DNA of 64,000 nucleotides from Granulicella cerasi (GTDB lineage: Bacteria; Acidobacteriota; Terriglobia; Terriglobales; Acidobacteriaceae): NCBI RefSeq assembly GCF_025685575.1, contig NZ_JAGSYD010000004.1, positions 1 through 64,000 on the forward strand, in the 5' to 3' direction. Positions 1-64,000 of this stretch are shown piece by piece (within the stretch, counting starts at the first letter, position 1; each line of letters opens with the position of its first letter). A model generated the notes under the pieces. The model had not been told where the DNA came from. It searched no databases and saw only the letters and a program-made list of their open reading frames with translations. Position numbers and translations under genes: made by a program.

Positions 1-660
1 GTCGTCGGTGTTGTACTCGACCTTGATGTAACAGTAGGCACAACCCATCACAGATGGGTAATCGCGAGTCCCGTTCGGAGACACGTAGGTGTTCCATGTA
101 GGGTCGTTGTTGGTGAGACCTTGAATGTAGTCACCGAAGGCCTGGTCACCAAAGCGAGGGACAACGTAGACACCACGATGACCTGACACCGCATTGGCGA
201 AACTGTACTGCTGACCGTTTGGTCCGGTGTAGGTCACACCGTTGCCACCACCACCGAAGCCATCTCCGTTACGAACGACGTAGTCGCCATCAGTTCCTGT
301 GAAGTACAGCCGGCGACCGTCCAAGTACATCGCATGAAACGATGTGATTTCGTGACACGCATACACAATGACGAGGTTGTACTGGTCTTTGGAACCGCCT
401 GTGGTGGACTCGTAAATCTCCACACCACCAACTCTCTGAGTTCCGTAAATGACCCGTCGAGGTGCTGCCGACTGCCGGATGGTACTCATGATTCCGTTGT
501 TCGACTGGAACAATGAAGCGATCTGAGTTAACTCTGCGGATGCACCACTGAGAACCATCGGCAACCATAAAGTCCCGACGAATCCACCAACAGGTGAAGC
601 GAGCAGAGCGACGCCAGCCGCAATCTCGATCATTCCGGCGACGGATATAGCCTTGCCCAT
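1..660 (-). CDS. Tail tip/attachment protein, J-like, 5' part (cut by window edge)
   Basis: This frame is open from an ATG at 660 to the window edge: 220 codons, so the stop is outside. The product starts MGKAISVAGMIEIAAGVALL, with a hydrophobic N-terminal stretch. It then carries an RRVIYGTQRVGG segment (about residues 67-78), typical of the N-terminal part of central tail-tip/host-attachment proteins of the lambda J and GTA hub kind. A glycine-rich stretch follows near residue 135. It lies directly after the small NlpC-like protein, as expected in the tip cassette. In siphophages this protein closes the tail tube and carries or anchors the receptor-binding region. The family call rests on position and the N-terminal motif; the diagnostic rest is not visible. 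Confidence 0.8.
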   Translation of the reverse strand, partial: MGKAISVAGMIEIAAGVALLASPVGGFVGTLWLPMVLSGASAELTQIASLFQSNNGIMSTIRQSAAPRRVIYGTQRVGGVEIYESTTGGSKDQYNLVIVYACHEITSFHAMYLDGRRLYFTGTDGDYVVRNGDGFGGGGNGVTYTGPNGQQYSFANAVSGHRGVYVVPRFGDQAFGDYIQGLTNNDPTWNTYVSPNGTRDYPSVMGCAYCYIKVEYNTDD

Positions 661-680
661 GAAGAAACTCCAATTGAAAA

Positions 681-696
681 GCCACCCGAAGGTGGC
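681..696 (-). terminator. UUCG-tetraloop hairpin before the J-like gene
   Basis: On the transcribed minus strand the DNA reads GCCACC-TTCG-GGTGGC followed by TTTTC. This is a perfect six-base-pair stem with a C(UUCG)G tetraloop and a short U run. It lies between the NlpC-like gene and the J-like gene, and could be a partial intrinsic terminator or an mRNA-stabilising hairpin. Confidence 0.5.
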
Positions 697-715
697 GTAT
701 GTGATGAATGTGTGT

Positions 716-1177
716 CTAGTTGGCGGGGACGTGCCATGCACGTTGAATCGAGCTGAGTGGTAAGCGGATGAATCCCGTCTCTGCCATAGCGGCTACGTAG
801 CGACCAGAGAGGTCGATGATTCCAGCGATGAGTTGTTCGCCGTTGAGACAGGCGACGATATCGCCACGCTTCGCCATCAAGGGCTGAGGAGAGCCATCGG
901 ACTTTACCCATTCGGTCATACCGTACTTCGTGGCACACCACGCGAAAGCATCGGCGACAGTGGAGCCACCGGTGACGGTTTTGATCAGTGCGAAAGCCGA
1001 GGCTTCGTCGGTGTATTTACCTCTGAACTCTTCGGCGATGTCCACGCCGGTCATCGTGAGAGCCGCGCCAGCGGCGAAGAGACAACAGTCCAGCGTTCCC
1101 CAAACGAAGGGCTTGGAATAGCAGGACAAGAGGTAGTCGGGAAGCTCTTTGGTGAGCCACGTTGATGATCGTTGCAT
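716..1177 (-). CDS. Tail-tip NlpC/P60-like protein (DUF6950-like)
   Basis: The product is 153 aa. The segment PFVWGTLDCCLFAAGAAL near the N-terminus matches the W-G-x-x-D-C motif of small phage proteins with an NlpC/P60-like papain fold, where the cysteine is the presumed nucleophile. A possible catalytic His is not obvious, so activity is uncertain. In siphophages and gene transfer agents a protein of this type sits between the distal tail/hub proteins and the J-like protein and helps tail penetration of peptidoglycan, as it does here. I chose ATG 1177, with GGGG upstream, over a TTG at 1192. The gene starts just inside the end of the preceding one. Confidence 0.75.
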   Translation of the reverse strand: MQRSSTWLTKELPDYLLSCYSKPFVWGTLDCCLFAAGAALTMTGVDIAEEFRGKYTDEASAFALIKTVTGGSTVADAFAWCATKYGMTEWVKSDGSPQPLMAKRGDIVACLNGEQLIAGIIDLSGRYVAAMAETGFIRLPLSSIQRAWHVPAN

Positions 1178-1182
1178 GTACG

Positions 1183-1728
1183 TTATCCCCAAGTGTTCGC
1201 GGTGTCGATGAGCGAGGTAATCCAGTCGAAGCCGTTGTCGTTAGGCCACTTCATTCGTTGATCTACAGCCGTGTAAAGCGAACGATGCGGACGTTGCAGA
1301 TTGGTCAAAGCGTTCTCTAAGGCGAGCGTGACGGTGATGTCGTCGGAGTTCTCGGTGATGGTTGGTTGATCGACAAGACCGGAGAAGATGACCAGAGCAT
1401 CGATGACGGTTGAACCTGACAGGCAAGCGAGAAGGATGCGAGCGGGAAGTCCGGTCACGATGTCGGTCATGCAATCCGCGTATAACGTCGGATCAACACC
1501 TGTAAGGGTGAGTGTGGTGCCTGCGGCTTCAACAGTGGTGTTCTCTGTGATCGTGCCGACCTTACCGAGGGAACCAACGCCTAGATAGGTGTTGCCGTTC
1601 CATGTGATTTGGCCGATGCCCGTGTGGACGAAGTATGTCCCACTCTTGAACGTGAGTTCGATGAGGATGGCTGGCCGTAGAACGCGTGCCGTGAGTGCCG
1701 CGCGCATGGCTGTGGAGAGATTTCTCAT
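1183..1728 (-). CDS. Minor tail / hub protein, DUF2163-like N-terminus
   Basis: The product is 181 aa. It begins with a charged helix and LIELTFKSGTYFVHTG, then ITWNGNTYLGVGSLGKVG. This is the pattern of phage and gene transfer agent baseplate-hub proteins (GTA gp13 type), which bind between the distal tail protein and the peptidase. It is shorter than the full-length GTA protein (about 290 aa), so it may be a reduced form. Its ATG overlaps the stop of the upstream gene (ATGA), which indicates translational coupling. The placement between a Dit-like gene and an NlpC-like gene supports the call. Confidence 0.65.
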   Translation of the reverse strand: MRNLSTAMRAALTARVLRPAILIELTFKSGTYFVHTGIGQITWNGNTYLGVGSLGKVGTITENTTVEAAGTTLTLTGVDPTLYADCMTDIVTGLPARILLACLSGSTVIDALVIFSGLVDQPTITENSDDITVTLALENALTNLQRPHRSLYTAVDQRMKWPNDNGFDWITSLIDTANTWG

Positions 1729-2360
1729 CAGCGAGCCTCCACGACGGTTAAAGTCAGAGCACCGTAACGAGTCTCATCGATAGTGATTGATTGCTTGTTG
1801 TCGCTCATCCTGAATAGTCCACGAGGGTTGTTCAAGATGATGGCCTGACCATCCGTTACCGCTTCTCTGAGCGAAGGCCACAGGCTGATAGTGGCGTCAC
1901 CGTTGGCGTCTGAGTTCACGACGTCGATCACGCGATGAAGGCGATAGCCAACTTGCAGATAGTCGCCGGGGAGAAGTAAGCGATAGCTATTCGGTGTCCA
2001 ACCTTTGGTGCTGAGCGTCGTCGCCATCGCGGACTGTGCACCATTGACGACCGGAACACCTTTAACGGTTCCTTGAGGATGTTTGTACGAAGGGTCACCA
2101 ATCAAAAAGGTGTTGAGCTTTCCACGACACTCAGCGAGGAACCCTTGCCACGTCGGTATCTGTTGGGGCGTCAGCTTCGGCATCGCGATCTGCGCCGACC
2201 AGAAGTCTCCACCCGGCCATGCCAGCACCTGTTGAGTTGAACCAGTGAATGGATTCGTCGGTGCAGCGACGACGTTGTTCATCGTCAACTCAATTTGTTT
2301 TGGCGCAGGAGAGGTCGGGAACGCGAGGACGCTCACGCCTTGAAATGTGTCTATGACCAT
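1728..2360 (-). CDS. Putative distal tail / minor tail protein
   Basis: The product is 210 aa with no strong family motif that I recognise. It is beta-rich, with an LPGDYLQVGYRLHRV segment near residue 135 that recalls structural tail proteins threading through the baseplate. It lies where GTA gp12 or Dit proteins sit, after the tape measure and before the hub protein, with only the SGNH tail gene interposed. I took ATG 2360 rather than a TTG at 2372. Position supports a structural tail role; the exact family is unproven. Confidence 0.55.
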   Translation of the reverse strand: MVIDTFQGVSVLAFPTSPAPKQIELTMNNVVAAPTNPFTGSTQQVLAWPGGDFWSAQIAMPKLTPQQIPTWQGFLAECRGKLNTFLIGDPSYKHPQGTVKGVPVVNGAQSAMATTLSTKGWTPNSYRLLLPGDYLQVGYRLHRVIDVVNSDANGDATISLWPSLREAVTDGQAIILNNPRGLFRMSDNKQSITIDETRYGALTLTVVEAR

Positions 2361-2377
2361 GGGGAGTTCCAATAAAG

Positions 2378-2399
2378 AAGGCCTCCCGAAGGAGACCTT
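2378..2399 (-). terminator. UUCG-tetraloop hairpin after the SGNH tail gene neighbourhood
   Basis: On the minus strand a nine-pair stem with one mismatch (AAGGTCTCC / GGAGGCCTT) closes a TTCG loop. A T-rich stretch, CTTTATT, follows. It lies between the SGNH tail gene (ends 2426) and the next tail gene (starts 2360). It is a candidate weak terminator or processing hairpin. Confidence 0.5.
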
Positions 2400-2425
2400 T
2401 CATGTGTAGAAGGAAGGGGATTGCT

Positions 2426-4018
2426 TTAGCCGAGCAGAGCTAACGTCTGTGCCGCGATGCACGGTCCGTAGAGCGTTTGATATGCACTATCGGTGGGGTG
2501 TACCCCATCGCGTAGATACGTTGACCATGTGGACGGATTGATCGGGATGGCACCACCATCGACGATACCTATACCCCATAGTGTCGCTATCTGCTTGATG
2601 AGCGTGTTGAGTTCAACAAACTGAGACTGACTCGCCATAGCAGCCGCACCCGGATTCGCTTGGTATGGCGTGATCCATACGATACGAAGTGTTGGCTTGG
2701 CCGTGAACAACGCTTGTAGAGCCGTGCTGATATCTCCGGCGGCTGAGGCTGTACCGGGTGCATCCGTAGAGGAACCGAAGGTGTTGGTGGGAGTGTTTGT
2801 CAGTAGCTCGATAAACAACACGTCCACGTTGGCAAGGTCTTGTGCAAGCGTGTTGCCGGTAGCCACACCGATGAGGTTCGACGCTGGGCTGGTCGTACTG
2901 TCGTGCCGCGTGTAGACACCACCTGACAGCGTGTAGTTCTCAAAGATTTGACTGGTATAGCGAGCGTATCGTGCATCTTGCATGACCCACGTCATACCAG
3001 TGATGTCGCACACGCGCTGTTGCCATTGGTTAGCAAACTGCGCGGAGATTGAATCACCGAATACGCCGAAGCGTAATCCGGATAGCCTCTTCGTCTCTGT
3101 GACGACTTCTTGAGCTGTGCTCGCAACGGTTTCGACATCGACAGTTGCCTCTTGCACCTCGAAGGCCAACGCCAACTCACCACTTTGCGCCATACTTTGC
3201 ACGCCAAAAGATGAGCCAACCGCACCGGGGTTACCACCTACAAAGATGAAGCCGGGACCAGGAGTGCCATCCCCGAATGTGGCCGTGGCGTTAGTCGCGG
3301 TGTAATAACCGAGGTACTGACCTACCGAGACGTTGCGAGCTGAGAAGTCTACGCCAGCAACTAGCTTCACCGTGCCAGCGTGGGGGACTGTGATCGTCCA
3401 TACGTCATCGACTACGAGTAGACCACCACTATTTGCGTGCAGTAAGTAGAACGTCATCGTACCGCCAGAGCTTGCGGACTGATAGGTGATGCTCTTCAAC
3501 GCGCCTGACGTCGCAACAGATGTGTTTACACCAGCGAAGATGCCAGTCGGAGTGGTGTTGTTGCAGGCGATGGTCGCGTCACCATACGAGGTCACTGTGT
3601 TGAAGCCGAGTTCGGTCGAAAGCGTTTTGAGAGCGGCGGTGAGGTCATACTGCACGGTGTTCTGTGCTGCGAGATTCGGCGCGTAGGAATCAAAGTCCCA
3701 CGTTACACCAGACGGTTGCACGCATTCATAACCGTGACTCAGTAGGAGGTCACCTGTGACGTTGTCTACGACGGTGACACGATAACCAACATTCACAGGC
3801 GTTGTGAGAGTTGTGTCGGCGAGTGTTGTGGTGAATGTACCATTGGTCACCGTCGCGGTTGTCGCCATTGCGATGACCTGTCCACCGTCGCCGCCAGCAC
3901 GGAACGAGAGAGGTCTTCCGTTGTTGTCAACGGGTTGGAATTTGATCGTCGAGTTTGTGACGAGTGTCCCACTCGCATCCTGTAGATGCGCGCCTGATAC
4001 TGTTGTGAATCCTGTCAT
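2426..4018 (-). CDS. Tail protein with C-terminal SGNH/GDSL hydrolase domain
   Basis: The product is 530 aa. Residues 1-120 look like an upper-fibre or baseplate beta-domain (TTVSGAHLQDASGTLV), and residues 140-300 form a beta-rich linker. From about 315 an SGNH hydrolase domain is visible: block I FGVFGDSIS with the nucleophile Ser near 323, and block V DGVHPTD with Asp 504 and His 507. SGNH domains in phage tails deacetylate or cleave surface polysaccharides during adsorption. Acidobacteria are rich in exopolysaccharide, so a capsule-active receptor-binding role is plausible but inferred. The gene starts 9 bp after the tape measure, an unusual place for a polysaccharide-active tail protein. 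Confidence 0.8.
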   Translation of the reverse strand: MTGFTTVSGAHLQDASGTLVTNSTIKFQPVDNNGRPLSFRAGGDGGQVIAMATTATVTNGTFTTTLADTTLTTPVNVGYRVTVVDNVTGDLLLSHGYECVQPSGVTWDFDSYAPNLAAQNTVQYDLTAALKTLSTELGFNTVTSYGDATIACNNTTPTGIFAGVNTSVATSGALKSITYQSASSGGTMTFYLLHANSGGLLVVDDVWTITVPHAGTVKLVAGVDFSARNVSVGQYLGYYTATNATATFGDGTPGPGFIFVGGNPGAVGSSFGVQSMAQSGELALAFEVQEATVDVETVASTAQEVVTETKRLSGLRFGVFGDSISAQFANQWQQRVCDITGMTWVMQDARYARYTSQIFENYTLSGGVYTRHDSTTSPASNLIGVATGNTLAQDLANVDVLFIELLTNTPTNTFGSSTDAPGTASAAGDISTALQALFTAKPTLRIVWITPYQANPGAAAMASQSQFVELNTLIKQIATLWGIGIVDGGAIPINPSTWSTYLRDGVHPTDSAYQTLYGPCIAAQTLALLG

Positions 4019-4027
4019 AGTTTTCCT

Positions 4028-6583
4028 TTATCGTCTTGATCCACGACGGGAATTGCCGTCGCTCACTGCGGCGCGTGCGCCGTGGGGCATCACTTGGGTG
4101 TGGTATTGCTGAAGCGCGGAGGTCACACCCTGATGGAACTCTTCAGGTGTGACACCCTTCTGGACGTTGATCGTGTACATCGCGGAGGAACCACCGCCGA
4201 ACATTGATCCTGCGGCATTAGCGGGGATCATCGTTCCATTCACCGAGGGTGCGAAGAACTCTTGTCCGGGCTTTTCATTGATCCTGTACACATGACCAAC
4301 GCTGACACCGCCACCAATCGCACGGTTACCACCGAAGATGCTGGAGAACCAGCCACCAATCTTGCTCATGAAGGAAGAGATTGTCGCGGCGACTGCATCA
4401 TCACCAGAGAAGTCTGCGCCGTCCTGTAAGAGGTCGGCTGTACCTGCGTCAGGCGTTGTCTTCTTCGAGTGGAAGAGCGAAGCGAGGCTCGCCATGCCGC
4501 CGAGGTTAGAGGCCGACGACATCGAATGTTTCCCCAGCAACGCGGCTTCGCCTTGCTGAAGACCATCCTTCGCCATCATGCCGCCGATACCGGTGAAGAG
4601 CTGGCTCCAGTTGGATTTCTTGCCCGTAATCAAATTGACAAGACTGTCGTTGAATCCATTGATGGTCGCATCGAAGATGGACTTCACTTGTGAGGCCGAG
4701 TCCTGTGCTGACTGAACCCACAAGTTGTTGGCCTGAATTAGAGCACCTGACCAGGACTGACCGGCTGCCGTAGCTGCCGATTGCATAGCCTCAACTGATG
4801 CCTGACCGGCTTCCTTCGTCTTCTGTGCCTGCAACTCGACATACTTCGACTGGTCTTTGTCGCTAGCGAATCGGTCGGTCACGAAGTCGTATGAACCGTC
4901 CTTCTTTAGTTGCTCGATCTGAGCATCCAAGTCGGCCAAACGTTGAGCGTGAAGGCCTGCGCTAATCGCCGCGAGTCTCTGTGTAGCTGTGAGCTGAGAG
5001 ATGGAGCCGTTCGCAAGGTCTATTTGAACCTTGGTGCGAGCGACCGATGCGGTGACCTCATCGCCCGACAGTGCAGACTTGGCGTATTCGTTCTGTAAGC
5101 CACGAGCGGAGGCATCACTATTGCCGACGACGGAGACATTACGATCAAGTGTGAGAGGAACCGACAGTTTCTTCTGTTCCTCGATGAACTTCGCAATGCC
5201 TTCGTGTACGCGGCGAGCACCTTCCTCGGCTAACTGGGCTTGCTTCGCGACAACGGTGTTGTATTGGTTGCTGCCAATGGTGAACGCTGATCGTTGCACT
5301 TCCCAATAATCGTAGAGAGCCTTCGCGTCTACCGGAGCTTGGAGCTTCCATTCGGAGACGTAGGCTTCCATCGACTTGAGGCGTGCTTCAGCGGCTTTGT
5401 TCGCTGCCTCTGTGTCACCATGTCCAAGCAACGCATCGTTATGCTTGTCTCTCGCACCTTGAGTTGCCGCCTGTTGCTTTTGCAACGCTATGGTCTTCTC
5501 GATGGTTTGTTGTTCCACCTGCTGCCACTGGATCAACTGCTGCGTGGCCCTTATCTCTTCGTTGAAGCTGGTCAGAGGGAGGGAACCGACGCCTTGCCGG
5601 GATGCATTCGCCATCGTCGCATTGTTGTCGGCTTGCTTCTGCTTCAACTCAGCGAGACGTGTCTGGAGGGAATTCGCATAGCTCTTCGACTCATTGAGTT
5701 GAGTCTCAGGTGATTGTGCTGCGGATATCCACTTCTGGTGTTCCTGCAACATCACTTGCTCTTGATGCGTGTCAGAACCACCACTGAAGATCTTTTGAGG
5801 CGTTGATGCAGCCATGCCTTGCAACACTTTGAGCTGTGCTGCAAACACTTCATCAAGCTTGGTCGTCAGTTTTTGCGCTGACTCAGCGGCTTCATCGAGA
5901 GTCAGTTTCAAACCATTGAATGGCTTCTTCTCTAGCTTGGCTTGTTCTTCCTGAAGCTTGTCGATCTGCACGTCCAGAGACGTGTTCTCATCGCGCATCG
6001 AGTTGTTGACTTCACGGATTTCGCTTGCGGTCTGTCGTGCCCGCGTGCCGCCTAAATCAAACGCGTCGTATAGCTCTTTGCCGAGCTTGACGGCTTCCTC
6101 ACCAATTGCGGCGAGGCCTAGTGCAGGGAATATCGTGGAGCTGAGTGCGTTGAAGGCACCGAACTGAGTGAGGAAGGATTCACCCGCACGGATACCACCA
6201 CCGCGCAACAATGCAGATGCACGCTGCTTATTGGTGATGTCATCGCCTTCCTTGGCTTCTGGAACCTTGAGGTTGGCGAGTTCAGACGCAACGGCTTTCT
6301 GCTTGTCGCTGATCCTCTGAATCGAGTTGATGATCCGCTGTGCGTTCTCTTCCGTAACAGATGAGAGGCGGGCAGCAGCCTTCTCCTGCATCGAGGCAAG
6401 CTTCTCGGCGGATGCACCTTGCTCTGCGGCAGCGGAAGATTGTTGCTGGTAGGACTTGAGAATGGCGTTTTTCGCAGCCGCAACGGTCTCAGCCGACTTT
6501 GCGACGGCTGCATCCATGCCTTCCACTGATGCGACGAACTGGCCGGTCTGAGCACTGAATACAACTGCAATCGAATCACTCAT
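4028..6583 (-). CDS. Tail tape measure protein
   Basis: The product is 851 aa, the longest protein of the tail module. It is Ala/Gln/Lys-rich and mostly helical, with long coiled-coil stretches (residues about 30-120, 200-420 and 500-620). A more hydrophobic, glycine-rich region lies around 650-790, with a short beta C-terminus (SAMYTINVQKGVTPEEF). Tape measure proteins set the tail length of siphophages; at roughly 0.15 nm per residue a tail near 130 nm would be expected. It lies downstream of the chaperone pair and gp10-like gene, whose end it overlaps by 8 bp. The identification is firm by size, composition and position. Confidence 0.92.
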   Translation of the reverse strand: MSDSIAVVFSAQTGQFVASVEGMDAAVAKSAETVAAAKNAILKSYQQQSSAAAEQGASAEKLASMQEKAAARLSSVTEENAQRIINSIQRISDKQKAVASELANLKVPEAKEGDDITNKQRASALLRGGGIRAGESFLTQFGAFNALSSTIFPALGLAAIGEEAVKLGKELYDAFDLGGTRARQTASEIREVNNSMRDENTSLDVQIDKLQEEQAKLEKKPFNGLKLTLDEAAESAQKLTTKLDEVFAAQLKVLQGMAASTPQKIFSGGSDTHQEQVMLQEHQKWISAAQSPETQLNESKSYANSLQTRLAELKQKQADNNATMANASRQGVGSLPLTSFNEEIRATQQLIQWQQVEQQTIEKTIALQKQQAATQGARDKHNDALLGHGDTEAANKAAEARLKSMEAYVSEWKLQAPVDAKALYDYWEVQRSAFTIGSNQYNTVVAKQAQLAEEGARRVHEGIAKFIEEQKKLSVPLTLDRNVSVVGNSDASARGLQNEYAKSALSGDEVTASVARTKVQIDLANGSISQLTATQRLAAISAGLHAQRLADLDAQIEQLKKDGSYDFVTDRFASDKDQSKYVELQAQKTKEAGQASVEAMQSAATAAGQSWSGALIQANNLWVQSAQDSASQVKSIFDATINGFNDSLVNLITGKKSNWSQLFTGIGGMMAKDGLQQGEAALLGKHSMSSASNLGGMASLASLFHSKKTTPDAGTADLLQDGADFSGDDAVAATISSFMSKIGGWFSSIFGGNRAIGGGVSVGHVYRINEKPGQEFFAPSVNGTMIPANAAGSMFGGGSSAMYTINVQKGVTPEEFHQGVTSALQQYHTQVMPHGARAAVSDGNSRRGSRR

Positions 6584-7022
6584 TAAATGCCTTCTTGATT
6601 TCGCTCGTCATCACCTCGCGATAGGTGTCTACAGCTTTCGTTTCGACCGCATCTTGAGCGGCACGTACGAATGGTCTGGGATTAGTACGGTTCGCATCTT
6701 TGGTGCGTCCTGCGTGGCCGCGCTCTAACCAACCGAGAACGTCGCGAGTGACCTTGGTGTTGGGCATCACTACGACCGTGTCCTCAGTCCCGCTCGCTGC
6801 TTTGTCGTCCCTCGCGATGCGGACGTAGGAGCGGAACGAAGCCTTCAACTCACCGACGGCTAGTAAGCCTTCAGCTTTGCCAGCTTGCTCAGGCGCGAGT
6901 GTCATCAACTCTTCACGAATGACCTCACCGGTGGATCGCAGGGCTTTACGTTCGGCGGCGACTAATGCGTCTCGCTTGAGTCGGTCGAGCTTGGCTCTGA
7001 GTTGTTGGAAGTCGTCTGACAT
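6576..7022 (-). CDS. HK97 gp10-like morphogenesis protein
   Basis: The product is 148 aa. An N-terminal helix (LRAKLDRLKRDALVAAERKA) is followed by the GEVIREE...APEQAGK segment. The C-terminal NPRPFVRAAQDAVETKAVDTY pattern is typical of the HK97 gp10 family of tail-completion proteins (the family of lambda gpZ). These act at the tail end that joins the head. It usually sits between head closure and tail terminator genes. Here it lies between the chaperone extension and the tape measure, overlapping the chaperone T frame by 61 bp. The overlap with the tape measure start is 8 bp. Confidence 0.75.
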   Translation of the reverse strand: MSDDFQQLRAKLDRLKRDALVAAERKALRSTGEVIREELMTLAPEQAGKAEGLLAVGELKASFRSYVRIARDDKAASGTEDTVVVMPNTKVTRDVLGWLERGHAGRTKDANRTNPRPFVRAAQDAVETKAVDTYREVMTSEIKKAFNE

Positions 7023-7719
7023 TGAGATTCCTGTCGCATCTGTTCAGCCATAGCTAAGGCGAACGCATTGAAGTCGCTGACTTGCTTGAGCTGAGAGGCG
7101 TTGAGGCTTGTTCTGCTCGTTCCGCGTTTGAACTCGCGGTAATGAGGAGCGAAGTCCATCCACGACACACCCTTCTCAGGCGGTGAGAACGAGTGATTGA
7201 TTACCGCTGCTGTCGTGAGCGCGGCGACCATCTCTTCGTGTAGAAGGCGGTCACGATGGCGATTCAATAAAAGATGGAGGAGCGAAGGCGTGAGGCGAAA
7301 GAACTCATCTGTCGAGAGTCCAAGATCAACGCGAGCACGACTCCAGAGATAAGAGACGGTTAGACCTCTACCTTTGGAGTCTCCGCTTCCCCCGAGGATG
7401 AATCATCATCGATCTTTTCGATGTCCTCGATTGAAGCGAACCATGCGGTATTGATAGCTGTGCGGATGTTCGCGAGGTTCTTCAGCGTGATCCACGAACC
7501 GACTTCTTCGATGGTGAGGTTGGGTTCGTCGTGAAGAAGCGATGCGTACAACAACGCGCGGATGTTCTTCGCTTCGAGGTCACTGACGACGGCTTGCAAT
7601 AGATTGATACCGGTCAACTCCTCAACCTTGATGATGGCGTTGAAGTCGAAGAGCAGCTTGCGTTTCTTGCCTGCAATGTCGAGGTAGACCGTCGGAAGTA
7701 ATGGATTGTGTTCGGACAT
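6962..7719 (-). CDS. Tail assembly chaperone G-T fusion by -1 frameshift
   Basis: The -1 frame relative to the G-like ORF is open from just upstream of the G stop down to 6962. Before its first internal ATG (7267) it encodes conserved-looking protein: SYLWSRARVDLGLSTDEFF, then RLTPSLLHLLLNRHRDRLLH. The phrase LGLSTDEFFRLTPSLL resembles the T part of lambda-like GT proteins and TAC T-domains. That coding stretch has no start codon of its own upstream, so a -1 slip is the natural way to express it. Two TGA codons in the -1 frame bound the slip region upstream. The fusion would be about 252 aa. The mechanism is well established for siphophages; here it is inferred from sequence. Confidence 0.78.
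7360..7719 (-). CDS. Tail assembly chaperone, G-like part
   Basis: The product is 119 aa, acidic. LFDFNAIIKVEELTGINLLQAV near residue 25 is characteristic of tail assembly chaperones (gpG/TAC), which bind the tape measure and recruit tube subunits. It follows the tail tube gene and comes shortly before the tape measure. The tail of the ORF (EKIDDDSSSGEAETPKVEV) has low complexity, as usual where a ribosome is expected to slip into the overlapping T frame. See the separate entry for the frameshifted product. Confidence 0.8.
   Translation of the reverse strand: MSEHNPLLPTVYLDIAGKKRKLLFDFNAIIKVEELTGINLLQAVVSDLEAKNIRALLYASLLHDEPNLTIEEVGSWITLKNLANIRTAINTAWFASIEDIEKIDDDSSSGEAETPKVEV
7389..7393 (-). 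other. Probable -1 ribosomal slip site (GGGGG run)
   Basis: On the minus strand the zero-frame codons are TCG GGG GAA, giving five consecutive G. A peptidyl-tRNA on GGG can re-pair perfectly after a one-base backward slip. It lies inside the only window allowed by the flanking stops in both frames (about 7,358-7,403). The alternative TCC AAA G further on pairs less well. It is not a textbook X-XXY-YYZ heptamer, so the exact site is tentative. Confidence 0.55.
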
Positions 7720-7735
7720 AAGACCTCAAAAGGTT

Positions 7736-7757
7736 GAGGCTCCGCGACGGGAGCCTC
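7736..7757 (-). terminator. Hairpin after the tail tube gene
   Basis: A perfect eight-pair stem GAGGCTCC/GGAGCCTC with a six-base loop lies between the tail tube and chaperone genes. A short CCTTTT follows on the minus strand. It may reduce readthrough from the highly expressed tube gene into the chaperone genes. Confidence 0.5.
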
Positions 7758-7764
7758 TTAGTGC

Positions 7765-8241
7765 TTAGGAACCGGGGGTGTAAGCGATGACGCCGGTGAC
7801 TTGAATGCTGAAGTTGAAATTCACGGCATCCGTGAGGCTGGCGTCCATAGTGGGCTTCTCCGAGATGTAGCCGGTGAACGTGCGCTTCGCGCCGGTAGTC
7901 TGACTGGAAGCGGGTGCGAACTGATGGGTGAAATACAGAAGTGTTTGCGTATCGAAGGAAGCCGACACCATCACCTGACCGGGGTCGCCAGCGGGATCAA
8001 GGATTCCTGTCACGGAAGCTGTTCCGGGTGTGATTGTGCCGGGCGCAGATTCTTTCACTACGGGGCCGCCAGCGGCAGCGGAAGGTGAAGAGAGAGTCGT
8101 CACATCAATGTAGTCGGCCTTCTCTGCGGTGTACGTGATCTTCGAGAGTTGGTTTACGGGTGTTGCGGTGCCTGTGGATGAGGTCGCGATGCTGAGTGTC
8201 GAACCGAAACCAAGAATGAATGTGGATGAACTGGTTGCCAT
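7765..8241 (-). CDS. Major tail tube protein
   Basis: The product is 158 aa, Ser/Thr/Gly-rich and beta-rich (TFILGFGSTLSIATSS, KITYTAEKADYIDVTTLSS). It ends in a GYISEKPTMDA... NFSIQVTGV strand pattern typical of siphovirus tube proteins with the common tail-tube fold. It lies between the DUF3168 tail terminator and the tail assembly chaperone, the standard position. A hairpin follows it. Confidence 0.85.
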   Translation of the reverse strand: MATSSSTFILGFGSTLSIATSSTGTATPVNQLSKITYTAEKADYIDVTTLSSPSAAAGGPVVKESAPGTITPGTASVTGILDPAGDPGQVMVSASFDTQTLLYFTHQFAPASSQTTGAKRTFTGYISEKPTMDASLTDAVNFNFSIQVTGVIAYTPGS

Positions 8242-8318
8242 GATGTGTCCTTTTGAAACGTGAGGGATCGCCGCGTCGGAGACACGGTTGGGTGAATCGG
8301 TGGGGATGTGTGTGGGGG

Positions 8319-8711
8319 CTACTCGGTGTGCGTCAGCTTGTAATCGACGGAGACGCCGTACAGTCGAGCGTCAGAGTTGAATGCGTCGGTCATCACGCCA
8401 GCGCGGAGGCAAGCTGAAACGTTGGTGCCATCACCTAACGCACCGGTGAAGCCGTCGAGAACATTCCGAATCGCTTCGATGATCGCCTTGCAAGTTCCGT
8501 AGTCGGTCGCCCACGCGGTGAACTCGATACGAGTTGTGACCATGCCTGCTGAGCCGGCGAATTGATACGTGGGGATGGCTGAAAGGGTGCGATAGGTGGT
8601 CGCTGGATATGTGGGTGATTCAGGGAGAAGAACTGGGTAGATGCGACCGCTGATGAGGCTAGTGAGTGCTTCATCGCTATTCAGTAGAGACACGAGACCG
8701 GAGTTAAGCAC
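8319..8711 (-). CDS. Tail terminator / completion protein (DUF3168)
   Basis: The product is 130 aa. The N-terminus (GLVSLLNSDEALTSLISGRI) followed by YPVLLPESPTYPATTYRTLS is the hallmark of the DUF3168 (gp17/gpU-like) family. These proteins cap the tail tube and form the head-tail interface. The C-terminus GVSVDYKLTHTE also fits. It overlaps the head-closure gene by 8 bp and precedes the tube gene. Confidence 0.88.
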   Translation of the reverse strand: MLNSGLVSLLNSDEALTSLISGRIYPVLLPESPTYPATTYRTLSAIPTYQFAGSAGMVTTRIEFTAWATDYGTCKAIIEAIRNVLDGFTGALGDGTNVSACLRAGVMTDAFNSDARLYGVSVDYKLTHTE

Positions 8712-9033
8712 TAGCGTCTACCTCAAGGCACAGAAGGTTTGTTTGAACCTTACCTTCATCGGGGTCGCTTACGGCTTGGATATTGAATATGCGATTGTCG
8801 TACAGAACGCGCATTGCATTGGAGACTTTGATAGCCGGATAGCGGATCGTGATGATGTGGGAGAGTTCCGACACGAAGCCTGATGCGGCATAAATTTCTT
8901 TGCCTGTCGCCGCACGTATCGAAGCCCAAGTCGATAATGCGTCTGTCCAACTTGCGAGTTGCTGACCGTAGGCGTCTTGTGATGTGGACTGTTGCTGAAT
9001 GGTGATGCGTCGATTGAGGCTGCCTGCGTTCAT
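8704..9033 (-). CDS. Head closure / head-tail adaptor protein
   Basis: The product is 109 aa. It opens with MNAGSLNRRITIQQQS and contains WTDALSTWASIRAATGKEIY and ITIRY, the conserved pattern of SPP1 gp16-like head closure proteins (phage head-tail joining family). It caps the filled head below the connector. It starts 3 bp after the connector gene ends. Confidence 0.88.
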   Translation of the reverse strand: MNAGSLNRRITIQQQSTSQDAYGQQLASWTDALSTWASIRAATGKEIYAASGFVSELSHIITIRYPAIKVSNAMRVLYDNRIFNIQAVSDPDEGKVQTNLLCLEVDASA

Positions 9034-9036
9034 TGC

Positions 9037-9708
9037 TTACACCGCCATTGCGAGATTTCTGTACGGTGCGAGCAGTGCATCTACAGCGAAGGGAAGATTG
9101 GTGAGTGGCTTCTCGGAAGCGGCTTCACGATTGGCGTACCAGTGGCCGATGAGCAAGAGCATGGCTTGCTGGATGGGAGCTGGACAGTTGGCAACAGTAG
9201 AGCCATCGCCGTAGGTGCTTGCTGTGAAGGTGATCTTGACGGAGCCGGGAACGTAGCAGGAGGGATAGGGCCATGAACCACCGTTCGCAGGAACGATGCG
9301 TGCTGGTTCTGAGGCAAGGTCGCTTACATACGTGGAGGCATCGAGCATTACTGTCTGGTTATCGCCATCAAGGTATGTGATCGAGTTGATCGATGACACT
9401 TTGGCGAACGGAATGAAGACCTGGCACAAGCTGAAGTAGTAGCCGTTGCCGAAGTAGTTCTCGCGTGTCGAAGGACTGATTGTTCGGAGTGATTCGGCGT
9501 AAGGGAACTGGTCGAGCGTCATGCACCATGTCTGGTCGTAGATCGCACGATTCAGGATGTTCTCTACATGCTGGCGAGCCGCAGAGATGAGTGCCGTAAT
9601 GAGATCGTCGTCATCCGTGAAGTCCACACGAAGATGGAGTTTCGCCTCGCGTAGCAAGATGGGTTCCACCGCTGGCGGTGTGACGAGTTGTAGGGAGAAC
9701 TTTTGCAT
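9037..9708 (-). CDS. Head-tail connector protein (HK97 gp6-like)
   Basis: The product is 223 aa from ATG 9708. PILLREAKLHLRVDFTDDDD followed by LITALISAARQHVENILNRA is the conserved start of the gp6/gp15-like connector family, which forms the ring under the portal. The rest is longer than the minimal family (about 100 aa) and includes a beta region typical of the larger form. An in-frame ATG at 9762 would add 18 residues with no conserved character. Neither start has a clear ribosome binding site, so the start is uncertain. Confidence 0.85.
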   Translation of the reverse strand: MQKFSLQLVTPPAVEPILLREAKLHLRVDFTDDDDLITALISAARQHVENILNRAIYDQTWCMTLDQFPYAESLRTISPSTRENYFGNGYYFSLCQVFIPFAKVSSINSITYLDGDNQTVMLDASTYVSDLASEPARIVPANGGSWPYPSCYVPGSVKITFTASTYGDGSTVANCPAPIQQAMLLLIGHWYANREAASEKPLTNLPFAVDALLAPYRNLAMAV

Positions 9709-9763
9709 TCGGAGGGAAGGCACGCTGTAGCGCGGACCGGGCTGCTGGTTGCTGCAAAACATA

Positions 9764-9793
9764 AGGAGCCGCTATCGATGGATAGCGACTCCT
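9764..9793 (-). terminator. Hairpin after the major capsid gene
   Basis: The stem AGGAG-c-CGCTATC pairs with GATAGCG-a-CTCCT (12 pairs, one mismatch, four-base loop). It lies just below the capsid stop and at the start of the connector gene. It could attenuate transcription after the capsid gene or protect the capsid mRNA. No long T run follows. Confidence 0.45.
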
Positions 9794-9801
9794 CTGAAGC
9801 A

Positions 9802-10950
9802 TTACTTGATGGTGATTCCTACGAGAGGATGAGTGCCTGCATCAGTCACAACACCACCAACGCGAGCGAAGCCCACGAAGCCAGTCTCGTAGCCAGCGGC
9901 ATAACGCTCGTTCAAGCGAAGGATGCTCAAGCCGGGGTTCTGCTGACGGAAGGTATAGGCTTCCTTGAAGTCACCGAACAGAATGGGTGTGTTACCTGTA
10001 GCCACACCAGGAAGCTGAGTGATGAGCTTCACAGGACGGCCAAGGATGGTTCCAACGTAGCCGTTTGCAGCGTTGCCGTAATCAGGTAAGAACAAGGGAC
10101 GACCATTGGAGTCAGATAACGCTATGACAGCAGCAAGTGTTGCGTTGCTCATACCCCATACGGCGTTTGCCTGATACGCAGGATCAAGTGTTCCTATCGC
10201 AGTAGCGAAGTCAACATACTTCAACACGCCAGTGGCGTTTGAAGTGAAGGCGTTGGAGCTGTAGCCATAGGTGAGAGAGGCTACGTTGCCGCTATTGCCG
10301 TTGATGATGAGGCTGGATGCGCCACGGAAGAAACGCTTGGCGAACTTGTCACGAATCCACGCTTCAATGTCGAAGCCAGCATCAGTGATTAAGCCGTTAT
10401 CAACCTTAATGATGCCGGTGCTGAAGGTATCTACCTGAAGGGTGACGCTTGACGTGGTTGGATCAACTTCAGCAGCATCGGTGCCAACAGTCTGACCAAC
10501 AAGGCCAGCAGTGGTGTCGTTATCGAGCACCATCTTGATTGGGTTGCCGTGGTCGGTCTTCAAGATGTTCACTACGTCATAGACTTCGCCGTAGCTCTTC
10601 TGAGCGGAGATGACAGCAGGATCGAACAGCTGAGGAATCATGATGCCTTGGCCTGCAACGGTAAGGTCACGAGCTTCAATAGCGCCATTCATGAGGTAGT
10701 TGCGGAAGGACTGCTTGATTTGATTGCTGCGCTCTTCGCTGCCGTCAATAGCAGGGCGAACAGTGCGAGTGCGTTGCTCTGCTTCAAAGCTGGCTACACG
10801 CTCAAGACGTGCGATGTCTGCATCAATGGCATCAACATCGGCCATCATCTTGTCGAATGCGGACCGTGTCTCGGGTGTGCCTTCAGTGGCAATCTTGGAA
10901 GCATCAAGCATGAGCTTCATGCGTTTTTCTTGTAGGTCTGCGAGGTTCAT
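9802..10950 (-). CDS. Major capsid protein, HK97 fold
   Basis: The product is 382 aa from ATG 10950. Residues 1-75 form a helical, charged N-terminal region (LQEKRMKLMLDASKIATEG...), the delta or scaffolding domain of HK97-type capsid precursors. The capsid core starts around residue 100 (GQGIMIPQLFDPAVI). The family's ...RPLFLPDYG and ...LGRPVKLITQLP segments are present, and the C-terminus contains FGDFKEAYTFRQQNPGLSIL. The protease encoded just upstream would remove the delta domain. An in-frame ATG at 11010 adds 20 unlikely residues (PDSPFLPPHKDSS); 10950 fits the usual MNL/ADL start. Confidence 0.95.
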   Translation of the reverse strand: MNLADLQEKRMKLMLDASKIATEGTPETRSAFDKMMADVDAIDADIARLERVASFEAEQRTRTVRPAIDGSEERSNQIKQSFRNYLMNGAIEARDLTVAGQGIMIPQLFDPAVISAQKSYGEVYDVVNILKTDHGNPIKMVLDNDTTAGLVGQTVGTDAAEVDPTTSSVTLQVDTFSTGIIKVDNGLITDAGFDIEAWIRDKFAKRFFRGASSLIINGNSGNVASLTYGYSSNAFTSNATGVLKYVDFATAIGTLDPAYQANAVWGMSNATLAAVIALSDSNGRPLFLPDYGNAANGYVGTILGRPVKLITQLPGVATGNTPILFGDFKEAYTFRQQNPGLSILRLNERYAAGYETGFVGFARVGGVVTDAGTHPLVGITIK

Positions 10951-11061
10951 ATATCGGGAGGAATCCTTGTGAGGTGGGAGAAATGGTGAATCTGGACGCA
11001 CGAATCCCATCCCGCTGGCATGAGCAGGTGAGGTCTTGCGTGAACTTGTTGGTGTTGGGCT

Positions 11062-11778
11062 TTATCTACGCTGGCGGATAGAAAGAATCATGTGCATAGC
11101 GTTGCGGAGAGAGTCTTCTTCTGAGCTGTCGTCGCAATCGCATAGATCGTCTTCACAATCGGCGTTCGAGCAATCAGCACAGTTGTCTTCGGAGCAAGCA
11201 GGACAATGACACTGGCATTGATCGGCAATGGAGTCCGTCTCATTGTCGTCATCGTGGGTTTCAATCAGGCTGCGAATCTCAACAGGTGCTGAACGTAGAG
11301 CGATGCCGGAATCTGGATACGCGGGGAAGCTGCATGGTGACACCTCAAAGAGGTTCACCTTGAGCAAGGTGCGAATGACCTTGCCATCAGCATTGATCCA
11401 TTTGTCTTCATCAGTCGAGAAGCCAAAGGATGTTCCATCAAGATCACCACGTTCGATGCTTTCAGCGAGATCATTTGCTGCTGTCGTATTAGGCAGCTTC
11501 ACTTGATAGCGAAGTCCATCGGTGGCATCGGTGAAGATCAACGTGCCTGACTTTGTGCGGCCCATCAGGAGCTTGGCATCGTGATCGCGTAAGGCAAGCA
11601 CATCAGATGTTGGTTGCAGAGCCTCAGCGAATGCGCCTGGTGCAATGACTTCAGTGAAGCCACCGAGGTCAACACTCTCAGTGTTGTAAGGAATGAAGCC
11701 AGTTAGTGTTCGAGTGCCATCTTCAGACGCAGCGACTCGAAGCTCCGCAGTCACGGAGCGTATTTCATGTTTGTTCAT
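11062..11778 (-). CDS. Prohead protease (HK97 family) with Cys-rich acidic tail
   Basis: The product is 238 aa. The core shows the herpes-assemblin/HK97 protease fold: RTLTGFIPYNTESVDLGGF, a catalytic His in LRDHDAKLLMGR (His 66) and a catalytic Ser in GDLDGTSFGF (Ser 117). It processes capsid precursors and then itself. After about residue 175 the protein carries an unusual acidic tail with nine cysteines between residues 188 and 215 (CQCHCPAC, then DNCADCSNADC), which is not part of the family core. It lies between portal and capsid genes as expected. Confidence 0.93.
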   Translation of the reverse strand: MNKHEIRSVTAELRVAASEDGTRTLTGFIPYNTESVDLGGFTEVIAPGAFAEALQPTSDVLALRDHDAKLLMGRTKSGTLIFTDATDGLRYQVKLPNTTAANDLAESIERGDLDGTSFGFSTDEDKWINADGKVIRTLLKVNLFEVSPCSFPAYPDSGIALRSAPVEIRSLIETHDDDNETDSIADQCQCHCPACSEDNCADCSNADCEDDLCDCDDSSEEDSLRNAMHMILSIRQRR

Positions 11779-11781
11779 GGG

Positions 11782-13092
11782 TTACTTGTTCTCCGGTTCG
11801 GCTGGAGGCGTGGGCTTGATTGGCGACCACTCAGCGAACTTGCGAGCGTCCATCATGTTGACGGGATCGAGGTAGATGTCACCTTCAGACCCGATGGGGT
11901 TGAGGCCTAATGCCTGACGCATATCGTTTGCGCTGTAGGCTCCCCATTGACGGCCAATCGCCAGGGAATCAATCGTGGTCTTCAAGTCTGTCTTGAGGCG
12001 TTCACTGAGATCGAATCGCAGGTCATAGACACTGCGCGATCTTCCCGTTGTAGGAAGCAGCTTACGCATGAATTCTTGGGTGAACTTGGTGAGGTACGGT
12101 GCAAGCGTGTCTTGGATCAACGAGAGTGAAGACTGCTCATGGTTCGCATCACTCATGCGTGTCGTATCGCCAACCCAGTGAGGATCAAGGCGAAATAACG
12201 CTGCAATCTGATTGCGGGTGTAACCGCGTGATTGAAGCCACTGAGCGTCTTCCATCGATAGCCCGAGGGCCGTGTACTTGAAGTCCGCCGGTAAAACACC
12301 GATACGGCCTTGATTCACTCCGGCAACTTGCTGTTCCCAGAACTCTCTGGTTTGTTGCATCTGTAGGGGTGTGAGCGGCGATGACGGTGTGAGGATGCCA
12401 CCAGCCTTCGAGCCATTGCCATAAAAGCGAGCACCAGACTTGAGTTGTGCTTGCGCTAAACCAAGTTCTTGACGTGCCAGCGCAATCGGGGAGAGTCCTT
12501 TGAGTCCACCTTGAGAGAAGAGCTTGAGGTGGATGACATCCTTTGCCTGAAGCTGGCGTTCTTCACCATTCTTGGTGCCATCGCGAGTGATGTAGATGAG
12601 AGTTCCATCGTTCAGGCGTGCAGGTTCGGTGTGGTGCGGATCAAGAGGCCAGATAGCCACGACTGATCCTTTCGTTCCGCGCTCAATCTCGGCGTATGCG
12701 TTGCCGGTGAGAGCCAAGCATCCTGACAGCGACTCAAAGAAGGTCGCTGCACTCATGTCAGGATTGGGTTCAGTGCCGAGGAGATAAGAGAGGGTGTGAG
12801 TCGTGGCTTCAGTGCGTGCTTTGCCATCGGTCTGATACACACGGAAAGGAATGGTCGCGATAGATTCAGCGATGATGCGAACGCAGGCATAGACCGTTGA
12901 GATCTCTAGCGCGTTATGTTCACTGACTACTTCACCGGCAGCCGTTGGCTGACCATCGAAGGCCATTCGGAAGGCTGTAAGGCCGTTCAATGGCACAACT
13001 GGAGACTCCAGCGAAGTTCGCGTGTCGAGGTCAAGACGTGTGAGATCAACGTCTGCAGAGACGAACGTTCGTAGTGCTTTGAAGAGTTGCAT
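11782..13092 (-). CDS. Portal protein, HK97 family
   Basis: The product is 436 aa. It has the family pattern NALEISTVYACVRIIAESIA near residue 60, LTGNAYAEIERG near 135, VIHLKLFSQGGLKGLSPI near 190, and YTRNQIAALFRLDPHWVGD near 300. The portal forms the dodecameric DNA channel at one head vertex and docks the terminase. It starts 12 bp after terL ends and is followed closely by the protease. Its length is normal for the family. Confidence 0.95.
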   Translation of the reverse strand: MQLFKALRTFVSADVDLTRLDLDTRTSLESPVVPLNGLTAFRMAFDGQPTAAGEVVSEHNALEISTVYACVRIIAESIATIPFRVYQTDGKARTEATTHTLSYLLGTEPNPDMSAATFFESLSGCLALTGNAYAEIERGTKGSVVAIWPLDPHHTEPARLNDGTLIYITRDGTKNGEERQLQAKDVIHLKLFSQGGLKGLSPIALARQELGLAQAQLKSGARFYGNGSKAGGILTPSSPLTPLQMQQTREFWEQQVAGVNQGRIGVLPADFKYTALGLSMEDAQWLQSRGYTRNQIAALFRLDPHWVGDTTRMSDANHEQSSLSLIQDTLAPYLTKFTQEFMRKLLPTTGRSRSVYDLRFDLSERLKTDLKTTIDSLAIGRQWGAYSANDMRQALGLNPIGSEGDIYLDPVNMMDARKFAEWSPIKPTPPAEPENK

Positions 13093-13104
13093 GGGAGGGG
13101 ATAC

Positions 13105-14799
13105 CTAGAGCCAGAAGGGTGTGAAGGACCACTCGGCGTTGTCTTGTGTGCCTAATCGAGCGCGAGCCATAGCGATGAAGAGAGCTACAGCACAGTCGAT
13201 CTTCGATTCAGGTCGTGCTTTATCGGGCATCGTGTAGTTGCCAACGGATGTCTCGCGTGTGAGCACGTTCGAGATGCACCAGGTCAGAACGGGATTGCCG
13301 TCATGATGGAATCGGCCATCAGCAACAGCCGCTTCAAGCTCTTTCATGGCCGGTGACAATACCGAGGGCGATGGTGGAACTTCAACGCGGGGGATGCCGG
13401 ATAGCTCTGATACACGCTGCGCCCAGTGATCGGCATAGCGAGCGTCATAGGCGAGCTCTTTCACCTGATTGCTGGCGATATCAGCTAGGACATCAGCCTC
13501 TAACGTGGCGTAATCGATGCTGCTTCCAGGCGTGGCAGAGAGATAATCCTGCTTCGACCAGCCGAGATAATGCTGGTTCTCTGGAAGATTCACTCGCTCT
13601 TCAGGCAGATAAGAACGTGTGATGGCGTAGTAGTGCGGTCTATCACCTTGGCTATCGTCGCGGTATACGCGAACGACTGCTGATAGGTCGAGCTTGGAGG
13701 CGAGATCAGAGCCAATCCAGCATGGGAGCTGCTTCACTGATTCTTCTGTGAGAATGGCATCGTAGCATTTGTTCCATGCCGCAATGTTCATCCATGCGGA
13801 GGAGGCTGTTGACCAGATGTTGAGGTGCTTGGCTTTGAAGATGTTCTGTTTTGCAGAGTTGCGAACAGCCTCTTGCTGGTCCAGTAGGATAGCCTCGCGA
13901 TCATTTGAGACGCCGAGCAAAGGATTTGCCATTTCAACGGCCAGTGGTGAGGTCCAATCCACATCGGGATCAGCGCCATGAAGGGCAGCGAAGAGGCGAT
14001 CATCTTCGATGACGCCATCCAGCATCTGTTCGGCTTTTCTCTGAAGGGCAAGGCAGGGGTTCTCGGTGCTTGAGACGCCAGCGGTCGATATGACCAAGAT
14101 TAGAGAGCCAGGACGCTTGTTCGCGCCGGTCTTGAAGGTGTCATAGAGCGTAGCGTCTTGAGCTTCGTGCAGTTCATCGAGGATGCCGCACCAAACCGAT
14201 GCACCATCGCCAGGTTTACGAACAACTGGCTGGAATCTGGATCGTGTTGAGAGTTGGAAGATGCTCTTAGCCGCACATTGAATGCCAATAGATGCTAATC
14301 GAGACTCTTGTTCGACCATCGCTTTCGCTGGTCGGAATACCTCGCTGGCTTGCTTCTCACTGTTGGCACCGCAATAGACCTCGGCACCCTTCTCGCCAGA
14401 AAAGAACGCCATATAGAGGCCAATGATGGCCGCGAGTGGTGACTTTCCATTACCACGCGGAAGCATGATGATCGCTTCGCGGTACTTGCGTAGGCTGGTC
14501 GAATCTATCCAGCCGAAGATGCTGGCGAGGATGAAGATCTGGGCCGCTTCGAGCTTGATGCGCTGACCTTGCTTCGAGCCCTTCTCATGTCTGCATAGCT
14601 CCGCGAACTGGCAGACCTTGTTGGCTGCGTCTGAACAAAAGGTCCAACGGAAATCAGGCCGGATAAGGTCATTCAGATGTCTTTGGGCTGCGAGACGAAT
14701 CCATTTGGAATAGAGAACCTTGCCATCAACGACATCGCGAGCGTATTGCGTGGCTCTAGCGGCATAGTCGTTAGTGGATGAGGTTGCTCCATTCGTCAT
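13105..14799 (-). CDS. terL: Terminase large subunit
   Basis: The product is 564 aa. The N-terminal ATPase has a Walker A variant PRGNGKS (residues 114-120) and Walker B ILDE (206-209) in GILDELHEAQD. The C-terminal RNase H-like nuclease starts at WIGSDLASKLDLSAVVRVY, and a late acidic residue lies in KIDCAVALFIAMARA. It packages phage DNA into proheads through the portal. Its start overlaps the small subunit's end by 29 bp. The sequence type matches HK97-like TerL of the Terminase_1 family. Confidence 0.95.
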   Translation of the reverse strand: MTNGATSSTNDYAARATQYARDVVDGKVLYSKWIRLAAQRHLNDLIRPDFRWTFCSDAANKVCQFAELCRHEKGSKQGQRIKLEAAQIFILASIFGWIDSTSLRKYREAIIMLPRGNGKSPLAAIIGLYMAFFSGEKGAEVYCGANSEKQASEVFRPAKAMVEQESRLASIGIQCAAKSIFQLSTRSRFQPVVRKPGDGASVWCGILDELHEAQDATLYDTFKTGANKRPGSLILVISTAGVSSTENPCLALQRKAEQMLDGVIEDDRLFAALHGADPDVDWTSPLAVEMANPLLGVSNDREAILLDQQEAVRNSAKQNIFKAKHLNIWSTASSAWMNIAAWNKCYDAILTEESVKQLPCWIGSDLASKLDLSAVVRVYRDDSQGDRPHYYAITRSYLPEERVNLPENQHYLGWSKQDYLSATPGSSIDYATLEADVLADIASNQVKELAYDARYADHWAQRVSELSGIPRVEVPPSPSVLSPAMKELEAAVADGRFHHDGNPVLTWCISNVLTRETSVGNYTMPDKARPESKIDCAVALFIAMARARLGTQDNAEWSFTPFWL

Positions 14800-15163
14800 G
14801 TACGGGTGTCTCTTGCTTATTGCTCGATACGCGCGAACGGTCAGCAGGCGTCATGCCGAGTTGAGCTAGGCATTGGCGCAGTGTGGTGAGGTTGGAGTCG
14901 GAGGCTGTGTCTTCACGCAGGCGATTCATCATGCGAACAGTAAGCTCAAGCAAGAATCGGTCGGCGTTGGCGAGTACATCAGGAAGGGAAATGCTTACAA
15001 GTTCAGCCCAGATAGCCTTCTGAGCGTCATTCAGATGCTCAGGTGCATCACCTATCGGTGCTGCTGGCGTTGGCTCATCCGCGCGCGGAGCGTAACGCTT
15101 GGCGTCGTGAGTGAGCGCACCTGTGAGTTCAAGGCGTGATGTGGGTGTACGGGGTCTAGGCAT
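14771..15163 (-). CDS. terS: Terminase small subunit (P27-like)
   Basis: The product is 130 aa. The pattern PEHLNDAQKAIWAELVS followed by DRFLLELTVRMMNRLREDT and LRQCLAQLGMTPADRSRV is typical of P27-family small terminases. These recognise phage DNA and regulate TerL. The N-terminus (MPRPRTPTSRLELTGAL) also fits the family. It overlaps terL, supporting coexpression. It is the first gene of the morphogenesis operon. Confidence 0.9.
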   Translation of the reverse strand: MPRPRTPTSRLELTGALTHDAKRYAPRADEPTPAAPIGDAPEHLNDAQKAIWAELVSISLPDVLANADRFLLELTVRMMNRLREDTASDSNLTTLRQCLAQLGMTPADRSRVSSNKQETPVHDEWSNLIH

Positions 15164-15308
15164 GGTGATGTTTGAATTGCGGAAATGAAAATGAGGCCGG
15201 GACTGGGTAGCGGGAGGCTTCGAGTGCTACGAATCAAAGGCCCCTATCCCCCATCAGGTTGTCGAGGTAGACTCGCTCCATACCCTGAGTTGTGAGGAAC
15301 GTTGAGCT

Positions 15309-16073
15309 GTGATTCCCATACTTCTATTGCTATCCGTTACTATTGTGATCTTTGTTGTTTATATGAGGAAGATATCTGCTGAGGAAGCAGATAAGAGACC
15401 TCTTGATGACGCGCGGCAAGATCCTCCGGCGCAGATCGTCAGCGATCCTCCGGCGCGTGAGGCGGTCGCAGTTGCATCACCACCTAAGCCAAAACCGGAT
15501 CCTGTTCAGGTCGATATGCGTCGGCTGTTGCCTCAGCAGTTCGTGGTGCTGGACTTGGAGACTACCGGGCTACACGCTTCTACATGCGAGATCATCGAGA
15601 TCGGTGCTGTGAAGGTGACGCTAGATGAGTCGGAGCATCCGAGCTTTCAAATCTTGGTCAAGCCGCGCAAGAAGGTATCGGCAAAGATTGTGTCGATCAC
15701 AGGGATCACGCAGCAGATGCTTGACGAGCAGGGCGTTGAGATAGAGGATGCGATGTCTCAGTTCATTGAGTTCATCGGTGATCTTCCACTTGTCACATAC
15801 AATGCTGCATTCGACATGCCGTTTCTTTGGGCTGCGGCGTCGAAGTCTGGCGTGGTTGTTGAGAATCGATACACGTGCGCTCTAAAGAGAGCGCGCAGAG
15901 CATTCCCTTGGATGGAGAATCATAAGCTCGTGACGGTTGCTGCCCATCTGAATGCACCTGATAACGATCATCATCGCGCGTTGGCTGACAGCATTCGCGC
16001 TACACACGTCTTCTGGCACGCAACCAAGCAACTGAACATGAAGGTGCAATGGAAGAAATACGGTGCTATCTGA
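15309..16073 (+). CDS. Membrane-anchored DEDDh exonuclease
   Basis: The product is 254 aa from GTG 15309. Residues 2-19 are a hydrophobic membrane anchor (IPILLLLSVTIVIFVVY) followed by basic residues, predicting the rest in the cytoplasm. After a proline-rich linker (30-70) a DnaQ-like exonuclease domain shows all motifs: Exo I VVLDLETTGL (Asp 82, Glu 84), Exo II TYNAAFDMPFL (Asp 169) and Exo III HHRALADS (His 222, Asp 227). It is the only plus-strand gene among phage genes of known type, standing alone between two minus-strand units. Its end overlaps the methyltransferase end by 8 bp. This is the layout of a lysogenic-conversion or moron gene. A role against incoming DNA at the membrane is speculative. 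Confidence 0.85.
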   Translation: MIPILLLLSVTIVIFVVYMRKISAEEADKRPLDDARQDPPAQIVSDPPAREAVAVASPPKPKPDPVQVDMRRLLPQQFVVLDLETTGLHASTCEIIEIGAVKVTLDESEHPSFQILVKPRKKVSAKIVSITGITQQMLDEQGVEIEDAMSQFIEFIGDLPLVTYNAAFDMPFLWAAASKSGVVVENRYTCALKRARRAFPWMENHKLVTVAAHLNAPDNDHHRALADSIRATHVFWHATKQLNMKVQWKKYGAI

Positions 16074-17130
16074 TGTCGCTGGAGATTTCTTTGTAGATCG
16101 CTTCTGCTTGAGGCAGGAACGTGCCTTTCACATACATGAAGAACTGTTCAGCAGCAGCCAGTGTTGTTGCATCAGCAGCAAGGCTGATGCCTTTGTCTTC
16201 TGCGGCGGTTGATCCTGCTGTCAGAACAGCAATCGCTTGTGTGATGAGGCCTGATAGCAGTGTCTTTACCTCTGGCTCATCTTTTATGGCGTGGTCCAGA
16301 AGTGATACAACGTGGGGAAGGAATGCGACTGCTTGCTCGGCAACATGAGCGATGTCCATTCCTATGGTTTCAATGGTCTGCAGTGGATTCATGATCTTCT
16401 CTTCGGCTGCGTTGATTCGCGCCTTGGCGGTGTTGAAGTAAGCTGCATCTCGCTCGATGCCTATGAAGCATCTGACAGTGTTCATCGCCGCAACGCCAGT
16501 CGTTCCGCTGCCCATCGTGCAATCAAGAACAGTGTCGTTTTCATGGGTGTATGTGCGGATGAGGTAATCGCATAGCGCGACAGGCTTCTGTGTCGGGTGA
16601 TGGCCGCGTTCTGTGGGGAGCTTCAATACCGACTTCGGGTATCCAGTCCATTCTTGCAGATAAGTCGAACGTTTCTTTGCGCTTGCGATGTGCTGAAGAC
16701 GGCGTGATCCCTCTTTGTTGCTCATCCGCTTAGGCTTCGCTAGCTTGATCAAGCCTTGAGGGTTGTATGTCGGCTGTCTCTGAGCGAACACAACGACGTC
16801 TTCATGCTGCTTCAAAGGCTGCTTCTTCGCTAATTGGAAGTTGGAGTGCCGATCTTTCTCCCATACCCAGCAGTAGCGAAACGCCTTGAGGTTCGATGCG
16901 ATGAGAGCAGTAGTGAACGGCTGGGATGCCGTAAGGACGATAGCGGCATTCGGCTTACAGATGCGCCTCCATTCGACCCACAGCTTCTCTAGCGGAATGA
17001 TGGAGTCCCACGTACATCCTGTAGTGCCATACGGCAGATCCGTGAGAACCATATCGACACTGTTATCTGGCAACGACTTCATCTGTTCCAGGCAGTCGCC
17101 CAGCATCAGTTGTGTCGTTGCGTTGCTCAT
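16066..17130 (-). CDS. DNA methyltransferase (beta class, N6-adenine or N4-cytosine) with extra C-terminal domain
   Basis: The product is 354 aa. Motif IV is TDLPYG (30-35), a variant of DPPY, and it precedes the SAM-binding motif I DCTMGSGTTG (203-212), the order of beta-class enzymes. The HHPTQKPVALCDYLIRTY segment is typical of N6-adenine/N4-cytosine phage methyltransferases. Residues about 247-354 form an additional Ala-rich helical region with no match I recognise. It may protect phage DNA from restriction; no paired nuclease is evident apart from the adjacent HNH gene, whose stop overlaps its ATG (ATGA). Confidence 0.9.
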   Translation of the reverse strand: MSNATTQLMLGDCLEQMKSLPDNSVDMVLTDLPYGTTGCTWDSIIPLEKLWVEWRRICKPNAAIVLTASQPFTTALIASNLKAFRYCWVWEKDRHSNFQLAKKQPLKQHEDVVVFAQRQPTYNPQGLIKLAKPKRMSNKEGSRRLQHIASAKKRSTYLQEWTGYPKSVLKLPTERGHHPTQKPVALCDYLIRTYTHENDTVLDCTMGSGTTGVAAMNTVRCFIGIERDAAYFNTAKARINAAEEKIMNPLQTIETIGMDIAHVAEQAVAFLPHVVSLLDHAIKDEPEVKTLLSGLITQAIAVLTAGSTAAEDKGISLAADATTLAAAEQFFMYVKGTFLPQAEAIYKEISSDIR

Positions 17131-17486
17131 ACAGGTGCCTTTTGCTCATGGGCCGTCTTTGCTCTGTGGCAAGAGCGGCATAGGGATTGCAGGTTGGTTA
17201 GATCGAGGCGTTTGGTGATGTCTACGCTGATGGGGATGATGTGATCTACATCCTGTGCAGGAGTAATCTTGTTCAGCGCGAGGCAATGAACACAGAGAAA
17301 TTTATCTCGCCGAAGAGCTTCAATACGAATCGTCTTCCAATCAGCGTCGTAACCACGTGAAGCTGGCGTTCCACGCCATCTTTCTCTCGCCTGAGCTACG
17401 GGTTTGGCATGAGCTTCGCAGTAGCCAGATGCAACGAGAGCAGAGCAGTTGGGATACCTACAGGGTTTATTCGGTCTGCTTGCCAT
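17127..17486 (-). CDS. HNH endonuclease
   Basis: The product is 119 aa from ATG 17486. A CRYPNCSALVASGYCEAH zinc-knuckle-like start is followed by RGYDADWKTIRIEALRRD, FLCVHCL, and the HNH core DVDHIIPIS ... LQSLCRSCHRAKTA. This is the common phage HNH family often placed near terminase genes and needed for packaging in HK97-type phages. Here it is separated from terS by the methyltransferase and exonuclease. A homing or restriction role is an alternative. Confidence 0.88.
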   Translation of the reverse strand: MASRPNKPCRYPNCSALVASGYCEAHAKPVAQARERWRGTPASRGYDADWKTIRIEALRRDKFLCVHCLALNKITPAQDVDHIIPISVDITKRLDLTNLQSLCRSCHRAKTAHEQKAPV

Positions 17487-18589
17487 CGGGAGCCATGAGC
17501 GCAGTGAACGCAAGTGCTACTTGTTGAGGAACGACACCGTTGCCAATCATTGCGATTCGCTTCGGGCGATTGATGCACTGATCCTTATGGATCGTGCGAG
17601 GTGCCTCGTAATCGTGTTGTTCATCACCCTGGCCTTTAGGGAAGCCGGGAAATGTGCGGGCACAGGCAGACGTGCTCGACCAGCCGATCGGCCAACCCAT
17701 CAGCAACTCACACCACGCAGGATTGAGACGATTCGAGGGACTTCCATTGCTCAGTTCTTGCACCTGGCTGACGATGTTGGTGAACTTGCCCGTTGTGAGG
17801 CAAAACTTCGAGTCAGTTTTGATCGGCGTGGACCAGTTCCTCACTTCGCGGGTGACGGTGTTGTATGCCGTTGTGACCCTCGTGCTTTCACATGAGTCAT
17901 GCTTCTGAGGCGTGGTCCAGTTCTTGCCGTAGACGACTTGCTCACGCAGCGTTGGGCAGGATGTTCTACCCGGCCGATTCTTCTGCTGATATGCAGTCAA
18001 TGCTTCCTGTGATCTTGGATCCAGCTTGTCCATCACATTCGGAGTCAGCCACGGTTCTCCATGCGAGGCAGAACCAGCGTTCTCTTTTGTGGGGTGCACC
18101 TGCTTCTGAGGCAGTGTGACAGTGCCAGACAGCATCAAACCCTGCTTCGTCCATGAGCCGCATAACGTCTGTGACTGGTGCTGTTCCGTCTTTTTTACCG
18201 GAGAGCAAACCTGGAACGTTTTCGAGGAAGAGGAGAGATGCGCCTGCTTCGTTGGCGATACGAATGACATCTGCGAATAGGTAGCGTTCATCTTCGAGGC
18301 CAGCTCGTTTCCCTGCAACGGAGAATGGTTGGCAAGGGAAGCCTGCAATGACAACGTCAATGTGTCCTTCAAGTTGGGTGGCGTTGAGCGTTGTGACATC
18401 GGACCAGATAGGTGCTCGGTAGAGGAGGTCGTCTTGCATCCTCGCCTGGAGGACTTCTTGCGCATACTTTTCACGCTCACAGTAGAGGATGGTTCGGAGT
18501 TCATAATCTTGTGTCTTTAGGGCCGCAGCGCAGCCACGGTCAAGCATCCCTGATCCTGAAAACAGGGAGATGGCATTCAGTATTTTCAT
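17467..18589 (-). pseudogene. DNA cytosine-5 methyltransferase, frameshifted
   Basis: The N-terminal part (ATG 18589) contains the C5 methyltransferase motifs: ISLFSGSGMLDRG (motif I), GFPCQPFSVAGKR with the catalytic Cys (about 86), ENVPG (motif VI) and HKRERWFCLA (motif VIII). This frame then drifts and stops at 17966. The C-terminal part (WLTPNVMDKLDPRSQEAL, LNPAWCELLMGWPIGW, RIAMIGNGVVPQQVALAF) is in the frame one base further on, ending at 17467. The switch lies about 18,050-18,085. Removing one base would restore a 373-aa protein of normal length. It may be a true mutation, a sequencing error or, less likely, programmed. Confidence 0.85.
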
Positions 18590-18612
18590 GTGGTCGGCGG
18601 CTTAAACAGCGA

Positions 18613-18635
18613 AGGGCAGACGTGATGTCTGCCCT
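18613..18635. terminator. Perfect hairpin upstream of the cytosine methyltransferase
   Basis: AGGGCAGAC and GTCTGCCCT form a nine-pair stem around a five-base loop, 24 bp before the methyltransferase start. It lies in the 181-bp gap below the sigma-factor gene. It could be a terminator without a strong T run, or a regulatory element of the methyltransferase mRNA. Confidence 0.5.
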
Positions 18636-18770
18636 GAGTCGCCATGAGGAGAGATTGCACCCGTTCTATGTCGCTATGGATCAGTGCGGCATGTGGTTGG
18701 TGCTGACCACGTAATCATTCGAGGAAGAGCCTCTACCTATATATGGATTGGCAGAGGTAAAACGTGACAG

Positions 18771-19244
18771 CTATTTGAGATTCTTTCGGTATCGGCGGAA
18801 TCTCTGACGCAGTGTATCGGCTTCTAAGCCCTGCATCTCAGCGGCTTCTTTGATCGTGTAGCCAGAAGCTAGTAGTGATGCTGATTGGCGTATTGGAACA
18901 GGCAGGATAGATGTGTCGAATGCAACTGGATCGTCTTCAATCGCGCATTCTGTGAAGTCATCTGCAAGCTGAATCAACATCTGAGCCTTCATCTGGTTCA
19001 ATCGAATCCGACGAATGATGCTCGAGAGCCAATGCGAGAACGATCCAGCCGACTGTGGAATAAAGCCAGGTAGTAAGCTCCAGATGGTTATGCTCACGTC
19101 CTGAGCGAAATCTTCTCGGTGCTCATACACCGTTCCGCGTGCAGCTTTGTAGGCCATGCGCCGAACGGCAGAGATCAACACCGCGAGAGCCTCTTCGGTT
19201 GGCCGGATGGACCACGCCAGGTATAGGGAATCAACGTTACCCAT
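18771..19244 (-). CDS. ECF-like sigma factor, phage-encoded
   Basis: The product is 157 aa. The N-terminal half has a region 2-like pattern (LISAVRRMAYKAARG ... HREDFAQDVSITIWSLLPGF). The C-terminal half has a region 4-like helix-turn-helix (LLASGYTIKEAAEMQGLEADTLRQRFRRYRKNL). That layout is the minimal sigma-70 ECF type. It sits between the early and late gene blocks, so it may direct RNA polymerase to late promoters. The overlap with the upstream small gene is 8 bp. Family membership is moderate-confidence because region 2 is divergent. Confidence 0.7.
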   Translation of the reverse strand: MGNVDSLYLAWSIRPTEEALAVLISAVRRMAYKAARGTVYEHREDFAQDVSITIWSLLPGFIPQSAGSFSHWLSSIIRRIRLNQMKAQMLIQLADDFTECAIEDDPVAFDTSILPVPIRQSASLLASGYTIKEAAEMQGLEADTLRQRFRRYRKNLK

Positions 19245-19509
19245 GAAACGTCACCCCGGCGGTACGTCTTACAAGATCGTGATATCGTTCTCGATCCATC
19301 TGAATGATGCGTGTGCCTCGGCTTGATTTGAATCTCCAAGCATCAATGATCGCTCTGGCTTCATCGTTGCCATAGACGTAGGCGTTCATTGTGGCGATGC
19401 TTGGCTTCAGCGATGGAGCGGGTTTCCAAAGATGCTTGAATGGCACAAGCTCTTGCGCTTCGTTGTGGTCGTTGAACTTGCTCTTGGACTGTCCTTTCTT
19501 CTTGCTCAT
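19237..19509 (-). CDS. Small basic phage protein of unknown function
   Basis: The product is 90 aa, starting MSKKKGQSKSKFNDHNEAQ. The first 20 residues are lysine-rich. The rest contains NDEARAIIDAWRFKSSRGTR and a closing MDRERYHDLVRRTAGVTF. I recognise no family. Its stop overlaps the start of the sigma-like gene, so the two are translationally coupled and may act together. Confidence 0.65.
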   Translation of the reverse strand: MSKKKGQSKSKFNDHNEAQELVPFKHLWKPAPSLKPSIATMNAYVYGNDEARAIIDAWRFKSSRGTRIIQMDRERYHDLVRRTAGVTFHG

Positions 19510-19528
19510 GATTGTTCCTGTAGGGTTT

Positions 19529-19560
19529 AGCCGGATAGGGAATGACTCCTTAATCCGGCT
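19529..19560. terminator. Intercistronic hairpin with AGCCGGAT arms
   Basis: AGCCGGAT (19529-19536) pairs with ATCCGGCT (19553-19560), and an inner AGG/CCT extends the stem. It lies between the HNH gene and the small basic protein gene. It is probably a weak terminator or mRNA-processing hairpin. Confidence 0.45.
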
Positions 19561-19572
19561 TGAATGGATTCG

Positions 19573-20154
19573 TTATGCGGTGAGTGCGTTGGTGTGGATG
19601 ATCGTGACGACGCTATTGGGTCTGCGTGGCTTGAGAGGTTTAGGACACCTCTTCCTCTTGTCTGCATCCGTAGTCTCGATGAGCTTCCGATTGCGACGCA
19701 TGAAGGATAGTTGCGATTCCGTCACGACACGGCCTGTTGATAGAGGAGATTTGCTAATCTTGTAGGCTGAATGCCCAGCATCAAACATGGCGAAGATCTC
19801 AGCATGTTCTTCAGGGCTTACGCCCTTACCTCTGCTACCGGCGCGCCAGCCTAGTGGAGAGTCCATGCGGTCCTGCATATTCATCGCCGCTGATCCACAA
19901 CGGAGATGGTCGGGATTCAGGCATGAGCGGTTACCGCAGCTGTGAAGAACATATGCGCCTTCAGGAATCTCACCTCTAAAGAGGCGATAGGAGAGGCGAT
20001 GTACGGTGATTGGCTTGCTCTCGAATGAGGCCATGCCATAGCCATTTGTGAGCTTTGACTTGTTCCATAGCCAGCAGCCATCTTCGGTGCGGGTGATGGA
20101 GCGGAAGAGCTGTTCGATCTTGCGTGTGATCTTGCGGTATGCGGGGTATTTCAT
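19573..20154 (-). CDS. HNH endonuclease (homing-type, HNH_3-like)
   Basis: The product is 193 aa. DGCWLWNKSKLTNGYGMASF followed by VHRLSYRLFRGEIPEGAYV and LHSCGNRSCLNPDHLRCGS is the typical homing HNH motif with Cys ligands. The C-terminal half contains a possible DNA-binding helix-turn-helix (SPEEHAEIFAMFDAGHSAYK). These enzymes nick phage DNA and often spread as selfish genes. GGAGGGC, 9 nt upstream of the ATG, is a good ribosome binding site. It begins the minus-strand block after the AT-rich gap. Confidence 0.88.
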   Translation of the reverse strand: MKYPAYRKITRKIEQLFRSITRTEDGCWLWNKSKLTNGYGMASFESKPITVHRLSYRLFRGEIPEGAYVLHSCGNRSCLNPDHLRCGSAAMNMQDRMDSPLGWRAGSRGKGVSPEEHAEIFAMFDAGHSAYKISKSPLSTGRVVTESQLSFMRRNRKLIETTDADKRKRCPKPLKPRRPNSVVTIIHTNALTA

Positions 20155-20321
20155 ATAATGTTGCCCTCCGAGGCGATAAATGACGAATGGCCTTCAAGGA
20201 GGTTCAACATTCGTATAGGCATATCTCTTGCCTACACACGTACTTAGTATGCTTTTCTCAGCCCAGATCGTCAGGCAATCTTGAAAATAATTGATCTATT
20301 TTGAGAGGCGGGATAGGAATG

Positions 20322-20498
20322 ATGAATGATCCTTTATCAGGCTCATGTAAGCGCCATGCGGATCGAAGCAAGTGTTCACATCAGGCATTGATGAAGGGAA
20401 TCATATCCGGCGGGATAAAACCGCTGAATAGTAGGGATGAGTTAGTAGATAGAGACAATGAATCACTCAAACCATCTCCGGTAAGCAATGGTGAGTAG
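20322..20498 (+). CDS. Possible small phage ORF, unknown
   Basis: The product would be 58 aa from ATG 20322, just after GGATAGGA. It is polar with two cysteines (GSCKRHADRSKCSHQ). Its stop lies at the left arm of the hairpin at 20495-20536, facing the minus-strand ORF that ends on the other arm. That arrangement suggests convergent small genes, but codon content gives little support. Confidence 0.25.
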   Translation: MNDPLSGSCKRHADRSKCSHQALMKGIISGGIKPLNSRDELVDRDNESLKPSPVSNGE

Positions 20499-20536
20499 AC
20501 ACACTTCTAGCTATCCATAAGCTGAAGAGTGTCTAC
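20495..20536. terminator. Long imperfect hairpin, possible bidirectional terminator
   Basis: GTAGACAC pairs with GTGTCTAC, and the stem continues through CTTC/GAAG and AGCT/AGCT around an ATCCATA loop. That gives about 16 pairs with one mismatch and one bulge. It lies exactly between the stops of the two small convergent ORFs. No long T run flanks it. Confidence 0.5.
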
Positions 20537-20772
20537 CGATGATCTCCGTATAAGCAACGTATGAGCAGCGCAAACCTCACTCCCTGAATCCGAGTCTGAC
20601 GATTAGGCCCGTTATATGCTTGGGCTGGAACGGATATAGCACCTCGGATAGGTATGGGAAACTCTGCATCGGTTTGCATATCGACCACGTTCGTAGCCCT
20701 CTGTAGCGATGCCAACTTCAGCTTGTCTGTGCTGTTGTTGTTTGAATCAGGTTCCGAACTGGCGGCTAGCAA
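20533..20772 (-). CDS. Possible small phage ORF, unknown
   Basis: The product would be 79 aa from TTG 20772, preceded by AAGG. It is polar with an asparagine-rich start (SSEPDSNNNSTDK) and no recognisable motif. It ends at the hairpin 20495-20536. It could equally be chance open frame in an AT-rich gap. Confidence 0.25.
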   Translation of the reverse strand: MLAASSEPDSNNNSTDKLKLASLQRATNVVDMQTDAEFPIPIRGAISVPAQAYNGPNRQTRIQGVRFALLIRCLYGDHR

Positions 20773-20950
20773 GCACCTTAATCAGTTCGTTTAACCCGCA
20801 ACCTCTATCCATGCTCCGGTCGCTTCGCTAGATGCTTTATTCGCCCTTCTAGCTACCTTCCGGTGACCTTAGAACCCACAAAGGATTCTGCATACAGGTC
20901 CAATCAAGTAACGCCGGTGTTTTGGCCTTACACATATATAAGTATACCTT

Positions 20951-20982
20951 TTCTTCGCCTATTCGTCAATGTTTCTTCGCCT
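20951..20982. repeat. Direct repeat TTCTTCGCCT, two copies two helical turns apart
   Basis: Identical 10-bp copies at 20951-20960 and 20973-20982 are spaced 22 bp start to start, so both face the same side of the helix. They lie beside a TATATAAGTATA tract. A dimeric or tandem regulator site is a reasonable reading. Confidence 0.45.
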
Positions 20983-21043
20983 TTTGCATATTTATTTTCG
21001 ATATCGAGTAGGAATGACTGACTAGGCTGCAGTGCAAATGGAA

Positions 21044-21074
21044 ATAGGCAATCTCCGTTATGGAGACTGCCTAT
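21044..21074 (-). terminator. Terminator after the hypothetical pair
   Basis: ATAGGCA-a-TCTCC pairs with GGAGA-c-TGCCTAT around a GTTAT loop (12 pairs, one mismatch). It lies 23 bp after the stop at 21097. On the minus strand it is followed by TTTCCATTT. It separates the integrase-side genes from the AT-rich gap. Confidence 0.65.
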
Positions 21075-21096
21075 CTGGTTACTAGGTGCCACTGGC

Positions 21097-21513
21097 TTAA
21101 GTCGGATTGTTGAATCTTCCTCCGGCTTTGTAAAAACTAGCCTCAGACGGGTTCGATTCCAGACACTCGATTGCGTCGCCTCCGGCAGATTGGATCATCT
21201 CGCGAATCGTCGTTTGGATCGCCGCTAACGATTCGACAGGGCCACTAATCCTGTACCGCGCATAAATGCCTTGATCGACAGCCGGATAATCAATGACCTT
21301 CTCTGATCTACATGCAACATCCGCATCGCAAAGTACACCGCCGATGAGTTCGTCCAAATTCGGTTGGTCAATGAAACCTCCCAAGCCCCGTTCAGTGATA
21401 GCCAGGGCAAAGCGGCCCTCGGTCATGGAAAACTCGGTGAACTCAACTGCCTCGTGAAAGAGTAGTTGGGCAAGCGTCACAAGCTGAGATTCGTATTGAG
21501 TGTTTGTTTGCAT
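21097..21513 (-). CDS. Phage hypothetical protein
   Basis: The product is 138 aa, acidic. It reads like a small alpha/beta protein (QLVTLAQLLFHEAVEFTEFS ... RFALAITERGLGGFIDQPNL ... IYARYRISGPVESLAAIQTT) and I recognise no family. Its ATG overlaps the stop of the upstream gene (TAATG), so the pair is coupled. A terminator hairpin follows. Confidence 0.65.
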   Translation of the reverse strand: MQTNTQYESQLVTLAQLLFHEAVEFTEFSMTEGRFALAITERGLGGFIDQPNLDELIGGVLCDADVACRSEKVIDYPAVDQGIYARYRISGPVESLAAIQTTIREMIQSAGGDAIECLESNPSEASFYKAGGRFNNPT

Positions 21514-21803
21514 TATGCTGCCACCTCTTCCTTCCAGATGATGATCTGCGAGGCGTCGTTAGGATTGATTCGCACCTTGTATCCCGCTAGTTTGTTGTTC
21601 TTGAGCAGCGCGTGAATGCGGACCTGTTCCTTCTTAGCATCACGGCCCTCTTTGATTGGGAAGAAGCAAAGGTTTCCTCCGTCAAGAGAGCGGACATCCT
21701 GCAGGAGGGCATCAGTTTCAGGTGCCTTTTTGCCTGCACCTTTGCTTGCGGCTGCGATCAGTGCTGCACGGTCCATTGCGTTCATTGCTTTTACGTTCGA
21801 CAT
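21513..21803 (-). CDS. Phage hypothetical protein
   Basis: The product is 96 aa. A basic, Ala/Lys-rich N-terminus (AALIAAASKGAGKKAPETD) is followed by SLDGGNLCFFPIKEGRDAKK and HALLKNNKLAGYKVRIN, ending IIIWKEEVAA. The pattern suggests a small basic nucleic-acid-binding protein, but I cannot name the family. AAGGA precedes the ATG. It is coupled to the next gene. Confidence 0.65.
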   Translation of the reverse strand: MSNVKAMNAMDRAALIAAASKGAGKKAPETDALLQDVRSLDGGNLCFFPIKEGRDAKKEQVRIHALLKNNKLAGYKVRINPNDASQIIIWKEEVAA

Positions 21804-21894
21804 GATGTAATCCTTTCGCGCTCATTGGCGCGGTTGTTTTACGTGAATGCGTAGCCGGCTTGCACGGCCAGGACATTTGAAGTCGTTGGCCGTG

Positions 21895-22119
21895 CTATCG
21901 CGTAGCAGGACGAATCGGTTGTGTGTGATCTTGGCTGGCGTATCGATCTAGGTCAGCGACCTGAATGAAAACCTTGCCACCCTGTCGCGTAGCCTTTAGA
22001 CGACGAGTAGAGATGAGGTAGTCCACTGAACGGACTGACAGGCATAGGTATTCTGCCGCCTTATTGCGGTCAAAGCGAACTGGATTGATAGCGGAATGCT
22101 TCAGGGAAGCGGTGGGCAT
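21895..22119 (-). CDS. Excisionase-like helix-turn-helix protein
   Basis: The product is 74 aa. FDRNKAAEYLCLSVRSVDYL followed by ISTRRLKATRQGGKVFIQ and VADLDRYA is the MerR-like winged-helix pattern of the HTH_17 excisionase family. Such proteins bend attachment-site DNA and set integrase direction. It is encoded just downstream of the integrase gene, 232 bp apart, on the same strand. Confidence 0.8.
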   Translation of the reverse strand: MPTASLKHSAINPVRFDRNKAAEYLCLSVRSVDYLISTRRLKATRQGGKVFIQVADLDRYASQDHTQPIRPATR

Positions 22120-22351
22120 GATGAACCTCTACGAAAACCAGACAACTAAGTTTTCGGAGTTTCGTGCCTGCGTAGCACCACTCTGCGGTTCAGTCCCGCA
22201 CCATCCGGCAAAGGATGGCTTTCAGCCTATTGTTGGCACCCCACCTTGGTCTTTAGTGGTGATCTGGTCATCGCGATGTTCTGCGGAAGACCCATGAGGG
22301 ATGTGCCCCAACAACAAACTCATTTTGGCACAACGTTCGTAGCGGTGCAAC
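22120..22351. other. 232-bp gap between excisionase-like and integrase genes
   Basis: No ORF is supported. A short hairpin CCATCC-GGCAAA-GGATGG lies at 22201-22218, and I see no other clear element. It may carry the promoter of the excisionase-like gene. Confidence 0.3.
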
Positions 22352-23572
22352 TCAGCGATCCAGAGCCGCCTTCATCACATCGGCAACGTGAGACGGCGAC
22401 AGGTGGGTGTAGCGAGCAGACATCGCGAGTGTGGAGTGGCCCAGAACCTCTTGAATGACCTTCTGGTTTGCTCCCCCAGCGGCTAGGCGTGAACCAGCCG
22501 TGTGGCGGCTGAGGTCATGCCAACGAAGGGATTTGATGCCAGCTTCGTCCTTGGCCTTCTTGAACCACTCACGGTTCTCTCGAATCGTAAAAACCCTGCC
22601 ATCCAACTTCATGCGCTCAGAGCCATAGCCTACGCCGCGAAGGGAAGCAAGCTCCTGCTGAATTGCCTTCTGATCCAGCAATGCTTTGTAAACGCTATCG
22701 GTCATTGGAATGACGTGCGGACGACCGCTCTTCGTATCAGGTAGCACGATAAGGCGTAGCGTTAAATTGATGTCCTCAACCCAGCGGAGCGCATACTGGT
22801 TGCCCTTACGCATTCCCGACTGTGAGGCCACAGTGATCTCGTTGAGGTGTTCACGGAACATTAGGCGGGTCGCACGGTGCTCTTCAGGCGTTTCGTCAAT
22901 CCATTTCTGAATGACGTTCCTCAGTTGCTTCTCTTCGTCATCCTGCATCCATCGTGGAATCCCGAGTTCTTCGGTGAAGCGTTTCACTCCACTTGTCGGG
23001 TTGATCTTCAGCTTCTTGCGCTCGATGGCATACTCATAGACGCTACTCAAAGTCGTCTTGTAGCGGTTCATTGTTCCATCCGAGAGATTCAAGGATTCTA
23101 AGAAGTCCTTCACCTCGTGAGGCTCGATTGAGTCTGCGTAACGATCCGCAAACGCCTTACGAATCGCCTTGAAGCGTGATTCCATATTGCCGATGCGAGC
23201 CTGCGGATCAGAGACGTATCCCGTCTTCTTGATGTTCTGGAGCTTCTCGCGCTCGGCGGTCTCTTTCTGCTTGAGCATGTACTCGTCGATGAGGTCGACG
23301 AGGAGCAAGTTGGAGACATATCCACGTTTCTCTTGCTCTGAGCTGGTGAGCAGTGGGAGCTTGGCTGTCGTCGGAAGCCGCTCACCTGTGACGCGCATGA
23401 GGCGTACCTTCTCGATGTGCTCGATTGCGGTCGCTTGGGTCTTGAAGGTCTTTCGTACATCCTTGCCCGAGAACCAATAGCGGGCGGTCCAGGTGCTGCC
23501 GCTCTTGCCTTTCTGCTCGTAAATTCCGGCAATGTCGCCTTCGATGATCTTCGGTTTCCGTCCGCGTGGCAT
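22352..23572 (-). CDS. int: Tyrosine integrase
   Basis: The product is 406 aa from ATG 23572 (GAGGGG ribosome site; the ATG at 23599 has none). An N-terminal arm-binding region with GSTWTARYWFSGKDVRKTFK is followed by a SAM-like core-binding domain (ADRYADSIEPHEVKDFLESLN). The catalytic domain shows Arg in SGMRKGNQYALRW, His and Arg in WHDLSRHTAGSRL, and the nucleophilic Tyr in LGHSTLAMSARYTHL. It recombines attP with the tRNA-Glu attachment site next to it. Its start lies about 180 bp from the attachment site. Confidence 0.95.
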   Translation of the reverse strand: MPRGRKPKIIEGDIAGIYEQKGKSGSTWTARYWFSGKDVRKTFKTQATAIEHIEKVRLMRVTGERLPTTAKLPLLTSSEQEKRGYVSNLLLVDLIDEYMLKQKETAEREKLQNIKKTGYVSDPQARIGNMESRFKAIRKAFADRYADSIEPHEVKDFLESLNLSDGTMNRYKTTLSSVYEYAIERKKLKINPTSGVKRFTEELGIPRWMQDDEEKQLRNVIQKWIDETPEEHRATRLMFREHLNEITVASQSGMRKGNQYALRWVEDINLTLRLIVLPDTKSGRPHVIPMTDSVYKALLDQKAIQQELASLRGVGYGSERMKLDGRVFTIRENREWFKKAKDEAGIKSLRWHDLSRHTAGSRLAAGGANQKVIQEVLGHSTLAMSARYTHLSPSHVADVMKAALDR

Positions 23573-23604
23573 GAGTTGGCCCCTCGGACAGTGTGGCATA
23601 AAAA

Positions 23605-23625
23605 TCTGCCAGATTTCTGCCAGAT
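23605..23625. repeat. Tandem TCTGCCAGAT, possible integrase arm site
   Basis: Two identical TCTGCCAGAT copies (23605-23614 and 23616-23625) are spaced 11 bp apart, one helical turn, just above the integrase start. A second pair, AATTCGTGCA, occurs at 23636-23645 and 23729-23738. Both fit arm-type sites flanking an attachment core, or an autoregulatory site of the integrase gene. Confidence 0.5.
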
Positions 23626-23754
23626 AGGTACCGTTAATTCGTGCATTTCGGTGCAGCGGAGTTCGTTAGCGAATCGCTGTAAGTGTTGCAGTGTAATGGA
23701 TTAGCGGGACGATGTGCGGTGCGGTGCAAATTCGTGCAAACGACCATTTACACC

Positions 23755-23799
23755 CTCTCAAGGCGAAGAGTCCGGGTTCGAGCCCCGGTAACGCTACCA
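23755..23799 (+). other. attR: displaced 3' half of tRNA-Glu(CTC)-like gene
   Basis: From the anticodon loop (CTCTCAA) the strand reads through the anticodon 3' stem, the variable loop, a T arm (CCGGGTTCGAGCCCCGG), TAACGCT, discriminator A and CCA. The 5' half is absent; the sequence to the left is phage-derived (ACACC instead of a matching stem). So the attachment core spans the 3' half of the tRNA, and the intact hybrid tRNA should sit left of position 1. The isotype follows from the CTC loop and is tentative. Confidence 0.8.
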
Positions 23800-23927
23800 A
23801 AAACCTCCCCTTCAATTTTTAGTTCCAGTAAGCAGCTAGGAGACTCATTCTTCAGCTTACGCTCTGCTATGACCCTGTCGACTTAGGAATTTCGTGCGTC
23901 ACGATGCGAGTGTGCCGGAGGTCTCGC

Positions 23928-23970
23928 AAAAGTACGCCGCCGACCGTGTGATGGTCGGCGGCGTACTTTT
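23928..23970. terminator. Strong bidirectional terminator at the phage-chromosome boundary
   Basis: AAAAGTACGCCGCCGACC and GGTCGGCGGCGTACTTTT are perfect 18-base arms around a seven-base loop. A and T runs lie at the two ends, so it can act on both strands. It follows the DUF1906 gene, which ends at 23996. Confidence 0.9.
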
Positions 23971-23995
23971 TACTGCTTGAAAAGCTGCAGGTGGA

Positions 23996-26947
23996 TCACT
24001 TCGCGGTGACGGTGAGCTGAAGCGGCACTTTGGTGGAGCCGCCAGCGGCTGTGTTGAAGGTGACGTAGACCGTGCCGCTGAAGGGCGAACCCGGAGCGAC
24101 CGTGTCGTAGGGGGCAGGGTTCCCCGGCGAGCAACCGGTGATGGAGCCGAGTCCCCCGAGAAGGGCAAGCGCTGTCAGCGAGAGCATGGTTCTCCGCATT
24201 GTCTTGCGACGGGCCACGCCAAACGGCAGCAGCAGCAGTGCCGGAAGCGTCAGGCCAGCCAGCACCATCGTGGTCTTGTACGACACGAAGGCAGAGAAGA
24301 CGGGTGTGGTGGTGATTGTCACTGTCGTGGTGAGCGCCGCTCCGTCACCGATCGCGCTGAGCGATGTGGGGCTGAACGCACAGGTGGCGACGGCCGGCAG
24401 GCCGCTGCAGGCAAAGGTGGAGAACGTGCCGATGTAGCCGGAGTCCGGCGTGATCGTCACTGTGGCAGTGGAGCTCTTGCCGCCGACGATGGAGACGGCG
24501 GCGGGATTGATGGCAGCGGTAAAGCTCTTGAAACTCACAGAGACGGTCGCCGCGGACGAGCCGGTGGTGATGTTGCAGGTGGAGCCTGTAGACGTGGTAC
24601 AGCCGGTCCATACGCCGACGGCGGAGGTGGTGGAGGGTGTGGCGGTGAGCGTCACCGTCGATCCCGCAGGATACTGCGCCGTGCAGGTGGTGCCGCAGTT
24701 GATGTAGTTATCGCTGCTGACGACCGTGCCCGAGCCTGTGCCGGTTTTGGTGATCGTGAGCGCGTACGTGGGCACGGGGGCAAAGGTAGCGGTCACCGTG
24801 GCGTTGACGGCCGTGGTGATCGTGCATGTTGCGCCCGAGGTCGACGAGCATCCGCTCCATCCCGAGAAGATCGCGCCGCTTGCTGGCGTTGCGGTCAGGA
24901 CGACGGTGTCTGTGGCGGCGATCTGTGCCGTGCCCGAGGTGCAGGTGGGACCGCAGGAGATTGCCGTGTAGCTGCTGGTATCGAGCGAGTTGTTGATGCT
25001 GGTCGTTGCAATAGTACCTTTGCCCGACCCGGCTTTAGTCGCGGTCAACGTGATGGGGGTGGCTACTTCAAAGGCAGCATCGGTGTAGTCCTCATCGATG
25101 TTGAGAGTGAGACCGTTGTAGGTGCTGTTGAAGGAGCTGGAGGTCTGGCGCGAACGGTGATGGTTCAGCCAGTACGGCGCGATCGCGGTGAAGGCGGAGG
25201 CCGTGGGATAAACCGTCTGGCAGGTGGTGCCGCAGGCCACGCCGCTTGAGAAGAAGTACGCATACCAGATGGTGTCGATGGCGGGCGTGACGATCGTCGG
25301 GATCCAGCCGTTGAACTCGTTGTGGCTGCTGTAAACCGCGGAGAGATAGCCCTTCGCGTGCAGTTCTGCGTTCCAGCCCTCGAGGAAGGCCTGTGTCGCG
25401 GCGAGGTAGGTGGCGTTGGTATAGGTGTAGGCCTCGAGATCAAAGACGATCGTCGATCCCTGGCCCATGCCCAGCGCAGCCATCGCGCCGATCGCGGAGT
25501 CCGCTTCACTGGCGCCCTGCGTCTGCGCGGTCGCCGGCGATGTGCTCATCATGGAGGAGAAGGACCCGCCTGGAGCCTGCATACCGACCCAGATCGGTAC
25601 GATCTCCCAACCCTGTGCGAGCACGGTGGAGACGTAGGTAGAGGTGAGGTTGGCGAGCCCGCTCTTGCAGGCGAAGTTTGCGCCGCCAATGTAGACGCCG
25701 ACGGTCTGGTAGGGACTGCCGGTCCACCACGTATTCAACTGCGTTGTGGTCGGCAGGCTGCAGGCGTCGAAGCCCATGACGCCAGTGACCGGGTAAGAGG
25801 ACTGCGGCTGCGGCGCACTGCCCATCGGCGAGATCTGAGAGCTGCGTCCCTTGGGAGACAGTTTGAAGCTGCTGGCGCTGCTGACGGTGAGACCGGGCAG
25901 AACGCCGAGCGCATGGAAGCTCTTGCCGCCGTCAGCGGTTCCCATCAGCGACTGGCTCGTCGTGCATTCTCCCTGCGCGGAACAACTGCCGCCGGCAAAG
26001 AGGACCCATCCGCTGTCGGTGGAGGTGAAGCTGCTTCGCTGTGCGAGCATAGCTGTCGGCCCCGCGTTGGAGACGCTGCCGGTCCACGTGAGGTTGGTGG
26101 CGAGCGTGGCGTCGGCTGCCAGCGCGGCGGGAGCGTGCTGGAATCCCTTGGAGGTCTCCGCGCTCCAGTGCGCTCCGCCATCGCTGGTGAAGTAGCGGAC
26201 GCTCGTCGTCGAGCCTTGGGTCGCGATGGTGCGGAGCAGGGTAGCGCTCTGCGCACCCGTGAATACCGGAAGCGTCACCGTGCTCGATACAGCATCGAGT
26301 CCTGCGATCGCAGGCAGTGTGACTGCGGTCCAGCTCTCGCCGGCATCGGTGGTGCGGAAGAGGTCATCGCCGTTCGGGCCAGGGCCGACGAAGCCGTGCG
26401 TGGCATCGGAGAACTGAATTTCACCGCCGACCGGGGGCATCTTCGTCTGCGTCCAATGCGCGCCACCATCGACGGTCTGCAGAAGGATGCCACGGCGGAA
26501 CGCGGAGCTTGACTGCACGCCGAGCATCATCCAGCCATGCGCCGCATCGGTGAATTGCAGCGAGGACTTGCCGTTGAAGACGAGGGCTTCGGTGAAGGGG
26601 GAACTCACCGTTGTAGTGCTCCAGTGAGCGCCCTTGTCCTGGGTGGAGTCAAGGCGCAAGGTGCTGCCTTCGTCATCGGCTTGCAGTGCCCAGCCGCTTC
26701 CGTTGGCGTTGAAGTAGGCGCTGACGACGTTCGTCGAAGCCTGCGGCGTAATCTCCGCCCATTGGGAGCCGGCGCTATCACTCCAGTAGAGGCGATGCGA
26801 TGCGAGCACCCAGCCAGAGGTGGCGGATACCTGTTTCATGTCCTCCACTTCCACGCTGGCTACGCTCTGCGCGCGCCCCGCACTCGCAAGCATGAGTGCC
26901 AGTGCCATACTGCCTACTGCTCGCCATTGTTGCGCAAATCTGTTCAT
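23996..26947 (-). CDS. Secreted BNR-repeat and DUF1906 (glycoside-hydrolase-like) protein with split C-terminal Ig region
   Basis: The product is 983 aa from ATG 26947, after GGAGGAAGAG. A signal peptide ends in GRAQS. Residues about 50-380 hold repeated Asp-box motifs (TVDGGAHWT, TTDAGESWT, TSDGGAHWS). Residues about 390-640 match DUF1906 (Rv2525c-like): VMGFDACSLPTTTQLNTWW, YIGGANFACKSG, IVFDLEAYTYTNA. Two List-Bact repeats (TATPASGAIFSGWSGC type) follow. The C-terminus has two hydrophobic stretches flanking an RRKTMRR stretch, then ITGC, then a 44-residue Ig-like strand region. DUF1906 barrels are often catalytic-like with unknown substrates. It follows the TonB receptor gene by 73 bp and may be cotranscribed. 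Confidence 0.85.
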   Translation of the reverse strand: MNRFAQQWRAVGSMALALMLASAGRAQSVASVEVEDMKQVSATSGWVLASHRLYWSDSAGSQWAEITPQASTNVVSAYFNANGSGWALQADDEGSTLRLDSTQDKGAHWSTTTVSSPFTEALVFNGKSSLQFTDAAHGWMMLGVQSSSAFRRGILLQTVDGGAHWTQTKMPPVGGEIQFSDATHGFVGPGPNGDDLFRTTDAGESWTAVTLPAIAGLDAVSSTVTLPVFTGAQSATLLRTIATQGSTTSVRYFTSDGGAHWSAETSKGFQHAPAALAADATLATNLTWTGSVSNAGPTAMLAQRSSFTSTDSGWVLFAGGSCSAQGECTTSQSLMGTADGGKSFHALGVLPGLTVSSASSFKLSPKGRSSQISPMGSAPQPQSSYPVTGVMGFDACSLPTTTQLNTWWTGSPYQTVGVYIGGANFACKSGLANLTSTYVSTVLAQGWEIVPIWVGMQAPGGSFSSMMSTSPATAQTQGASEADSAIGAMAALGMGQGSTIVFDLEAYTYTNATYLAATQAFLEGWNAELHAKGYLSAVYSSHNEFNGWIPTIVTPAIDTIWYAYFFSSGVACGTTCQTVYPTASAFTAIAPYWLNHHRSRQTSSSFNSTYNGLTLNIDEDYTDAAFEVATPITLTATKAGSGKGTIATTSINNSLDTSSYTAISCGPTCTSGTAQIAATDTVVLTATPASGAIFSGWSGCSSTSGATCTITTAVNATVTATFAPVPTYALTITKTGTGSGTVVSSDNYINCGTTCTAQYPAGSTVTLTATPSTTSAVGVWTGCTTSTGSTCNITTGSSAATVSVSFKSFTAAINPAAVSIVGGKSSTATVTITPDSGYIGTFSTFACSGLPAVATCAFSPTSLSAIGDGAALTTTVTITTTPVFSAFVSYKTTMVLAGLTLPALLLLPFGVARRKTMRRTMLSLTALALLGGLGSITGCSPGNPAPYDTVAPGSPFSGTVYVTFNTAAGGSTKVPLQLTVTAK

Positions 26948-27020
26948 GGTCTCTTCCTCCATCTACGTGGGAACGACTACATGGAAACTCTTGCGAAGCC
27001 CCGATCCGGGGGCCTCACCT

Positions 27021-30000
27021 TCAGAAGCGATACTTCGCCGCGAACTGGAATTGCCGCGCGGGAGAAAGGGTGCTGGTGATGAGGCCAAAGGTTGAGGCTG
27101 TGCTCACCGAAGCTCCCGGTGCCGCGTAGCTTGCCAGGTTGAAGGCGTTGAACGCGTCGAGGCGGAAGGTCAGAGACTGTTCCTTGTAGGTGCGGAAGTC
27201 CTTGAAGAACGACATGTCGATGATGCGGTAGCCGGGTGCGCGCTCGGTGCCGACATGGGCGGTTCCATAGGTGTTGGTATGCTCCACATCGTAGGCGCAG
27301 GTGCCGTTGTCCGATCCCGAGCAGGGCTGTGCGCTTGCATCAGTGCCGAACCAGTGGTTCAAGCTGCGATTCACGACGATGAGCGGACGATACTGGTTCG
27401 CGCGTGCCGAACCGTTGTTCGCGTTCGCCACGTTGGTCGCCGTGATCGTCACCGGGAAGCCCGAGTACATGACCGCGTTCGCCGAAAGCTTCCATCCTCC
27501 GAGCGGCTCATCCAGCCAACGGCTCCAGCGAGCGCCGAAGTCACGACCGTGACCGAAGGGCAGACTGTAGGTGCCCACAAAGTTCACGGAGTTGCGCGCG
27601 TCCGTGGCTGCGGGGCCGTAGTCCGAGTGAGGATCGTAGATGTTCTGCTGGAAGACACCGGCGCCATCGACACCGGTCACGCCATAGAAGCCGGGGTTGT
27701 TGGTCATGGCGCGTGCCCATGTGTAGTTGAAGGTGAACTCCAGACCGTGCGTCTGGCGCTGGCGAATCTGCAACTGCATGGCGTTGTAGTTGGAGTTGCC
27801 TTCAGACTGCGTGAGGTAGATCGTGCCCCCGGTGCCGACCAGCGCCGCATAAGGTGCGGTGCTCGCCACGCCCGGCGTGGTGTATTGATTGGCGCGCACC
27901 GGCACGATCAGGTGCTGACCGGTTTCGCCGACGTAACCAAGCTGGAAGGTGAGGGTGTGCGTGAGCAGCACTTCGGTCGCGAGGTTGTACTGCTGAATGA
28001 GGGCGGGGCGAAGGTTATGCGCCCATGCGCGATAGATTGTGCTGGACGTAGAGACGTTACTGGTCCCCGTGCTGAATCCGTTTTCGACGGGCGAGGGGTT
28101 GCCGCCGGAGGTCGACGTCGGCGTCAGGTTGGTGTTGTAGAACTGATAGATGAAGGGCGCGTTTTGCGTCATGCGCAGGTTGGCGCCGGTGCCTTCAAGG
28201 TCGTCCGTAATGCCGTACCCGGCGCGGAAGATGACTGTGGGATTCAGTTGATAGTTGACGCCGAGACGCGGCATGAACTCCTTGTAGTACGGGCTATAGA
28301 GCGCGCGGCTGTTGCCATTCTGTCCCGCGAACTCAAGACAGGCCGGGCACTTTGCAGGGTTGTCGGTATCGACGTTGACTTCCTTGTTGTTCACTTCATA
28401 GATCGGCTGATCGTAGGCATAGCGCAGGCCGATGTTGACGGTCAGGTTCGGCAGCAGGTGCCAGTCGTCCTGCACGTAGTAGGCCGTGCGGTACTGGCGA
28501 TGGCCTACAAGTCCGCTGACGCCGGCAACCGCCTGCGCGGAGGACTTGTCCAGTGCAAAGTCGGCGAAGCCGTAGCCCGTGGTGCGTGGCGCACCCGTCT
28601 TCGAAGCGAGCGAGTCCGCAGTATAAGAGCCCGTGTAGGAGAAGTAGCCCATCGCGCCGTAGGTGCTCGGGTAGTAGCTGTTCTGTTGATAGCGCAGCAC
28701 CAGGACGCCAGCCTTCAAGTTGTGCTTATGCAGTTGCCAGGTGGCGTCGTCTCCATAGCTGAAGATGTTGTCGAAGTATTTCGTCGCCGCGCCGCGGGTG
28801 CCGACGTTGCTTTCAACGCTCGACAGGTTGACCTGCGTAAAGCCTGCGTATGGCTGGTTGGGGAAAGGAAGGCCAAGCTTGGCATCGCCATCCGTACCGA
28901 ATTCACCCGTGCTGTCAACGGGCAGACCCTGCTTCCAGCCGATGCGCGAGATGCCTGCGCGGAACTGGTTCTGCAGCGTGCTGGAGAAGGTGTGAACCTC
29001 GTTGATCACGCCCCCGATGAAGGGATACTCGTTGCCAGCCGGGAAGGTCACGGCAAGCACAGGTTTTGGCGTCGCATCCCACGCATCCCCCATCGAGAAC
29101 CGCATGTTCATGGCGTCGCGCGCGCCGATCACGTAATCCCCGCGCACATCACCCTGGTTGTTCACGATGATCGTCTTCGTTGGCGCCGAGTAGTTTTGCG
29201 AATCCGGAGACGTCGTCACCGAACTGCCGCGATTGGGCAGAGGATAGATTTCCGGATGCGTGAAGAGGTACTTCGCCACCGGGTTCACGATCGGGATCTG
29301 ATTGTTGGCGTAGGGCGTGGCGGTGTTCAGGCCGCTGGTCGTGTCGTAGAGCTGGATCTGGCTGGAAAGGGGAACGCCCGAACTGTGTCCGCCCAGAAAC
29401 TCCGAGAAGTCACCGGTGCGCATGTAGGCTGTGGGCACGCTGGCGAGGCCGGTGCCTGCTGCGCTGTTACGGAAGCCTTCGAAGTCCGCGTAGAAGAAGA
29501 GGCGGTTCTTCATGATTGGGCCACCGAGGCTCGCGCCGAACTGGTTCTGATGAAACTTGCCCTTGCTGATGCGGTTGTAATTGTTGCTCCAGAGGTTCGC
29601 CGTCAGGTCCTGGTTCTCATAGAACGAATAGACGCTGCCGTGGAACTTGTTCGTGCCCGACTTGGTGACCATGATGACCTCGCCGCCGTTCACGTTGCCG
29701 TACTCGGCATCGGCGTTCGCGGTGATCACGCGGATCTGTTCGAGCGACTCTGGCGCAGGGTTGTACCCGACGACGTTGTTCATCGTTTCGTTGATGTCCG
29801 CGCCGTCGAAGATGTAGTTGTTCGTCTGCTGGCGGTTGCCGTTGAACGACGGCAGAGTCGATGCGGTCGTATCGCGTTCCGTGCCGTTGGCCCCGCCCAG
29901 CGCACTGTAAGTCGGCAGCACGGCACCCGGCACGAAGACCGTTGCGGTGGAGAAGTTCTGGCCGCTCAGCGGCATCTGCTGCAGCATGTTTGCGGTGATG

Positions 30001-30425
30001 GTCGTTCCGAGCGTGGCGTTTTCTGTCTGCAGCACCGTGCCGTTGTCGGAGGCGACTTCGATCGTCGTCGTAACGCTGCCCGGAACCAGCTTCACATCCA
30101 TGCGCGCCGTCTGGTCGATCTCAAGACTCATCGGCTTGGTGGAAGCCTCGTTGAAGCCGTCCTTGCTGACTATCACCTCGTACTGGCCGATCGGAAGGCT
30201 GACGACGCGGTAGCTTCCTGTTTTGTCTGTCTTGACCGTGGTCTTCACGCCCGTCTCGACGTTGCGCGCAATGACCGTGGCACCGACGATCGACGCTCCT
30301 GTGGCGTCCTGCACGGTGCCGCGGATCGTGCCCGTGATCGTCTGGCCGGCGAGGCTGACCGAGCTGGCCAGCAGAAGGGGTGCGAGAAACAATCTACAGA
30401 CAACGCCACGCTGTCGTTTTGACAT
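27021..30425 (-). CDS. TonB-dependent receptor, acidobacterial Oar-like
   Basis: The product is 1134 aa. A signal peptide (LLASSVSLAGQ) is followed by a carboxypeptidase-regulatory-like domain (residues 30-115: TGTIRGTVQDATGASIVGAT). A plug domain follows (LQQMPLSGQNFSTATVFVPG, SLEQIRVITANADAEYG, GGEVIMVTKSGTNKFHGSVY). A 22-strand barrel then runs to a terminal Phe (FQFAAKYRF). This is the family of large outer-membrane receptors for polymers common in Acidobacteria, with no SusD partner nearby. GGGAG precedes the ATG. It is divergent from the RpiR-like gene. Confidence 0.92.
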   Translation of the reverse strand: MSKRQRGVVCRLFLAPLLLASSVSLAGQTITGTIRGTVQDATGASIVGATVIARNVETGVKTTVKTDKTGSYRVVSLPIGQYEVIVSKDGFNEASTKPMSLEIDQTARMDVKLVPGSVTTTIEVASDNGTVLQTENATLGTTITANMLQQMPLSGQNFSTATVFVPGAVLPTYSALGGANGTERDTTASTLPSFNGNRQQTNNYIFDGADINETMNNVVGYNPAPESLEQIRVITANADAEYGNVNGGEVIMVTKSGTNKFHGSVYSFYENQDLTANLWSNNYNRISKGKFHQNQFGASLGGPIMKNRLFFYADFEGFRNSAAGTGLASVPTAYMRTGDFSEFLGGHSSGVPLSSQIQLYDTTSGLNTATPYANNQIPIVNPVAKYLFTHPEIYPLPNRGSSVTTSPDSQNYSAPTKTIIVNNQGDVRGDYVIGARDAMNMRFSMGDAWDATPKPVLAVTFPAGNEYPFIGGVINEVHTFSSTLQNQFRAGISRIGWKQGLPVDSTGEFGTDGDAKLGLPFPNQPYAGFTQVNLSSVESNVGTRGAATKYFDNIFSYGDDATWQLHKHNLKAGVLVLRYQQNSYYPSTYGAMGYFSYTGSYTADSLASKTGAPRTTGYGFADFALDKSSAQAVAGVSGLVGHRQYRTAYYVQDDWHLLPNLTVNIGLRYAYDQPIYEVNNKEVNVDTDNPAKCPACLEFAGQNGNSRALYSPYYKEFMPRLGVNYQLNPTVIFRAGYGITDDLEGTGANLRMTQNAPFIYQFYNTNLTPTSTSGGNPSPVENGFSTGTSNVSTSSTIYRAWAHNLRPALIQQYNLATEVLLTHTLTFQLGYVGETGQHLIVPVRANQYTTPGVASTAPYAALVGTGGTIYLTQSEGNSNYNAMQLQIRQRQTHGLEFTFNYTWARAMTNNPGFYGVTGVDGAGVFQQNIYDPHSDYGPAATDARNSVNFVGTYSLPFGHGRDFGARWSRWLDEPLGGWKLSANAVMYSGFPVTITATNVANANNGSARANQYRPLIVVNRSLNHWFGTDASAQPCSGSDNGTCAYDVEHTNTYGTAHVGTERAPGYRIIDMSFFKDFRTYKEQSLTFRLDAFNAFNLASYAAPGASVSTASTFGLITSTLSPARQFQFAAKYRF

Positions 30426-30638
30426 AAAACTCCCTGAGTGCCCCGCGCTGAACGCGAGACAAAGCTACGTCGCGCCGGCTTTGGAAAAGCCAGCGGGGAC
30501 AAGTGAGCGACTCCGGCAAACGAAGGCACCGGAACAACACTGCGGTCGAGCTACAAGAAAAACAAATGTTCCACTTGAGGCAAATTTTTCTGAAGTAGTG
30601 TCAAGGTAGACCAGCTTTTATCGCGTGTCAATCCGCTT

Positions 30639-30650
30639 TTTCCGCGGAAA
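30639..30650. promoter_or_regulatory. Palindrome TTTCCGCGGAAA between TonB receptor and RpiR genes
   Basis: A perfect 12-bp palindrome stands in the 359-bp divergent intergenic region. It differs from the LacI sites elsewhere (centre GCGC instead of ACGT). It is a candidate operator for the RpiR-family regulator, for either direction. Confidence 0.4.
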
Positions 30651-30681
30651 TTGATGGCACCGTGAAGATGCATTGCGTGAA

Positions 30682-30693
30682 ACAAACGTTTCT
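30682..30693. promoter_or_regulatory. Weak LacI-type site AAACGTTT upstream of rpiR-like gene
   Basis: An eight-base palindrome AAACGTTT at 30684-30691 is surrounded by CAAACGTTTC. It has the same centre as the strong sites but a C in place of the outer G. It is 94 bp upstream of the RpiR-like start and could be a minor site of the LacI regulon. Confidence 0.3.
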
Positions 30694-30784
30694 CCGTAAA
30701 CTCTTCGCATCATTCGCCCGTCTTCTCCAGCGTTCCCCAGACTTTGCCGTTTGCTTGTACGACCCGCTTCGAGGATCTGCCTTC

Positions 30785-31657
30785 ATGCCGCATCGCACGC
30801 CGTTGTCGCCTGTCCCTGCTGACGTCCCCGAGAAGCTGGAGCTGCTCAGCCGTAACCGCCAGGCCATCATTCGCCCGGTGTTTGAAAACCCTGGCGAGTT
30901 CGTGCTGCTAAACGTGCGTGACCTTGCAAAGCGCGTCGACACGGCGGCTGCGACGGTCGTGCGCATCGTCCGCGAGCTGGGCTTTGAAAGCTATCGCGAG
31001 TTCCAGCGATACCTGCACGAACTTGCGGTGAAGAACAGCACCATCCTCGACACGGCGCAGAGTTCGCTTGCGGCTGGCAGCACGTCGAAGCTGCTGAAGT
31101 CTGCGCGCAAGCAGATCGCAGCCAACATCGACTTCGTCACCGACCGGGTAGACCTGCTGCAGGTGCAGGCGATCGCACAACGCCTGCATGATGCCCGTCG
31201 CATCCTGCTCATCGGTGGAGACATGGCTGCGATGCTGGTGGAGTACCTGGAGTATCGCTTGCTGATCGCAGGGTTTCCCGTCACGGCCGTGACTTCGCCC
31301 GGGCGCACCAACCACCTGGTGCGGTCGCTCGGCGAGCAGGACATGGCTATTGGCATCAGCTTTCGTCGCGGCCTTCGCATGACCATCGAGGGAATTCAGC
31401 ACGCACGCGAACGTGGAGCTTACTGCGTAGGCATCACCGACTCCACGCTCTCGCCACTGTCCCGGTTTGCGAACGAGTTGCTGCTGGTGCCCACCAACAG
31501 TGTGGCGTTCGCGGCAAGTTACGTTGCTCCCGTGGCGTTGCTCGAGCTGCTAACCGCCAGCGCCGCTACCTTGCGCCGCAAGGAGGTCGCGAACCGTTTG
31601 CAGGACGCCGACTACGAGCAGCGGCATGGCTACCGCTGGTATCAGAACGAAAGCTGA
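30785..31657 (+). CDS. RpiR-family transcriptional regulator
   Basis: The product is 290 aa from ATG 30785 (GAGGA upstream). An in-frame ATG at 30662 would add 41 residues, mostly unlike the family. The HTH_6 domain covers residues 15-90 (LLNVRDLAKRVDTAAATVVR ... IVRELGFESYREFQRYL). The SIS sugar-phosphate-binding domain follows (ILLIGGDMAAMLVEYLEYRL ... CVGITDSTLSPLSRFANELL). RpiR proteins sense phosphosugars and regulate sugar metabolism. It diverges from the TonB receptor, so that receptor is a candidate target. Confidence 0.92.
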   Translation: MPHRTPLSPVPADVPEKLELLSRNRQAIIRPVFENPGEFVLLNVRDLAKRVDTAAATVVRIVRELGFESYREFQRYLHELAVKNSTILDTAQSSLAAGSTSKLLKSARKQIAANIDFVTDRVDLLQVQAIAQRLHDARRILLIGGDMAAMLVEYLEYRLLIAGFPVTAVTSPGRTNHLVRSLGEQDMAIGISFRRGLRMTIEGIQHARERGAYCVGITDSTLSPLSRFANELLLVPTNSVAFAASYVAPVALLELLTASAATLRRKEVANRLQDADYEQRHGYRWYQNES

Positions 31658-31762
31658 GGAACGATGGGCTTCCGCAAGCGGGGAGGTCCGCTCTTGCGGC
31701 GCGGTGGCCGTTCGCCGAGGATGCCAAACGCGCTGCGGTTGTGGCATCATGCTTCACGGAGC

Positions 31763-31774
31763 GGAAACGTTTCC
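31763..31774. promoter_or_regulatory. LacI-type operator GGAAACGTTTCC (site 1)
   Basis: A perfect 12-bp palindrome lies 42 bp upstream of the TTG start of the SGNH esterase gene. The ACGT centre is typical of LacI-family operators, where hinge helices bind a central CpG. Confidence 0.75.
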
Positions 31775-31816
31775 ATGAGCGACGCGCCTGTGCGCGATGA
31801 AGATCAGGAGAAACCC

Positions 31817-32593
31817 TTGAAGAAGCTGTCTGGAGTACTGCTGGCCCTGAGCTCCGTATCCGTTGCCGCTCACGCGCAATCGACCACGACCCCGACACCG
31901 GCGACACCGCCTGCGGCCGTGACCGCCGTAACTTGCCCGGTCCCCACACCGGCGCGGCCGGACCTCTCGAAGATCGACTGGGCAGGGCTGGACCGCTATG
32001 CCTCTGCGAACGCCGCGCTGCCCGCACATGAGGCTGGTCGTGTCGTTTTCTTTGGCGACTCGATCACCGATGCATGGACGCGTAACGGCGGTAAGTTTTT
32101 TCCCGGCAAACCCTACGTCAATCGCGGCATCAGCGGGCAAACCACTGAGCAGATGCTGGTGCGCTTCCGTCAGGATGTGATCAACCTGCATCCCGATGTT
32201 GTGGTGTTTCTTGCTGGCACGAACGACATCGCAGGCAACACCGGCGTGCGCACACAGGAGCAGATCGCGGGCAACATCCGCTCGATGGTGGAACTCGCCA
32301 AAGCGAACCACATCCGCGTCGTGTTGGCCTCGCTGCTTCCTGCTGCCGACTACGGCTGGCGTCGGGGTCTGATGCCCGCGCAGAAGATCGTTGCTTTCAA
32401 CGTCTGGATGAAGCAGTACGCCGCGGAGCAGGGGCTTGTGTATGTCGACTACTGGACGCCGATGGCCACTCCCGACGGCGCGCTGAAGCCGGAGTTGACG
32501 CACGATGGCGTGCACCCGCAGGCGCCGGGCTATGCCATCATGGAGCCGCTTGCGCAGGCGGGCATCGACGAGGCCATGCGGACGCAGCGATGA
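31817..32593 (+). CDS. Secreted SGNH/GDSL hydrolase (acyl esterase)
   Basis: The product is 258 aa from TTG 31817, preceded by AGGAG. A longer open frame from 31664 has no signal peptide. Residues 1-21 are a signal peptide (KKLSGVLLALSSVSVAAHAQ), followed by a Thr/Pro linker. The SGNH blocks are complete: VVFFGDSITD (Ser), NRGISGQTT (Gly), FLAGTNDIAGN (Asn), and DGVHPQAPGY (Asp and His). Such small esterases remove acetyl or acyl groups from polysaccharides. The stop overlaps the start of the next esterase (ATGA), forming a two-gene unit under site 1. Confidence 0.92.
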   Translation: MKKLSGVLLALSSVSVAAHAQSTTTPTPATPPAAVTAVTCPVPTPARPDLSKIDWAGLDRYASANAALPAHEAGRVVFFGDSITDAWTRNGGKFFPGKPYVNRGISGQTTEQMLVRFRQDVINLHPDVVVFLAGTNDIAGNTGVRTQEQIAGNIRSMVELAKANHIRVVLASLLPAADYGWRRGLMPAQKIVAFNVWMKQYAAEQGLVYVDYWTPMATPDGALKPELTHDGVHPQAPGYAIMEPLAQAGIDEAMRTQR

Positions 32594-34287
32594 GGACAAC
32601 GAAGATCGTCGGGCTCGCGGCGGCTGTGTTTGCCCTGGCACTGCCATGCTGCGCGCGGCTGCAGGCGCAGACCCGGCCGCAACCGAATGCTCCCGTGCAT
32701 CGCGTCTATGTCTTCGGAGACAGCTACTCGGACTCCGGTCGCGGCTATGTGGACGGCAACGGTCCCACGGCGGTCTGGTATGCCGCACAAAAACTCGGCA
32801 TCACGCTGAGGACCAGCAACAAAAGCTTTGGAGCGCAGGACAGCCTGAACTTTGCGGTGAGCGGCGCGCCCACCGGCAGCGCTCCCGGCCGCACTGTCGA
32901 CAAAGACGCCCTGCTCGGCCTTGGTATGCAGAACCAGGTGGCCGAGTTCGTGGACCTCGTTCACGCGGGCAAGGTGCGGTTCGATGCAGGGGAGACGCTC
33001 TTCTTCCTGGCGGGCGGCTTGAACGACGGGCAAGGCATGACTGCGGACACCGTGAAGAACCTCGAGGACGAGATGCGCTCGCTGTACGCTGTGGGCGCTC
33101 GTCGTTTCCGCATCGCGGTTCTGCCGGAGCAGGTTCCTGCGTTCCGTCGCACTGCGTTGAGGCTGAATCCGGCGCTGTGGATGGTCCCCGCAGAGATGCA
33201 GCGCGAGCTGAAGGACGCCTCGGTGCAGAGCAGCGACTGGGGTCTTTACTTCGATGCGGTGATGCGCTCGCCCGCAAGCTACGGCATCACGGACACAAAA
33301 AACAGCTGCGCCGGTCGTGCGATCTTCCACGAGGACGCGACGCCGTGCGCGGACCCCGACGCGCGCTTCTATTTCCATGCGGGCCACCCTTCAACTGCGG
33401 TGCACAAAGCAGCCGGGCTGATGCTCGCCGAGGAGTGGCAGGGCAAGCGAGTGGCGGCTGTCGCGCCGCTGCATCTTCCGTTGTGGGCGCAACACGTGCC
33501 GCTGCAGCAGGGAAGCAATGAGGCCGACACTCCGGGGATCGAGGTATACACGCCCGCCACGAACACCACGCATACGGCTGTGCTGATCTGCCCGGGCGGA
33601 GGCTACCAGGGGCTGGCGATCGACTACGAGGGCGAGCAGGTGGCTCGCTGGCTCGCTGGTCGCGGCGTCACGGGCATCGTGCTGCGCTACCGCGTGGCAC
33701 CGTATGCGTACCCCGTACCTATGTTGGACGCGGAGCGCGCCATGCGCCTGGCGCGTGCACACGCCGCCGAGTGGGGTTTCTCTGCCGATCACGTCGGCAT
33801 TTGGGGATTCTCTGCTGGAGGACACCTCTCCTCATTTCTGCTCACGCACTTCAACGAACCTTTGCCTGCGGTGGCTGGTTACACGCCCGATGCCACGGAC
33901 GCAGTCTCGGCGAAGCCAACCTTTGGCGTGCTCGCTTATCCGGTGATCTCCATGCAGCCTGGACTGAAGCACCCTGGCTCCGAGAAGAATTTGCTCGGCG
34001 ATCCCCCGGATCCTGCGCTTGTGCAGAGCCTTTCCAACGAACTGCAGGTCAAGCCGGACAGCCCTCCTGTCTTTCTTTTTTCGACCACCGACGATGGGCT
34101 TGTGCCGGTGCTGAACACCGTGCGTTTCTATGAGGCGTATGTCGAAAAGCATGTGCCCGCAGAGCTTCATCTCTTCGAGCACGGTCCGCATGGACTTGGA
34201 CTTTCCGGCACGAAACCCGGCACCTCGGCCTGGCCGCAACTGGTCGAGAGCTGGATGCAGCGCAACGGCTGGATGGCGCCGGAGTAG
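32590..34287 (+). CDS. Double esterase: SGNH hydrolase fused to BD-FAE-like alpha/beta hydrolase
   Basis: The product is 565 aa with a signal peptide ending in LQAQT. Residues 37-285 are an SGNH domain of the lecithinase/hemolysin type: VFGDSYSDSG (Ser 45), NFAVSGAPTG, LAGGLND. The expected Asp of the last block is replaced (FHAGHPS: His 263 at the Asp position). Residues 325-560 are an alpha/beta hydrolase: CPGGGYQGLAIDYEGEQ, GFSAGGHLSS (Ser 408), TTDDGLVP (Asp) and EHGPHGLGL (His). The second half resembles acetyl xylan/feruloyl esterases (BD-FAE). The fused architecture suggests removing two kinds of ester from the same polysaccharide. Confidence 0.9.
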   Translation: MRTTKIVGLAAAVFALALPCCARLQAQTRPQPNAPVHRVYVFGDSYSDSGRGYVDGNGPTAVWYAAQKLGITLRTSNKSFGAQDSLNFAVSGAPTGSAPGRTVDKDALLGLGMQNQVAEFVDLVHAGKVRFDAGETLFFLAGGLNDGQGMTADTVKNLEDEMRSLYAVGARRFRIAVLPEQVPAFRRTALRLNPALWMVPAEMQRELKDASVQSSDWGLYFDAVMRSPASYGITDTKNSCAGRAIFHEDATPCADPDARFYFHAGHPSTAVHKAAGLMLAEEWQGKRVAAVAPLHLPLWAQHVPLQQGSNEADTPGIEVYTPATNTTHTAVLICPGGGYQGLAIDYEGEQVARWLAGRGVTGIVLRYRVAPYAYPVPMLDAERAMRLARAHAAEWGFSADHVGIWGFSAGGHLSSFLLTHFNEPLPAVAGYTPDATDAVSAKPTFGVLAYPVISMQPGLKHPGSEKNLLGDPPDPALVQSLSNELQVKPDSPPVFLFSTTDDGLVPVLNTVRFYEAYVEKHVPAELHLFEHGPHGLGLSGTKPGTSAWPQLVESWMQRNGWMAPE

Positions 34288-34338
34288 GCCGTCGGGGCAT
34301 CCGGCGGGGAAGCATCCGGGCAGAAGATGTGCCTCAGC

Positions 34339-34350
34339 GGAAACGATTCC
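34339..34350. promoter_or_regulatory. LacI-type operator GGAAACGATTCC (site 2)
   Basis: A near-perfect palindrome, with one mismatched pair next to the centre. A promoter-like pair TTCCCA (34360-34365) and TATAGT (34384-34389) lies just downstream, spaced 18 bp. It precedes the clan-A glycosidase gene by 137 bp. Confidence 0.7.
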
Positions 34351-34383
34351 ATTTTTCTCTTCCCAAGCGACGAATCTCGTGCG

Positions 34384-34389
34384 TATAGT
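34384..34389 (+). promoter_or_regulatory. Putative -10 box TATAGT of the clan-A glycosidase gene
   Basis: TTCCCA lies 18 bp upstream, giving a weak -35/-10 pair in the 199-bp gap after the double esterase. Site 2 overlaps the region just above the -35. Promoter consensus of this host is unverified. Confidence 0.4.
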
Positions 34390-34486
34390 GGCTGCTGTTT
34401 TGCCAAAGTTATTTGCCTTGGTTCTCGCTCTCCGGATAGAACGCCTGCCGGATCTTCAGCGGAGCCGGGCCAGGAAAAGGGCCGCC

Positions 34487-36847
34487 ATGCGTGCTTCGGT
34501 TGTTTTATGGAAACGTATCCAGTTTGCAGCAATGCTCGCCATTCTGGCGCTGCCGGGCGCTGTTGCGCCGCTGCAGGCACAAAGCGTCACGAAGATTGAA
34601 GACTACGGCTCCGTCAGTGCGACGACGATCAAGAACGGCCTCGGCTTCAACGTGAACCCGGCGAATGCCTGGGAGTTTCAGCAGGCGGCTGCGGCGGGCG
34701 CCACCGAGGTGCGCATCCAGTGCGGCTGGCAGGCGACGGAAGTGCAGACCGCGCAGAACACCTCCGGCGGCTATGTGCTACCCGCCGGTTGCGTGACGGC
34801 GATGCAGTCTGCCAAGACCTATAGCCTGCATCCGCTGATGATCGCGGCCTACGGTCCGCCGTATCAGGCGATCGTCACGCTGAAGACCACGGCCGACGTG
34901 CCCGTCGGGGTGTACAACATCCCCGTTACCGCGACGACCGGCACGCTCTCGCAGATCAACGTGCCGTATTGCCAGGTGCTGCAGCAGAACGGCGTGCAGT
35001 TCACCGCGCTGGGCCGCAACTCCTACGCGGGCTCGTTTATCACCGCTGTCAACACGACGACCGGCACGATCACGATCTCTGCGGTGACCTCGGTGGCGAT
35101 CCCCGCCGGCACGCTGCTGACGGTGAACCAGCTTCTGTACCCGAGCGTGAAGACGGCGAGCGCGACCGATCCCTCGATCGCTGCCTATGCCGGTCCCGCC
35201 ACGGCAAGCTATGGCGGCTACGTCGGCTTTCTCGCGCAGACGATGAAGGACTACGGCCTGACCGGGCGCGTCGAGATCTGGAACGAGCCGACCTGGGCGC
35301 ATGATCCGTGGGACATGCGCCAGCACTTCTACGACGCGAACATTCCTTCGGATGTTTCGCAGGCGCTGGATCAGTCGGGCTTCGCGACGGCGCTCGAGGC
35401 GCAGGCGCCGCCCGATGGCATCCGTTACGAGTGGGGCTACACGCACAAGAGCGGCTTCAACTCGCTGCTCGGTTCGCGCAACCCGACGCTGACACAGGCT
35501 GCGGCGTCGCTCAACCTCAACTCCGAGTCCTTCCACCCCTACGGTAACGATCCTGAAGACGGCGGCTGGAACAACGACTGTCTGGCTGCCGGGACGAACT
35601 GGGGGCTGTGCTACCTCGACGGCAACGACCCGGCTGCGAACTTCAAGGCGGCCGTGCAGCTGAACATCCTGCACAAGGCCAGCTACGGTTGGGGTATCGA
35701 CCAGGGCATTACGGAGACGGGCACCTCTACCGGCGATCAGAACGCGAAGGCGCGCTTCATCATGCGCGAGTTCCCGATGTACATGGCTCTCGGCATGAAG
35801 TGGATTGACTTCTTCCAGCTCGCCACGCCGCAGCCCGGCTACGGCTTCGTGGATTCGTCGACGACGCCGGGCACAGTGTTGCAGCCGTACCTCGCCATCA
35901 AGGGCTTCATGAGCGACGTTGCCGCGATCTCCGGCAGCGCGTCGCCGACGTTCACGGCCGCGAATTTGCCGACGGTTGCCAGCTACACCGGCTACTACAA
36001 CCTGTCGTCGATGAAGGTCACGGGTTCGACCTCGGCCACGGTCGGCTCCAATTCACAGATGTTCATCGCGTGGCAGCGCTCGATCGTCGCGAACCAGACG
36101 CTGAGCTGGTTGACGATGGCGTCGCCGGCCGCGGTGCCGCTGACGATCACGCTCCCCACAGGCATGAAGGCCTCGGCTGCCATCAACCTCACGACTCGCG
36201 CGACGGTGAGCTTCGCGCAGAGTGGCCAGAACGTGACCTACCAGGTGGCCGATGATCCGATCGAGCTGTTGATCGTGCCTGTGCCGACGCTGACCATGAC
36301 CACGGCCGCGCAGTCGCTGGCGGTGACCGCTGGGGCGAGCACCGGAAACACCGATACGGTGACGCTGAAGTCCGGCGGTGCGTTGAACGCCACCGTCACG
36401 CTGGCCTGCACTGTGGCCGCAGCCACAGGCACTACGGCGACCGTGCTTCCGATCTGCGCGCTATCTCAGCAGAACGTCGTGTTGACCGACGGCATGAGCG
36501 CAGACGTGACGGTGAGTATCCTCTCGCAGGCGGCAAGCAAGACTCAGACGAAGCTCGTAGCAGAGCATCGCGAGGACAAGCGGGGAAGGATGCCGATGTG
36601 GTTTGCCTGCCCGTTACTGGTTTGTCTGGCGCTGCGTCGTCGTCGTCGTGCGGTGGCGATGCTGATGGCTCTGTTCTGCGTCACGATGGCATTCACCGGG
36701 TGCGGCGGGTCAGCGAAGACGACTGGCTTTACCGTTCCTGTGAACGGTACCACGGCAGGCACGTACAACGTGACCGTGAAGGCTACGGCCAACAACGCGG
36801 GAACCGCCCTGACGGCGACGCAGACGATCGCGCTCACCATGCAGTAG
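34487..36847 (+). CDS. Secreted clan-A glycoside hydrolase with split C-terminal Ig region
   Basis: The product is 786 aa from ATG 34487 (AGGAAAAGG upstream). A signal peptide ends in LQAQS. A TIM-barrel shows the acid/base Glu in VEIWNEPTW (Glu 267) and the nucleophile Glu in GITETGTS (Glu 410), as in clan GH-A families such as GH5 and GH39. A beta insert lies at about residues 125-225, before strand 4. Residues 600-720 are Ig-like. The C-terminus has hydrophobic - RRRRR - hydrophobic - FTGC, then a 47-residue Ig-like tail. The specific family is not certain. Confidence 0.82.
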   Translation: MRASVVLWKRIQFAAMLAILALPGAVAPLQAQSVTKIEDYGSVSATTIKNGLGFNVNPANAWEFQQAAAAGATEVRIQCGWQATEVQTAQNTSGGYVLPAGCVTAMQSAKTYSLHPLMIAAYGPPYQAIVTLKTTADVPVGVYNIPVTATTGTLSQINVPYCQVLQQNGVQFTALGRNSYAGSFITAVNTTTGTITISAVTSVAIPAGTLLTVNQLLYPSVKTASATDPSIAAYAGPATASYGGYVGFLAQTMKDYGLTGRVEIWNEPTWAHDPWDMRQHFYDANIPSDVSQALDQSGFATALEAQAPPDGIRYEWGYTHKSGFNSLLGSRNPTLTQAAASLNLNSESFHPYGNDPEDGGWNNDCLAAGTNWGLCYLDGNDPAANFKAAVQLNILHKASYGWGIDQGITETGTSTGDQNAKARFIMREFPMYMALGMKWIDFFQLATPQPGYGFVDSSTTPGTVLQPYLAIKGFMSDVAAISGSASPTFTAANLPTVASYTGYYNLSSMKVTGSTSATVGSNSQMFIAWQRSIVANQTLSWLTMASPAAVPLTITLPTGMKASAAINLTTRATVSFAQSGQNVTYQVADDPIELLIVPVPTLTMTTAAQSLAVTAGASTGNTDTVTLKSGGALNATVTLACTVAAATGTTATVLPICALSQQNVVLTDGMSADVTVSILSQAASKTQTKLVAEHREDKRGRMPMWFACPLLVCLALRRRRRAVAMLMALFCVTMAFTGCGGSAKTTGFTVPVNGTTAGTYNVTVKATANNAGTALTATQTIALTMQ
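34509..34520. promoter_or_regulatory. LacI-type operator GGAAACGTATCC inside the glycosidase start (site 3)
   Basis: A palindrome with one mismatched pair inside codons 8-12 of the clan-A glycosidase. It lies 170 bp downstream of site 2. Paired sites could support DNA looping. A chance match within the coding start is the alternative. Confidence 0.5.
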
Positions 36848-36876
36848 ACGGCGCGAAAGAAGTTTCAGAAAGCCCA

Positions 36877-36906
36877 TTGCCAAAGGAAGCAGGGCATGTG
36901 TATATT
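36877..36906 (+). promoter_or_regulatory. Promoter upstream of the propeller lipoprotein
   Basis: TTGCCA at 36877-36882 and TATATT at 36901-36906 are spaced 18 bp. The predicted start site lies near 36913, so operator site 4 sits directly downstream, where a bound repressor would block elongation. Confidence 0.6.
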
Positions 36907-36919
36907 TCTCGCGCTAACT

Positions 36920-36931
36920 GGAAACGTTCCC
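36920..36931. promoter_or_regulatory. LacI-type operator GGAAACGTTCCC (site 4)
   Basis: The sequence reads TGGAAACGTTCCCA at 36919-36932, differing from the full consensus by one base in one arm. It lies 7 to 18 bp downstream of the predicted transcription start and 115 bp upstream of the lipoprotein ATG. Confidence 0.72.
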
Positions 36932-37046
36932 ATGATCGTTCCAAGAGCGGCAGACGAGCGCCGTTCCCGAAGAACTCCCGATCCTTGTGTTCGCGAGTGC
37001 AGGAAAGCTTTTGTTGCAGTTACTTTTTCTATCTCTGAGGTCAGGC

Positions 37047-39602
37047 ATGTCGTCACGCTGGTTCCGCTCGGCTCCTTGTAAAATCGTCTCCGTCCTTGCT
37101 GGCGGAGTGTTCGCCTCCGCGTTATCCGGCTGTGCGCTTTCCGGCAACGGCGCCGGCGCTGGCGGTACAACCGTTTCCTCACCCGCCGGCATTCCCGGCC
37201 ACCTGATGGGGCAGGCGATCGGCGGACAAAACCCGATCGTTGGCGCGAAGGTCCAGCTGTATCAGATCGGCGTGGGCTCGGGGTCTTCGTACACGGCCAG
37301 CGCGGTTCCATTGATCTCGCAGAGCGTCGTCACCGATAGCACCGGCTCCTTCGACATCACCGGCCTCTATAACTGCACGCCGGGCAGCTACTTGTACCTG
37401 ACGGCAGCGGGCGGCGATCCCGGTCTCGGCTCGGGCGTGAACAATAACCAGACCGAAATGGCCTCGGTCGGCCTCTGTGACAACCTGCCGAACTACGGCT
37501 TCGTCTCCATCAATGAAGTCACGACGGTCGCGATGGCGTATGCGTTTGCGCAGTTTGGACGCGGCAGCCTCTTTGGCACGGCACTGGCGGCACAGAGCGC
37601 CTCGTCGCCCACGCCGTCGATCAACTTCGCCACCAGCAGCACGAATATGCAGGGTCTGAAGACTGCCAACGATATGTACAACCTGCTGGTGGATGGCCAC
37701 TCCGGCCAGGCGCCCGGCACGAACGGCAACGGCGCGCTCAACAGCCCGCTGACGGTCTCGGCTTCGGCGACGGTCGGTGCGACGGGCGCGGTGGCTGAGT
37801 TCTGGCAGATCAACACGATCGCGAACATGCTCGCCGCCTGCGTGAACTCCGCAGGCCTGTCGGGCAGCGGCGATACGACCTCCACCTGCGGCGTGCTCTT
37901 CAACAACGTGACGCCGTACAGCGGAACGCTGCCGGCGGACACCGCGCAGGCCGCGCTGGACTTCGCGCTTTACCCGGCGATCTCCGCCACCAACACGGCG
38001 AACCTTTATGCGCTGATCACGGCGACCGCGCCGTTCCAGCCGTATGTGATGACGGCCGCGTCGATCTATGATTTCTCCGTCGGCATCCAGATCAAGCCGG
38101 TCATCCCTGGTACCTCCACCGAGCTGCTCTATATGCCCACCTGGGTAAGCCCGGACGGCAACGGCAACCTGTGGGTGACGCAGCAGACGACCTCAGGCAC
38201 CTATCCCGCATCCGTGCTGGAGCTGACCAACGTCGGCGTGCCGATTCGCGCCGGTCAGTCGACCGGTTCGGCAACCTCCAACTACGTGATCAGCAACTAC
38301 GGTGTGGGCGCATCGGCTGCGAATGCCACGACGATCGGTGGGCAGTACCAGAAGGCTGCCAGCGGATCATATGGTGTGCTCGGCAAGTTCCAGGGCTCCA
38401 TCGACGTCAACAATAACCTGTGGTTCAGCGACCGTCTGAATACGAACGTGGTGAAGGTGCCGGGTTCTGGTCCGAACGGTGCGGCCGTCGGCTATAACGG
38501 CGGCAACTACGGCGATGCCGGTGGCAACGCAGCGATCGGTTATGCGCTGCCCACGGACTCCGCCCCGTCGCTTACCTTTGTGGACGGCAACAATACCATC
38601 TGGACGAACCTGACGCCGTACGTGGCCACGGTCGCGCAGACCGGCAAGGCGGGCAACTGCTCGGCACCGCCTGCCACGCTGGCGGGCATGCAGGGCGTCA
38701 TCAATACCGGCACGCTGGGCTTCACCAACGGCGACCCTGGCAACGGGCTGGTGTACGGTTCGGTGTATTACTCGCAGAGCCCGACCACGATCGCGGTGGA
38801 CCCCAACACCTCCGACTACATCACCGCGAGCGGTGGTGGCCAGACTGCGATCACCGGCGCTCCTTTCTTGTGGGAGACGGGCTCGAACGTGCTCAACGTG
38901 ATGCTTGACGCAGGTACGCACCCTGGATGCGCTGCGGCGATCAACACTGTGGGCTCCGGTACGACCGGCGGCACCACGCTGCTGGCAGGGCAGACGATCG
39001 CGACCGGCGACACGGTGTACCCGATCGGAGGAAGCACGCAGGACCTCGCCTTCGACGGCTCCGGTTCTCTGTGGATTGATCGTGCAGGCACGCTCGACCC
39101 CTCCGCCGCGCCCCCCACCGTGCCGACGGCGCTGGTGAAGATCAAGCCGAACTACGGCAACGCCTTCACCCCCGCGCAGATGGCCGCTAACACCACCTTC
39201 CAGTACTTCTACACGGCAGGCATGAGCTCGACGTACTCACCGCGCAGCGTCTCGATTGATGGTGACGGTAACGCGTGGTACATCATCAACAGCTCGCACG
39301 GCCTGGGCATGCTCTCGAACTCCGGCGCGCTTCTTTCGCCGGCCCCGTCGACGGGCGAGCCTGGCTTCCGCGGCTCGGTCTGCACCAGCTGCAAGTTCCG
39401 CGGACAGGCCTCAAGCACCTACACGCGTGCGACGAATACCTTCGGCGGTCTCAAGCCGACCTTCGACGCCGCAGGTAACGTGCTGACGATCGGCGGCGGC
39501 ACGGGCGCTGCGTTCATCGAAGTCGTGGTGGGCGCCGCCGGACCGACGGTGCAGCCGATGTCTCAGGCACTGAAGAACGGCAAGGTCGGGCAGAGGCCGT
39601 AG
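37047..39602 (+). CDS. NHL/propeller-type lipoprotein
   Basis: The product is 851 aa from ATG 37047 (GAGGTCAGG upstream). The lipobox is ALSGC (Cys 29). Residues 45-130 form a carboxypeptidase-like beta domain (GQAIGGQNPIVGAKVQLYQ). Residues 370-800 contain repeated NHL-like blades (SPDGNGNLWVTQQ, DVNNNLWFSDR, AFDGSGSLWIDR, SIDGDGNAWYI). It is probably a surface-exposed binding or enzyme-like propeller. Function within the locus is unclear. It has its own promoter and operator site 4 and is followed by tandem hairpins. Confidence 0.85.
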   Translation: MSSRWFRSAPCKIVSVLAGGVFASALSGCALSGNGAGAGGTTVSSPAGIPGHLMGQAIGGQNPIVGAKVQLYQIGVGSGSSYTASAVPLISQSVVTDSTGSFDITGLYNCTPGSYLYLTAAGGDPGLGSGVNNNQTEMASVGLCDNLPNYGFVSINEVTTVAMAYAFAQFGRGSLFGTALAAQSASSPTPSINFATSSTNMQGLKTANDMYNLLVDGHSGQAPGTNGNGALNSPLTVSASATVGATGAVAEFWQINTIANMLAACVNSAGLSGSGDTTSTCGVLFNNVTPYSGTLPADTAQAALDFALYPAISATNTANLYALITATAPFQPYVMTAASIYDFSVGIQIKPVIPGTSTELLYMPTWVSPDGNGNLWVTQQTTSGTYPASVLELTNVGVPIRAGQSTGSATSNYVISNYGVGASAANATTIGGQYQKAASGSYGVLGKFQGSIDVNNNLWFSDRLNTNVVKVPGSGPNGAAVGYNGGNYGDAGGNAAIGYALPTDSAPSLTFVDGNNTIWTNLTPYVATVAQTGKAGNCSAPPATLAGMQGVINTGTLGFTNGDPGNGLVYGSVYYSQSPTTIAVDPNTSDYITASGGGQTAITGAPFLWETGSNVLNVMLDAGTHPGCAAAINTVGSGTTGGTTLLAGQTIATGDTVYPIGGSTQDLAFDGSGSLWIDRAGTLDPSAAPPTVPTALVKIKPNYGNAFTPAQMAANTTFQYFYTAGMSSTYSPRSVSIDGDGNAWYIINSSHGLGMLSNSGALLSPAPSTGEPGFRGSVCTSCKFRGQASSTYTRATNTFGGLKPTFDAAGNVLTIGGGTGAAFIEVVVGAAGPTVQPMSQALKNGKVGQRP

Positions 39603-39653
39603 GTCGTTCAGTGTTCGTCTTCCGGTCCGCTCGCGTAGTTAGGCCGGACAAAC

Positions 39654-39684
39654 ATGCCGGGTATTCGCAGAGTTTGCCCGGCAT
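39654..39684. terminator. First of two tandem hairpins after the lipoprotein gene
   Basis: ATGCCGGG pairs with CCCGGCAT across a 15-base loop, 52 bp after the stop at 39602. It is followed closely by the second hairpin. Confidence 0.5.
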
Positions 39685-39698
39685 CTCATTCAACAGAA

Positions 39699-39724
39699 GA
39701 GACCACGCGATGCTGCGTGGTCTC
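39699..39724. terminator. Perfect hairpin before the VWFA gene
   Basis: GAGACCACGC and GCGTGGTCTC form a perfect ten-pair stem with a six-base loop. No T run follows. It ends 22 bp before the VWFA start and might regulate translation rather than end transcription. Confidence 0.55.
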
Positions 39725-39746
39725 CTCGCATATTCGGGGAGTTGTG

Positions 39747-41327
39747 TTGAAGGTGCAGAAGCGGATGCCGACCATCGTACGGAGCCTGGGCACGCTGCTG
39801 ATGGCATCTGCTCTCGCGGTGACGTGCCGTGCGCAGGAGACCAAGGCTGACACCGGCGCACAGCAGACTCCGGACATCGTCGTGCAGTCACGACTTGTCG
39901 TGCTCGACATCGTGGTGACCGACAAGCATGGCGCGTTGCGCAATGACCTCACGCAGGCTGACTTCAGCATCACCGAGGACGGCACACCGCAGACCATCAC
40001 GCACTTCGAGCAGCCCGCGGCCCATCAGGTGCCGGCAGGCCGAAAGATCAACTCCACTGCTGACCTCGAACGCCTGGCACCGCAGGCACCAGCGACGATC
40101 ATCGTGCTCGACGAGTTGAACACCAGCTTCGAGGACATGGCGTACGCGCGCTTTGCGGTGAAGAAGTATCTGGAAGGCGAACCGGATGCTCTGACCGCAC
40201 CGACGATGCTCGTCGCGGTGAGCGAGAAGAAGCTGCAGGTGATCGTCGACTACACGCAGGACCGCGCCGCTCTGCAGGCGGGGCTTGCGAAACATCTGGC
40301 GCACTATCCGTGGAACATGAAGGTGGGCGGCGGACGCATGGAGCAGTTCGCCGTGTCGCTCGGCGCGCTGGAACAGGTGACCGAAGCCGCGGCAGGGCAT
40401 CCGGGGCACAAGAACGTGCTTTGGATCGGCCACGGATTTCCGGGCATCGACCTCACCGCTCAGGGGCTTGACCAGAACTCTGTCGGCGGCATCACCTCGG
40501 GCGTGCAGCAGGCGTTGAACATGATGCGTGATGCCCGCGTGACGCTGTACGCGATCGACCCTGCGCTGATGTCGTCCGAGACCGGCGTGCGCGTTACCAA
40601 CGATGCCAGCGGTTCGCAGGTCGGCGATATCGGCTCGCAAGACCCTTTCCTGAGCGATGTAAGTTTCGGCAAGCTCGCGGAGTCGAGTGGAGGAAAGCTC
40701 TTCAGCTCCCGTAACGATGTTGACCATGAGATCGCACGCAGCGCCCAGTACGGCGCCAGCTTCTACACGATCACTTATCGGCCCTCGAGCGCATCAGATG
40801 CATCGCAACGCTATCGCAAGATCAAGGTTACGTTGAGGGACCCCTCGCTGCATGCAGGCTTCCGCGACGGCTACTATGCGCGCGATGAGATCACGCATGA
40901 AAGCCGCGCCGCTCGCTCGAAGTACGACCTCGATGCTGCTTCGGAAAATCGGATGACGTACACGGGGTTCCATCTGCTGGCGGTACAGCGGCCGAATACG
41001 CCCGATCAGTTCGTGGTCGGCGTACCGCAGATGGAGATCAGTTGGAGCGAGAGCGGCGCGATGGAAGAGGCGCACCTCAAACTCGTCGTGTCAGTGTTCA
41101 ATCCGCAGGGCAAGCTGTTGCAGAAGAAGACCGAAGAGCTTACCGAACATCGGCCTGCGGAGAGCACGGCGCGCCGCGATCAGCCGGTGCGGCTGGAGGT
41201 GCAGGCGCCGCTTGCTGCAGGCGCCTCGCGCGTACGCTTCATCTTGTGGGACGCAGCATCCGGCAAGCTGGGAACGACGGAGTTGCATCTGCCCGGCACG
41301 CCGGCGGATGCGCCGGAGAAGAGATAG
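39747..41327 (+). CDS. VWFA-related acidobacterial secreted protein
   Basis: The product is 526 aa from TTG 39747 (GGGGAG upstream); ATG 39765 is an alternative. A signal peptide ends in CRAQ. The opening SRLVVLDIVVTDKHGALRND and FSITEDGTPQTITHFEQ are the core of the acidobacterial VWFA-related family (TIGR03436). The segments IIVLDELNTSFEDM, VLWIGHGFPGIDLTA and AIDPALMSSE fit the same fold with a partial MIDAS site. The function is not established; predicted secreted, protein-binding. It starts the six-gene operon that runs to the GH28 gene. Confidence 0.85.
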   Translation: MKVQKRMPTIVRSLGTLLMASALAVTCRAQETKADTGAQQTPDIVVQSRLVVLDIVVTDKHGALRNDLTQADFSITEDGTPQTITHFEQPAAHQVPAGRKINSTADLERLAPQAPATIIVLDELNTSFEDMAYARFAVKKYLEGEPDALTAPTMLVAVSEKKLQVIVDYTQDRAALQAGLAKHLAHYPWNMKVGGGRMEQFAVSLGALEQVTEAAAGHPGHKNVLWIGHGFPGIDLTAQGLDQNSVGGITSGVQQALNMMRDARVTLYAIDPALMSSETGVRVTNDASGSQVGDIGSQDPFLSDVSFGKLAESSGGKLFSSRNDVDHEIARSAQYGASFYTITYRPSSASDASQRYRKIKVTLRDPSLHAGFRDGYYARDEITHESRAARSKYDLDAASENRMTYTGFHLLAVQRPNTPDQFVVGVPQMEISWSESGAMEEAHLKLVVSVFNPQGKLLQKKTEELTEHRPAESTARRDQPVRLEVQAPLAAGASRVRFILWDAASGKLGTTELHLPGTPADAPEKR

Positions 41328-41338
41328 GAGAAACACGG

Positions 41339-43588
41339 TTGTTTTTGCTCGAACGTCGACGCAATGTTGTACTCGCTCTCACGCTCGCTGCGTGCGCTGT
41401 GGCCTCCGCGCAGAGGCAGGACGCCTACGCGCTGGTCGACCCTCGCATCGGCACGGCACACGATGGACAGACGTTCCCTGCGGTGGGCGTGCCTTTCGCG
41501 ATGACGAACTGGACGCCCGAGACGAGGCCTGCGGAGATCAAGTGTAAGTCGCCCTACTACGATGCGGACACGACGCTGACAGGCTTTCGCGGCAGCCATT
41601 GGCTGAGCGGAAGCTGCACGCAGGACTATGGCTCGGTGACAGTCATGCCCACGACCGGCGTGCTTCACGTTTCGCCGACAGATCGTGCTTCGGGCTTCCG
41701 TCACGCCAGCGAGATCATGCATCCGGGCTACTACGCTGTGAACGAAGACCGCTACCACGCGCGGGTGGAGATGACCGGATCGTCGCACGCATCGGTGATG
41801 CGCATTCATTTCGACGAGAAGACTGCGCCGCGAAATCTGATCGTGCAACCCTACGTACATGCGGGCGAAGGCTACGTCGAGGTGCGTCCCGAGGCGCATG
41901 AGATTGTCGGCTTCAACCCTGTGCATCGCATCTACATCGGAGCCGGAGAGTCTGCAGGCTTCAGCGGATACTTCGTCATTCGCTACACGGGTGAGGCTTC
42001 GGGGGCAGGCACGTGGTGCGGCACCGCTGTGCATGAAGGCGTCGATCGCCAGGAGGGCAAGGGGTGCGACGCGCTTGGTGGCTATGTGCGCTTTGGCAAG
42101 CTCGCCAAGGACACTTTGACCCTGCATATCGGCATGTCGTTTACAAGCCTCGAGGAGGCGCGCAAGAACCTGGATGCAGAGGTCGGTGCGAAGACGTTTG
42201 ACGAGGTGCGTGCGTCCACAGAAAAGTTGTGGCGCGAGTGGCTGCACCGCATCGAGGTGCAGGGCGGTACCGCTGATCAACGCGTGCAGTTCTACACGGC
42301 GCTCTATCATGCGTCGCTTTCCCCTCGCGTGGCCAGTGATGTCGACGGCACCTACAACGGCTTTGCGCAGGAAGGGAAGCTGCACAAGGCTGCGGCGGGT
42401 ACGGCATACTACGACGACTTCTCGCTGTGGGATACCTTCCGCGCGCTGCATCCGTTGCTGACCATCCTTGATCCTGAGCGCGAAGGCCAGATGGTGCAAT
42501 CGCTGGTGGACAAAGGCGAGCAGGGCGGCTTCCTGCCGATCTTTCCTGCGTGGAACAGCTATACCCAGGAGATGATCGGCGACCATGCTGTGGCGGTGAT
42601 CGGGGACGCGTATGCGAAGGGCTTGCGCGGGTTCGACGTGCAGAGCGCGTATGCGCTGGTGATGCGCAATGCGATGGGATTGCCGCCCGCAGAGGAGTAC
42701 GCAAAGGGCAAAGGGCGGCGGGCGCTGGAAAGCTACATGCACTACGGCTTCGTTCCGCTCGAGGACCACATTTACGAGGCCTTCCATCGGGATGAGCAGG
42801 TCTCACGCACACTGGAGTATGCGTACGACGACTTCGTCGCGTCACGGTTTGCGCGCGCGCTTGGCCATAACTCCGATGCCGATGTGCTGCTGATGCGTTC
42901 GCGTAACTGGCGACATGTTTTCGACCCTGCAATGGGCTTCGTGCGCGGGCGCCACGCAGACGGCTCGTGGGTATCTCCGTTTGATCCGGCAAAGCCAGCC
43001 AAGTACATCACCGAAGGCTTGCCGTGGCAGTACACCTTCTTTGTGCCGCAGGATGTTCCGGGCCTGATCCACGCGGTTGGTGGGGAGAAGGCGTTCGTCG
43101 AAAAGCTCGACGGCTTGTTCGATAAAGGTTTGTACGAGCAGGGGAATGAGCCGAGCCACGCGATTGCGTATCTCTACAACAGCGCGGGCGCGCCTGCGAA
43201 GACACAGCAGCGCGTGCATGAGATTTTGCGCACGCAGTTCACCGTTGGGGCCGCGGGGCTTCCCGGAAATGACGATGCCGGTCAGATGTCAGCATGGTAT
43301 CTGCTGAGCGCGATGGGTTTCTATCCGGTCTGTCCCGGCACGACGGCCTATGAGTTGGGCACGCCGATGTTCGAGCGCGTCACGATCCATCAGCCGTCGG
43401 GCAAGGACTTTGCGATCGAAGCTCCAGGCGCTTCGACAACGCGGTTCTATGTCGCGCAGGCAACGCTGGACGGCAAACCTCTCCATGGAACCACGGTGGA
43501 CCATGCGGACATCGTGCGTGGAGCGCGGTTGACGCTGACGACTTCGGCAGACGCTGTAAATTCCCTGGGATCGACCCCGCAACCGTAA
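41339..43588 (+). CDS. GH92 alpha-mannosidase
   Basis: The product is 749 aa from TTG 41339, 11 bp after the VWFA stop, with AGGAG 8 nt upstream. A signal peptide ends in ASAQR. GH92 hallmarks include DPRIGTAHDGQTFPAVGVPF, FRGSHWLSGSCTQDYG, GFLPIFPAWNSYTQEMIGDH and GLPGNDDAGQMSAWYLLSAM with the general-base Asp pair. GH92 enzymes are calcium-dependent exo-alpha-mannosidases acting on N-glycans and mannans. The long open frame starting at 41042 is not the real start. Confidence 0.93.
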   Translation: MFLLERRRNVVLALTLAACAVASAQRQDAYALVDPRIGTAHDGQTFPAVGVPFAMTNWTPETRPAEIKCKSPYYDADTTLTGFRGSHWLSGSCTQDYGSVTVMPTTGVLHVSPTDRASGFRHASEIMHPGYYAVNEDRYHARVEMTGSSHASVMRIHFDEKTAPRNLIVQPYVHAGEGYVEVRPEAHEIVGFNPVHRIYIGAGESAGFSGYFVIRYTGEASGAGTWCGTAVHEGVDRQEGKGCDALGGYVRFGKLAKDTLTLHIGMSFTSLEEARKNLDAEVGAKTFDEVRASTEKLWREWLHRIEVQGGTADQRVQFYTALYHASLSPRVASDVDGTYNGFAQEGKLHKAAAGTAYYDDFSLWDTFRALHPLLTILDPEREGQMVQSLVDKGEQGGFLPIFPAWNSYTQEMIGDHAVAVIGDAYAKGLRGFDVQSAYALVMRNAMGLPPAEEYAKGKGRRALESYMHYGFVPLEDHIYEAFHRDEQVSRTLEYAYDDFVASRFARALGHNSDADVLLMRSRNWRHVFDPAMGFVRGRHADGSWVSPFDPAKPAKYITEGLPWQYTFFVPQDVPGLIHAVGGEKAFVEKLDGLFDKGLYEQGNEPSHAIAYLYNSAGAPAKTQQRVHEILRTQFTVGAAGLPGNDDAGQMSAWYLLSAMGFYPVCPGTTAYELGTPMFERVTIHQPSGKDFAIEAPGASTTRFYVAQATLDGKPLHGTTVDHADIVRGARLTLTTSADAVNSLGSTPQP

Positions 43589-43613
43589 CGCAGAGCAGAA
43601 AGAGACGGTCTCA

Positions 43614-45869
43614 ATGGTCTGGCAGTGCAAATGGAAACGTTTCATGTTCGGAATGGCGCTGGGGTGCTGCGGTGCGATGGCCGCTCGTGCGCAGAACTCG
43701 CGCTGGGTAGATCCGTACATCGGCAGCGAAGGCGGCGGGCATGTCTTTGTGGGCGCGGCGGTGCCCTTCGGAATGGTGAAGGCCGGTCCGGATGTAGGTG
43801 ACAACACCGGCAATGGCGGCTGGCTTCCCGAAGGAAAGATCAACGGCTTCAGCCAGACGCATGTCACCGGCACAGGCGGTGGTGCGAAGTACGGCAACGT
43901 GCTGATTCAGCCGACGGTGGGCCGCGTCAGCGCACAGGACGCCGGGTCCCTGCGCTCTGGCGAGCATGTGGAGGCGGGGCTCTATCGCGTTCGTCTCGAC
44001 CGCTACGCCACTCAGGTCGCGGTGACGACGAGTTCGCGCGCGGCGCTCTATGAGCTGCAGTTTCCTCGCGGCGGTGAGCACGGTCTGCTGATCGATGCGG
44101 GCCACTGTCTCAGCAGCTATCCGAACCAGAACGAAGATCAGCGCACGGTGGCTTCGACCGTGCGCGTCGTTAGCGATCACGAGATCGAAGGCTCGACCTC
44201 GGTGGCGGGCGGATGGAACTTCCAGAAGAAGCCGTATCGCGTCTTCTTCAGCGTGCTGACGGATACCGCGATTGCGACGCAGAGCGGATGGCATGATGAG
44301 CAGCACGATCTGCCGTTGAAGGTGGGCGACGCCCTACAGGGCGTGAAGTCCGGCGTTTGGCTGGGCTTTGGTGCGAAGTCGGCCGCGTTGGTGCATGTGA
44401 AGGTGGGCATCTCGTTTCTCAGCGAACAGCAGGCACGGGCCAACGCAGAGCAGGAGATTGTGGGCTTCGACTTCGCAGCTGCGCTGGCCAAGGCACGCCA
44501 TGCGTGGGACGCGGCGCTCGACACGATTGAAGTCGAGGGCATCGACGATACGCATCGCAGGATCTTCTACACGGCGATGTATCACATGATGTTGATGCCG
44601 ACCGACCGCACCGGCGAAAACCCCGCGTGGCACTCGAGTGAGCCTTACTACGATGACTTCTATGCGATCTGGGACACCTTCCGCACTTCGGGACCGCTGC
44701 TCACGCTGATTGCGCAGGACCGCCAGGCCGGCATGGTGCGTGCGTTGATCGACATCTATCGCCACGAGGGTTGGCTTCCCGACGCACGCAGCGGTAACAG
44801 CAATGGGCGCACGCAGGGCGGCAGCAATGCGGAGTTCGAGATCACCGACGCGTACGTGAAGGGGCTCCCGGGCATCAACTGGGAGGACGCGTTCAAGGCG
44901 GTACAGCATGACGCCGAGGCGACTCCCGATGACCAGAGGATGGAGGGCCGCGGGGGCATCGAGGACTGGAAGTCGAAGGGCTATCTCACCCTCGAGGGTG
45001 TGGACCGCCCGGGCTCCAAGCAGATGGAGTATGCGGCGGACGACTACGAGGTGGCTCTGCTGGCCAGAGGGCTTGGCAAGCAAGCGGAGTATGCGAAGTA
45101 TCTGCAGCGTTCGCGCAACTGGGAGAGGCTCTGGAACGATGCGTACGAAGAGGACGGCGTGCGTGGCTTCATCTGGCCTCGGCACAAGGATGGAAGCTGG
45201 CGCGCGAAGTTCAACGGAGCCGAGGGTTGCAGCTGGGGCGGAGAGACGTTCTACGAGGGGAACTCGTGGACATACTCTACCTTCGTTCCGCAGGACAACG
45301 CACGCCTGGTTGCGAAGGCCGGTGGAGGCGATGCGTTTGCGCACAGGCTCGATCTGTTTCTCAGCAACAAGGACCGCTACGACGTCGGCAACGAGCCGGG
45401 TTTCATGGCGCCGTATCTCTATCTGTGGACGCGGCACGCTGCCGAGACTGCGGATCACCTGCGCGCGATCCTGGCGGCGAGCTACAACGCGAGCCGCTCC
45501 GGTATTCCGGGCAACGACGACTCCGGTGCGATGTCGAGCTGGTATCTTTTCGGCGTGATGGGCTTCTACCCCAACGCGGGACAAGATGTGTATCTCATCG
45601 GCAGTCCATCGGTGCCGCGGACGGTGCTTCATCTCGCGCAGGGCAAGAGCTTCGTCATCGAAGCCAAGGGTGTTTCCGAAGAAAACAAGTATGTAGACCA
45701 TGCAGAGCTGAATGGAAAGCCGTTGGACCGTGCATGGTTCAGGCATGGTGAGATCGCCCGAGGAGGAACGCTGGTGCTGCACATGACCGCAAAGCCCAGC
45801 GCCTGGCCGACGGGAGCTTTTCCGCCATCCGCTTCGGATGGTGTGCAGGAAGTGGCAGAAGGGAAGTAA
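43614..45869 (+). CDS. GH92 alpha-mannosidase, second copy
   Basis: The product is 751 aa from ATG 43614. A signal peptide (KWKRFMFGMALGCCGAMAARAQ) is followed by VDPYIGSEGGGHVFVGAAVPFGMVKAG. GH92 motifs include GWLPEGKINGFSQTHVTGTG, GWLPDARSGNSNGRTQGGSN and GIPGNDDSGAMSSWYLFGVMG. It is clearly diverged from the first copy, so probably a different linkage specificity. Operator site 5 lies inside its first codons (43633-43644). An ATG at 43644 is an alternative start. The next gene starts 3 bp after its stop. Confidence 0.93.
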   Translation: MVWQCKWKRFMFGMALGCCGAMAARAQNSRWVDPYIGSEGGGHVFVGAAVPFGMVKAGPDVGDNTGNGGWLPEGKINGFSQTHVTGTGGGAKYGNVLIQPTVGRVSAQDAGSLRSGEHVEAGLYRVRLDRYATQVAVTTSSRAALYELQFPRGGEHGLLIDAGHCLSSYPNQNEDQRTVASTVRVVSDHEIEGSTSVAGGWNFQKKPYRVFFSVLTDTAIATQSGWHDEQHDLPLKVGDALQGVKSGVWLGFGAKSAALVHVKVGISFLSEQQARANAEQEIVGFDFAAALAKARHAWDAALDTIEVEGIDDTHRRIFYTAMYHMMLMPTDRTGENPAWHSSEPYYDDFYAIWDTFRTSGPLLTLIAQDRQAGMVRALIDIYRHEGWLPDARSGNSNGRTQGGSNAEFEITDAYVKGLPGINWEDAFKAVQHDAEATPDDQRMEGRGGIEDWKSKGYLTLEGVDRPGSKQMEYAADDYEVALLARGLGKQAEYAKYLQRSRNWERLWNDAYEEDGVRGFIWPRHKDGSWRAKFNGAEGCSWGGETFYEGNSWTYSTFVPQDNARLVAKAGGGDAFAHRLDLFLSNKDRYDVGNEPGFMAPYLYLWTRHAAETADHLRAILAASYNASRSGIPGNDDSGAMSSWYLFGVMGFYPNAGQDVYLIGSPSVPRTVLHLAQGKSFVIEAKGVSEENKYVDHAELNGKPLDRAWFRHGEIARGGTLVLHMTAKPSAWPTGAFPPSASDGVQEVAEGK
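43633..43644. promoter_or_regulatory. LacI-type operator GGAAACGTTTCA (site 5)
   Basis: Perfect ten-base palindrome GAAACGTTTC within ATGGAAACGTTTCATG. It lies inside codons 7-11 of the second GH92, so it can control an internal promoter of the operon or block elongation. Confidence 0.6.
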
Positions 45870-45872
45870 ACG

Positions 45873-48800
45873 ATGTCGATCTTACGAACGAATTTTCGTG
45901 AGAAGGATGCGCCGCATCTGGCGAAGGCCGCGCAGCAGTTGGGGATGCAGTTTGCGGAGGCGCAGAAGGTCGCCGACGCGATTGCTGCACCGCCCGGAGA
46001 TGTAGTGTTCTGGGAGGCGGGAGGCGAGTTCTCCGACGCGCAGATCACGCAGCTACAGGAGTCTGTGCGGCTGGGCGCGAACTTCATCCTGTCGCTTTCG
46101 CGCAATTCGCTCAAGCTTCCGGCACGCCTGAGCGCGATGCTGCCCACGATCGGTTGGGGCGCGCAGATCGGCTACATCAAGTCGCAGAATGATCGCCCGA
46201 TCGAAGCTGGTTCGTGGGACAAGTCGGTGTTTGCGCAGGATGAGCCGCAGGGACTGCATCTGCCGTATTTCTTTCCGATCCGTCCGGTCTCGGCCGTGGA
46301 GCGCGGCGAAGGACGCTACGAGCGCTTTGATCGCCGCATCCCGAAGATGGACCGCACGGTGAAGCCGCACAACGATGCGTGGACAAGGCCGCTGCTCAAT
46401 CACGACTGGCAGGTACGCGTGAGTGCGAGCGATCGTGCAGCGCAACCGCTGATTGTCACGGGTCGTTACGGCGCCGGGCGCGTGGTCGTGCTGGCGAGTT
46501 CAGTGATTGGATTCGACGCCGCGCCTCACGCGGAGGCGATCTGGTCTGCGTTGTTGCGCTGGGTGAGCGAAAAGCGTGCGCTGCCGAGCGCGGCTACGGC
46601 GGCTGAAACCGCAGCCATCAAGCTCTCAGTGGCCTCGAATGGGCCGCACGTCACGGTACAACTCGAGAACGCGGGGAGCTCGCCTGCAGAGGTGCGCGTC
46701 TTCGCACGCGTGCTCACGTGGGAGGGCGCGATGATCGGCGACGTGGTGCCTGCGAAGCCTGCGGTCACCGTGCCTGCGGGCGGCAAGGCGACCGTGGACC
46801 TGCAGCTGCCGCGTGCGTCGAGCATGGGGTATCAGGCCCTGGACGCGCGCGAGTCGCTGCAGGTACGCGTGGCAGCGCTTTCTGCTGATGAATCCGTCGT
46901 GATGGCGGAGCGCCGTTTGAGTGTCGACCTCGAACCCGCGCTGCGCGTGCGTCTGCACACAGACTCCGTTGGTTCGATTCCGACGCCGTTTCATAAGCCT
47001 GACTCGAAGAACTTCGGCGCGTTTCGCAACCGTATGGGTGCGGCTGTCGGGAACTATGCGTATCCGCCTGGCGCTACGGTGAACGCCAGTGTGACGGTTG
47101 TGAACGGGTTGCGAAATCTCGCGCCATTCGCGGCGGTTGTGGACCTCGTCGACAAGACGAACCAGTCCGTGATGGCGTTGAACGATGAAGCGACGAACTA
47201 TCGCAAGGGCCCGGTGGACGCGATCAACGCGTGGGCATCGTGGCAGGGCAAGGGCAACTCCGACAACGTGCTGTTGTTCATGTTCGCAAAGCCGGTGACG
47301 GTGGCGTCGTTCACGATCGTGGGCTGCGATGGCTCTTCGGTCGATGGCCAGGAGCATAATCCGTTGCTCGCGATCGTGCAGTTCGACGACAAGGAAGTGC
47401 TGCGCGCTCCGCTGGAGGACGCGTTCATCGCGGGCCATGGGCAGGCGTATGTTCCGCTGAAGCAGCCTGCGTCGGTGACGAAGTTGACGATCCGCTTTCC
47501 GTGGGTTGCGGCGCAGCCGGGCAAGCGTCGACAGGCCCCGTGGCTGGGCGACATTCGCATCTCCGGTTGGGTGGGAGAAGCGCCGCCATCAGCGAAGGAG
47601 ACGGTGGAAGTGACGCTTGAGAACGCGATGACCGGCGAGAAGAAGTCGCTGCTCAAGCAGGAGGTTGCTCTGGATGGTGGCACGCGACAGTCGCTGAAGC
47701 TGCAGTGCAAACTGCCGGACGATGCGGAACTCGGCTTCTACCGCTTGACGGCCACGGCAGGCCGCAGTCACTCGTCGATGCCGCTGCTGGTGACGCGCGG
47801 AGACAAGGCGCTGAAGCCGATCACCGACATCATTCCAGACGACAGCGCAGCGTTGGGATTCATCGTGACGCGCGGCTTTCGCAACGTCTTTAATACCGGC
47901 ACAGGCACGGCGGAGATCATCTCCGGCTGGGGGCAGCCGGATGATCTGGTGTGGGCTTACAGTCGGCAGTTGAAACAGATTCGTCAGCAGGCGCGCACCG
48001 CGTCTTCGCGGCTCTATCTTTCTGAAGACGACATGCGCCACTACTCTTCGCCGTGGAAGTCCTTCGCGGGCGGGCAGTTCTTCTTCGACGTTGCGACACC
48101 GCTGCTGGTGGAGCGCATGAAGGCGCATCCGAACTGGTCGAAGTCGCCGATGGTGCATCTGGATTTCTCCGACCGCTGGGACACCGGGCCGGACACCACC
48201 GCGCTGCATGGATGGCAGGACTACGTTGAGTTCGATCGTCATCTGCGTCGTAGCGGCAAACCTGGCTTGAAGGGCAAGACGAGGAGCCAGGTGGGCGCGG
48301 AGATTCACGCCGAGCATGAGGCGGAGTGGCAGTCCTGGCACCTGGAGCGCTATTGCACGGCGGTGAAAGGGATGCGCGACGCATTCGCCGCCGAGAAGAA
48401 GGACCTGACGATCATTGCGCAGGGACTGCCGATCGTTGCAGGCGCAGACGCCGCTGCTGCGCTGGCACCGACGATCCGCGGCATGAGTGACGATTCGACG
48501 TGGGGAATGATCTCCGACAGCTCTGCGCTGACGACCGGGCGCCAGCTTGGCGAGATCGCCTTCAACCCTGCGTGGAAGGTCTCGACACAGGGCATGTGGG
48601 GCTATCCGTCGAGCGTTCTGAACAACGAGCACTGGCACTCGCCGGTGTCGACCACGGAGCCCTCGCGGCGCGTGATGTATGACCGCGCGTGGCGCGGCAT
48701 GGTGTGGGACGACGGCAGCTTCCGCTCGGTCTATACGTACGGTTACAACTCCAACGTGGGCATCGCGTACACGATGAACGACAACGACTGGCAGCAGTGG

Positions 48801-49532
48801 TGGCTGATGCTGGAGCGTCATTCGCTGCTGTCGCCGGAGGCTCCGCTCGGTGCCGGGCTTGTGGTCAGCAGCAGCTTCTATGCAGACCCCGCGCACGTGA
48901 AGTTCAGTTGCGGCGACGCGCTGGAAGCCAACGAGCTGATTCCCGTGTACGCGCGGGCGTTCGAGTATCTGAGCAACGCCGGCGTTCCGCTGGCGTTTGG
49001 TGCGAACCTGCGCACGCTGGACAAATGGAAGGGCGATGCGCCGTTGGTGCTGCTCAACCCGGCGATGTTCAACGAGGCCGAGGTGGCCAATGTTGCCGCG
49101 TTGCAGAAGCGTGGCGTGAAGATAATCGCGTTCGGCGGCGGTGAAGGCGGTGCGGGCATCGAGGCGATGAAGAAGCTCGGCGTGCCGCTGCTGGCTGCAG
49201 ATCCGATGAGCTTCAACGCGCTCGACGCGATGCGGCTTGAGCCGGAGATTACGAAGGCCCTGGCGTTGCCGTTGCAGTTTCCTGCAGGCGCTTCCGGTTA
49301 CGGTTTTCGCTCCGGCGCGACGAGTCTGGTGGTCGTCGAAGACTGGTGGGAGAAGGGACGTGCGTTGCAGGTGCGCGTGCGTGTGCAGAATCCTGCCGCG
49401 AAGTCTGCGCAGGCCTGCGGCGTGAACGATCATGTGGCCTTCGACGTGAAGCGCGAGGGTGATTTCTGGGTGGTGAATATGCCGGTGCGGCCTGCGGATG
49501 CAGAGATCATCGCACTGAGGGAGGTGGCCTGA
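45873..49532 (+). CDS. 1219-aa orphan protein, possible multidomain glycoside hydrolase
   Basis: No family is recognised. It starts MSILRTNFREKDAPHLAKAA without a signal peptide. Residues 1-230 look like an alpha/beta Rossmann-like domain with a GRYGAGRVVVLASS strand, as in ThuA or glutaminase-like modules. Residues 245-350 and 560-660 are beta domains. Residues 370-560 are a discoidin-like beta-sandwich (VASFTIVGCDGSSVDGQEHN). Residues 670-1000 have the look of a TIM barrel (VTRGFRNVFNTGTG, MVHLDFSDRWDTGPD, IIAQGLP, STQGMWGYPSSVLNNEHWH). Residues 1060-1150 resemble a GH42-type trimerisation domain (PLVLLNPAMFNEAEVANVAA). Its genes on both sides are glycan enzymes, and the next gene overlaps its stop by TGATG. 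Confidence 0.7.
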   Translation: MSILRTNFREKDAPHLAKAAQQLGMQFAEAQKVADAIAAPPGDVVFWEAGGEFSDAQITQLQESVRLGANFILSLSRNSLKLPARLSAMLPTIGWGAQIGYIKSQNDRPIEAGSWDKSVFAQDEPQGLHLPYFFPIRPVSAVERGEGRYERFDRRIPKMDRTVKPHNDAWTRPLLNHDWQVRVSASDRAAQPLIVTGRYGAGRVVVLASSVIGFDAAPHAEAIWSALLRWVSEKRALPSAATAAETAAIKLSVASNGPHVTVQLENAGSSPAEVRVFARVLTWEGAMIGDVVPAKPAVTVPAGGKATVDLQLPRASSMGYQALDARESLQVRVAALSADESVVMAERRLSVDLEPALRVRLHTDSVGSIPTPFHKPDSKNFGAFRNRMGAAVGNYAYPPGATVNASVTVVNGLRNLAPFAAVVDLVDKTNQSVMALNDEATNYRKGPVDAINAWASWQGKGNSDNVLLFMFAKPVTVASFTIVGCDGSSVDGQEHNPLLAIVQFDDKEVLRAPLEDAFIAGHGQAYVPLKQPASVTKLTIRFPWVAAQPGKRRQAPWLGDIRISGWVGEAPPSAKETVEVTLENAMTGEKKSLLKQEVALDGGTRQSLKLQCKLPDDAELGFYRLTATAGRSHSSMPLLVTRGDKALKPITDIIPDDSAALGFIVTRGFRNVFNTGTGTAEIISGWGQPDDLVWAYSRQLKQIRQQARTASSRLYLSEDDMRHYSSPWKSFAGGQFFFDVATPLLVERMKAHPNWSKSPMVHLDFSDRWDTGPDTTALHGWQDYVEFDRHLRRSGKPGLKGKTRSQVGAEIHAEHEAEWQSWHLERYCTAVKGMRDAFAAEKKDLTIIAQGLPIVAGADAAAALAPTIRGMSDDSTWGMISDSSALTTGRQLGEIAFNPAWKVSTQGMWGYPSSVLNNEHWHSPVSTTEPSRRVMYDRAWRGMVWDDGSFRSVYTYGYNSNVGIAYTMNDNDWQQWWLMLERHSLLSPEAPLGAGLVVSSSFYADPAHVKFSCGDALEANELIPVYARAFEYLSNAGVPLAFGANLRTLDKWKGDAPLVLLNPAMFNEAEVANVAALQKRGVKIIAFGGGEGGAGIEAMKKLGVPLLAADPMSFNALDAMRLEPEITKALALPLQFPAGASGYGFRSGATSLVVVEDWWEKGRALQVRVRVQNPAAKSAQACGVNDHVAFDVKREGDFWVVNMPVRPADAEIIALREVA

Positions 49533-50614
49533 TGCGTCGTCGTGATTTCATAGCTGCTGCAGGCGGCGGGTTGCTCGCTTCGGTCAATCCGCCGTCGATC
49601 GGCGCGTTTGTAAACGCGGTCGCAGGGCCGGCGCGTGGCCTTCTCTTCGGTGTGGATGCGCGCGTGAGCGCGAAGCTGGCCACGGCGCTGGCCTCGCTGC
49701 AGGAAGCTGCCCCGACGCATCCTCTGCTGCGCGCGATGGGAGCAACGGGCAAGGTCCCGGTGAGCGACACGAGGAAGCTGTTGGCTTCGCCGAAGGACCT
49801 GGCCTACAACCACCTGCTGCTGATCGGTCGTCCCGACGATCCACTGATCGTCGCCGCGTGGCAGCGTGAAGCGGAGTTCTCCGCCAAGGGGGCTTACATC
49901 TACGGCTTCGGTGGCTTCAGCGGCGATGTCGGGTACGTGGAGTCAGACCGCAGCCCGTTCTTGCATTCGCTCGTCGTGCCGAGCGCGCCTTACGAAACAG
50001 AAGTCATCACGATCACCGGCACGACCGACGAGGGCATTGCGCTGGCGTTGCGCGCGTTCCTGGATCGTGGCCTGGTGAACGGCGTGGTTGCGGCCAATGG
50101 CTGGAAACGCACAGAGACCACGTTGCTGGACCGTGATCCTTTGCCGCCAAAGTTCGAGCTACCGGTGGAGCTTGCGCCCGAAACGCTGGAGGGCTACACG
50201 CGTGTGGCCTACGTGCAGGCGTCGGAAGATGAGTATCGCGGCGTGCTCGAAGACACGAGTCTGGAGCCGTTGCAGATGGCGCGCTTCAAGTACTATCGCG
50301 CGGGCGCGTGGGATGGCAAAGGCGCGGCTGCTGCATTCGACAATTACTCCTTCGGTTTGCATCGACGAGCGTATGGCAATACGCTTTGGCTGGCGAGGTT
50401 CGCCAGCGAGAGTGACGCATCTGCGGCTGCGCCGAAGATCGCCGCCACCGCAAAGTTGACCAGGAGCGGAGAGCGTTGGACCGGCGTGCAGCCGGCGTAT
50501 GGCTTCGCACCCCCGGGACAGCAGAGCGCGCCGGCCGGACCGTTGCAGCTTTGGCAGCAGAAGGAGTGGGTGTTGATGAGTACGCTGGATTCGACGAAGG
50601 GAAGTGCGTCGTGA
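49532..50614 (+). CDS. Tat-exported protein of unknown function
   Basis: The product is 360 aa. MRRRDFIAAAGGGLLAS is a twin-arginine signal. The rest is acidic and alpha/beta (HLLLIGRPDDPLIVAAWQRE, GYVESDRSPFLHSLVVPSAP, TGTTDEGIALALRAFLDRGL) with no family I recognise. The ATG overlaps the previous stop (TGATG), and its stop overlaps the GTG of the GH28 gene, so the three are tightly coupled. Its product probably works on the same substrate. Confidence 0.7.
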   Translation: MRRRDFIAAAGGGLLASVNPPSIGAFVNAVAGPARGLLFGVDARVSAKLATALASLQEAAPTHPLLRAMGATGKVPVSDTRKLLASPKDLAYNHLLLIGRPDDPLIVAAWQREAEFSAKGAYIYGFGGFSGDVGYVESDRSPFLHSLVVPSAPYETEVITITGTTDEGIALALRAFLDRGLVNGVVAANGWKRTETTLLDRDPLPPKFELPVELAPETLEGYTRVAYVQASEDEYRGVLEDTSLEPLQMARFKYYRAGAWDGKGAAAAFDNYSFGLHRRAYGNTLWLARFASESDASAAAPKIAATAKLTRSGERWTGVQPAYGFAPPGQQSAPAGPLQLWQQKEWVLMSTLDSTKGSAS

Positions 50615-52254
50615 GCGGAGAACAGAAGCTGCTGGACCGCCGTCGGTTTCTCGCGGCCACGGGCATGGCGGGCGCGATGAGCATTACCGCCGCGGCCCAG
50701 GGCAAGGTCGTTGCGGCGTCGAGCGAAGGCGCTGTCGCTGACGGGCGCACGCTGAATACGGTTGCGCTGCAGCGGGCGATCGATCGTGCGCACGAAGCTG
50801 GTGGCGGCGTCGTGGTGCTCACGCCGGGCGTGTACCTCAGCGGCGGCTTGCAACTGCGCAGCAACGTTACGCTGCGTCTTGAGGCGGGATCGGAGCTGCT
50901 GGGTAGTCCTCGAACGGAGGACTACCAGTATCATCCGGGCCCTGCTGAAGAAGGCGATGCGAACGGTCGTCACCTGATCTTCGCGATCGACGCGGAGAAC
51001 ATCGCGGTCGAAGGACTTGGCACGATCGACGGCAACGGCGCACACTTCTGGCATCGCAAGGGCCGCCCCCAGGCGAAGCCCGAAGACATGTGGGCCGACG
51101 TGGTTGCGTGGGATTACGAAGCTGCTACGCCCCGGCGTCCGGCGCCTATGCTTGAGTTTGCCCGCTGCCGCAACGTGCGTGTCGAGGGCGTCACGCTGGC
51201 GAATGCGCCGAGTTGGACGATGCGTCCGATCGCTTGTGAGTCCGTCTGGATTCACGGCGTGCGCGTTCGCAATCCCATCTTTGCGCCGAACACGGATGGC
51301 ATGGACATCACCGCCAGCCGCAACGTTTTCATCTCTGACTGCGACATCGCCACGGGCGATGATGCGATCTGCATCAAGAGTGAGAACCCCTACGGCGAGC
51401 TGCTGCCCACCAAGAACATCACGATCACCAACTGCGTGTTCACGACCTGCTGCAACGGTCTGAAGCTGGGCACGGCGACATATGGCCGCTTCGAGAACAT
51501 CACGTTTTCAAACTCCGTGATCTACAACGAAGCATCATCGCCGTTAAATGAACGCGTGATCGCAGGCATTGCCCTGGAGATGGTCGATGGTGGATCGATC
51601 GAAGGCGTTGCGATCTCCAACATCGTGATGGAGAACGTGCGTACGCCGCTGTTCGTGCGACTTGGCGAGCGACACAAGGGCCGAGGCAGCTTCGTGCGGG
51701 ACATCAAGATCAGCGGCATTCAGGCGCGCGGTGCGCTGCTGACGAGTTCGATCATGGGCGTCGAAGGGATGCCGGTCGAGAACGTCTCGCTGCGGGATAT
51801 CTCGATCGCAACCGTGGAGAAGGGCGAACGCAAATGGGCGCATGGAATGCCCCCAGAGATGCGCGAGTTCTATCCCGAGGCGCGCATGTTTGGCAGGCTT
51901 CCCGCTGCGGGTTTGTATGTGCGTCATGCGAAGGGGATCTCGGTCAGTGCCTTCAGCCTGAACTCGGAGACTCCGGACCCTCGACCGGTGATCGCGACCG
52001 AGGATGTATCGGATGTGGAATTGCTGCACGTGAAGGCAAGCGCTGCGGCCGAAGGCGAGCCTCTGCTGCGCTTACGCAATACGCAGAACGCCTGGGTAAG
52101 CGGAACGCGCGCACCTGCGGGAACTGCGGTGTTCGTCGAAGTTGCGGGCGCGACTTCGAGCGGGATTGCGCTGCACGGCAACGAGACGAGCAGCGCGGCG
52201 AAGGTCGTTGCCTTTGCAGAAAACGCGAAGGCGGAGGCGGTTACCGGGGCCTGA
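50611..52254 (+). CDS. GH28 polygalacturonase-like enzyme
   Basis: The product is 547 aa from GTG 50611 (AAGGGAAG upstream). A Tat-like start, LDRRRFLAATGMAGAM, precedes the right-handed beta-helix. GH28 motifs: NTDGMD (catalytic Asp) and TGDDAICIK (two catalytic Asp). The third motif reads CCNGLKLGT instead of the usual G-H-G, and RVIAGIALEM sits at the later R-x-K position. It should hydrolyse galacturonan, rhamnogalacturonan or related galacturonosides; the changed third motif puts it in a bacterial subgroup. It ends the operon. A bidirectional terminator follows. Confidence 0.88.
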   Translation: MSGEQKLLDRRRFLAATGMAGAMSITAAAQGKVVAASSEGAVADGRTLNTVALQRAIDRAHEAGGGVVVLTPGVYLSGGLQLRSNVTLRLEAGSELLGSPRTEDYQYHPGPAEEGDANGRHLIFAIDAENIAVEGLGTIDGNGAHFWHRKGRPQAKPEDMWADVVAWDYEAATPRRPAPMLEFARCRNVRVEGVTLANAPSWTMRPIACESVWIHGVRVRNPIFAPNTDGMDITASRNVFISDCDIATGDDAICIKSENPYGELLPTKNITITNCVFTTCCNGLKLGTATYGRFENITFSNSVIYNEASSPLNERVIAGIALEMVDGGSIEGVAISNIVMENVRTPLFVRLGERHKGRGSFVRDIKISGIQARGALLTSSIMGVEGMPVENVSLRDISIATVEKGERKWAHGMPPEMREFYPEARMFGRLPAAGLYVRHAKGISVSAFSLNSETPDPRPVIATEDVSDVELLHVKASAAAEGEPLLRLRNTQNAWVSGTRAPAGTAVFVEVAGATSSGIALHGNETSSAAKVVAFAENAKAEAVTGA

Positions 52255-52269
52255 GAGTGAGTGTCACGG

Positions 52270-52301
52270 AAAGCCCACGCTGACGGATCAGCGTGGGCTT
52301 T
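52270..52301. terminator. Bidirectional terminator between convergent genes
   Basis: AAAGCCCACGCTGA and TCAGCGTGGGCTTT are perfect 14-base arms around a CGGA loop, with A and T ends. It lies 15 bp after the GH28 stop and 11 bp before the end of the Ig-domain lipoprotein. Confidence 0.9.
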
Positions 52302-52312
52302 CTCGTGGATGC

Positions 52313-55300
52313 TTACTTCTGGTAGGTGGAGACGATCGGCGTCGCTGCGGACGCGGTGGGAATGCTCACCGCGCGTGTGCCGGTGATGGCGTAGCCGATT
52401 GCGCTCGAGGTGCTGGAGGTGGTGAAGAGCAGGCGGCCCGTGAGGTCTTCGGTGTACGTGGCCGACGAGCTTTGCGCCGTGCTCAGCGTGCCTGCGGGGA
52501 CGCTGGTATCGAGCACGTTGGCGATCTTGCCGGTGACGAGACCGTTCACGCTGCCCGAGGAGAAGCTCCAGGTGGAGATGCCGGAATCCAGCGGTGCTGC
52601 CACAGGAATCGTCGGCGTGGCCACGGCAAAGATGCCGGAATCCAGCGGCATCTGCGACGTGGTGCTGGGCACCTGAAGCTCGTAGCGTACCAGCGCAGGA
52701 TAAGTGCTTGTGGTCGAGAGGTCGATGCCGTAGCCTGCGCCCTGTCCGTAGAGATAGATGGTCTGCGAGAGCGCGCCGGTGATCGTCATCGCGACGCGGC
52801 CGGTGACGCCGACGGTGAAGGACGCGGACTTGCTCTGCGATTGCGTCAACGTACCCGCTCGATTGGCATCGACCAGAAAGGTGCCGAGGCCCGACGAGGT
52901 ATAGGTCAGCGCGGAGAGGATCGCGTTCGACGCCGTGGGGAAGGTCGTTGCGCCATCGCCGCCGCTCGCCTGGGTCTCGTAGCTGATGGAGACGGAAGGG
53001 AAGGCCGTGGTGGCGGCGTAGGAGGAGTACTGCTGCAGGCGGGCTTCGCCGGCAAGCAGCGCCGAAGTGGTGTGCGTGTCGATCGAGAGCAGCAGCATCT
53101 GGTTGGCGTTCACGATGACGTAGCTGTAGTTCACCGGCGCTGCGGTGAACTGCGTGCCGGTGTAGGTGAACTTCAGCGTGCCGCGACCGTTGGTGGTGGA
53201 GGGCGCGACGAAGGTTCCCGTAAGGCTGAGGCTGCTGTAGTTGGTGCCGTAGGCTGAGGCGTCCTCGGTGCCCGAGGTGATGGCGGAGGTGCCGTCGGCG
53301 GTGAAGAGTCCTGCTGCGACGACCGGTCCATACTTGACCGACGAGCCGCAGGCGGAGCAGGCGGACTCGCCCGAAAGGCCGAAGACGAAGCTGTTCTTCA
53401 CCGTGCTCGCAGCGAAGGCGGATGCCGTTTGCGCGAGAGCGTAGCCGCTGCTCTGCATGCCGGTGCCGGTGGAGTTGTCAAAGCCGGTGAGTGCGACGTA
53501 CTGCGCGACGCCGGCCGTCTGGCTGGAGAGCGCCACCGCGTACACCAGCGACTGTGCGCCGATCGTGATGGTCATCAGGCCACGACCATCGGTGTTCACC
53601 GCATAGGTGCCGGAGAGGGTCTGGGCCGTCTGTACGCCGCTGCTTCCATCGTTGAGGTCGACCACACCGGTGAGGGTGCCGTTGCCGTCGGCGTTGAAGC
53701 TGCCGAGGATGCCCCGGGCGTAGACCTTGCCATCGCCCACCGTCGTGCTGCCCGGGCGGCCGGTGACGAGGAAGGCATAGCTGCCCTTCAGCGTCCCGTT
53801 CGCGGTGCCACCTGAGAGCGTACTTCCGATGGCGATGGTGAAGGCCTTGGTGACGCTCGCGCCGGTGCTGTCGGTAACTGCCACGGTGAAGCTGTACGTT
53901 CCGCCGACGAAGGTGTTGCCGGAGATCACGCCGCCTGCGGAGAGTGTGAAGCCGCTCGGTAGCGTGCCGCTGTAGAGGGTCCACGTATAGGGCGTTGTGC
54001 CGAGCGAGGCGGAGAGCGTCGCAGAGTAAGGCGTTCCGATATTGCCAGCCGGCAGCGATGTCGTATCGATCTGCAGCAGCGATGGAGCAACGACCTTCAT
54101 CGTGTACGTCTGGGTTACGGTGGCGGGAGTGGTGTCGGTAGCCTGCACCGTGAAGGTCGTCGTGGCAACCGCCGAGGGTGTGCCGGAGATCAGGCCGCCG
54201 GGGGAAAGCGTCAGCCCCGCCGGTAGCGTGGAGCCTGCCGCGAGCGACCAGGTAATCGGTGCATTGCCGCCGGTGGAGGCAAGTTGCAGCGAATACGGCA
54301 GGCCTGTCGTTCCCGAGGGAACTGTGGTGGTCGTGATGGCGAGCGTGCTCAGCACGATGGTGAGGTTGAGGTTGACGCTGGCGGTCTGCGCCGGGGTGAA
54401 GGAGTCCGTCGCCTTCACGGTGAGCGCGGCGTTGCTGACCGGCGTGGTCGGCGTGCCGGAGAGAAGGCCGGTGCTACTGAGCGTGAGCCCCGCAGGCAGC
54501 GTGCCTGAGGTGATGCTCCAGGTCACCGGCGACTGCCCGCCGGTGGACTGCAGTTGTTGCGAATACGCGTTCTTCACCGAGCCCTGCGGCAGGGAGGTCG
54601 TCGTGATGGCGAGCGGCGCGTAAATGGTGATGGTGAAGGTAGCGCTGGCCTTCAGTGGCGTGGGGCTGGAGTCCGTGGCCTGCACGCTGAAGGTCGTGGC
54701 GCCTGCCGCGGTCGGCGTACCGGAAATCACGCCTGCAGAGGAAAGCGTCAGTCCTGCGGGCAGCGCTGCGCTGCCGCTGGCGAGAGCCCAGGTGACTGGC
54801 GCGGTGCCATACTGCGAGGTCAGCGTCGCGCTGTAAGGCTGATTGAGCAGACCATTGGGCAGCGTCACCGTGGTAATGGCGAGGTTCGCCGCAACGATCG
54901 TCAGTGTCTCAAAGAGTTGGATGCTCTGCGGCGTGGTCGCCGAGTCGGTCACGCTGACCGAGAAGGTGAAGGTGCCCGAAACGGTGGGAAGGCCCGAGAG
55001 CAGACCTGTGCTCGAAAGCGTGAGCCCTGCGGGCAGCGTACCGGACGCGACCTTCCAGGCCACAGGTGCGGCTCCGCCTGTTGACGCAAACTGATAGGTG
55101 TACGAAGCGGCGACGCGACCGGAGGGGATCGTCGGTGTCGTCGCGGCGAGCGCAGGGAAGACGTTGATCGTCGTTGTCGCGGAGGACTGCGGTGCATTGA
55201 TCGGGAACGCGTTCACCAATGCGATGAACTGCCCGGTGAGCGTCGCGGGCGCCACGTAGGTCGCGGAGCTTGAGGTCTGCTGGGTCAACTGGCCGCCGGA

Positions 55301-55507
55301 GCTGTCGAGCAGCTGCCACGTCACGCCACCGTTGTTGCTGTCGTTATTCACCTTCGCAGTGAAGGCGACGCTCTGCCCGGCATCGAGTGCCAGCGTGCCC
55401 GAGGGCGTGAGCGTGTCCGTAATCTTCGGGGCCGCGGAGTTCCCGCAGCCCGCGAGAGAGAGGAGGCCGGCCGTGGTGAGCAGAAAAGCTGCGACGATCT
55501 TACGCAT
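52313..55507 (-). CDS. Ig-repeat (He_PIG) lipoprotein, adhesin-like
   Basis: The product is 1064 aa from ATG 55507. The lipobox is LSLAGC (Cys near 21). Residues 130-590 hold about five He_PIG-type repeats (LPAGLTLSSTGLLSG and variants). Residues 600-1060 are two or more larger beta-rich units with similar strand sets (KGSYAFLVTGR, SFVFGLSGE, SYVIVNANQMLLLS), each with GRGLMTITIG-type strands. It is probably a surface adhesin or carbohydrate-contact protein. It is on the strand opposite to the flanking enzyme genes and shows no operator site of its own. Confidence 0.85.
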   Translation of the reverse strand: MRKIVAAFLLTTAGLLSLAGCGNSAAPKITDTLTPSGTLALDAGQSVAFTAKVNNDSNNGGVTWQLLDSSGGQLTQQTSSSATYVAPATLTGQFIALVNAFPINAPQSSATTTINVFPALAATTPTIPSGRVAASYTYQFASTGGAAPVAWKVASGTLPAGLTLSSTGLLSGLPTVSGTFTFSVSVTDSATTPQSIQLFETLTIVAANLAITTVTLPNGLLNQPYSATLTSQYGTAPVTWALASGSAALPAGLTLSSAGVISGTPTAAGATTFSVQATDSSPTPLKASATFTITIYAPLAITTTSLPQGSVKNAYSQQLQSTGGQSPVTWSITSGTLPAGLTLSSTGLLSGTPTTPVSNAALTVKATDSFTPAQTASVNLNLTIVLSTLAITTTTVPSGTTGLPYSLQLASTGGNAPITWSLAAGSTLPAGLTLSPGGLISGTPSAVATTTFTVQATDTTPATVTQTYTMKVVAPSLLQIDTTSLPAGNIGTPYSATLSASLGTTPYTWTLYSGTLPSGFTLSAGGVISGNTFVGGTYSFTVAVTDSTGASVTKAFTIAIGSTLSGGTANGTLKGSYAFLVTGRPGSTTVGDGKVYARGILGSFNADGNGTLTGVVDLNDGSSGVQTAQTLSGTYAVNTDGRGLMTITIGAQSLVYAVALSSQTAGVAQYVALTGFDNSTGTGMQSSGYALAQTASAFAASTVKNSFVFGLSGESACSACGSSVKYGPVVAAGLFTADGTSAITSGTEDASAYGTNYSSLSLTGTFVAPSTTNGRGTLKFTYTGTQFTAAPVNYSYVIVNANQMLLLSIDTHTTSALLAGEARLQQYSSYAATTAFPSVSISYETQASGGDGATTFPTASNAILSALTYTSSGLGTFLVDANRAGTLTQSQSKSASFTVGVTGRVAMTITGALSQTIYLYGQGAGYGIDLSTTSTYPALVRYELQVPSTTSQMPLDSGIFAVATPTIPVAAPLDSGISTWSFSSGSVNGLVTGKIANVLDTSVPAGTLSTAQSSSATYTEDLTGRLLFTTSSTSSAIGYAITGTRAVSIPTASAATPIVSTYQK

Positions 55508-55614
55508 GAGTACAAACTCTTTCCGAGGAGAACTCCATAGAGCTCTCCCCCAAGACATAAACCTGGCAGTGACGGCGTGGAGACGTTTTTTATCGCCAAA
55601 AGCGGGCGAAAACT

Positions 55615-55626
55615 GGTAACGTTTCC
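55615..55626. promoter_or_regulatory. LacI-type operator GGTAACGTTTCC (site 6)
   Basis: A palindrome with one mismatch in the left arm. It lies in the divergent region between the Ig lipoprotein (start 55507) and the GH31 gene, 121 bp above the GH31 start. A TATACC is found between 55660 and 55680. Confidence 0.65.
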
Positions 55627-55746
55627 ATGCTGAAGTTGAGCCACTTTGCGAGCGAGCAACTTATACCCTCTGCCACGATAGAGAGTCAACAGATTCTTCG
55701 CGTCGCAATGGGTCAGTTTATGAACGCGATCTTTCATGGAGTTGTT

Positions 55747-58473
55747 GTGAAGAATTTCCTGCGCACCATGCTGTGCCTGTCGCTTGTCCCCGTCGCCGCC
55801 GCGCAGCACTCTGTACCGCGTGCCACTGAAGGCACTGCCGAACGTTATGATTCGACCGCGGCCGCAGCGGCCGCGGTGGTGTTCGACCACGCACGCTTCA
55901 CCGTGTTGACGCCGCAGCTGATCCGCCTGGAGTGGTCAGCAGATGGCACCTTCGAAGACCGCGCGTCGTTCACCTTTCTCAACCGCCATCTCGCGGTGCC
56001 GAAGTTTTCACAGCAGCTGACGGGCAGCGGTGACACGCGCACACTGACGATCGACACAGGCGCACTGAAGCTGACCTATCAGCCCGCAAAGGGGGACGAA
56101 GGCTTCACCAGCGCAAACCTTTCCATCGCGCTCGACGTAAATGGGAAGTCGGTCTCCTGGAAGCCCGGCATGGCGCCCAGTGGCAATCTGCTGGGTACGG
56201 CACGCACGCTCGATGGGGTGAAGGGCGATGACGTAAAGCTGGAGCAGGGGCTGCTCTCACGCGATGGCTGGACGTTGGTCGATGACTCCTCGCGCCTGCT
56301 CTTTGACTCTGCGGATTTCTCGATGAGCAAGGGCCTCGCCAGCAACTGGCCGTGGTTTGCGCAGCGCAAGCCCGGCAAGCGTGTGGACTGGTACTTCTTC
56401 GGCTACGGCCATGAGTACGCGCGCGAGATGGGCGATTACGTTCGCGTGGCCGGACGCATCCCGCTGCCGCCACGCTACGCTTTCGGCATGTGGTGGTCGC
56501 GCTACTGGGCGTATAGCGATCAGGAGTTGAACGAACTTGTCAGCGGTTTCCGCTCGCGCAACCTGCCGCTGGATGTACTCGTCATCGACATGGACTGGCA
56601 CATCGCCGTGCGTGGCAATGAGCAGGACCCGTCGGGCCACCGGAAGGGCTGGACCGGCTACACCTGGAACAAGAACCTCTTCCCCGAACCGGAGTTGTTC
56701 CTGCATCGCCTGCATGAGGAAGGCGTGCACGCGACGCTGAATCTTCATCCGGCGTCGGGTGTGCAGACCTTCGAGGCTCCGTACGCGGAGATGGCGCGCG
56801 CCATGGGCCAGACCGACGGCAAGTACGTGCCGTTCCAGATCACGGACCGCAAGTTTGCCGAGAACTACTTCGACATCCTGCATCATCCGCTGGAGAAGCA
56901 GGGCATCGATTTCTGGTGGCTCGACTGGCAGCAGGAAGCGCATACGGATGTGGCCGGGGTGGATCCGACCTTCTGGCTGAACTATCTTCACTTCACCGAC
57001 CAGGAGCGCGAGGGCAAGCGCCCGATGCTCTTCCATCGCTGGGGTGGTCTCGGCAACCATCGCTACCAGATCGGCTTCTCCGGCGACACCATCTCGAAGT
57101 GGGAGTCGCTGGCCTTTCAGCCGAACTTCACAGCAACCGCAGCGAACGTCGGCTATGCGTACTGGAGCCACGACATCGGCGGCCACATGCCCGGTGCGAT
57201 TGAGCCGGAGTTGTATCTGCGCTGGCTGCAGTTCGGCGCGTTCAGCCCCATCCTGCGCACGCACACCACAAAGAACCCGGAGGCCGAGCGCCGCGTGTGG
57301 GCGTATCCGGAGCCGTACAGCGACATCATGGAAGCGACGTTGCGCCAGCGCGCTGCATGGATCCCTTACATCTACACGGAGGCACGACGCACATACGACA
57401 CCGGCGTGGCGTTCCTGCGGCCGCTGTACTACTCCTGGCCGGAGCAGAACGAGGCTTACGACGCGAAGAACGAGTTTCTCTTCGGCGACAACGTCATCGT
57501 GGCGCCGGTCACCTCGCCGGTCGACAGTGTCTCCGGGCTTGCTCAGGAGAGCCTCTGGCTGCCGCAGGGTGAGTGGATCGAGCAGTCCAGCGGCAGGCAC
57601 CTGCAGGGCGGCGCGCGGATGACGCGCGAGTACTCTCTTGAGCAGACGCCGGTCTTCATGCGTCCCGGAACGATCGTGCCCATGCAGCCGCCGATGCTGC
57701 ACGTGGGCGAGAAGGCCGTGGACCCGCTGATTGTCCGCGTGGCCGCGCTCGACGACAAGCAGCAGAGCAGCTACTCACTCTATGAGGATTCGAGCGAGGG
57801 CCGCGGCTACGAAGACGCCGCCTATACACGCACAGAGTTGTCTGCCTCGCGCGAGGGTGCGGTCACTACGCTCGTCGTTCATGCGGCGAAGGGGAGCTAT
57901 GTTGGCATGGTGCGCTCGCGTGCGATCCAGCTCGAGCTGCCGGGCGACTGGCCGCCGACTGCGGTGAGCGTCAACGGCAAGCGCCAGGAGCTCGTACGCG
58001 ATCCGAAGGCCAGTGGCTGGCGTTTCGAAGGCAACACGCTGACGACGATCGTGCTCACCGATTCCTTCTCGACCGCGCACGACGTGACGATCCGTGTGGA
58101 GCGCGATCCGAAGCTCGTCGCGCAGTCTTCGCTGCTCGATGGCTTTGCGGGAAAGATGGTCGACCTGCGCCGAGCCTATGCGCAGATGAACGATATCTGG
58201 CCGGTGAATGATCTGGTCGCGGCCTCGCAGACGGGGGACCGCATCGGCTATCGACCGGAGCAGGCGCTACAGGAGGTGAAGGCCTTGCCGGGTCTCATCA
58301 CCAGCGCACAGCGAGGTGTGGAGGAGTTCGCGGTGCGCGAAGACAAGGACTGGAAGGTCGCGCCGAAGCCAAAGGATGACGAAGATGCCGCAGCACAGCA
58401 TCGCAAGCAGGCTGCGAACCAGGTTCGCCTGAAGCGCGCGCGTGCAGCGCTGGTGGCTGCTGCGAAGAACTAA
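55747..58473 (+). CDS. GH31 alpha-glycosidase
   Basis: The product is 908 aa from GTG 55747 (GGAG upstream); the ATG at 55627 would give a protein without a proper signal peptide at its start. The signal peptide ends in VAAAQ. The barrel begins with RYAFGMWWSRYWAYSDQELN. The nucleophile Asp is in FWWLDWQQE and the acid/base Asp in GFSGDTISKWESL. The family includes alpha-glucosidases and alpha-xylosidases. A C-terminal helical extension of about 100 residues (PGLITSAQRGVEEFAVRE on) is longer than usual. It converges with the permease gene, overlapping its stop by 4 bp. Confidence 0.92.
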   Translation: MKNFLRTMLCLSLVPVAAAQHSVPRATEGTAERYDSTAAAAAAVVFDHARFTVLTPQLIRLEWSADGTFEDRASFTFLNRHLAVPKFSQQLTGSGDTRTLTIDTGALKLTYQPAKGDEGFTSANLSIALDVNGKSVSWKPGMAPSGNLLGTARTLDGVKGDDVKLEQGLLSRDGWTLVDDSSRLLFDSADFSMSKGLASNWPWFAQRKPGKRVDWYFFGYGHEYAREMGDYVRVAGRIPLPPRYAFGMWWSRYWAYSDQELNELVSGFRSRNLPLDVLVIDMDWHIAVRGNEQDPSGHRKGWTGYTWNKNLFPEPELFLHRLHEEGVHATLNLHPASGVQTFEAPYAEMARAMGQTDGKYVPFQITDRKFAENYFDILHHPLEKQGIDFWWLDWQQEAHTDVAGVDPTFWLNYLHFTDQEREGKRPMLFHRWGGLGNHRYQIGFSGDTISKWESLAFQPNFTATAANVGYAYWSHDIGGHMPGAIEPELYLRWLQFGAFSPILRTHTTKNPEAERRVWAYPEPYSDIMEATLRQRAAWIPYIYTEARRTYDTGVAFLRPLYYSWPEQNEAYDAKNEFLFGDNVIVAPVTSPVDSVSGLAQESLWLPQGEWIEQSSGRHLQGGARMTREYSLEQTPVFMRPGTIVPMQPPMLHVGEKAVDPLIVRVAALDDKQQSSYSLYEDSSEGRGYEDAAYTRTELSASREGAVTTLVVHAAKGSYVGMVRSRAIQLELPGDWPPTAVSVNGKRQELVRDPKASGWRFEGNTLTTIVLTDSFSTAHDVTIRVERDPKLVAQSSLLDGFAGKMVDLRRAYAQMNDIWPVNDLVAASQTGDRIGYRPEQALQEVKALPGLITSAQRGVEEFAVREDKDWKVAPKPKDDEDAAAQHRKQAANQVRLKRARAALVAAAKN

Positions 58474-59714
58474 CCCTCGAGCACGGGGCCGCTCGCAGCG
58501 AGAGGCTGCGGGCGGCCTTTGTACTTCAGGCCGAAGAAGATCGACGGCAGATAGCAGAGTGCGGGCAGAAGGAACGAGAAGCGCAGTCCTGCTGCATCGG
58601 CGATGTGGCCTTGCACGGACGGCAGCAAAGCACCGCCGACGAGCGCCGCGACGAACAGGCCAGAGCCGGCGTCGATCAGCGGACCGAGGCCGTCGAGCGC
58701 GCTGGTGACGAGGATCGGCACCATAAGCGAGTTGCAAAGGCCGACGGCGAGCATCAACGCTGCGGCCGTGACGCCCGTGGAGCTTACCGACAGCAGGACG
58801 CAGAGCGTAGCCGTGGTGGCGAGAACGGCGAGGATGCGCTGTGGGTTAGCGCGGCGTAGCAACGGGAATCCCACGAAGCGGCCGATCATGGCCCCGCCGT
58901 TGTACAGCGAGGCGAGGAACGCCGCATGTTCTCGCGTCGCTCCGAGCGTGGAGCCGAGGCAGAGATAGTTGATCAATAGACCGCCGATCGCGATCTCCGC
59001 GCCGACATAGAAGAACATGGCGCCGACGCCAAAGAGCAGGCGACGTTGCTGGAAGAGTGCGCGATAGCTTACGTCCTGGCGTGAGGCCTGTGCGGGGCGC
59101 AGATCAGGAAGCCTGGCCACGGCGACGACGATGACGAGAGCGAACAGCCCCGCGCCGATCGCCAGATACGGCGTGCGAAATCCAGCCGAGCCTGCATGGG
59201 AAGCCGTGAGGCGCGGCAGGATCGCCCATGCGCCGAAGCTCGGTGCAAGCATGGAGCCAAGTGAGTTGACGGCGAGTGCAAGGCTGTAGCGGCTGGGCGC
59301 GTTGGACGCATCTCCAAGCAGCGAGACGTAGGGCGAGGCCGCGGTCTGCAACGCGGCGATGCCCGCTGCCATAAGGCTGAGGGCGGCGAGAAAAAGTTGG
59401 AACGACGCGTGGCTGGAGGCGCGCGCAAAGACGAGCGTGGCGCAGGCCATCACCGCAAGGCTCACCGTCAACGCGTGACGATACCCGAGGCGTGAGACCA
59501 TCCGGCTTGCGGGGTAGGAGACCGCAAAGCAGGTGAGGTAGAAGGTGAGTTGAACAGCGGTGGATTCACTGTAGCTGAGATGAAAGACCTGCCGAAAAGC
59601 GCTGACGAGAACATCGTTCAGGGAGACGAGGAAGCCCCAGGTGAAGAACAGTGAGGTGACGAGCACGACGGAGGCGCGAAGCGAGAGCGAGTTCGAGGGG
59701 GCAGGAGCAGTCAT
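58470..59714 (-). CDS. FHS-type sugar:H+ symporter (FucP/GluP-like MFS)
   Basis: The product is 414 aa with about 12 transmembrane segments. Family signs include SLFFTWGFLVSLNDVLVS in helix 1, the YPASRMVSRLGYRHAL loop and ALQTAASPYVSLLGD. It belongs to the fucose/glucose/galactose permease group of the major facilitator superfamily and imports monosaccharides released by the enzymes. The gene diverges from the CBM9-tailed glycosidase with a 52-bp gap; operator site 7 sits just beyond that gap. Confidence 0.9.
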   Translation of the reverse strand: MTAPAPSNSLSLRASVVLVTSLFFTWGFLVSLNDVLVSAFRQVFHLSYSESTAVQLTFYLTCFAVSYPASRMVSRLGYRHALTVSLAVMACATLVFARASSHASFQLFLAALSLMAAGIAALQTAASPYVSLLGDASNAPSRYSLALAVNSLGSMLAPSFGAWAILPRLTASHAGSAGFRTPYLAIGAGLFALVIVVAVARLPDLRPAQASRQDVSYRALFQQRRLLFGVGAMFFYVGAEIAIGGLLINYLCLGSTLGATREHAAFLASLYNGGAMIGRFVGFPLLRRANPQRILAVLATTATLCVLLSVSSTGVTAAALMLAVGLCNSLMVPILVTSALDGLGPLIDAGSGLFVAALVGGALLPSVQGHIADAAGLRFSFLLPALCYLPSIFFGLKYKGRPQPLAASGPVLEG

Positions 59715-59766
59715 GGGTGGCAGAAATCGTTGTCAGTTACCCGGCGGAGCAAGTATAGTTCCAGCG

Positions 59767-62742
59767 ATGATGGAAAGGTTTCCAGTGATCCTTCGAAAGC
59801 TTTTTTGCGCCTTTGTGTGCACGTTGCCGATTTCAGCCCAGATGGTCACCGGCGCACGCATGCCCGGGTACGCTGACGCCTTCGCGTTGAGCAAGGACAG
59901 CGGCTTCACCGTGCAGGAACTGACGGTGACCACGCCGTCGGGAACGATGGCCAATGTGCTGGAGGGCGGCGAGCAGCCGACGCTGACGTTCCTCGTGCAC
60001 GCGACCGGCCGCGGCTTCGACGGCGAAGCGCACCTGCGCATCGTGCACTATCGCACCTCAGTGCCTGCCGGGGATGTGTGGAAGCCGACGGTGTATCGCC
60101 TGGAGGAAGACCCCGGCGTAGCGGTGGAGCTTCATCTGCGCGCCGGCGGTGAGCAACGTGTCACCGTTGAGCCGAAGATCCCCGCGGCCTACGGCGGCTA
60201 CGCGCTGGTGCTCGACGTGCCCGAGCGTGGGCGGGTGTTCGCTGCGACGGTAGCGCGGGTCATTGAGCCGGACGCGGGACGTGTGCAGTTCCCGACGTAC
60301 GCGCTGGACACGGACTGGCCGCAGAACATGAACGAAGGCGTTTACGTGGTGATGCAGAAGCTGGGCATCAAGGGCGTGCGCACGGGCGCGGGCTTCAATC
60401 TGCCGAGTGATGCGGCGTACAAGTCGGAGCAGGCACGGCTGGAGCGTGAACTCGGATGGGCGAAGAAGCATGATGTGACGGTGATGCTGACGCTCGGCGT
60501 GGGAGACCTGCACTCGCCGATACAACCGCTGGGCATGGGCAGGCCATGGCTGACGCCGGATGGCACGATGCTGAAGTCGAAGGCCGATCTCGCGTGGATG
60601 CCGCAGTTTGATGGGCAGTTCCAGCAGTGGACCGAAGAGCTTGCCACGCAATATGGCTGGCCGAAGGGCAACCTGAACGCGGTGGAGGTGTGGAACGAAC
60701 CATGGGAGAGCATCTCTATCTCGGGCTGGGGCTCGGACATTCCGCGCTATCGAACGATGTATGCGCACATGGCCGAAGGCGTGCTCGCGGCGCGCAGGAA
60801 GGCTGGCGCGCAGGTCTTGATCGGTGGAACGTCGTCATCATCGAATGCGCGCGACAAGCTTTTTGCCGATGGCAAGGACACGTTTCTGCCGGTCTTTGAC
60901 TTTGTGAGTATCCACTACCAGGGGTTGGCGGCGGACCCCAGTCTGCAGCCCGAGTGGGTGCATCGCAAGGGTGCCACCGGGCCGGTGCGTGTGTGGGACA
61001 CCGAGAGCTGGATCGCGAACTCTGAGGACCGCGTTGCGGGCGTGCTGGCGTCTATGCGGGCGCAGGGGCAGAGCCGCACGGCGGGCGTGTATGCGGGCAA
61101 CGTGTACGAGAGCCGCAATGTGAAGGTCGGCGGTGAGGTCTTCCCCGTGGTGCAGGCGTACCCGACTGCGGCGGCGATTGCGGCGGCGCAGAAGTTCATC
61201 GGGCAGCGGCCGTTTCGCGAGATCCTCTTCCGCAACGGTCTGCCATGGGTGTTTGTGTTTGGCGATCGCGAGGGGCGGCAGGAGGATGGAACGCTGGTGG
61301 TCGTGGGCGATCTGACGAAGATCTATCCGCGCGACCGCGTGCTCTTTCGCAGTGTGAAGCTGAGTGAGAACGCTTCGCTGACGCTGGCTGCGAACGCGGC
61401 GACGAAGCTCTATGACTTCTACGGCAACCCGGTGGAGGCGAAGGACGGCGCGTATACGATTCCGCTCGACGGGCATGGGTTCTTCCTGCGTAGCGATGGC
61501 TCTGCGGGTTCGTTTGCGCGCGTCGTGGCGGCGCTGCGCAAGGCCACGATGCGGGGCGTGGAGCCGGTGGAGTTCAAGGTGCATGACTTCACGGCGCCGA
61601 TCGCGAGCGCGCCTGCGGTGCGCATCGAGTTGACGAATGTGTTGAATCGCCCGGTGCATGGAACGCTGTCGGCAACGGTCGCCGGCGGGGAGATGGGGGC
61701 GGGTTCCGTCGGTGTGGACCTGGCCGCGGATGAGACGAAGATCGTTTCGCTGCCGGTGCATGGCAAGGCGGTACCGAGCAACGCCTATGCGCTGCATGCG
61801 CGCTTTGACGCGGGTGCAGACGGCGCCGCCGAGCATGACGAGATGCTGCATGTGAACTGGATTGCGAAGCGGACGATTCATGTGGACGGCGACCTGAAGG
61901 AGTGGGACGGCGTGTTGCCGCAGGTGCTGGCCAGCGAGGGCATCGGCGCGAACCTGACGGAGAAGGCGTATCTGCCGTTCATGCCGACCAACGATGCGGC
62001 CGACGCGAAGGACGCCGCGCCCACTGTGTGGACCGCGTATGACGATCAAAACTTCTACTTCGCCGCGCGCATCCCGGACTCGACGCAGGATGAAGGGATG
62101 ATCCGCTTTGAGAAGCGCGACGATGACAGCTACTACTATCCCGAGCTGGTGAAGACCGCAGACGGCAACACGTTGCCGTGGCCGAACAACGTGCCGCGCT
62201 ACAGCTATCGCAAGCACTTCGATGTGCCCAGCGGATCGGGCGGGCATGACAATGTGCAGATCGCCTTCAATGTGCTGGAGAAGAAGCCGTGGCTGCCGTA
62301 CCCCGCAGGCACGATGCCGCACTTCATCTCGTACTGGGACACGGACTACGAGTATGCGCTGAATCCGGTGGCGAAGCAGTTTGGCGGCGGCGCTGAGGTG
62401 TGGCGTCTGCTGGCGCCGGGCGTGCCGGTGAAGTCGTACTTCCCGCGTCAGCCGAAGGCGGCCATCGACCAGGGGCCGGTGAGCGGAGCGCAGCTTGTGG
62501 TGCGCCACGATGGCAACCTGCGCATCGTGGAAGCATCGATTCCGTGGACGGAGATGCCGGCGGTGCATGAGCGCATCCTCGCCGGCAAGACGGTGAAGTT
62601 CTCCTGCCGCGTGAATGACAACAAGGGCAAGTCGCGCGAGCTGGCGACGGAGCGCTCGGTTTCCAAGGACAACCCGCCGACGTTTCATGACCCTTGGCAG
62701 ACGCACTGGGCCAACGAGCTGGAGTTCGGCGCGGAGAAGTAG
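59767..62742 (+). CDS. Secreted clan-A glycoside hydrolase with CBM9-like C-terminus
   Basis: The product is 991 aa from ATG 59767; GTG 59785 is an alternative that puts operator site 7 just upstream. A signal peptide ends in PISAQ. The barrel has the acid/base Glu in VEVWNEPWES and the nucleophile Glu in VWDTESWIAN. Residues about 560-680 form beta domains. The C-terminal 300 residues read like a CBM9/DOMON sugar-binding domain (IHVDGDLKEWDGVLP, WTAYDDQNFYFAARIPD). It ends 1 bp from the LacI-family gene. The GH family number is uncertain. Confidence 0.85.
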   Translation: MMERFPVILRKLFCAFVCTLPISAQMVTGARMPGYADAFALSKDSGFTVQELTVTTPSGTMANVLEGGEQPTLTFLVHATGRGFDGEAHLRIVHYRTSVPAGDVWKPTVYRLEEDPGVAVELHLRAGGEQRVTVEPKIPAAYGGYALVLDVPERGRVFAATVARVIEPDAGRVQFPTYALDTDWPQNMNEGVYVVMQKLGIKGVRTGAGFNLPSDAAYKSEQARLERELGWAKKHDVTVMLTLGVGDLHSPIQPLGMGRPWLTPDGTMLKSKADLAWMPQFDGQFQQWTEELATQYGWPKGNLNAVEVWNEPWESISISGWGSDIPRYRTMYAHMAEGVLAARRKAGAQVLIGGTSSSSNARDKLFADGKDTFLPVFDFVSIHYQGLAADPSLQPEWVHRKGATGPVRVWDTESWIANSEDRVAGVLASMRAQGQSRTAGVYAGNVYESRNVKVGGEVFPVVQAYPTAAAIAAAQKFIGQRPFREILFRNGLPWVFVFGDREGRQEDGTLVVVGDLTKIYPRDRVLFRSVKLSENASLTLAANAATKLYDFYGNPVEAKDGAYTIPLDGHGFFLRSDGSAGSFARVVAALRKATMRGVEPVEFKVHDFTAPIASAPAVRIELTNVLNRPVHGTLSATVAGGEMGAGSVGVDLAADETKIVSLPVHGKAVPSNAYALHARFDAGADGAAEHDEMLHVNWIAKRTIHVDGDLKEWDGVLPQVLASEGIGANLTEKAYLPFMPTNDAADAKDAAPTVWTAYDDQNFYFAARIPDSTQDEGMIRFEKRDDDSYYYPELVKTADGNTLPWPNNVPRYSYRKHFDVPSGSGGHDNVQIAFNVLEKKPWLPYPAGTMPHFISYWDTDYEYALNPVAKQFGGGAEVWRLLAPGVPVKSYFPRQPKAAIDQGPVSGAQLVVRHDGNLRIVEASIPWTEMPAVHERILAGKTVKFSCRVNDNKGKSRELATERSVSKDNPPTFHDPWQTHWANELEFGAEK
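59771..59784. promoter_or_regulatory. LacI-type operator TGGAAAGGTTTCCA (site 7)
   Basis: Six-base arms TGGAAA/TTTCCA with GG instead of CG at the centre. It lies in the divergent promoter region of the permease and the clan-A glycosidase. It overlaps the first codons or ribosome site of the glycosidase. Confidence 0.6.
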
Positions 62743-63774
62743 CTAAGCCGTCGGCGTGCAACCGCAGGAGCCGCGGATGACGAAGTCGAGGTCAAGCTGC
62801 AGGCGCTTGGCGGGCTCGTCGGCGTTGCCGTTGATGCGCGCGAGCAGTTGCGTGGCCGCGCTTTCTCCGATGCGCGAGGCGGGCTGCACCATAGCGGTCA
62901 GCGGTGGATGCAGGAAGGGGCCAAGCTGCACGTCGTCGAAGGCCACGAGCGCAAGTTCCTCGGGCACCTTGATGCTGCGGCTGGCGAAGGCTTCGATGAC
63001 CTGCAGGGTGGTGAGCTCGTTGATGCTGAAGATAGCGGTGGGCGGCTGCTTCATCGCGCGCCAGATGTCGATCTGTCGGGCGACGCTGCCGTCGTCGGGC
63101 GAGACGATCTCGAGCATAGGCGGAAGTCCCGCGTCCTTGATCGCTGAGCGATAGCCATCGATACGCTGCTGAATGGTGTAGAGATGGCGATGGATGCCGA
63201 TGCAGCCGATGCGCTTGTGGCCGTGGCCGATGAGATGCTGCACGGCGACCTTGGCGGCCTGCTTGTTTTTCACCAGCACGGAGTCAAAGGTGCTTGCCGA
63301 GATGGGTTGATCAAAGGCGACGACGGGCAGCTTGGAGACGCGCGTGGTGTGCAGCACGGAGTCTTCGCCATCGGAGGGCACAATGAGGATGCCGTCGATC
63401 TGGTGGCGGATGAGGTAGTCGATCTCCTCGTTCTCGATGCGGCCGTCGCCGTCGGTGAAGGCGATGATGGAGGTGTAGTGCGCCTGGCGCAGGACCTTCT
63501 GCGCACCGCGAATACACTGCGCCATGAAGGGGCCGCCGATGTTGGGCACGACGATGCCGACGGCGCCGGAGCGCTTGACGCGGAGTCCGCGGGCTAGCTC
63601 ATTCCGCTGGTAGCCGAGCCGCTCGGCGGCGCGTTCGACGCGCTTGCGTGTCTCTTCGCTGACGAGGTTCTGGCCCGACAGGGCACGCGAGGCTGTACCC
63701 AGGCCAACGTCGGCTAAACGGGCCACATCAACCAGGGTGGGAGCGGGATTCGTCGATTTACTTTTGCCGGGCAA
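62743..63774 (-). CDS. LacI-family transcriptional regulator
   Basis: The product is 343 aa. The N-terminal helix-turn-helix reads TLVDVARLADVGLGTASRAL, with the hinge ELARGLRVKRSG following at residues 58-69. The periplasmic-binding-like sensor domain follows (VGIVVPNIGGPFMAQCIRGA, GILIVPSDGEDSVL, VVAFDQPIS, ALVAFDDVQLGPFLHPPLTA). The third turn of the helix deviates from the usual A-x-x-A-G-V-S, with VG in place of VS. A hinge Leu fits the CpG-centred palindromes in this window. It is probably the repressor of the locus, with an unknown sugar as inducer. Confidence 0.93.
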   Translation of the reverse strand: MPGKSKSTNPAPTLVDVARLADVGLGTASRALSGQNLVSEETRKRVERAAERLGYQRNELARGLRVKRSGAVGIVVPNIGGPFMAQCIRGAQKVLRQAHYTSIIAFTDGDGRIENEEIDYLIRHQIDGILIVPSDGEDSVLHTTRVSKLPVVAFDQPISASTFDSVLVKNKQAAKVAVQHLIGHGHKRIGCIGIHRHLYTIQQRIDGYRSAIKDAGLPPMLEIVSPDDGSVARQIDIWRAMKQPPTAIFSINELTTLQVIEAFASRSIKVPEELALVAFDDVQLGPFLHPPLTAMVQPASRIGESAATQLLARINGNADEPAKRLQLDLDFVIRGSCGCTPTA

Positions 63775-63852
63775 GGCGTCTCCAGAGTCATGCTACATGA
63801 AGCGGTGCTAAATCCTAGAGGCCGTGATACTTAGTTTGCCTCGCGGGGTCGG

Positions 63853-63864
63853 TGAAACGATTGC
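63853..63864. promoter_or_regulatory. Degenerate LacI-type site TGAAACGATTGC (site 8)
   Basis: It sits in the 103-bp gap above the LacI-family start. It shares the GAAACG half with the other sites but has a weaker right arm. Autoregulation would be natural. Confidence 0.4.
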
Positions 63865-63877
63865 GCGGATGGAAGGC

Positions 63878-64000
63878 TCAGCCGCCGCGGCGCCGTTGCA
63901 GGGAAAGCAGTGTTGGAGTGCCGCCCTGCTCGTCGAAAATGCGCAATGTATTGTGCTCCTTCAACCACGCTCGTGGCACGTGATAGTAACGCTGTGAGGG
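63878..64000 (-). CDS. GH35-like beta-galactosidase, C-terminus only
   Basis: The minus strand is open from the window edge to a TGA at 63878. The last 40 residues contain SQRYYHVPRAWLKEHNTLRI followed by FDEQGGTP, the conserved C-terminal sugar-binding segment of plant-like GH35 (and some GH2) beta-galactosidases. The rest of the gene lies to the right. It is the next minus-strand gene upstream of the LacI-family regulator. Confidence 0.72.
   Translation of the reverse strand, partial: PSQRYYHVPRAWLKEHNTLRIFDEQGGTPTLLSLQRRRGG

Follow-up and report, generated by a model that had tools for sequence, protein, structure and literature searches.

Introduction

The closest precedents for the protein considered in this analysis are the tailspike gp63.1 of coliphage G7C and the SGNH fibres of Klebsiella prophages. 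The G7C tailspike deacetylates a surface polysaccharide and leaves the chain undegraded (PMC13123978, PMC12312913), an activity that has been tested and that is needed for infection. Two fibres of Klebsiella pneumoniae prophages, 164_08-KL2 and 174_38-KL55, hydrolyse p-nitrophenyl acetate, and the authors who describe them warn that the activity of such SGNH fibres is not reliably readable from sequence (PMC13123978). In cyanophage A-1(L), residues 2-110 of the fibre gp33 are beta-ring domains that encircle the baseplate (PMC10966104). Relatives of Acidobacteriaceae soil bacteria have been reported to form exopolysaccharide and capsules.

The DNA analyzed here (the window, 64,000 nucleotides) spans the first 64 kb of contig C4, part of a 4.08 Mb genome from the family Acidobacteriaceae. 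Within a prophage at the start of the window is a gene for a 530-aa protein that is probably a side tail fibre, docking near the tail tip and presenting an O-acetyl-esterase to a surface glycan.

Results

The gene and its neighbours

The 530-aa protein is encoded on the minus strand, with an ATG at 4018 and a stop at 2426, and the preliminary description of this DNA was exact in coordinates, strand and frame. Upstream there is room for three more in-frame codons only (an open frame of 533 aa), and a chance open reading frame was ruled out by the Pfam score and the existence of relatives. The gene sits among tail structural genes, all on the same strand:

4028..6583, minus strand: tape measure gene, the upstream neighbour (Tape_meas_lam_C, 1.3e-13)
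4019..4027, minus strand: 9-bp gap behind the tape-measure stop, containing a purine-rich stretch that resembles a ribosome-binding site (from the sequence)
2426..4018, minus strand: gene for a tail-fibre-like protein with a C-terminal GDSL/SGNH domain (open reading frame and Pfam)
2378..2399, minus strand: terminator-like hairpin with a UUCG loop, directly 3' of the gene (from folding)
1728..2372, minus strand: distal tail protein (Dit) gene, the downstream neighbour (phrog_1302, 1e-43)
1183..1728, minus strand: hub-like tail protein gene (phrog_2048, 1.3e-44)
716..1192, minus strand: DUF6950 gene, termed NlpC-like in the preliminary description (DUF6950, 1.4e-29)
1..741, minus strand: J-like tail tip gene, truncated at the contig end and likely continuing at the start of contig C2 (phrog_5616, 1.3e-8; phrog_31, 6.6e-4)

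With phage tail genes on both sides, a Pfam match above the cut-off and recognizable neighbours, the gene is what the preliminary description took it to be, an SGNH protein of the tail module between the tape measure and tail tip genes. The GTA gene order, to which this module had been likened, is followed in outline; the likeness is incomplete in that the hub-like protein resembles PF09931 below the cut-off (20.2 vs 26) and the Dit product has no Pfam match above chance. That the gene is interposed is borne out by records carrying a similar Dit, since tape measure and Dit adjoin in 13 of the 20 listed (of 138 found), as judged by a 'tape measure' annotation under the same Dit match and with several of the 13 being mutual close relatives.

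The hairpin directly 3' of the gene (a 56-nt fold of -14.6 kcal/mol, z -2.2, equalled by 3 of 200 shuffles) is what might be expected of a moron, that is, a lysogenic-conversion enzyme acting outside the virion, with which the lysogen would alter its own coat, for example excluding other phages. Terminator-like sites are in no excess across the region, with 11 observed and 12.6 expected from shuffles. Against a moron, a consensus scan, limited to the sigma-70 consensus, found no promoter-like site ahead of the gene, which follows the tape measure on the same strand after 9 bp. Combined with the anchor and signal peptide results below, these observations render the moron reading improbable.

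The prophage

Upstream on the same strand are matches to a major tail protein, head-tail adaptor, major head protein, maturation protease, portal and both terminase subunits (large and small). These are followed by methyltransferases, HNH nucleases, a sigma factor and an integrase. The head, tail and terminase matches together with the integrase on the same strand identify the element as a prophage, for which the window holds two further features:

22352..23599, minus strand: integrase gene of the prophage
23753..23802, no strand assigned: probable attachment-site copy of 50 bp, identical to C2:10948-10997

The copy on C2 overlaps the end of a tRNA-Glu gene. The contig end interrupts the prophage within J; the first 140 bases of the window, reversed, are the first 140 of contig C2, and C2 carries the remainder of a J gene. 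This fits one prophage with a putative length of ~34.6 kb at tRNA-Glu, split between C4 and C2, in which the join has to be inferred because the end of C4 has the same 140 bases too. Further related prophages occur in the same genome at C4:367005-367187 (L107) and at the start of C5 (L109). In the prophage copy at the C4 end, a head-tail adaptor-like gene runs straight into a piece of J, the result of either a deletion or an assembly artefact; this sister prophage was dropped as a natural control lacking the gene, the slot itself being missing there.

Among the other contents of the element are a sigma-factor-like gene (18771-19244, phrog_1740) and three methyltransferase-like open reading frames, two of them overlapping (16066-18589). 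Large RHS-repeat proteins are encoded at C2:4611-9593 (L108), within the inferred prophage, and at C5:4962-9578 (L109), both downstream of J on the opposite strand. The one on C2 terminates in a phage-lysozyme domain and could be a polymorphic-toxin-like protein carried by the prophage.

Domain architecture

The protein divides into three parts:

3650..4018, minus strand: residues 1-123, N-terminal beta-sandwich domain also present in other tail proteins of acidobacterial phages (the anchor)
3095..3649, minus strand: residues 124-308, middle region (no Pfam match, no significant PHROG match)
2429..3094, minus strand: residues 309-530, SGNH/GDSL-type domain (Pfam, profile and fold matches)

The anchor has no significant match in Pfam or PHROG scans and was modelled, as residues 1-125, at a mean pLDDT of 87.9. 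Its best solved match is 8kec_a, from the tail fibre of cyanophage A-1(L) (Z 9.9 over 104 residues, rmsd 3.2), with a Foldseek E-value of only 0.014; the next matches, at Z 7.9, are tail tip chains of Ur-lambda and Bxb1, level with a human TTR-like domain (7.7), a reminder that this fold is common. Entry 8KEC contains both A-1(L) fibres; at 279 residues, chain a has the length expected of the short fibre gp33. If chain a is gp33, the matched residues 2-114 coincide with its beta-ring domain. This resemblance to virion anchors also speaks against a moron. The anchor is restricted in lineage. Within the order, 30 of 397 genomes carry it at E 1e-10, and within the class 20 of 399 do so at E 1e-5; all of the 30 and 17 of the 20 belong to the window's own family, and the two genome samples overlap. 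The relatives of the anchor and the family of the genome agree with the acidobacterial host proposed in the preliminary description.

Residues 319-514 match Pfam PF13472 (Lipase_GDSL_2; E 7.8e-9) at 36.7 bits, past the gathering cut-off of 32.9, and this places the protein within the GDSL/SGNH hydrolase superfamily. Searched as a profile against solved chains, the SGNH part scores best with 8egr_K of staphylococcal phage Andhra (E 3.9e-9) and also matches gp59 of 80alpha (6v8i, E 0.0024). The predicted fold, from about residue 310, aligns with CE2 and CE3 carbohydrate esterases, a sialate O-acetylesterase and acetyl-xylan esterases at Z 9-12, reaching 11.9 for SGNH esterases; the absence of a family from the fold list was not counted as evidence. 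The SGNH-type esterase domain of the preliminary description is thus retained on Pfam, profile and fold matches. In the full model the anchor is good and residues 311-490 are fair (pLDDT of 44-89 in blocks of ten), with 120-310 and the part past 490 below usable confidence. Because pLDDT is below 50 after residue 490, block V included, that block is not reliably placed in the model.

Single-protein searches of 50,697 phage records found no match for the whole protein, the SGNH part or the middle region, and searches of the same kind in viral contigs found none for the whole protein or the middle region. As a single query, P0001 retrieved no PDB chain below E 1. The suggestion that the protein might be a depolymerase finds no counterpart in a beta-helix, lyase or glycosidase match in Pfam or PHROG, with residues 120-310 the part that could hide one. 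The companion suggestion of deacetylation holds up better, since tested SGNH tail fibres (PMC13123978) make it the likely chemistry by analogy. The host genome encodes 7 Acyl_transf_3 proteins, so O-acylation of its glycans is possible, and this evidence is weak since Acyl_transf_3 is present in 10 of 14 control genomes; a search of the host genome for MBOAT proteins found none.

The active site

Conserved positions of SGNH proteins are named by block, with Ser in block I, the Gly of the oxyanion hole in block II, Asn in block III, and Asp and His in block V. Alignments assign these positions as follows:

3050..3052, minus strand: codon of Ser323, block I, in GDS
2963..2965, minus strand: codon of Ala352, where most relatives have the block II Gly
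2795..2797, minus strand: codon of Asn408, block III, here LTNT
2498..2509, minus strand: codons of Asp504 to His507, block V, DGVH

The catalytic set of Ser323, Asn408, Asp504 and His507 is present in full. The block II Gly, kept in 11 of the 13 other alignment rows, is Ala352 in the window protein, and the first Gly of the block III GxND, kept in all 13, is Leu (the full GxND stands in 9 of the 13; the rows include near-duplicates). These two substitutions are why the protein is filed as GDSL/SGNH-fold and not as a canonical SGNH enzyme, and why its activity is uncertain and could be weak. They are also what would be expected of a tail fibre with a dead SGNH domain, anchored at the tip and using the fold only to bind an acylated glycan. 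Such a fibre is unlikely, in that the catalytic residues are all in place, the Asp of GxND varies among relatives (GTNF, GTNS, GSNQ), and a second protein of the same genome (L026) has the same block II Ala and yet an intact GTND. Judged from these residues, esterase catalysis is plausible and cannot be assumed.

Relatives, gene slot and modularity

A class-wide search with the 530-aa protein matched 11 of 399 genomes, its own included, and some of the matches cover only the first 190 residues and others only the SGNH part. The anchor alignment (A3), used as a query, retrieved 19 IMG/VR loci and 5 GTDB contig loci, some of which are the same phage twice. For the gene neighbourhoods, 76 open reading frames with the N-terminal domain were examined. 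Only the 38 accompanied on the same strand by a tape-measure gene plus Dit or J entered the count, as 29 representatives at 90% identity, and the remaining 38 were set aside; in L030_9958, one of the 29, the anchor domain is incomplete.

The slot between tape measure and Dit is occupied in 11 of these 29 tail-module members, the window included, and the insertion implied by the preliminary description is therefore no one-off. The remaining members lie after J (14), before the tape measure (2) or between hub and DUF6950 (1), and in L142 the gene is still between tape measure and Dit, only behind an extra open reading frame. Where the gene is placed elsewhere, Dit can directly follow the tape measure (e.g., L020 and L043). 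Six of the 11 members in the tape-measure/Dit slot have an SGNH or GDSL match, either by the SGNH profile built for this analysis (the window, L019/L041, the second open reading frame of L039, L040 and L058) or by Pfam above the cut-off (L139, which also matches phrog_11419, annotated as tail fiber, at 7.4e-51). The other occupants of this slot are L035, with only a GDSL match below the cut-off, L031, with a weak one (E 0.03), L042, with a beta-helix, and L055 and L148, without a Pfam match. Outside it, L091, after J, ends in a K1-lyase_C match just below the cut-off, and one of the two genes of L052 before the tape measure matches a beta-propeller. Exchange of the outer parts shows also in L040 and L058, whose SGNH parts are 86% identical and whose anchors are 57% identical. 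In L019/L041, block V is lost through a frame change.

The recurrence of the tape-measure/Dit slot in 11 of 29 members is the observation that would suit a chaperone or accessory factor in the assembly of the tape measure or tail tip, whose SGNH domain would serve assembly and not host contact. A protein of this kind is very improbable here, given that the outer domains are exchanged for unrelated folds and the gene lies elsewhere in 18 of 29 (L142 among them). Swapped outer parts are the pattern expected of receptor-binding proteins, and together with the variable slot they fit host recognition and not a fixed assembly task. Collagen-like repeats above the cut-off in tail-module members L030, L052, L089, L143 and L156 suggest that some relatives may form trimers.

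Elsewhere in the host genome there is one anchor-domain gene, the L026 locus (C3:727690-730077), which encodes a second anchor and SGNH protein, of 824 aa, for which the looser of the rules given below predicts a signal peptide and around which no tail genes were recognised. L023, L024 and L025 combine a related SGNH domain with N-termini like those of lipoproteins, collagen-like repeats and segments similar to CBM5/12 (some below cut-off). Since L023 and L024 appear to be chromosomal, the SGNH module may be exchanged between host and phage.

Predicted signal peptides in relatives

Under a strict rule, a Sec-type signal peptide was predicted directly ahead of the anchor in 15 of the 29 tail-module members (L030, L031, L035, L043, L045, two in L052, L055, L089, L142, two in L143, L147, L148 and L156); the same rule flags 3 of 293 control genes. 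A looser first heuristic was positive for 18 of the 29 and also for 54 of the 293 controls, 36 of these being J or hub genes, which is why the strict rule was adopted; it was set after the first control result with the same controls in use, and the cluster counts were redone by hand. It should be noted that the controls, homologs of phage genes in the window that come from the same loci, keep any redundancy and had more start codons scanned than the test genes did. Both rules flag 4 of the 11 members of the tape-measure/Dit slot (L031, L035, L055 and L148). The window protein has no signal peptide, and there is no room for one upstream.

The signal-bearing members are the most surprising lead of this analysis. 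Signal peptides in so many relatives are odd for a virion fibre and, with a cassette position that varies among phages, would agree with a moron; the 530-aa gene itself has neither a promoter of its own, by the consensus scan, nor an export signal. Tentatively, the fibre family might exist in two trafficking forms, with the signal-bearing members, about half of the total and located in the same tail-module slots, exporting their own fibre or glycan-modifying enzyme from the producing cell and the window gene representing the unsignalled form. Under this doubtful scheme, the mature signalled proteins would begin within a few residues of the start of the unsignalled members, and export could serve release before lysis, display on the lysogen or virion assembly outside the cytoplasm. 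Among the papers listed for this topic, no title or abstract opening reports signal-bearing fibres, which is not proof of novelty. These members raise the question of where phage fibres are made and mature.

Discussion

The favored reading of the 530-aa protein, a side tail fibre with an esterase, would work as follows. The prophage would give rise to a temperate phage of siphophage type, in whose virion the gene product would serve as a side tail fibre, that is, a receptor-binding protein. The N-terminal transthyretin-like domain would dock the fibre at the distal tail, the middle part would act as a spacer, and the C-terminal SGNH-type domain would contact a polysaccharide of the host envelope at adsorption. 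There it would remove ester-linked acyl groups, most likely O-acetyl, so that the coat would be modified and not cut. On this best reading, the Acidobacteriaceae, hosts that have been little studied, are a new host group for a known kind of protein, the esterase-bearing tail fibre. Fibres of this kind have so far been tested in enterobacterial phages (PMC13123978), and the window suggests that they also serve temperate phages of the Acidobacteriaceae.

Several described proteins share one part of this architecture. The gp33 beta-ring domain of cyanophage A-1(L) (8KEC; PMC10966104) resembles the window protein in its N-terminal fold, over about 104 residues at Z 9.9. It differs in sharing 15% identity, in belonging to a contractile-tailed phage and, unlike the window protein, in lacking a GDSL domain, as gp33 has no Pfam match. 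Gp59 of 80alpha (6v8i) and chain 8egr_K are virion chains matched by the profile of the SGNH part, both within other architectures. The latter was deposited as an SGNH_hydro domain-containing protein of the phage that is named Andhra in PMC9710869, a paper whose passages, so far as seen, do not mention SGNH. Pantoea stewartii WceF (PMC7949094) is a bacterial glycan-modifying enzyme with a tailspike-like fold and offers a possible precedent for the exported relatives; its fold is that of a tailspike and not SGNH, and it is apparently no gene of a prophage tail module.

The two closest precedents are likened to the window protein by description. G7C gp63.1 is likewise an SGNH receptor-binding protein (PMC13123978, PMC12312913), with the differences that its activity has been tested and that G7C is a podophage. 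The Klebsiella fibres 164_08-KL2 and 174_38-KL55 come from another host phylum and share with the window protein a temperate origin, a C-terminal SGNH domain and a proposed role in deacetylating the bacterial coat, which in their case is the capsule (PMC13123978).

Follow-up and report, generated by a model that had tools for sequence, protein, structure and literature searches.

Genes at the locus

The window analysed here is a 64,000-nucleotide stretch of DNA from Granulicella cerasi (contig NZ_JAGSYD010000004.1). It contains a large open reading frame and the following neighbours:

41207..43588, + strand: second GH92 gene (Pfam GH92; start approximate), context
43614..45869, + strand: GH92 gene (Pfam GH92) with an N-terminal signal peptide, context
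45873..49532, + strand: large multidomain protein of 1219 aa and 132.8 kDa, unclassified and without a signal peptide; putative subunit 1 of the pair
49532..50614, + strand: partner, 360 aa, Tat signal MRRRDF, accessory-domain fold at aa 32-190; putative subunit 2 of the pair
50629..52254, + strand: GH28 gene (Pfam GH28) with the Tat-like signal LDRRRFLAATG (start approximate), context

Further downstream, at 58473-59714, lies a GluP/FucP-type sugar transporter of the MFS.

The 1219-aa reading frame, first proposed in a first-pass annotation of this DNA, is a real gene. The frame is open throughout and displays coding-type codon statistics, with a GC content of 0.64/0.47/0.79 at codon positions 1/2/3 and 182/92/551 differences at these positions from an 81%-identical relative. 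The GH92 gene upstream ends with TAA at 45867-45869, which is followed by ACG ATG. Because this in-frame stop sits two codons before the ATG, the start of the large gene cannot be moved upstream in this genome, and the earlier suspicion of a misread start is refuted here. A readthrough fusion joining GH92 to the large protein, which share one frame across TAA ACG ATG, was also rejected, as the two frames differ in the 81%-identical relative and the arrangement is not conserved. The large gene overlaps the next gene by exactly TGATG (49530-49534), as had been noted. It had also been placed between GH92 and GH28 genes; the preceding gene is indeed GH92, but the following gene is not GH28, since the 360-aa partner gene intervenes.

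Occurrence and genomic settings

Genomes of Acidobacteriota were sampled (398 family genomes and 386 phylum genomes), together with one scan of genome contigs for close relatives. Seven members were found, all in one bacterial family and with 38-82% identity to the 1219-aa protein. In all seven, the large gene lies directly against a gene for a partner of ~360 aa, with a stop-to-start distance of -11 to +2 nt. The large gene and the partner gene are each present in the same six of the 398 family genomes, the one exception being a weak 95-residue single-domain match in a further genome, and their gene trees are congruent. The unit is thus a rare, tightly linked two-gene module, rather than a solitary gene of a glycosidase operon.

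No relative was found in plasmid and viral collections. A profile of the core and C-terminal regions, searched against the 386 phylum genomes down to E 0.1, recovered only the members and short chance-like matches; two of the latter, L097 (GGDEF-like) and L098, were unrelated by inspection. Weak family matches to residues ~186-278 in many genomes proved to be VWA/GATase-like membrane proteins, which have one domain in common with the large protein and are not whole-protein relatives.

The glycosidase-operon setting described earlier is true for only three of the seven members, which adjoin GH92; the other four reside in polysaccharide-assembly (exopolysaccharide) clusters. Neighbours of the pair in these clusters include Wzx, Wzz, glycosyltransferases and acyltransferases, as well as Wzx-Wzy by sequence inspection. 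Beside the pair, this genome's clade has GH92, GH28 and GH31 genes for glycan breakdown. Since the GH92-adjoining members form one nested clade, the glycosidase setting looks derived. Guesses at the substrate from the GH92 and GH28 neighbours alone may therefore mislead.

Domain layout of the large protein

A structure model of aa 40-1219 was built by AF2 from six sequences (mean pLDDT 56.5 overall). From the model and profile comparisons, the following layout was obtained:

45993..46607, + strand: GATase1-like α/β domain, aa 41-245 (hhalign: VWA/GATase-like proteins at P 94.8; GH42 tail at P 45 and E 2e-4, higher than column shuffles)
46608..46958, + strand: β-sandwich, aa 246-362 (matches, with the front domain, the GH42 GATase and C-terminal unit over aa 48-309)
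46986..47582, + strand: discoidin/CBM32-like galactose-binding fold, aa ~372-570, its core at aa 412-570 (VIA Z 13-16; well conserved)
47583..47807, + strand: small β-sandwich of the MalQ_N type, aa 571-645 (Pfam PF21226, E 6.8e-6)
47808..48842, + strand: Trp-rich core, aa 646-990, the most conserved part; predicted to be a probable β/α (barrel-like) catalytic module
48843..49529, + strand: α/β (Rossmann/GATase-like) domain and terminal β-sandwich, aa 991-1219 (AF2 pLDDT mostly 65-90 from ~aa 1030)

The Rossmann-like front proposed in the first-pass annotation corresponds to the GATase1-like domain. In a full-length hhalign comparison, aa 48-309 matched the GH42 GATase and C-terminal unit with P 70 and E 4e-5, at a score of 53.1 against a maximum of 23.7 among 20 shuffles. 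A similar unit is found in GH42 β-galactosidases (A4 type), where a GATase-like domain is likewise followed by a β-sandwich. In GH42, however, the unit comes after the barrel, whereas in the large protein it stands at the front, before the discoidin domain and the core. The discoidin-like sandwich was likewise borne out, with VIA alignments over ~135 residues (118-139 in most rows). The rear had been described as a GH42-like trimerisation domain; it is an α/β domain plus β-sandwich in the model, it showed no similarity to the GH42 profile (P 0.1), and the demonstrable likeness to the GH42 tail sits at the opposite end. No profile signal of an internal duplication was seen between the front and rear α/β units (P <= 0.8).

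The core has a mean pairwise identity of 55%, compared with 25-47% elsewhere, and 100 of its 345 columns are invariant. Among the invariant residues are 15 Trp and ten acids (E681, D690, D691, D720, D767, D788, D873, D874, E929 and E989). The core was modelled at a pLDDT of ~25, with no usable fold, so that the barrel-like middle of the first-pass annotation remains putative. It also has no profile link to the GH families tried, and its enzymatic function is accordingly putative too.

The partner protein and proposed export

The N-terminal domain of the partner (aa 32-190) has the fold of the accessory domain that precedes the barrel in GH67, GH115, GH84 and GH20 enzymes, with VIA Z ~9-10 to GH115 and GH67 over 110-128 aligned residues. 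The likeness is in fold only: sequence profiles of GH115 and GH20 gave nothing above shuffles. The enzymes named above have the domain joined to the front of the barrel, whereas here it is carried by a separate Tat-signalled protein of 360 aa in total, with no catalytic barrel behind it. Beyond residue 210, a small α/β unit was modelled, with PknH/TiME as its best match (Z 6-7.5).

Every partner begins with a twin-arginine (RRxF) signal in which R3, R4 and F6 are invariant in all seven, the seventh partner reading MRRRDF; Pfam TAT_signal matched three of six partners (best E 0.006). The large proteins, as the first-pass annotation had stated for this one, have no signal-type hydrophobic stretch in any of the seven members, even when read back to the previous stop. 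For this missing signal, an obligate Tat-signal partner next door, overlooked in the first-pass annotation, is a better explanation than action in the cytoplasm. Export of signal-less subunits by hitchhiking is established for HybOC and PaoABC, in which the gene of the signal-less subunit also lies beside that of the Tat-signal subunit (PMC4273604). The same gene arrangement occurs in 7/7 pairs here; HybOC and PaoABC differ in being cofactor-containing redox enzymes. The literature searched yielded no glycoside hydrolase exported as a Tat hitchhiker.

Proposed function

The preferred explanation, to which we assign a probability of about 0.5, is that the large protein forms an obligate module with its partner, as the subunit without a signal, and that this module would be exported folded on the Tat partner and would act on polysaccharide. 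The large protein would fold in the cytoplasm and bind the partner encoded by the overlapping gene; the folded complex would then cross the inner membrane by the partner's Tat signal. The discoidin and β-sandwich domains would hold the glycan, the Trp-rich core would form the centre for catalysis or binding, and the type of accessory domain that GH67, GH115, GH84 and GH20 enzymes carry within one chain would come from the partner. A role on glycans is suggested because of the discoidin fold, the GH42-tail profile match, the GH115/GH67 domain of the partner, the conserved Trp core, and the GH and Wzx/Wzz contexts.

The ancestral job was probably to trim, release or modify exopolysaccharide made by the cell itself, by analogy with PslG, AlgL and PelA, sugar-cutting enzymes that are likewise placed within polysaccharide-synthesis clusters (PMC9075953). 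No sequence relation of these to the large protein was seen, and their architecture and export arrangement differ. A 1:1 complex of the pair is calculated at ~168-171 kDa; this exceeds the Tat cargo size quoted as ~150 kDa (PMC6708511), which speaks against hitchhiker export.

A rather improbable alternative makes the large protein a new class of glycosidase in the cytoplasm (GH42-like in location), which would split imported oligosaccharides or lipid-linked polysaccharide intermediates, while the Tat partner would be exported alone and merely share the operon. GH42 includes cytoplasmic enzymes, and the GH42-like front unit, the absence of a signal in all seven large proteins and the sugar transporter downstream all agree with such a role. 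Large discoidin/β-sandwich builds are, however, more typical of extracellular enzymes, and if the two activities were independent, one would not expect the large protein to be obligately paired with an exported one or their trees to be congruent. A signal-less protein need not be a hitchhiker, because some hydrolases of exopolysaccharide clusters, PslG among them, are described as intracellular (PMC9075953).

It is unlikely that the pair is a non-catalytic scaffold or assembly factor comparable to BcsB, a glycan-binding complex with a structural or chaperone-like part in assembling or anchoring polysaccharide. Such a role would fit further structural matches of the partner's N-terminal domain: Foldseek ranked BcsB of the cellulose machinery first (E 5e-3), VIA gave it Z 9, and an S-layer anchoring domain reached Z 8.6. 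The many binding-type domains and the four members in polysaccharide-assembly clusters would fit it as well. Yet conservation in the core far exceeds that in the binding domains, and the core holds ten invariant acids, as would be expected of an active site; the pair also occurs beside degradative GH92 and GH28 genes.

Relation to known families

The earlier statement that the large protein belongs to no recognised family agrees with the searches. It had no match in NCBIfam or, by sequence, in the PDB, and the sole Pfam match above threshold was MalQ_N (aa 576-641, 26.8 bits, cut-off 24.1 bits), found in two of six members. With the relatives included, NCBIfam, Pfam, PHROGs and PDB sequences yielded nothing besides MalQ_N and noise. 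A PDB match to an 'AI-designed TIM barrel' (E 1e-9) was rejected, for it lies outside the core, with its best stretch at ~aa 1050-1090, and probably reflects a compositional likeness to designed repeats.

Pfam Glyco_hydro_106 (PF17132) had no match in 6/6 members at E <= 10, and hhalign of the core with 15 GH106 proteins gave P 0.3; GH106 catalysis relies on a (β/α)8 barrel with two catalytic Glu and a Ca site. Likewise, no match in the large protein was found for the Glyco_hydro_42 barrel (PF02449; core P 0.2), GHL6 (PF14871; GH151/GHL6; P <= 5) or the GH92 domains (P <= 1.3). In Foldseek, the whole model matched the GH106 α-L-rhamnosidase BT_0986 best (E 1.3e-10), followed by GH42 and GH151 at E ~1e-5. 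The large multidomain build also resembles that of GH106 enzymes such as BT_0986 and RHA-P, and the discoidin region has weak profile similarity to GH106 (hhalign score 34, shuffle maximum 24). The TM-scores were 0.14-0.31 (0.14-0.16 for GH106; TMt 0.31 for 6tvk, GH151/GHL6), and because of these values and the lack of a modelled core fold, the GH matches reflect accessory domains. A divergent GH106, GH42 or GH151/GHL6 member drifted beyond Pfam, a reading that overlaps the others on the site of action, is improbable despite these matches, given the low TM-scores, a core lacking profile similarity to GH106, GH42 and GHL6 (P <= 3) and the frontal position of the GH42-like part.

A new glycoside hydrolase class, as first proposed, is a plausible candidate. 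More tentatively, the pair may represent a new polysaccharide-active enzyme family whose signal-less catalytic subunit would reach the periplasm only by Tat hitchhiking, carried by a separate accessory subunit of the GH67/GH115 type. Such a split, cofactor-free enzyme would have come from Wzx/Wzy exopolysaccharide clusters and later been recruited into a glycan-degradation locus. If true, an uncharacterised carbohydrate-active family would be added, along with an unusual case of Tat hitchhiking by a probable glycan-active, cofactor-free protein, in a phylum (Acidobacteriota) that is abundant in soil. The pair also offers a small, self-contained and testable two-gene unit for asking why clusters that make polysaccharides should encode sugar-active enzymes of their own. 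Within the core, D767 together with D873/D874 was considered as a candidate GH-D-like active site (Asp on β4 and β6).

Organization of the large gene and its partner

The open frame described in the first-pass annotation is present and encodes a protein of 1219 amino acids and 132.8 kDa. It is a real gene, since its codon-position GC is 0.64/0.47/0.79 and positions 1/2/3 differ 182/92/551 times from a relative with 81% identity. A GH92 gene lies directly 5', as had been described, and its TAA is in frame two codons ahead of the ATG; thus, no start further upstream is possible, and the suspected misread start is ruled out in the Granulicella cerasi genome. The overlap with the next gene, TGATG, was also read correctly. 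That gene is not GH28, as a partner gene, passed over in the first-pass annotation, intervenes:

45873-49532 (+), large gene, 1219-aa protein
49532-50614 (+), partner gene, 360-aa protein
50629-52254 (+), GH28 gene

The GH92 and large genes share one frame, with TAA ACG ATG alone between them (window 45866-45875). A readthrough fusion was rejected: it is not conserved, and the frames differ in the 81% relative.

Relatives were sampled in Acidobacteriota and, beyond this phylum, by one close-relative scan of genome contigs. Sixty related genomes yielded two relatives, a close one (81%) and a distant one (42%), of which the distant one recurs in the named collection under the name Granulicella sp. 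S156. Six full-length members, including that of the window, came from a profile search of 398 genomes of the taxonomic family, and a search of one genus added a seventh. No full-length member was found outside the family (about 390 genomes of the phylum), and no member of the large-protein family on plasmids or viral contigs.

In all seven members a partner homologue lies directly 3' of the large gene (stop-to-start -11 to +2 nt), and the partner profile retrieved exactly the same six genomes from the 398. The large-protein profile also lists a 95-residue domain match in a seventh genome, G764, which resembles the single-domain matches to VWA/GATase-like proteins. The two proteins give congruent trees, which differ only at a fork that the partner tree leaves unresolved. 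This invariable adjacency, the shared genomes and the congruent trees point strongly to a joint function of the two proteins, probably within a physical complex.

Export signals

The large protein was correctly said to have no signal peptide, and no large protein has an N-terminal hydrophobic segment of the signal type, even if the frame is extended upstream as far as the preceding in-frame stop. Each of the seven partners starts with a twin-arginine motif (RRRDF or RRRF; R3, R4 and F6 invariant), and of six partners three match Pfam TAT_signal. Tat hitchhiking, the export of a signal-less subunit on a Tat-signalled partner, is established for HybOC and PaoABC (PMC4273604), and by analogy it is the likeliest explanation for the absent signal. 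The predicted 1:1 complex of about 168-171 kDa slightly exceeds the 150 kDa quoted as the upper size of Tat cargo (PMC6708511), which counts against hitchhiking, and a targeted search of the open-access literature found no Tat-hitchhiking glycosidase. The large protein could instead be a cytoplasmic glycosidase, a reading that suits its missing signal and is rather unlikely given its constant pairing and congruent tree with a Tat-signalled partner.

The GH28 protein also starts with a Tat-like signal, LDRRRFLAATG, and glycosidases of this Granulicella cerasi region may commonly be exported by Tat. In genome G782, the gene after the pair (L048, 1081-2088, -) encodes, by inspection, a Tat-signal-bearing metallophosphoesterase-like protein.

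Domains of the two proteins

No match to the large protein was found in NCBIfam or by PDB sequence search. Its sole Pfam match above cut-off is the small β-sandwich MalQ_N (matched in two of six members), and in none of the seven does the core plus C-terminal part match Pfam significantly. The large protein is an unclassified family, and the pair is an unusual combination of known parts. The proposed structure prediction, an AlphaFold model of aa 40-1219 from six sequences (mean pLDDT 56.5), served for the flanking domains and failed in the core, with pLDDT of about 25 over much of aa 643-1024.

aa 41-245, GATase1-like α/β domain (hhalign P 94.8 to VWA/GATase-like membrane proteins)
aa ~372-570, discoidin/CBM32 fold (Z 13-16, most rows 118-139 residues at 2.2-3.3 Å)
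aa 576-641, MalQ_N-type sandwich (Pfam)
aa 646-990, core, the most conserved segment
aa 991-1219, α/β domain and terminal sandwich

The anticipated Rossmann-like front and discoidin-like sandwich are thus both present; the 'GH42-like rear' is without profile support (P 0.1, aa 991-1219). The front and the next sandwich (aa 48-309) match the GH42 GATase-like plus C-terminal unit (P 70, E 4e-5) with a score of 53; 20 column shuffles reach no more than 24.

Mean pairwise identity is 55% in the core versus 25-47% in all other segments, and 100 of its 345 columns are invariant, including 15 Trp and ten acids (E681, D690, D691, D720, D767, D788, D873, D874, E929 and E989). A barrel is plausible there because model and sequence suggest β/α alternation.

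For the whole model, Foldseek ranks GH106 rhamnosidases highest (5mqm, E 1.3e-10), followed by GH42 and GH151 enzymes at E of about 1e-5. These matches are read as shared accessory-domain architecture rather than membership, because the core is unmodelled and TM-scores are 0.14-0.31. The core profile found nothing (P <= 3) among GH106, GH42, GHL6 and GH92 proteins of related genomes. That the large protein has diverged from one of the known GH families, a reading which overlaps with the others, is improbable despite the Foldseek ranking.

The partner was modelled at pLDDT 74.

Partner aa 32-190, after the signal, accessory-domain fold (Z ~9-10 to the GH115/GH67 N-terminal domain, 110-128 residues)
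Partner aa 211-356, rest of the protein, weakly like PknH/TiME (Z 6-7.5)

The first fold is also seen in GH84, GH20, GH138 and BcsB. Likeness to GH115 and GH20 is of fold only, since their sequence profiles show no similarity to the partner. In GH67, GH115, GH84 and GH20 the accessory domain is fused ahead of the catalytic barrel, whereas here it stands on a separate, predicted-exported partner without a barrel, which suggests a split arrangement, with this domain apart from the large protein.

Gene neighbourhoods and proposed function

The order GH92-GH92-pair-GH28, with GH31 nearby, occurs in the window genome and the 81% relative (the latter's neighbours by inspection), and in G108 GH92 lies 5' of the pair. 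The other four of the seven members lie in polysaccharide-assembly clusters. In G196 a Wzx-type flippase adjoins the pair, with Wzz, glycosyltransferases and acyltransferases in the cluster; G742 has glycosyltransferases and acyltransferases; G010 has a glycosyltransferase and, by inspection, acyltransferases and a flippase; and in G782 Wzx- and Wzy-like genes immediately precede the pair (assigned by inspection alone). The GH92-linked members nest as one fully supported clade in the midpoint-rooted large-protein tree, which, with seven tips only, is suggestive of an older exopolysaccharide (EPS) setting and a derived glycosidase setting. Sugar-active enzymes such as PslG, AlgL and PelA are frequent in EPS clusters (PMC9075953). 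A non-catalytic assembly scaffold would suit these clusters and is doubtful given the GH92-linked members and the invariant core acids.

The preferred reading, with a probability of about 0.5, is that the large subunit folds and leaves via Tat together with its partner, that the discoidin and sandwich domains would then hold a glycan, and that the core would cleave or modify it. The pair, signals, contexts, domain folds and core conservation are observed, and the complex, its co-export, catalysis and substrate are inferred. A catalytic core or demonstrated co-export, if true, would raise the significance of the pair.

Other features of the window

34130-36847 (+), 905-aa protein without a Pfam match, with the NCBIfam NF058595 'lipo-invert' C-terminal anchoring domain (E 1e-13)
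59641-62742 (+), 1033-aa protein without a Pfam or NCBIfam family except a weak CBM9 tail

The 1033-aa protein contains VEVWNEPWE, which resembles the acid/base motif of clan GH-A, making this protein a candidate for another orphan glycosidase in the same region. Positions 1-23600 hold runs of small ORFs that look phage-like by eye, the last being an integrase-like ORF (22352-23599), and are probably a prophage left of the glycosidase region.
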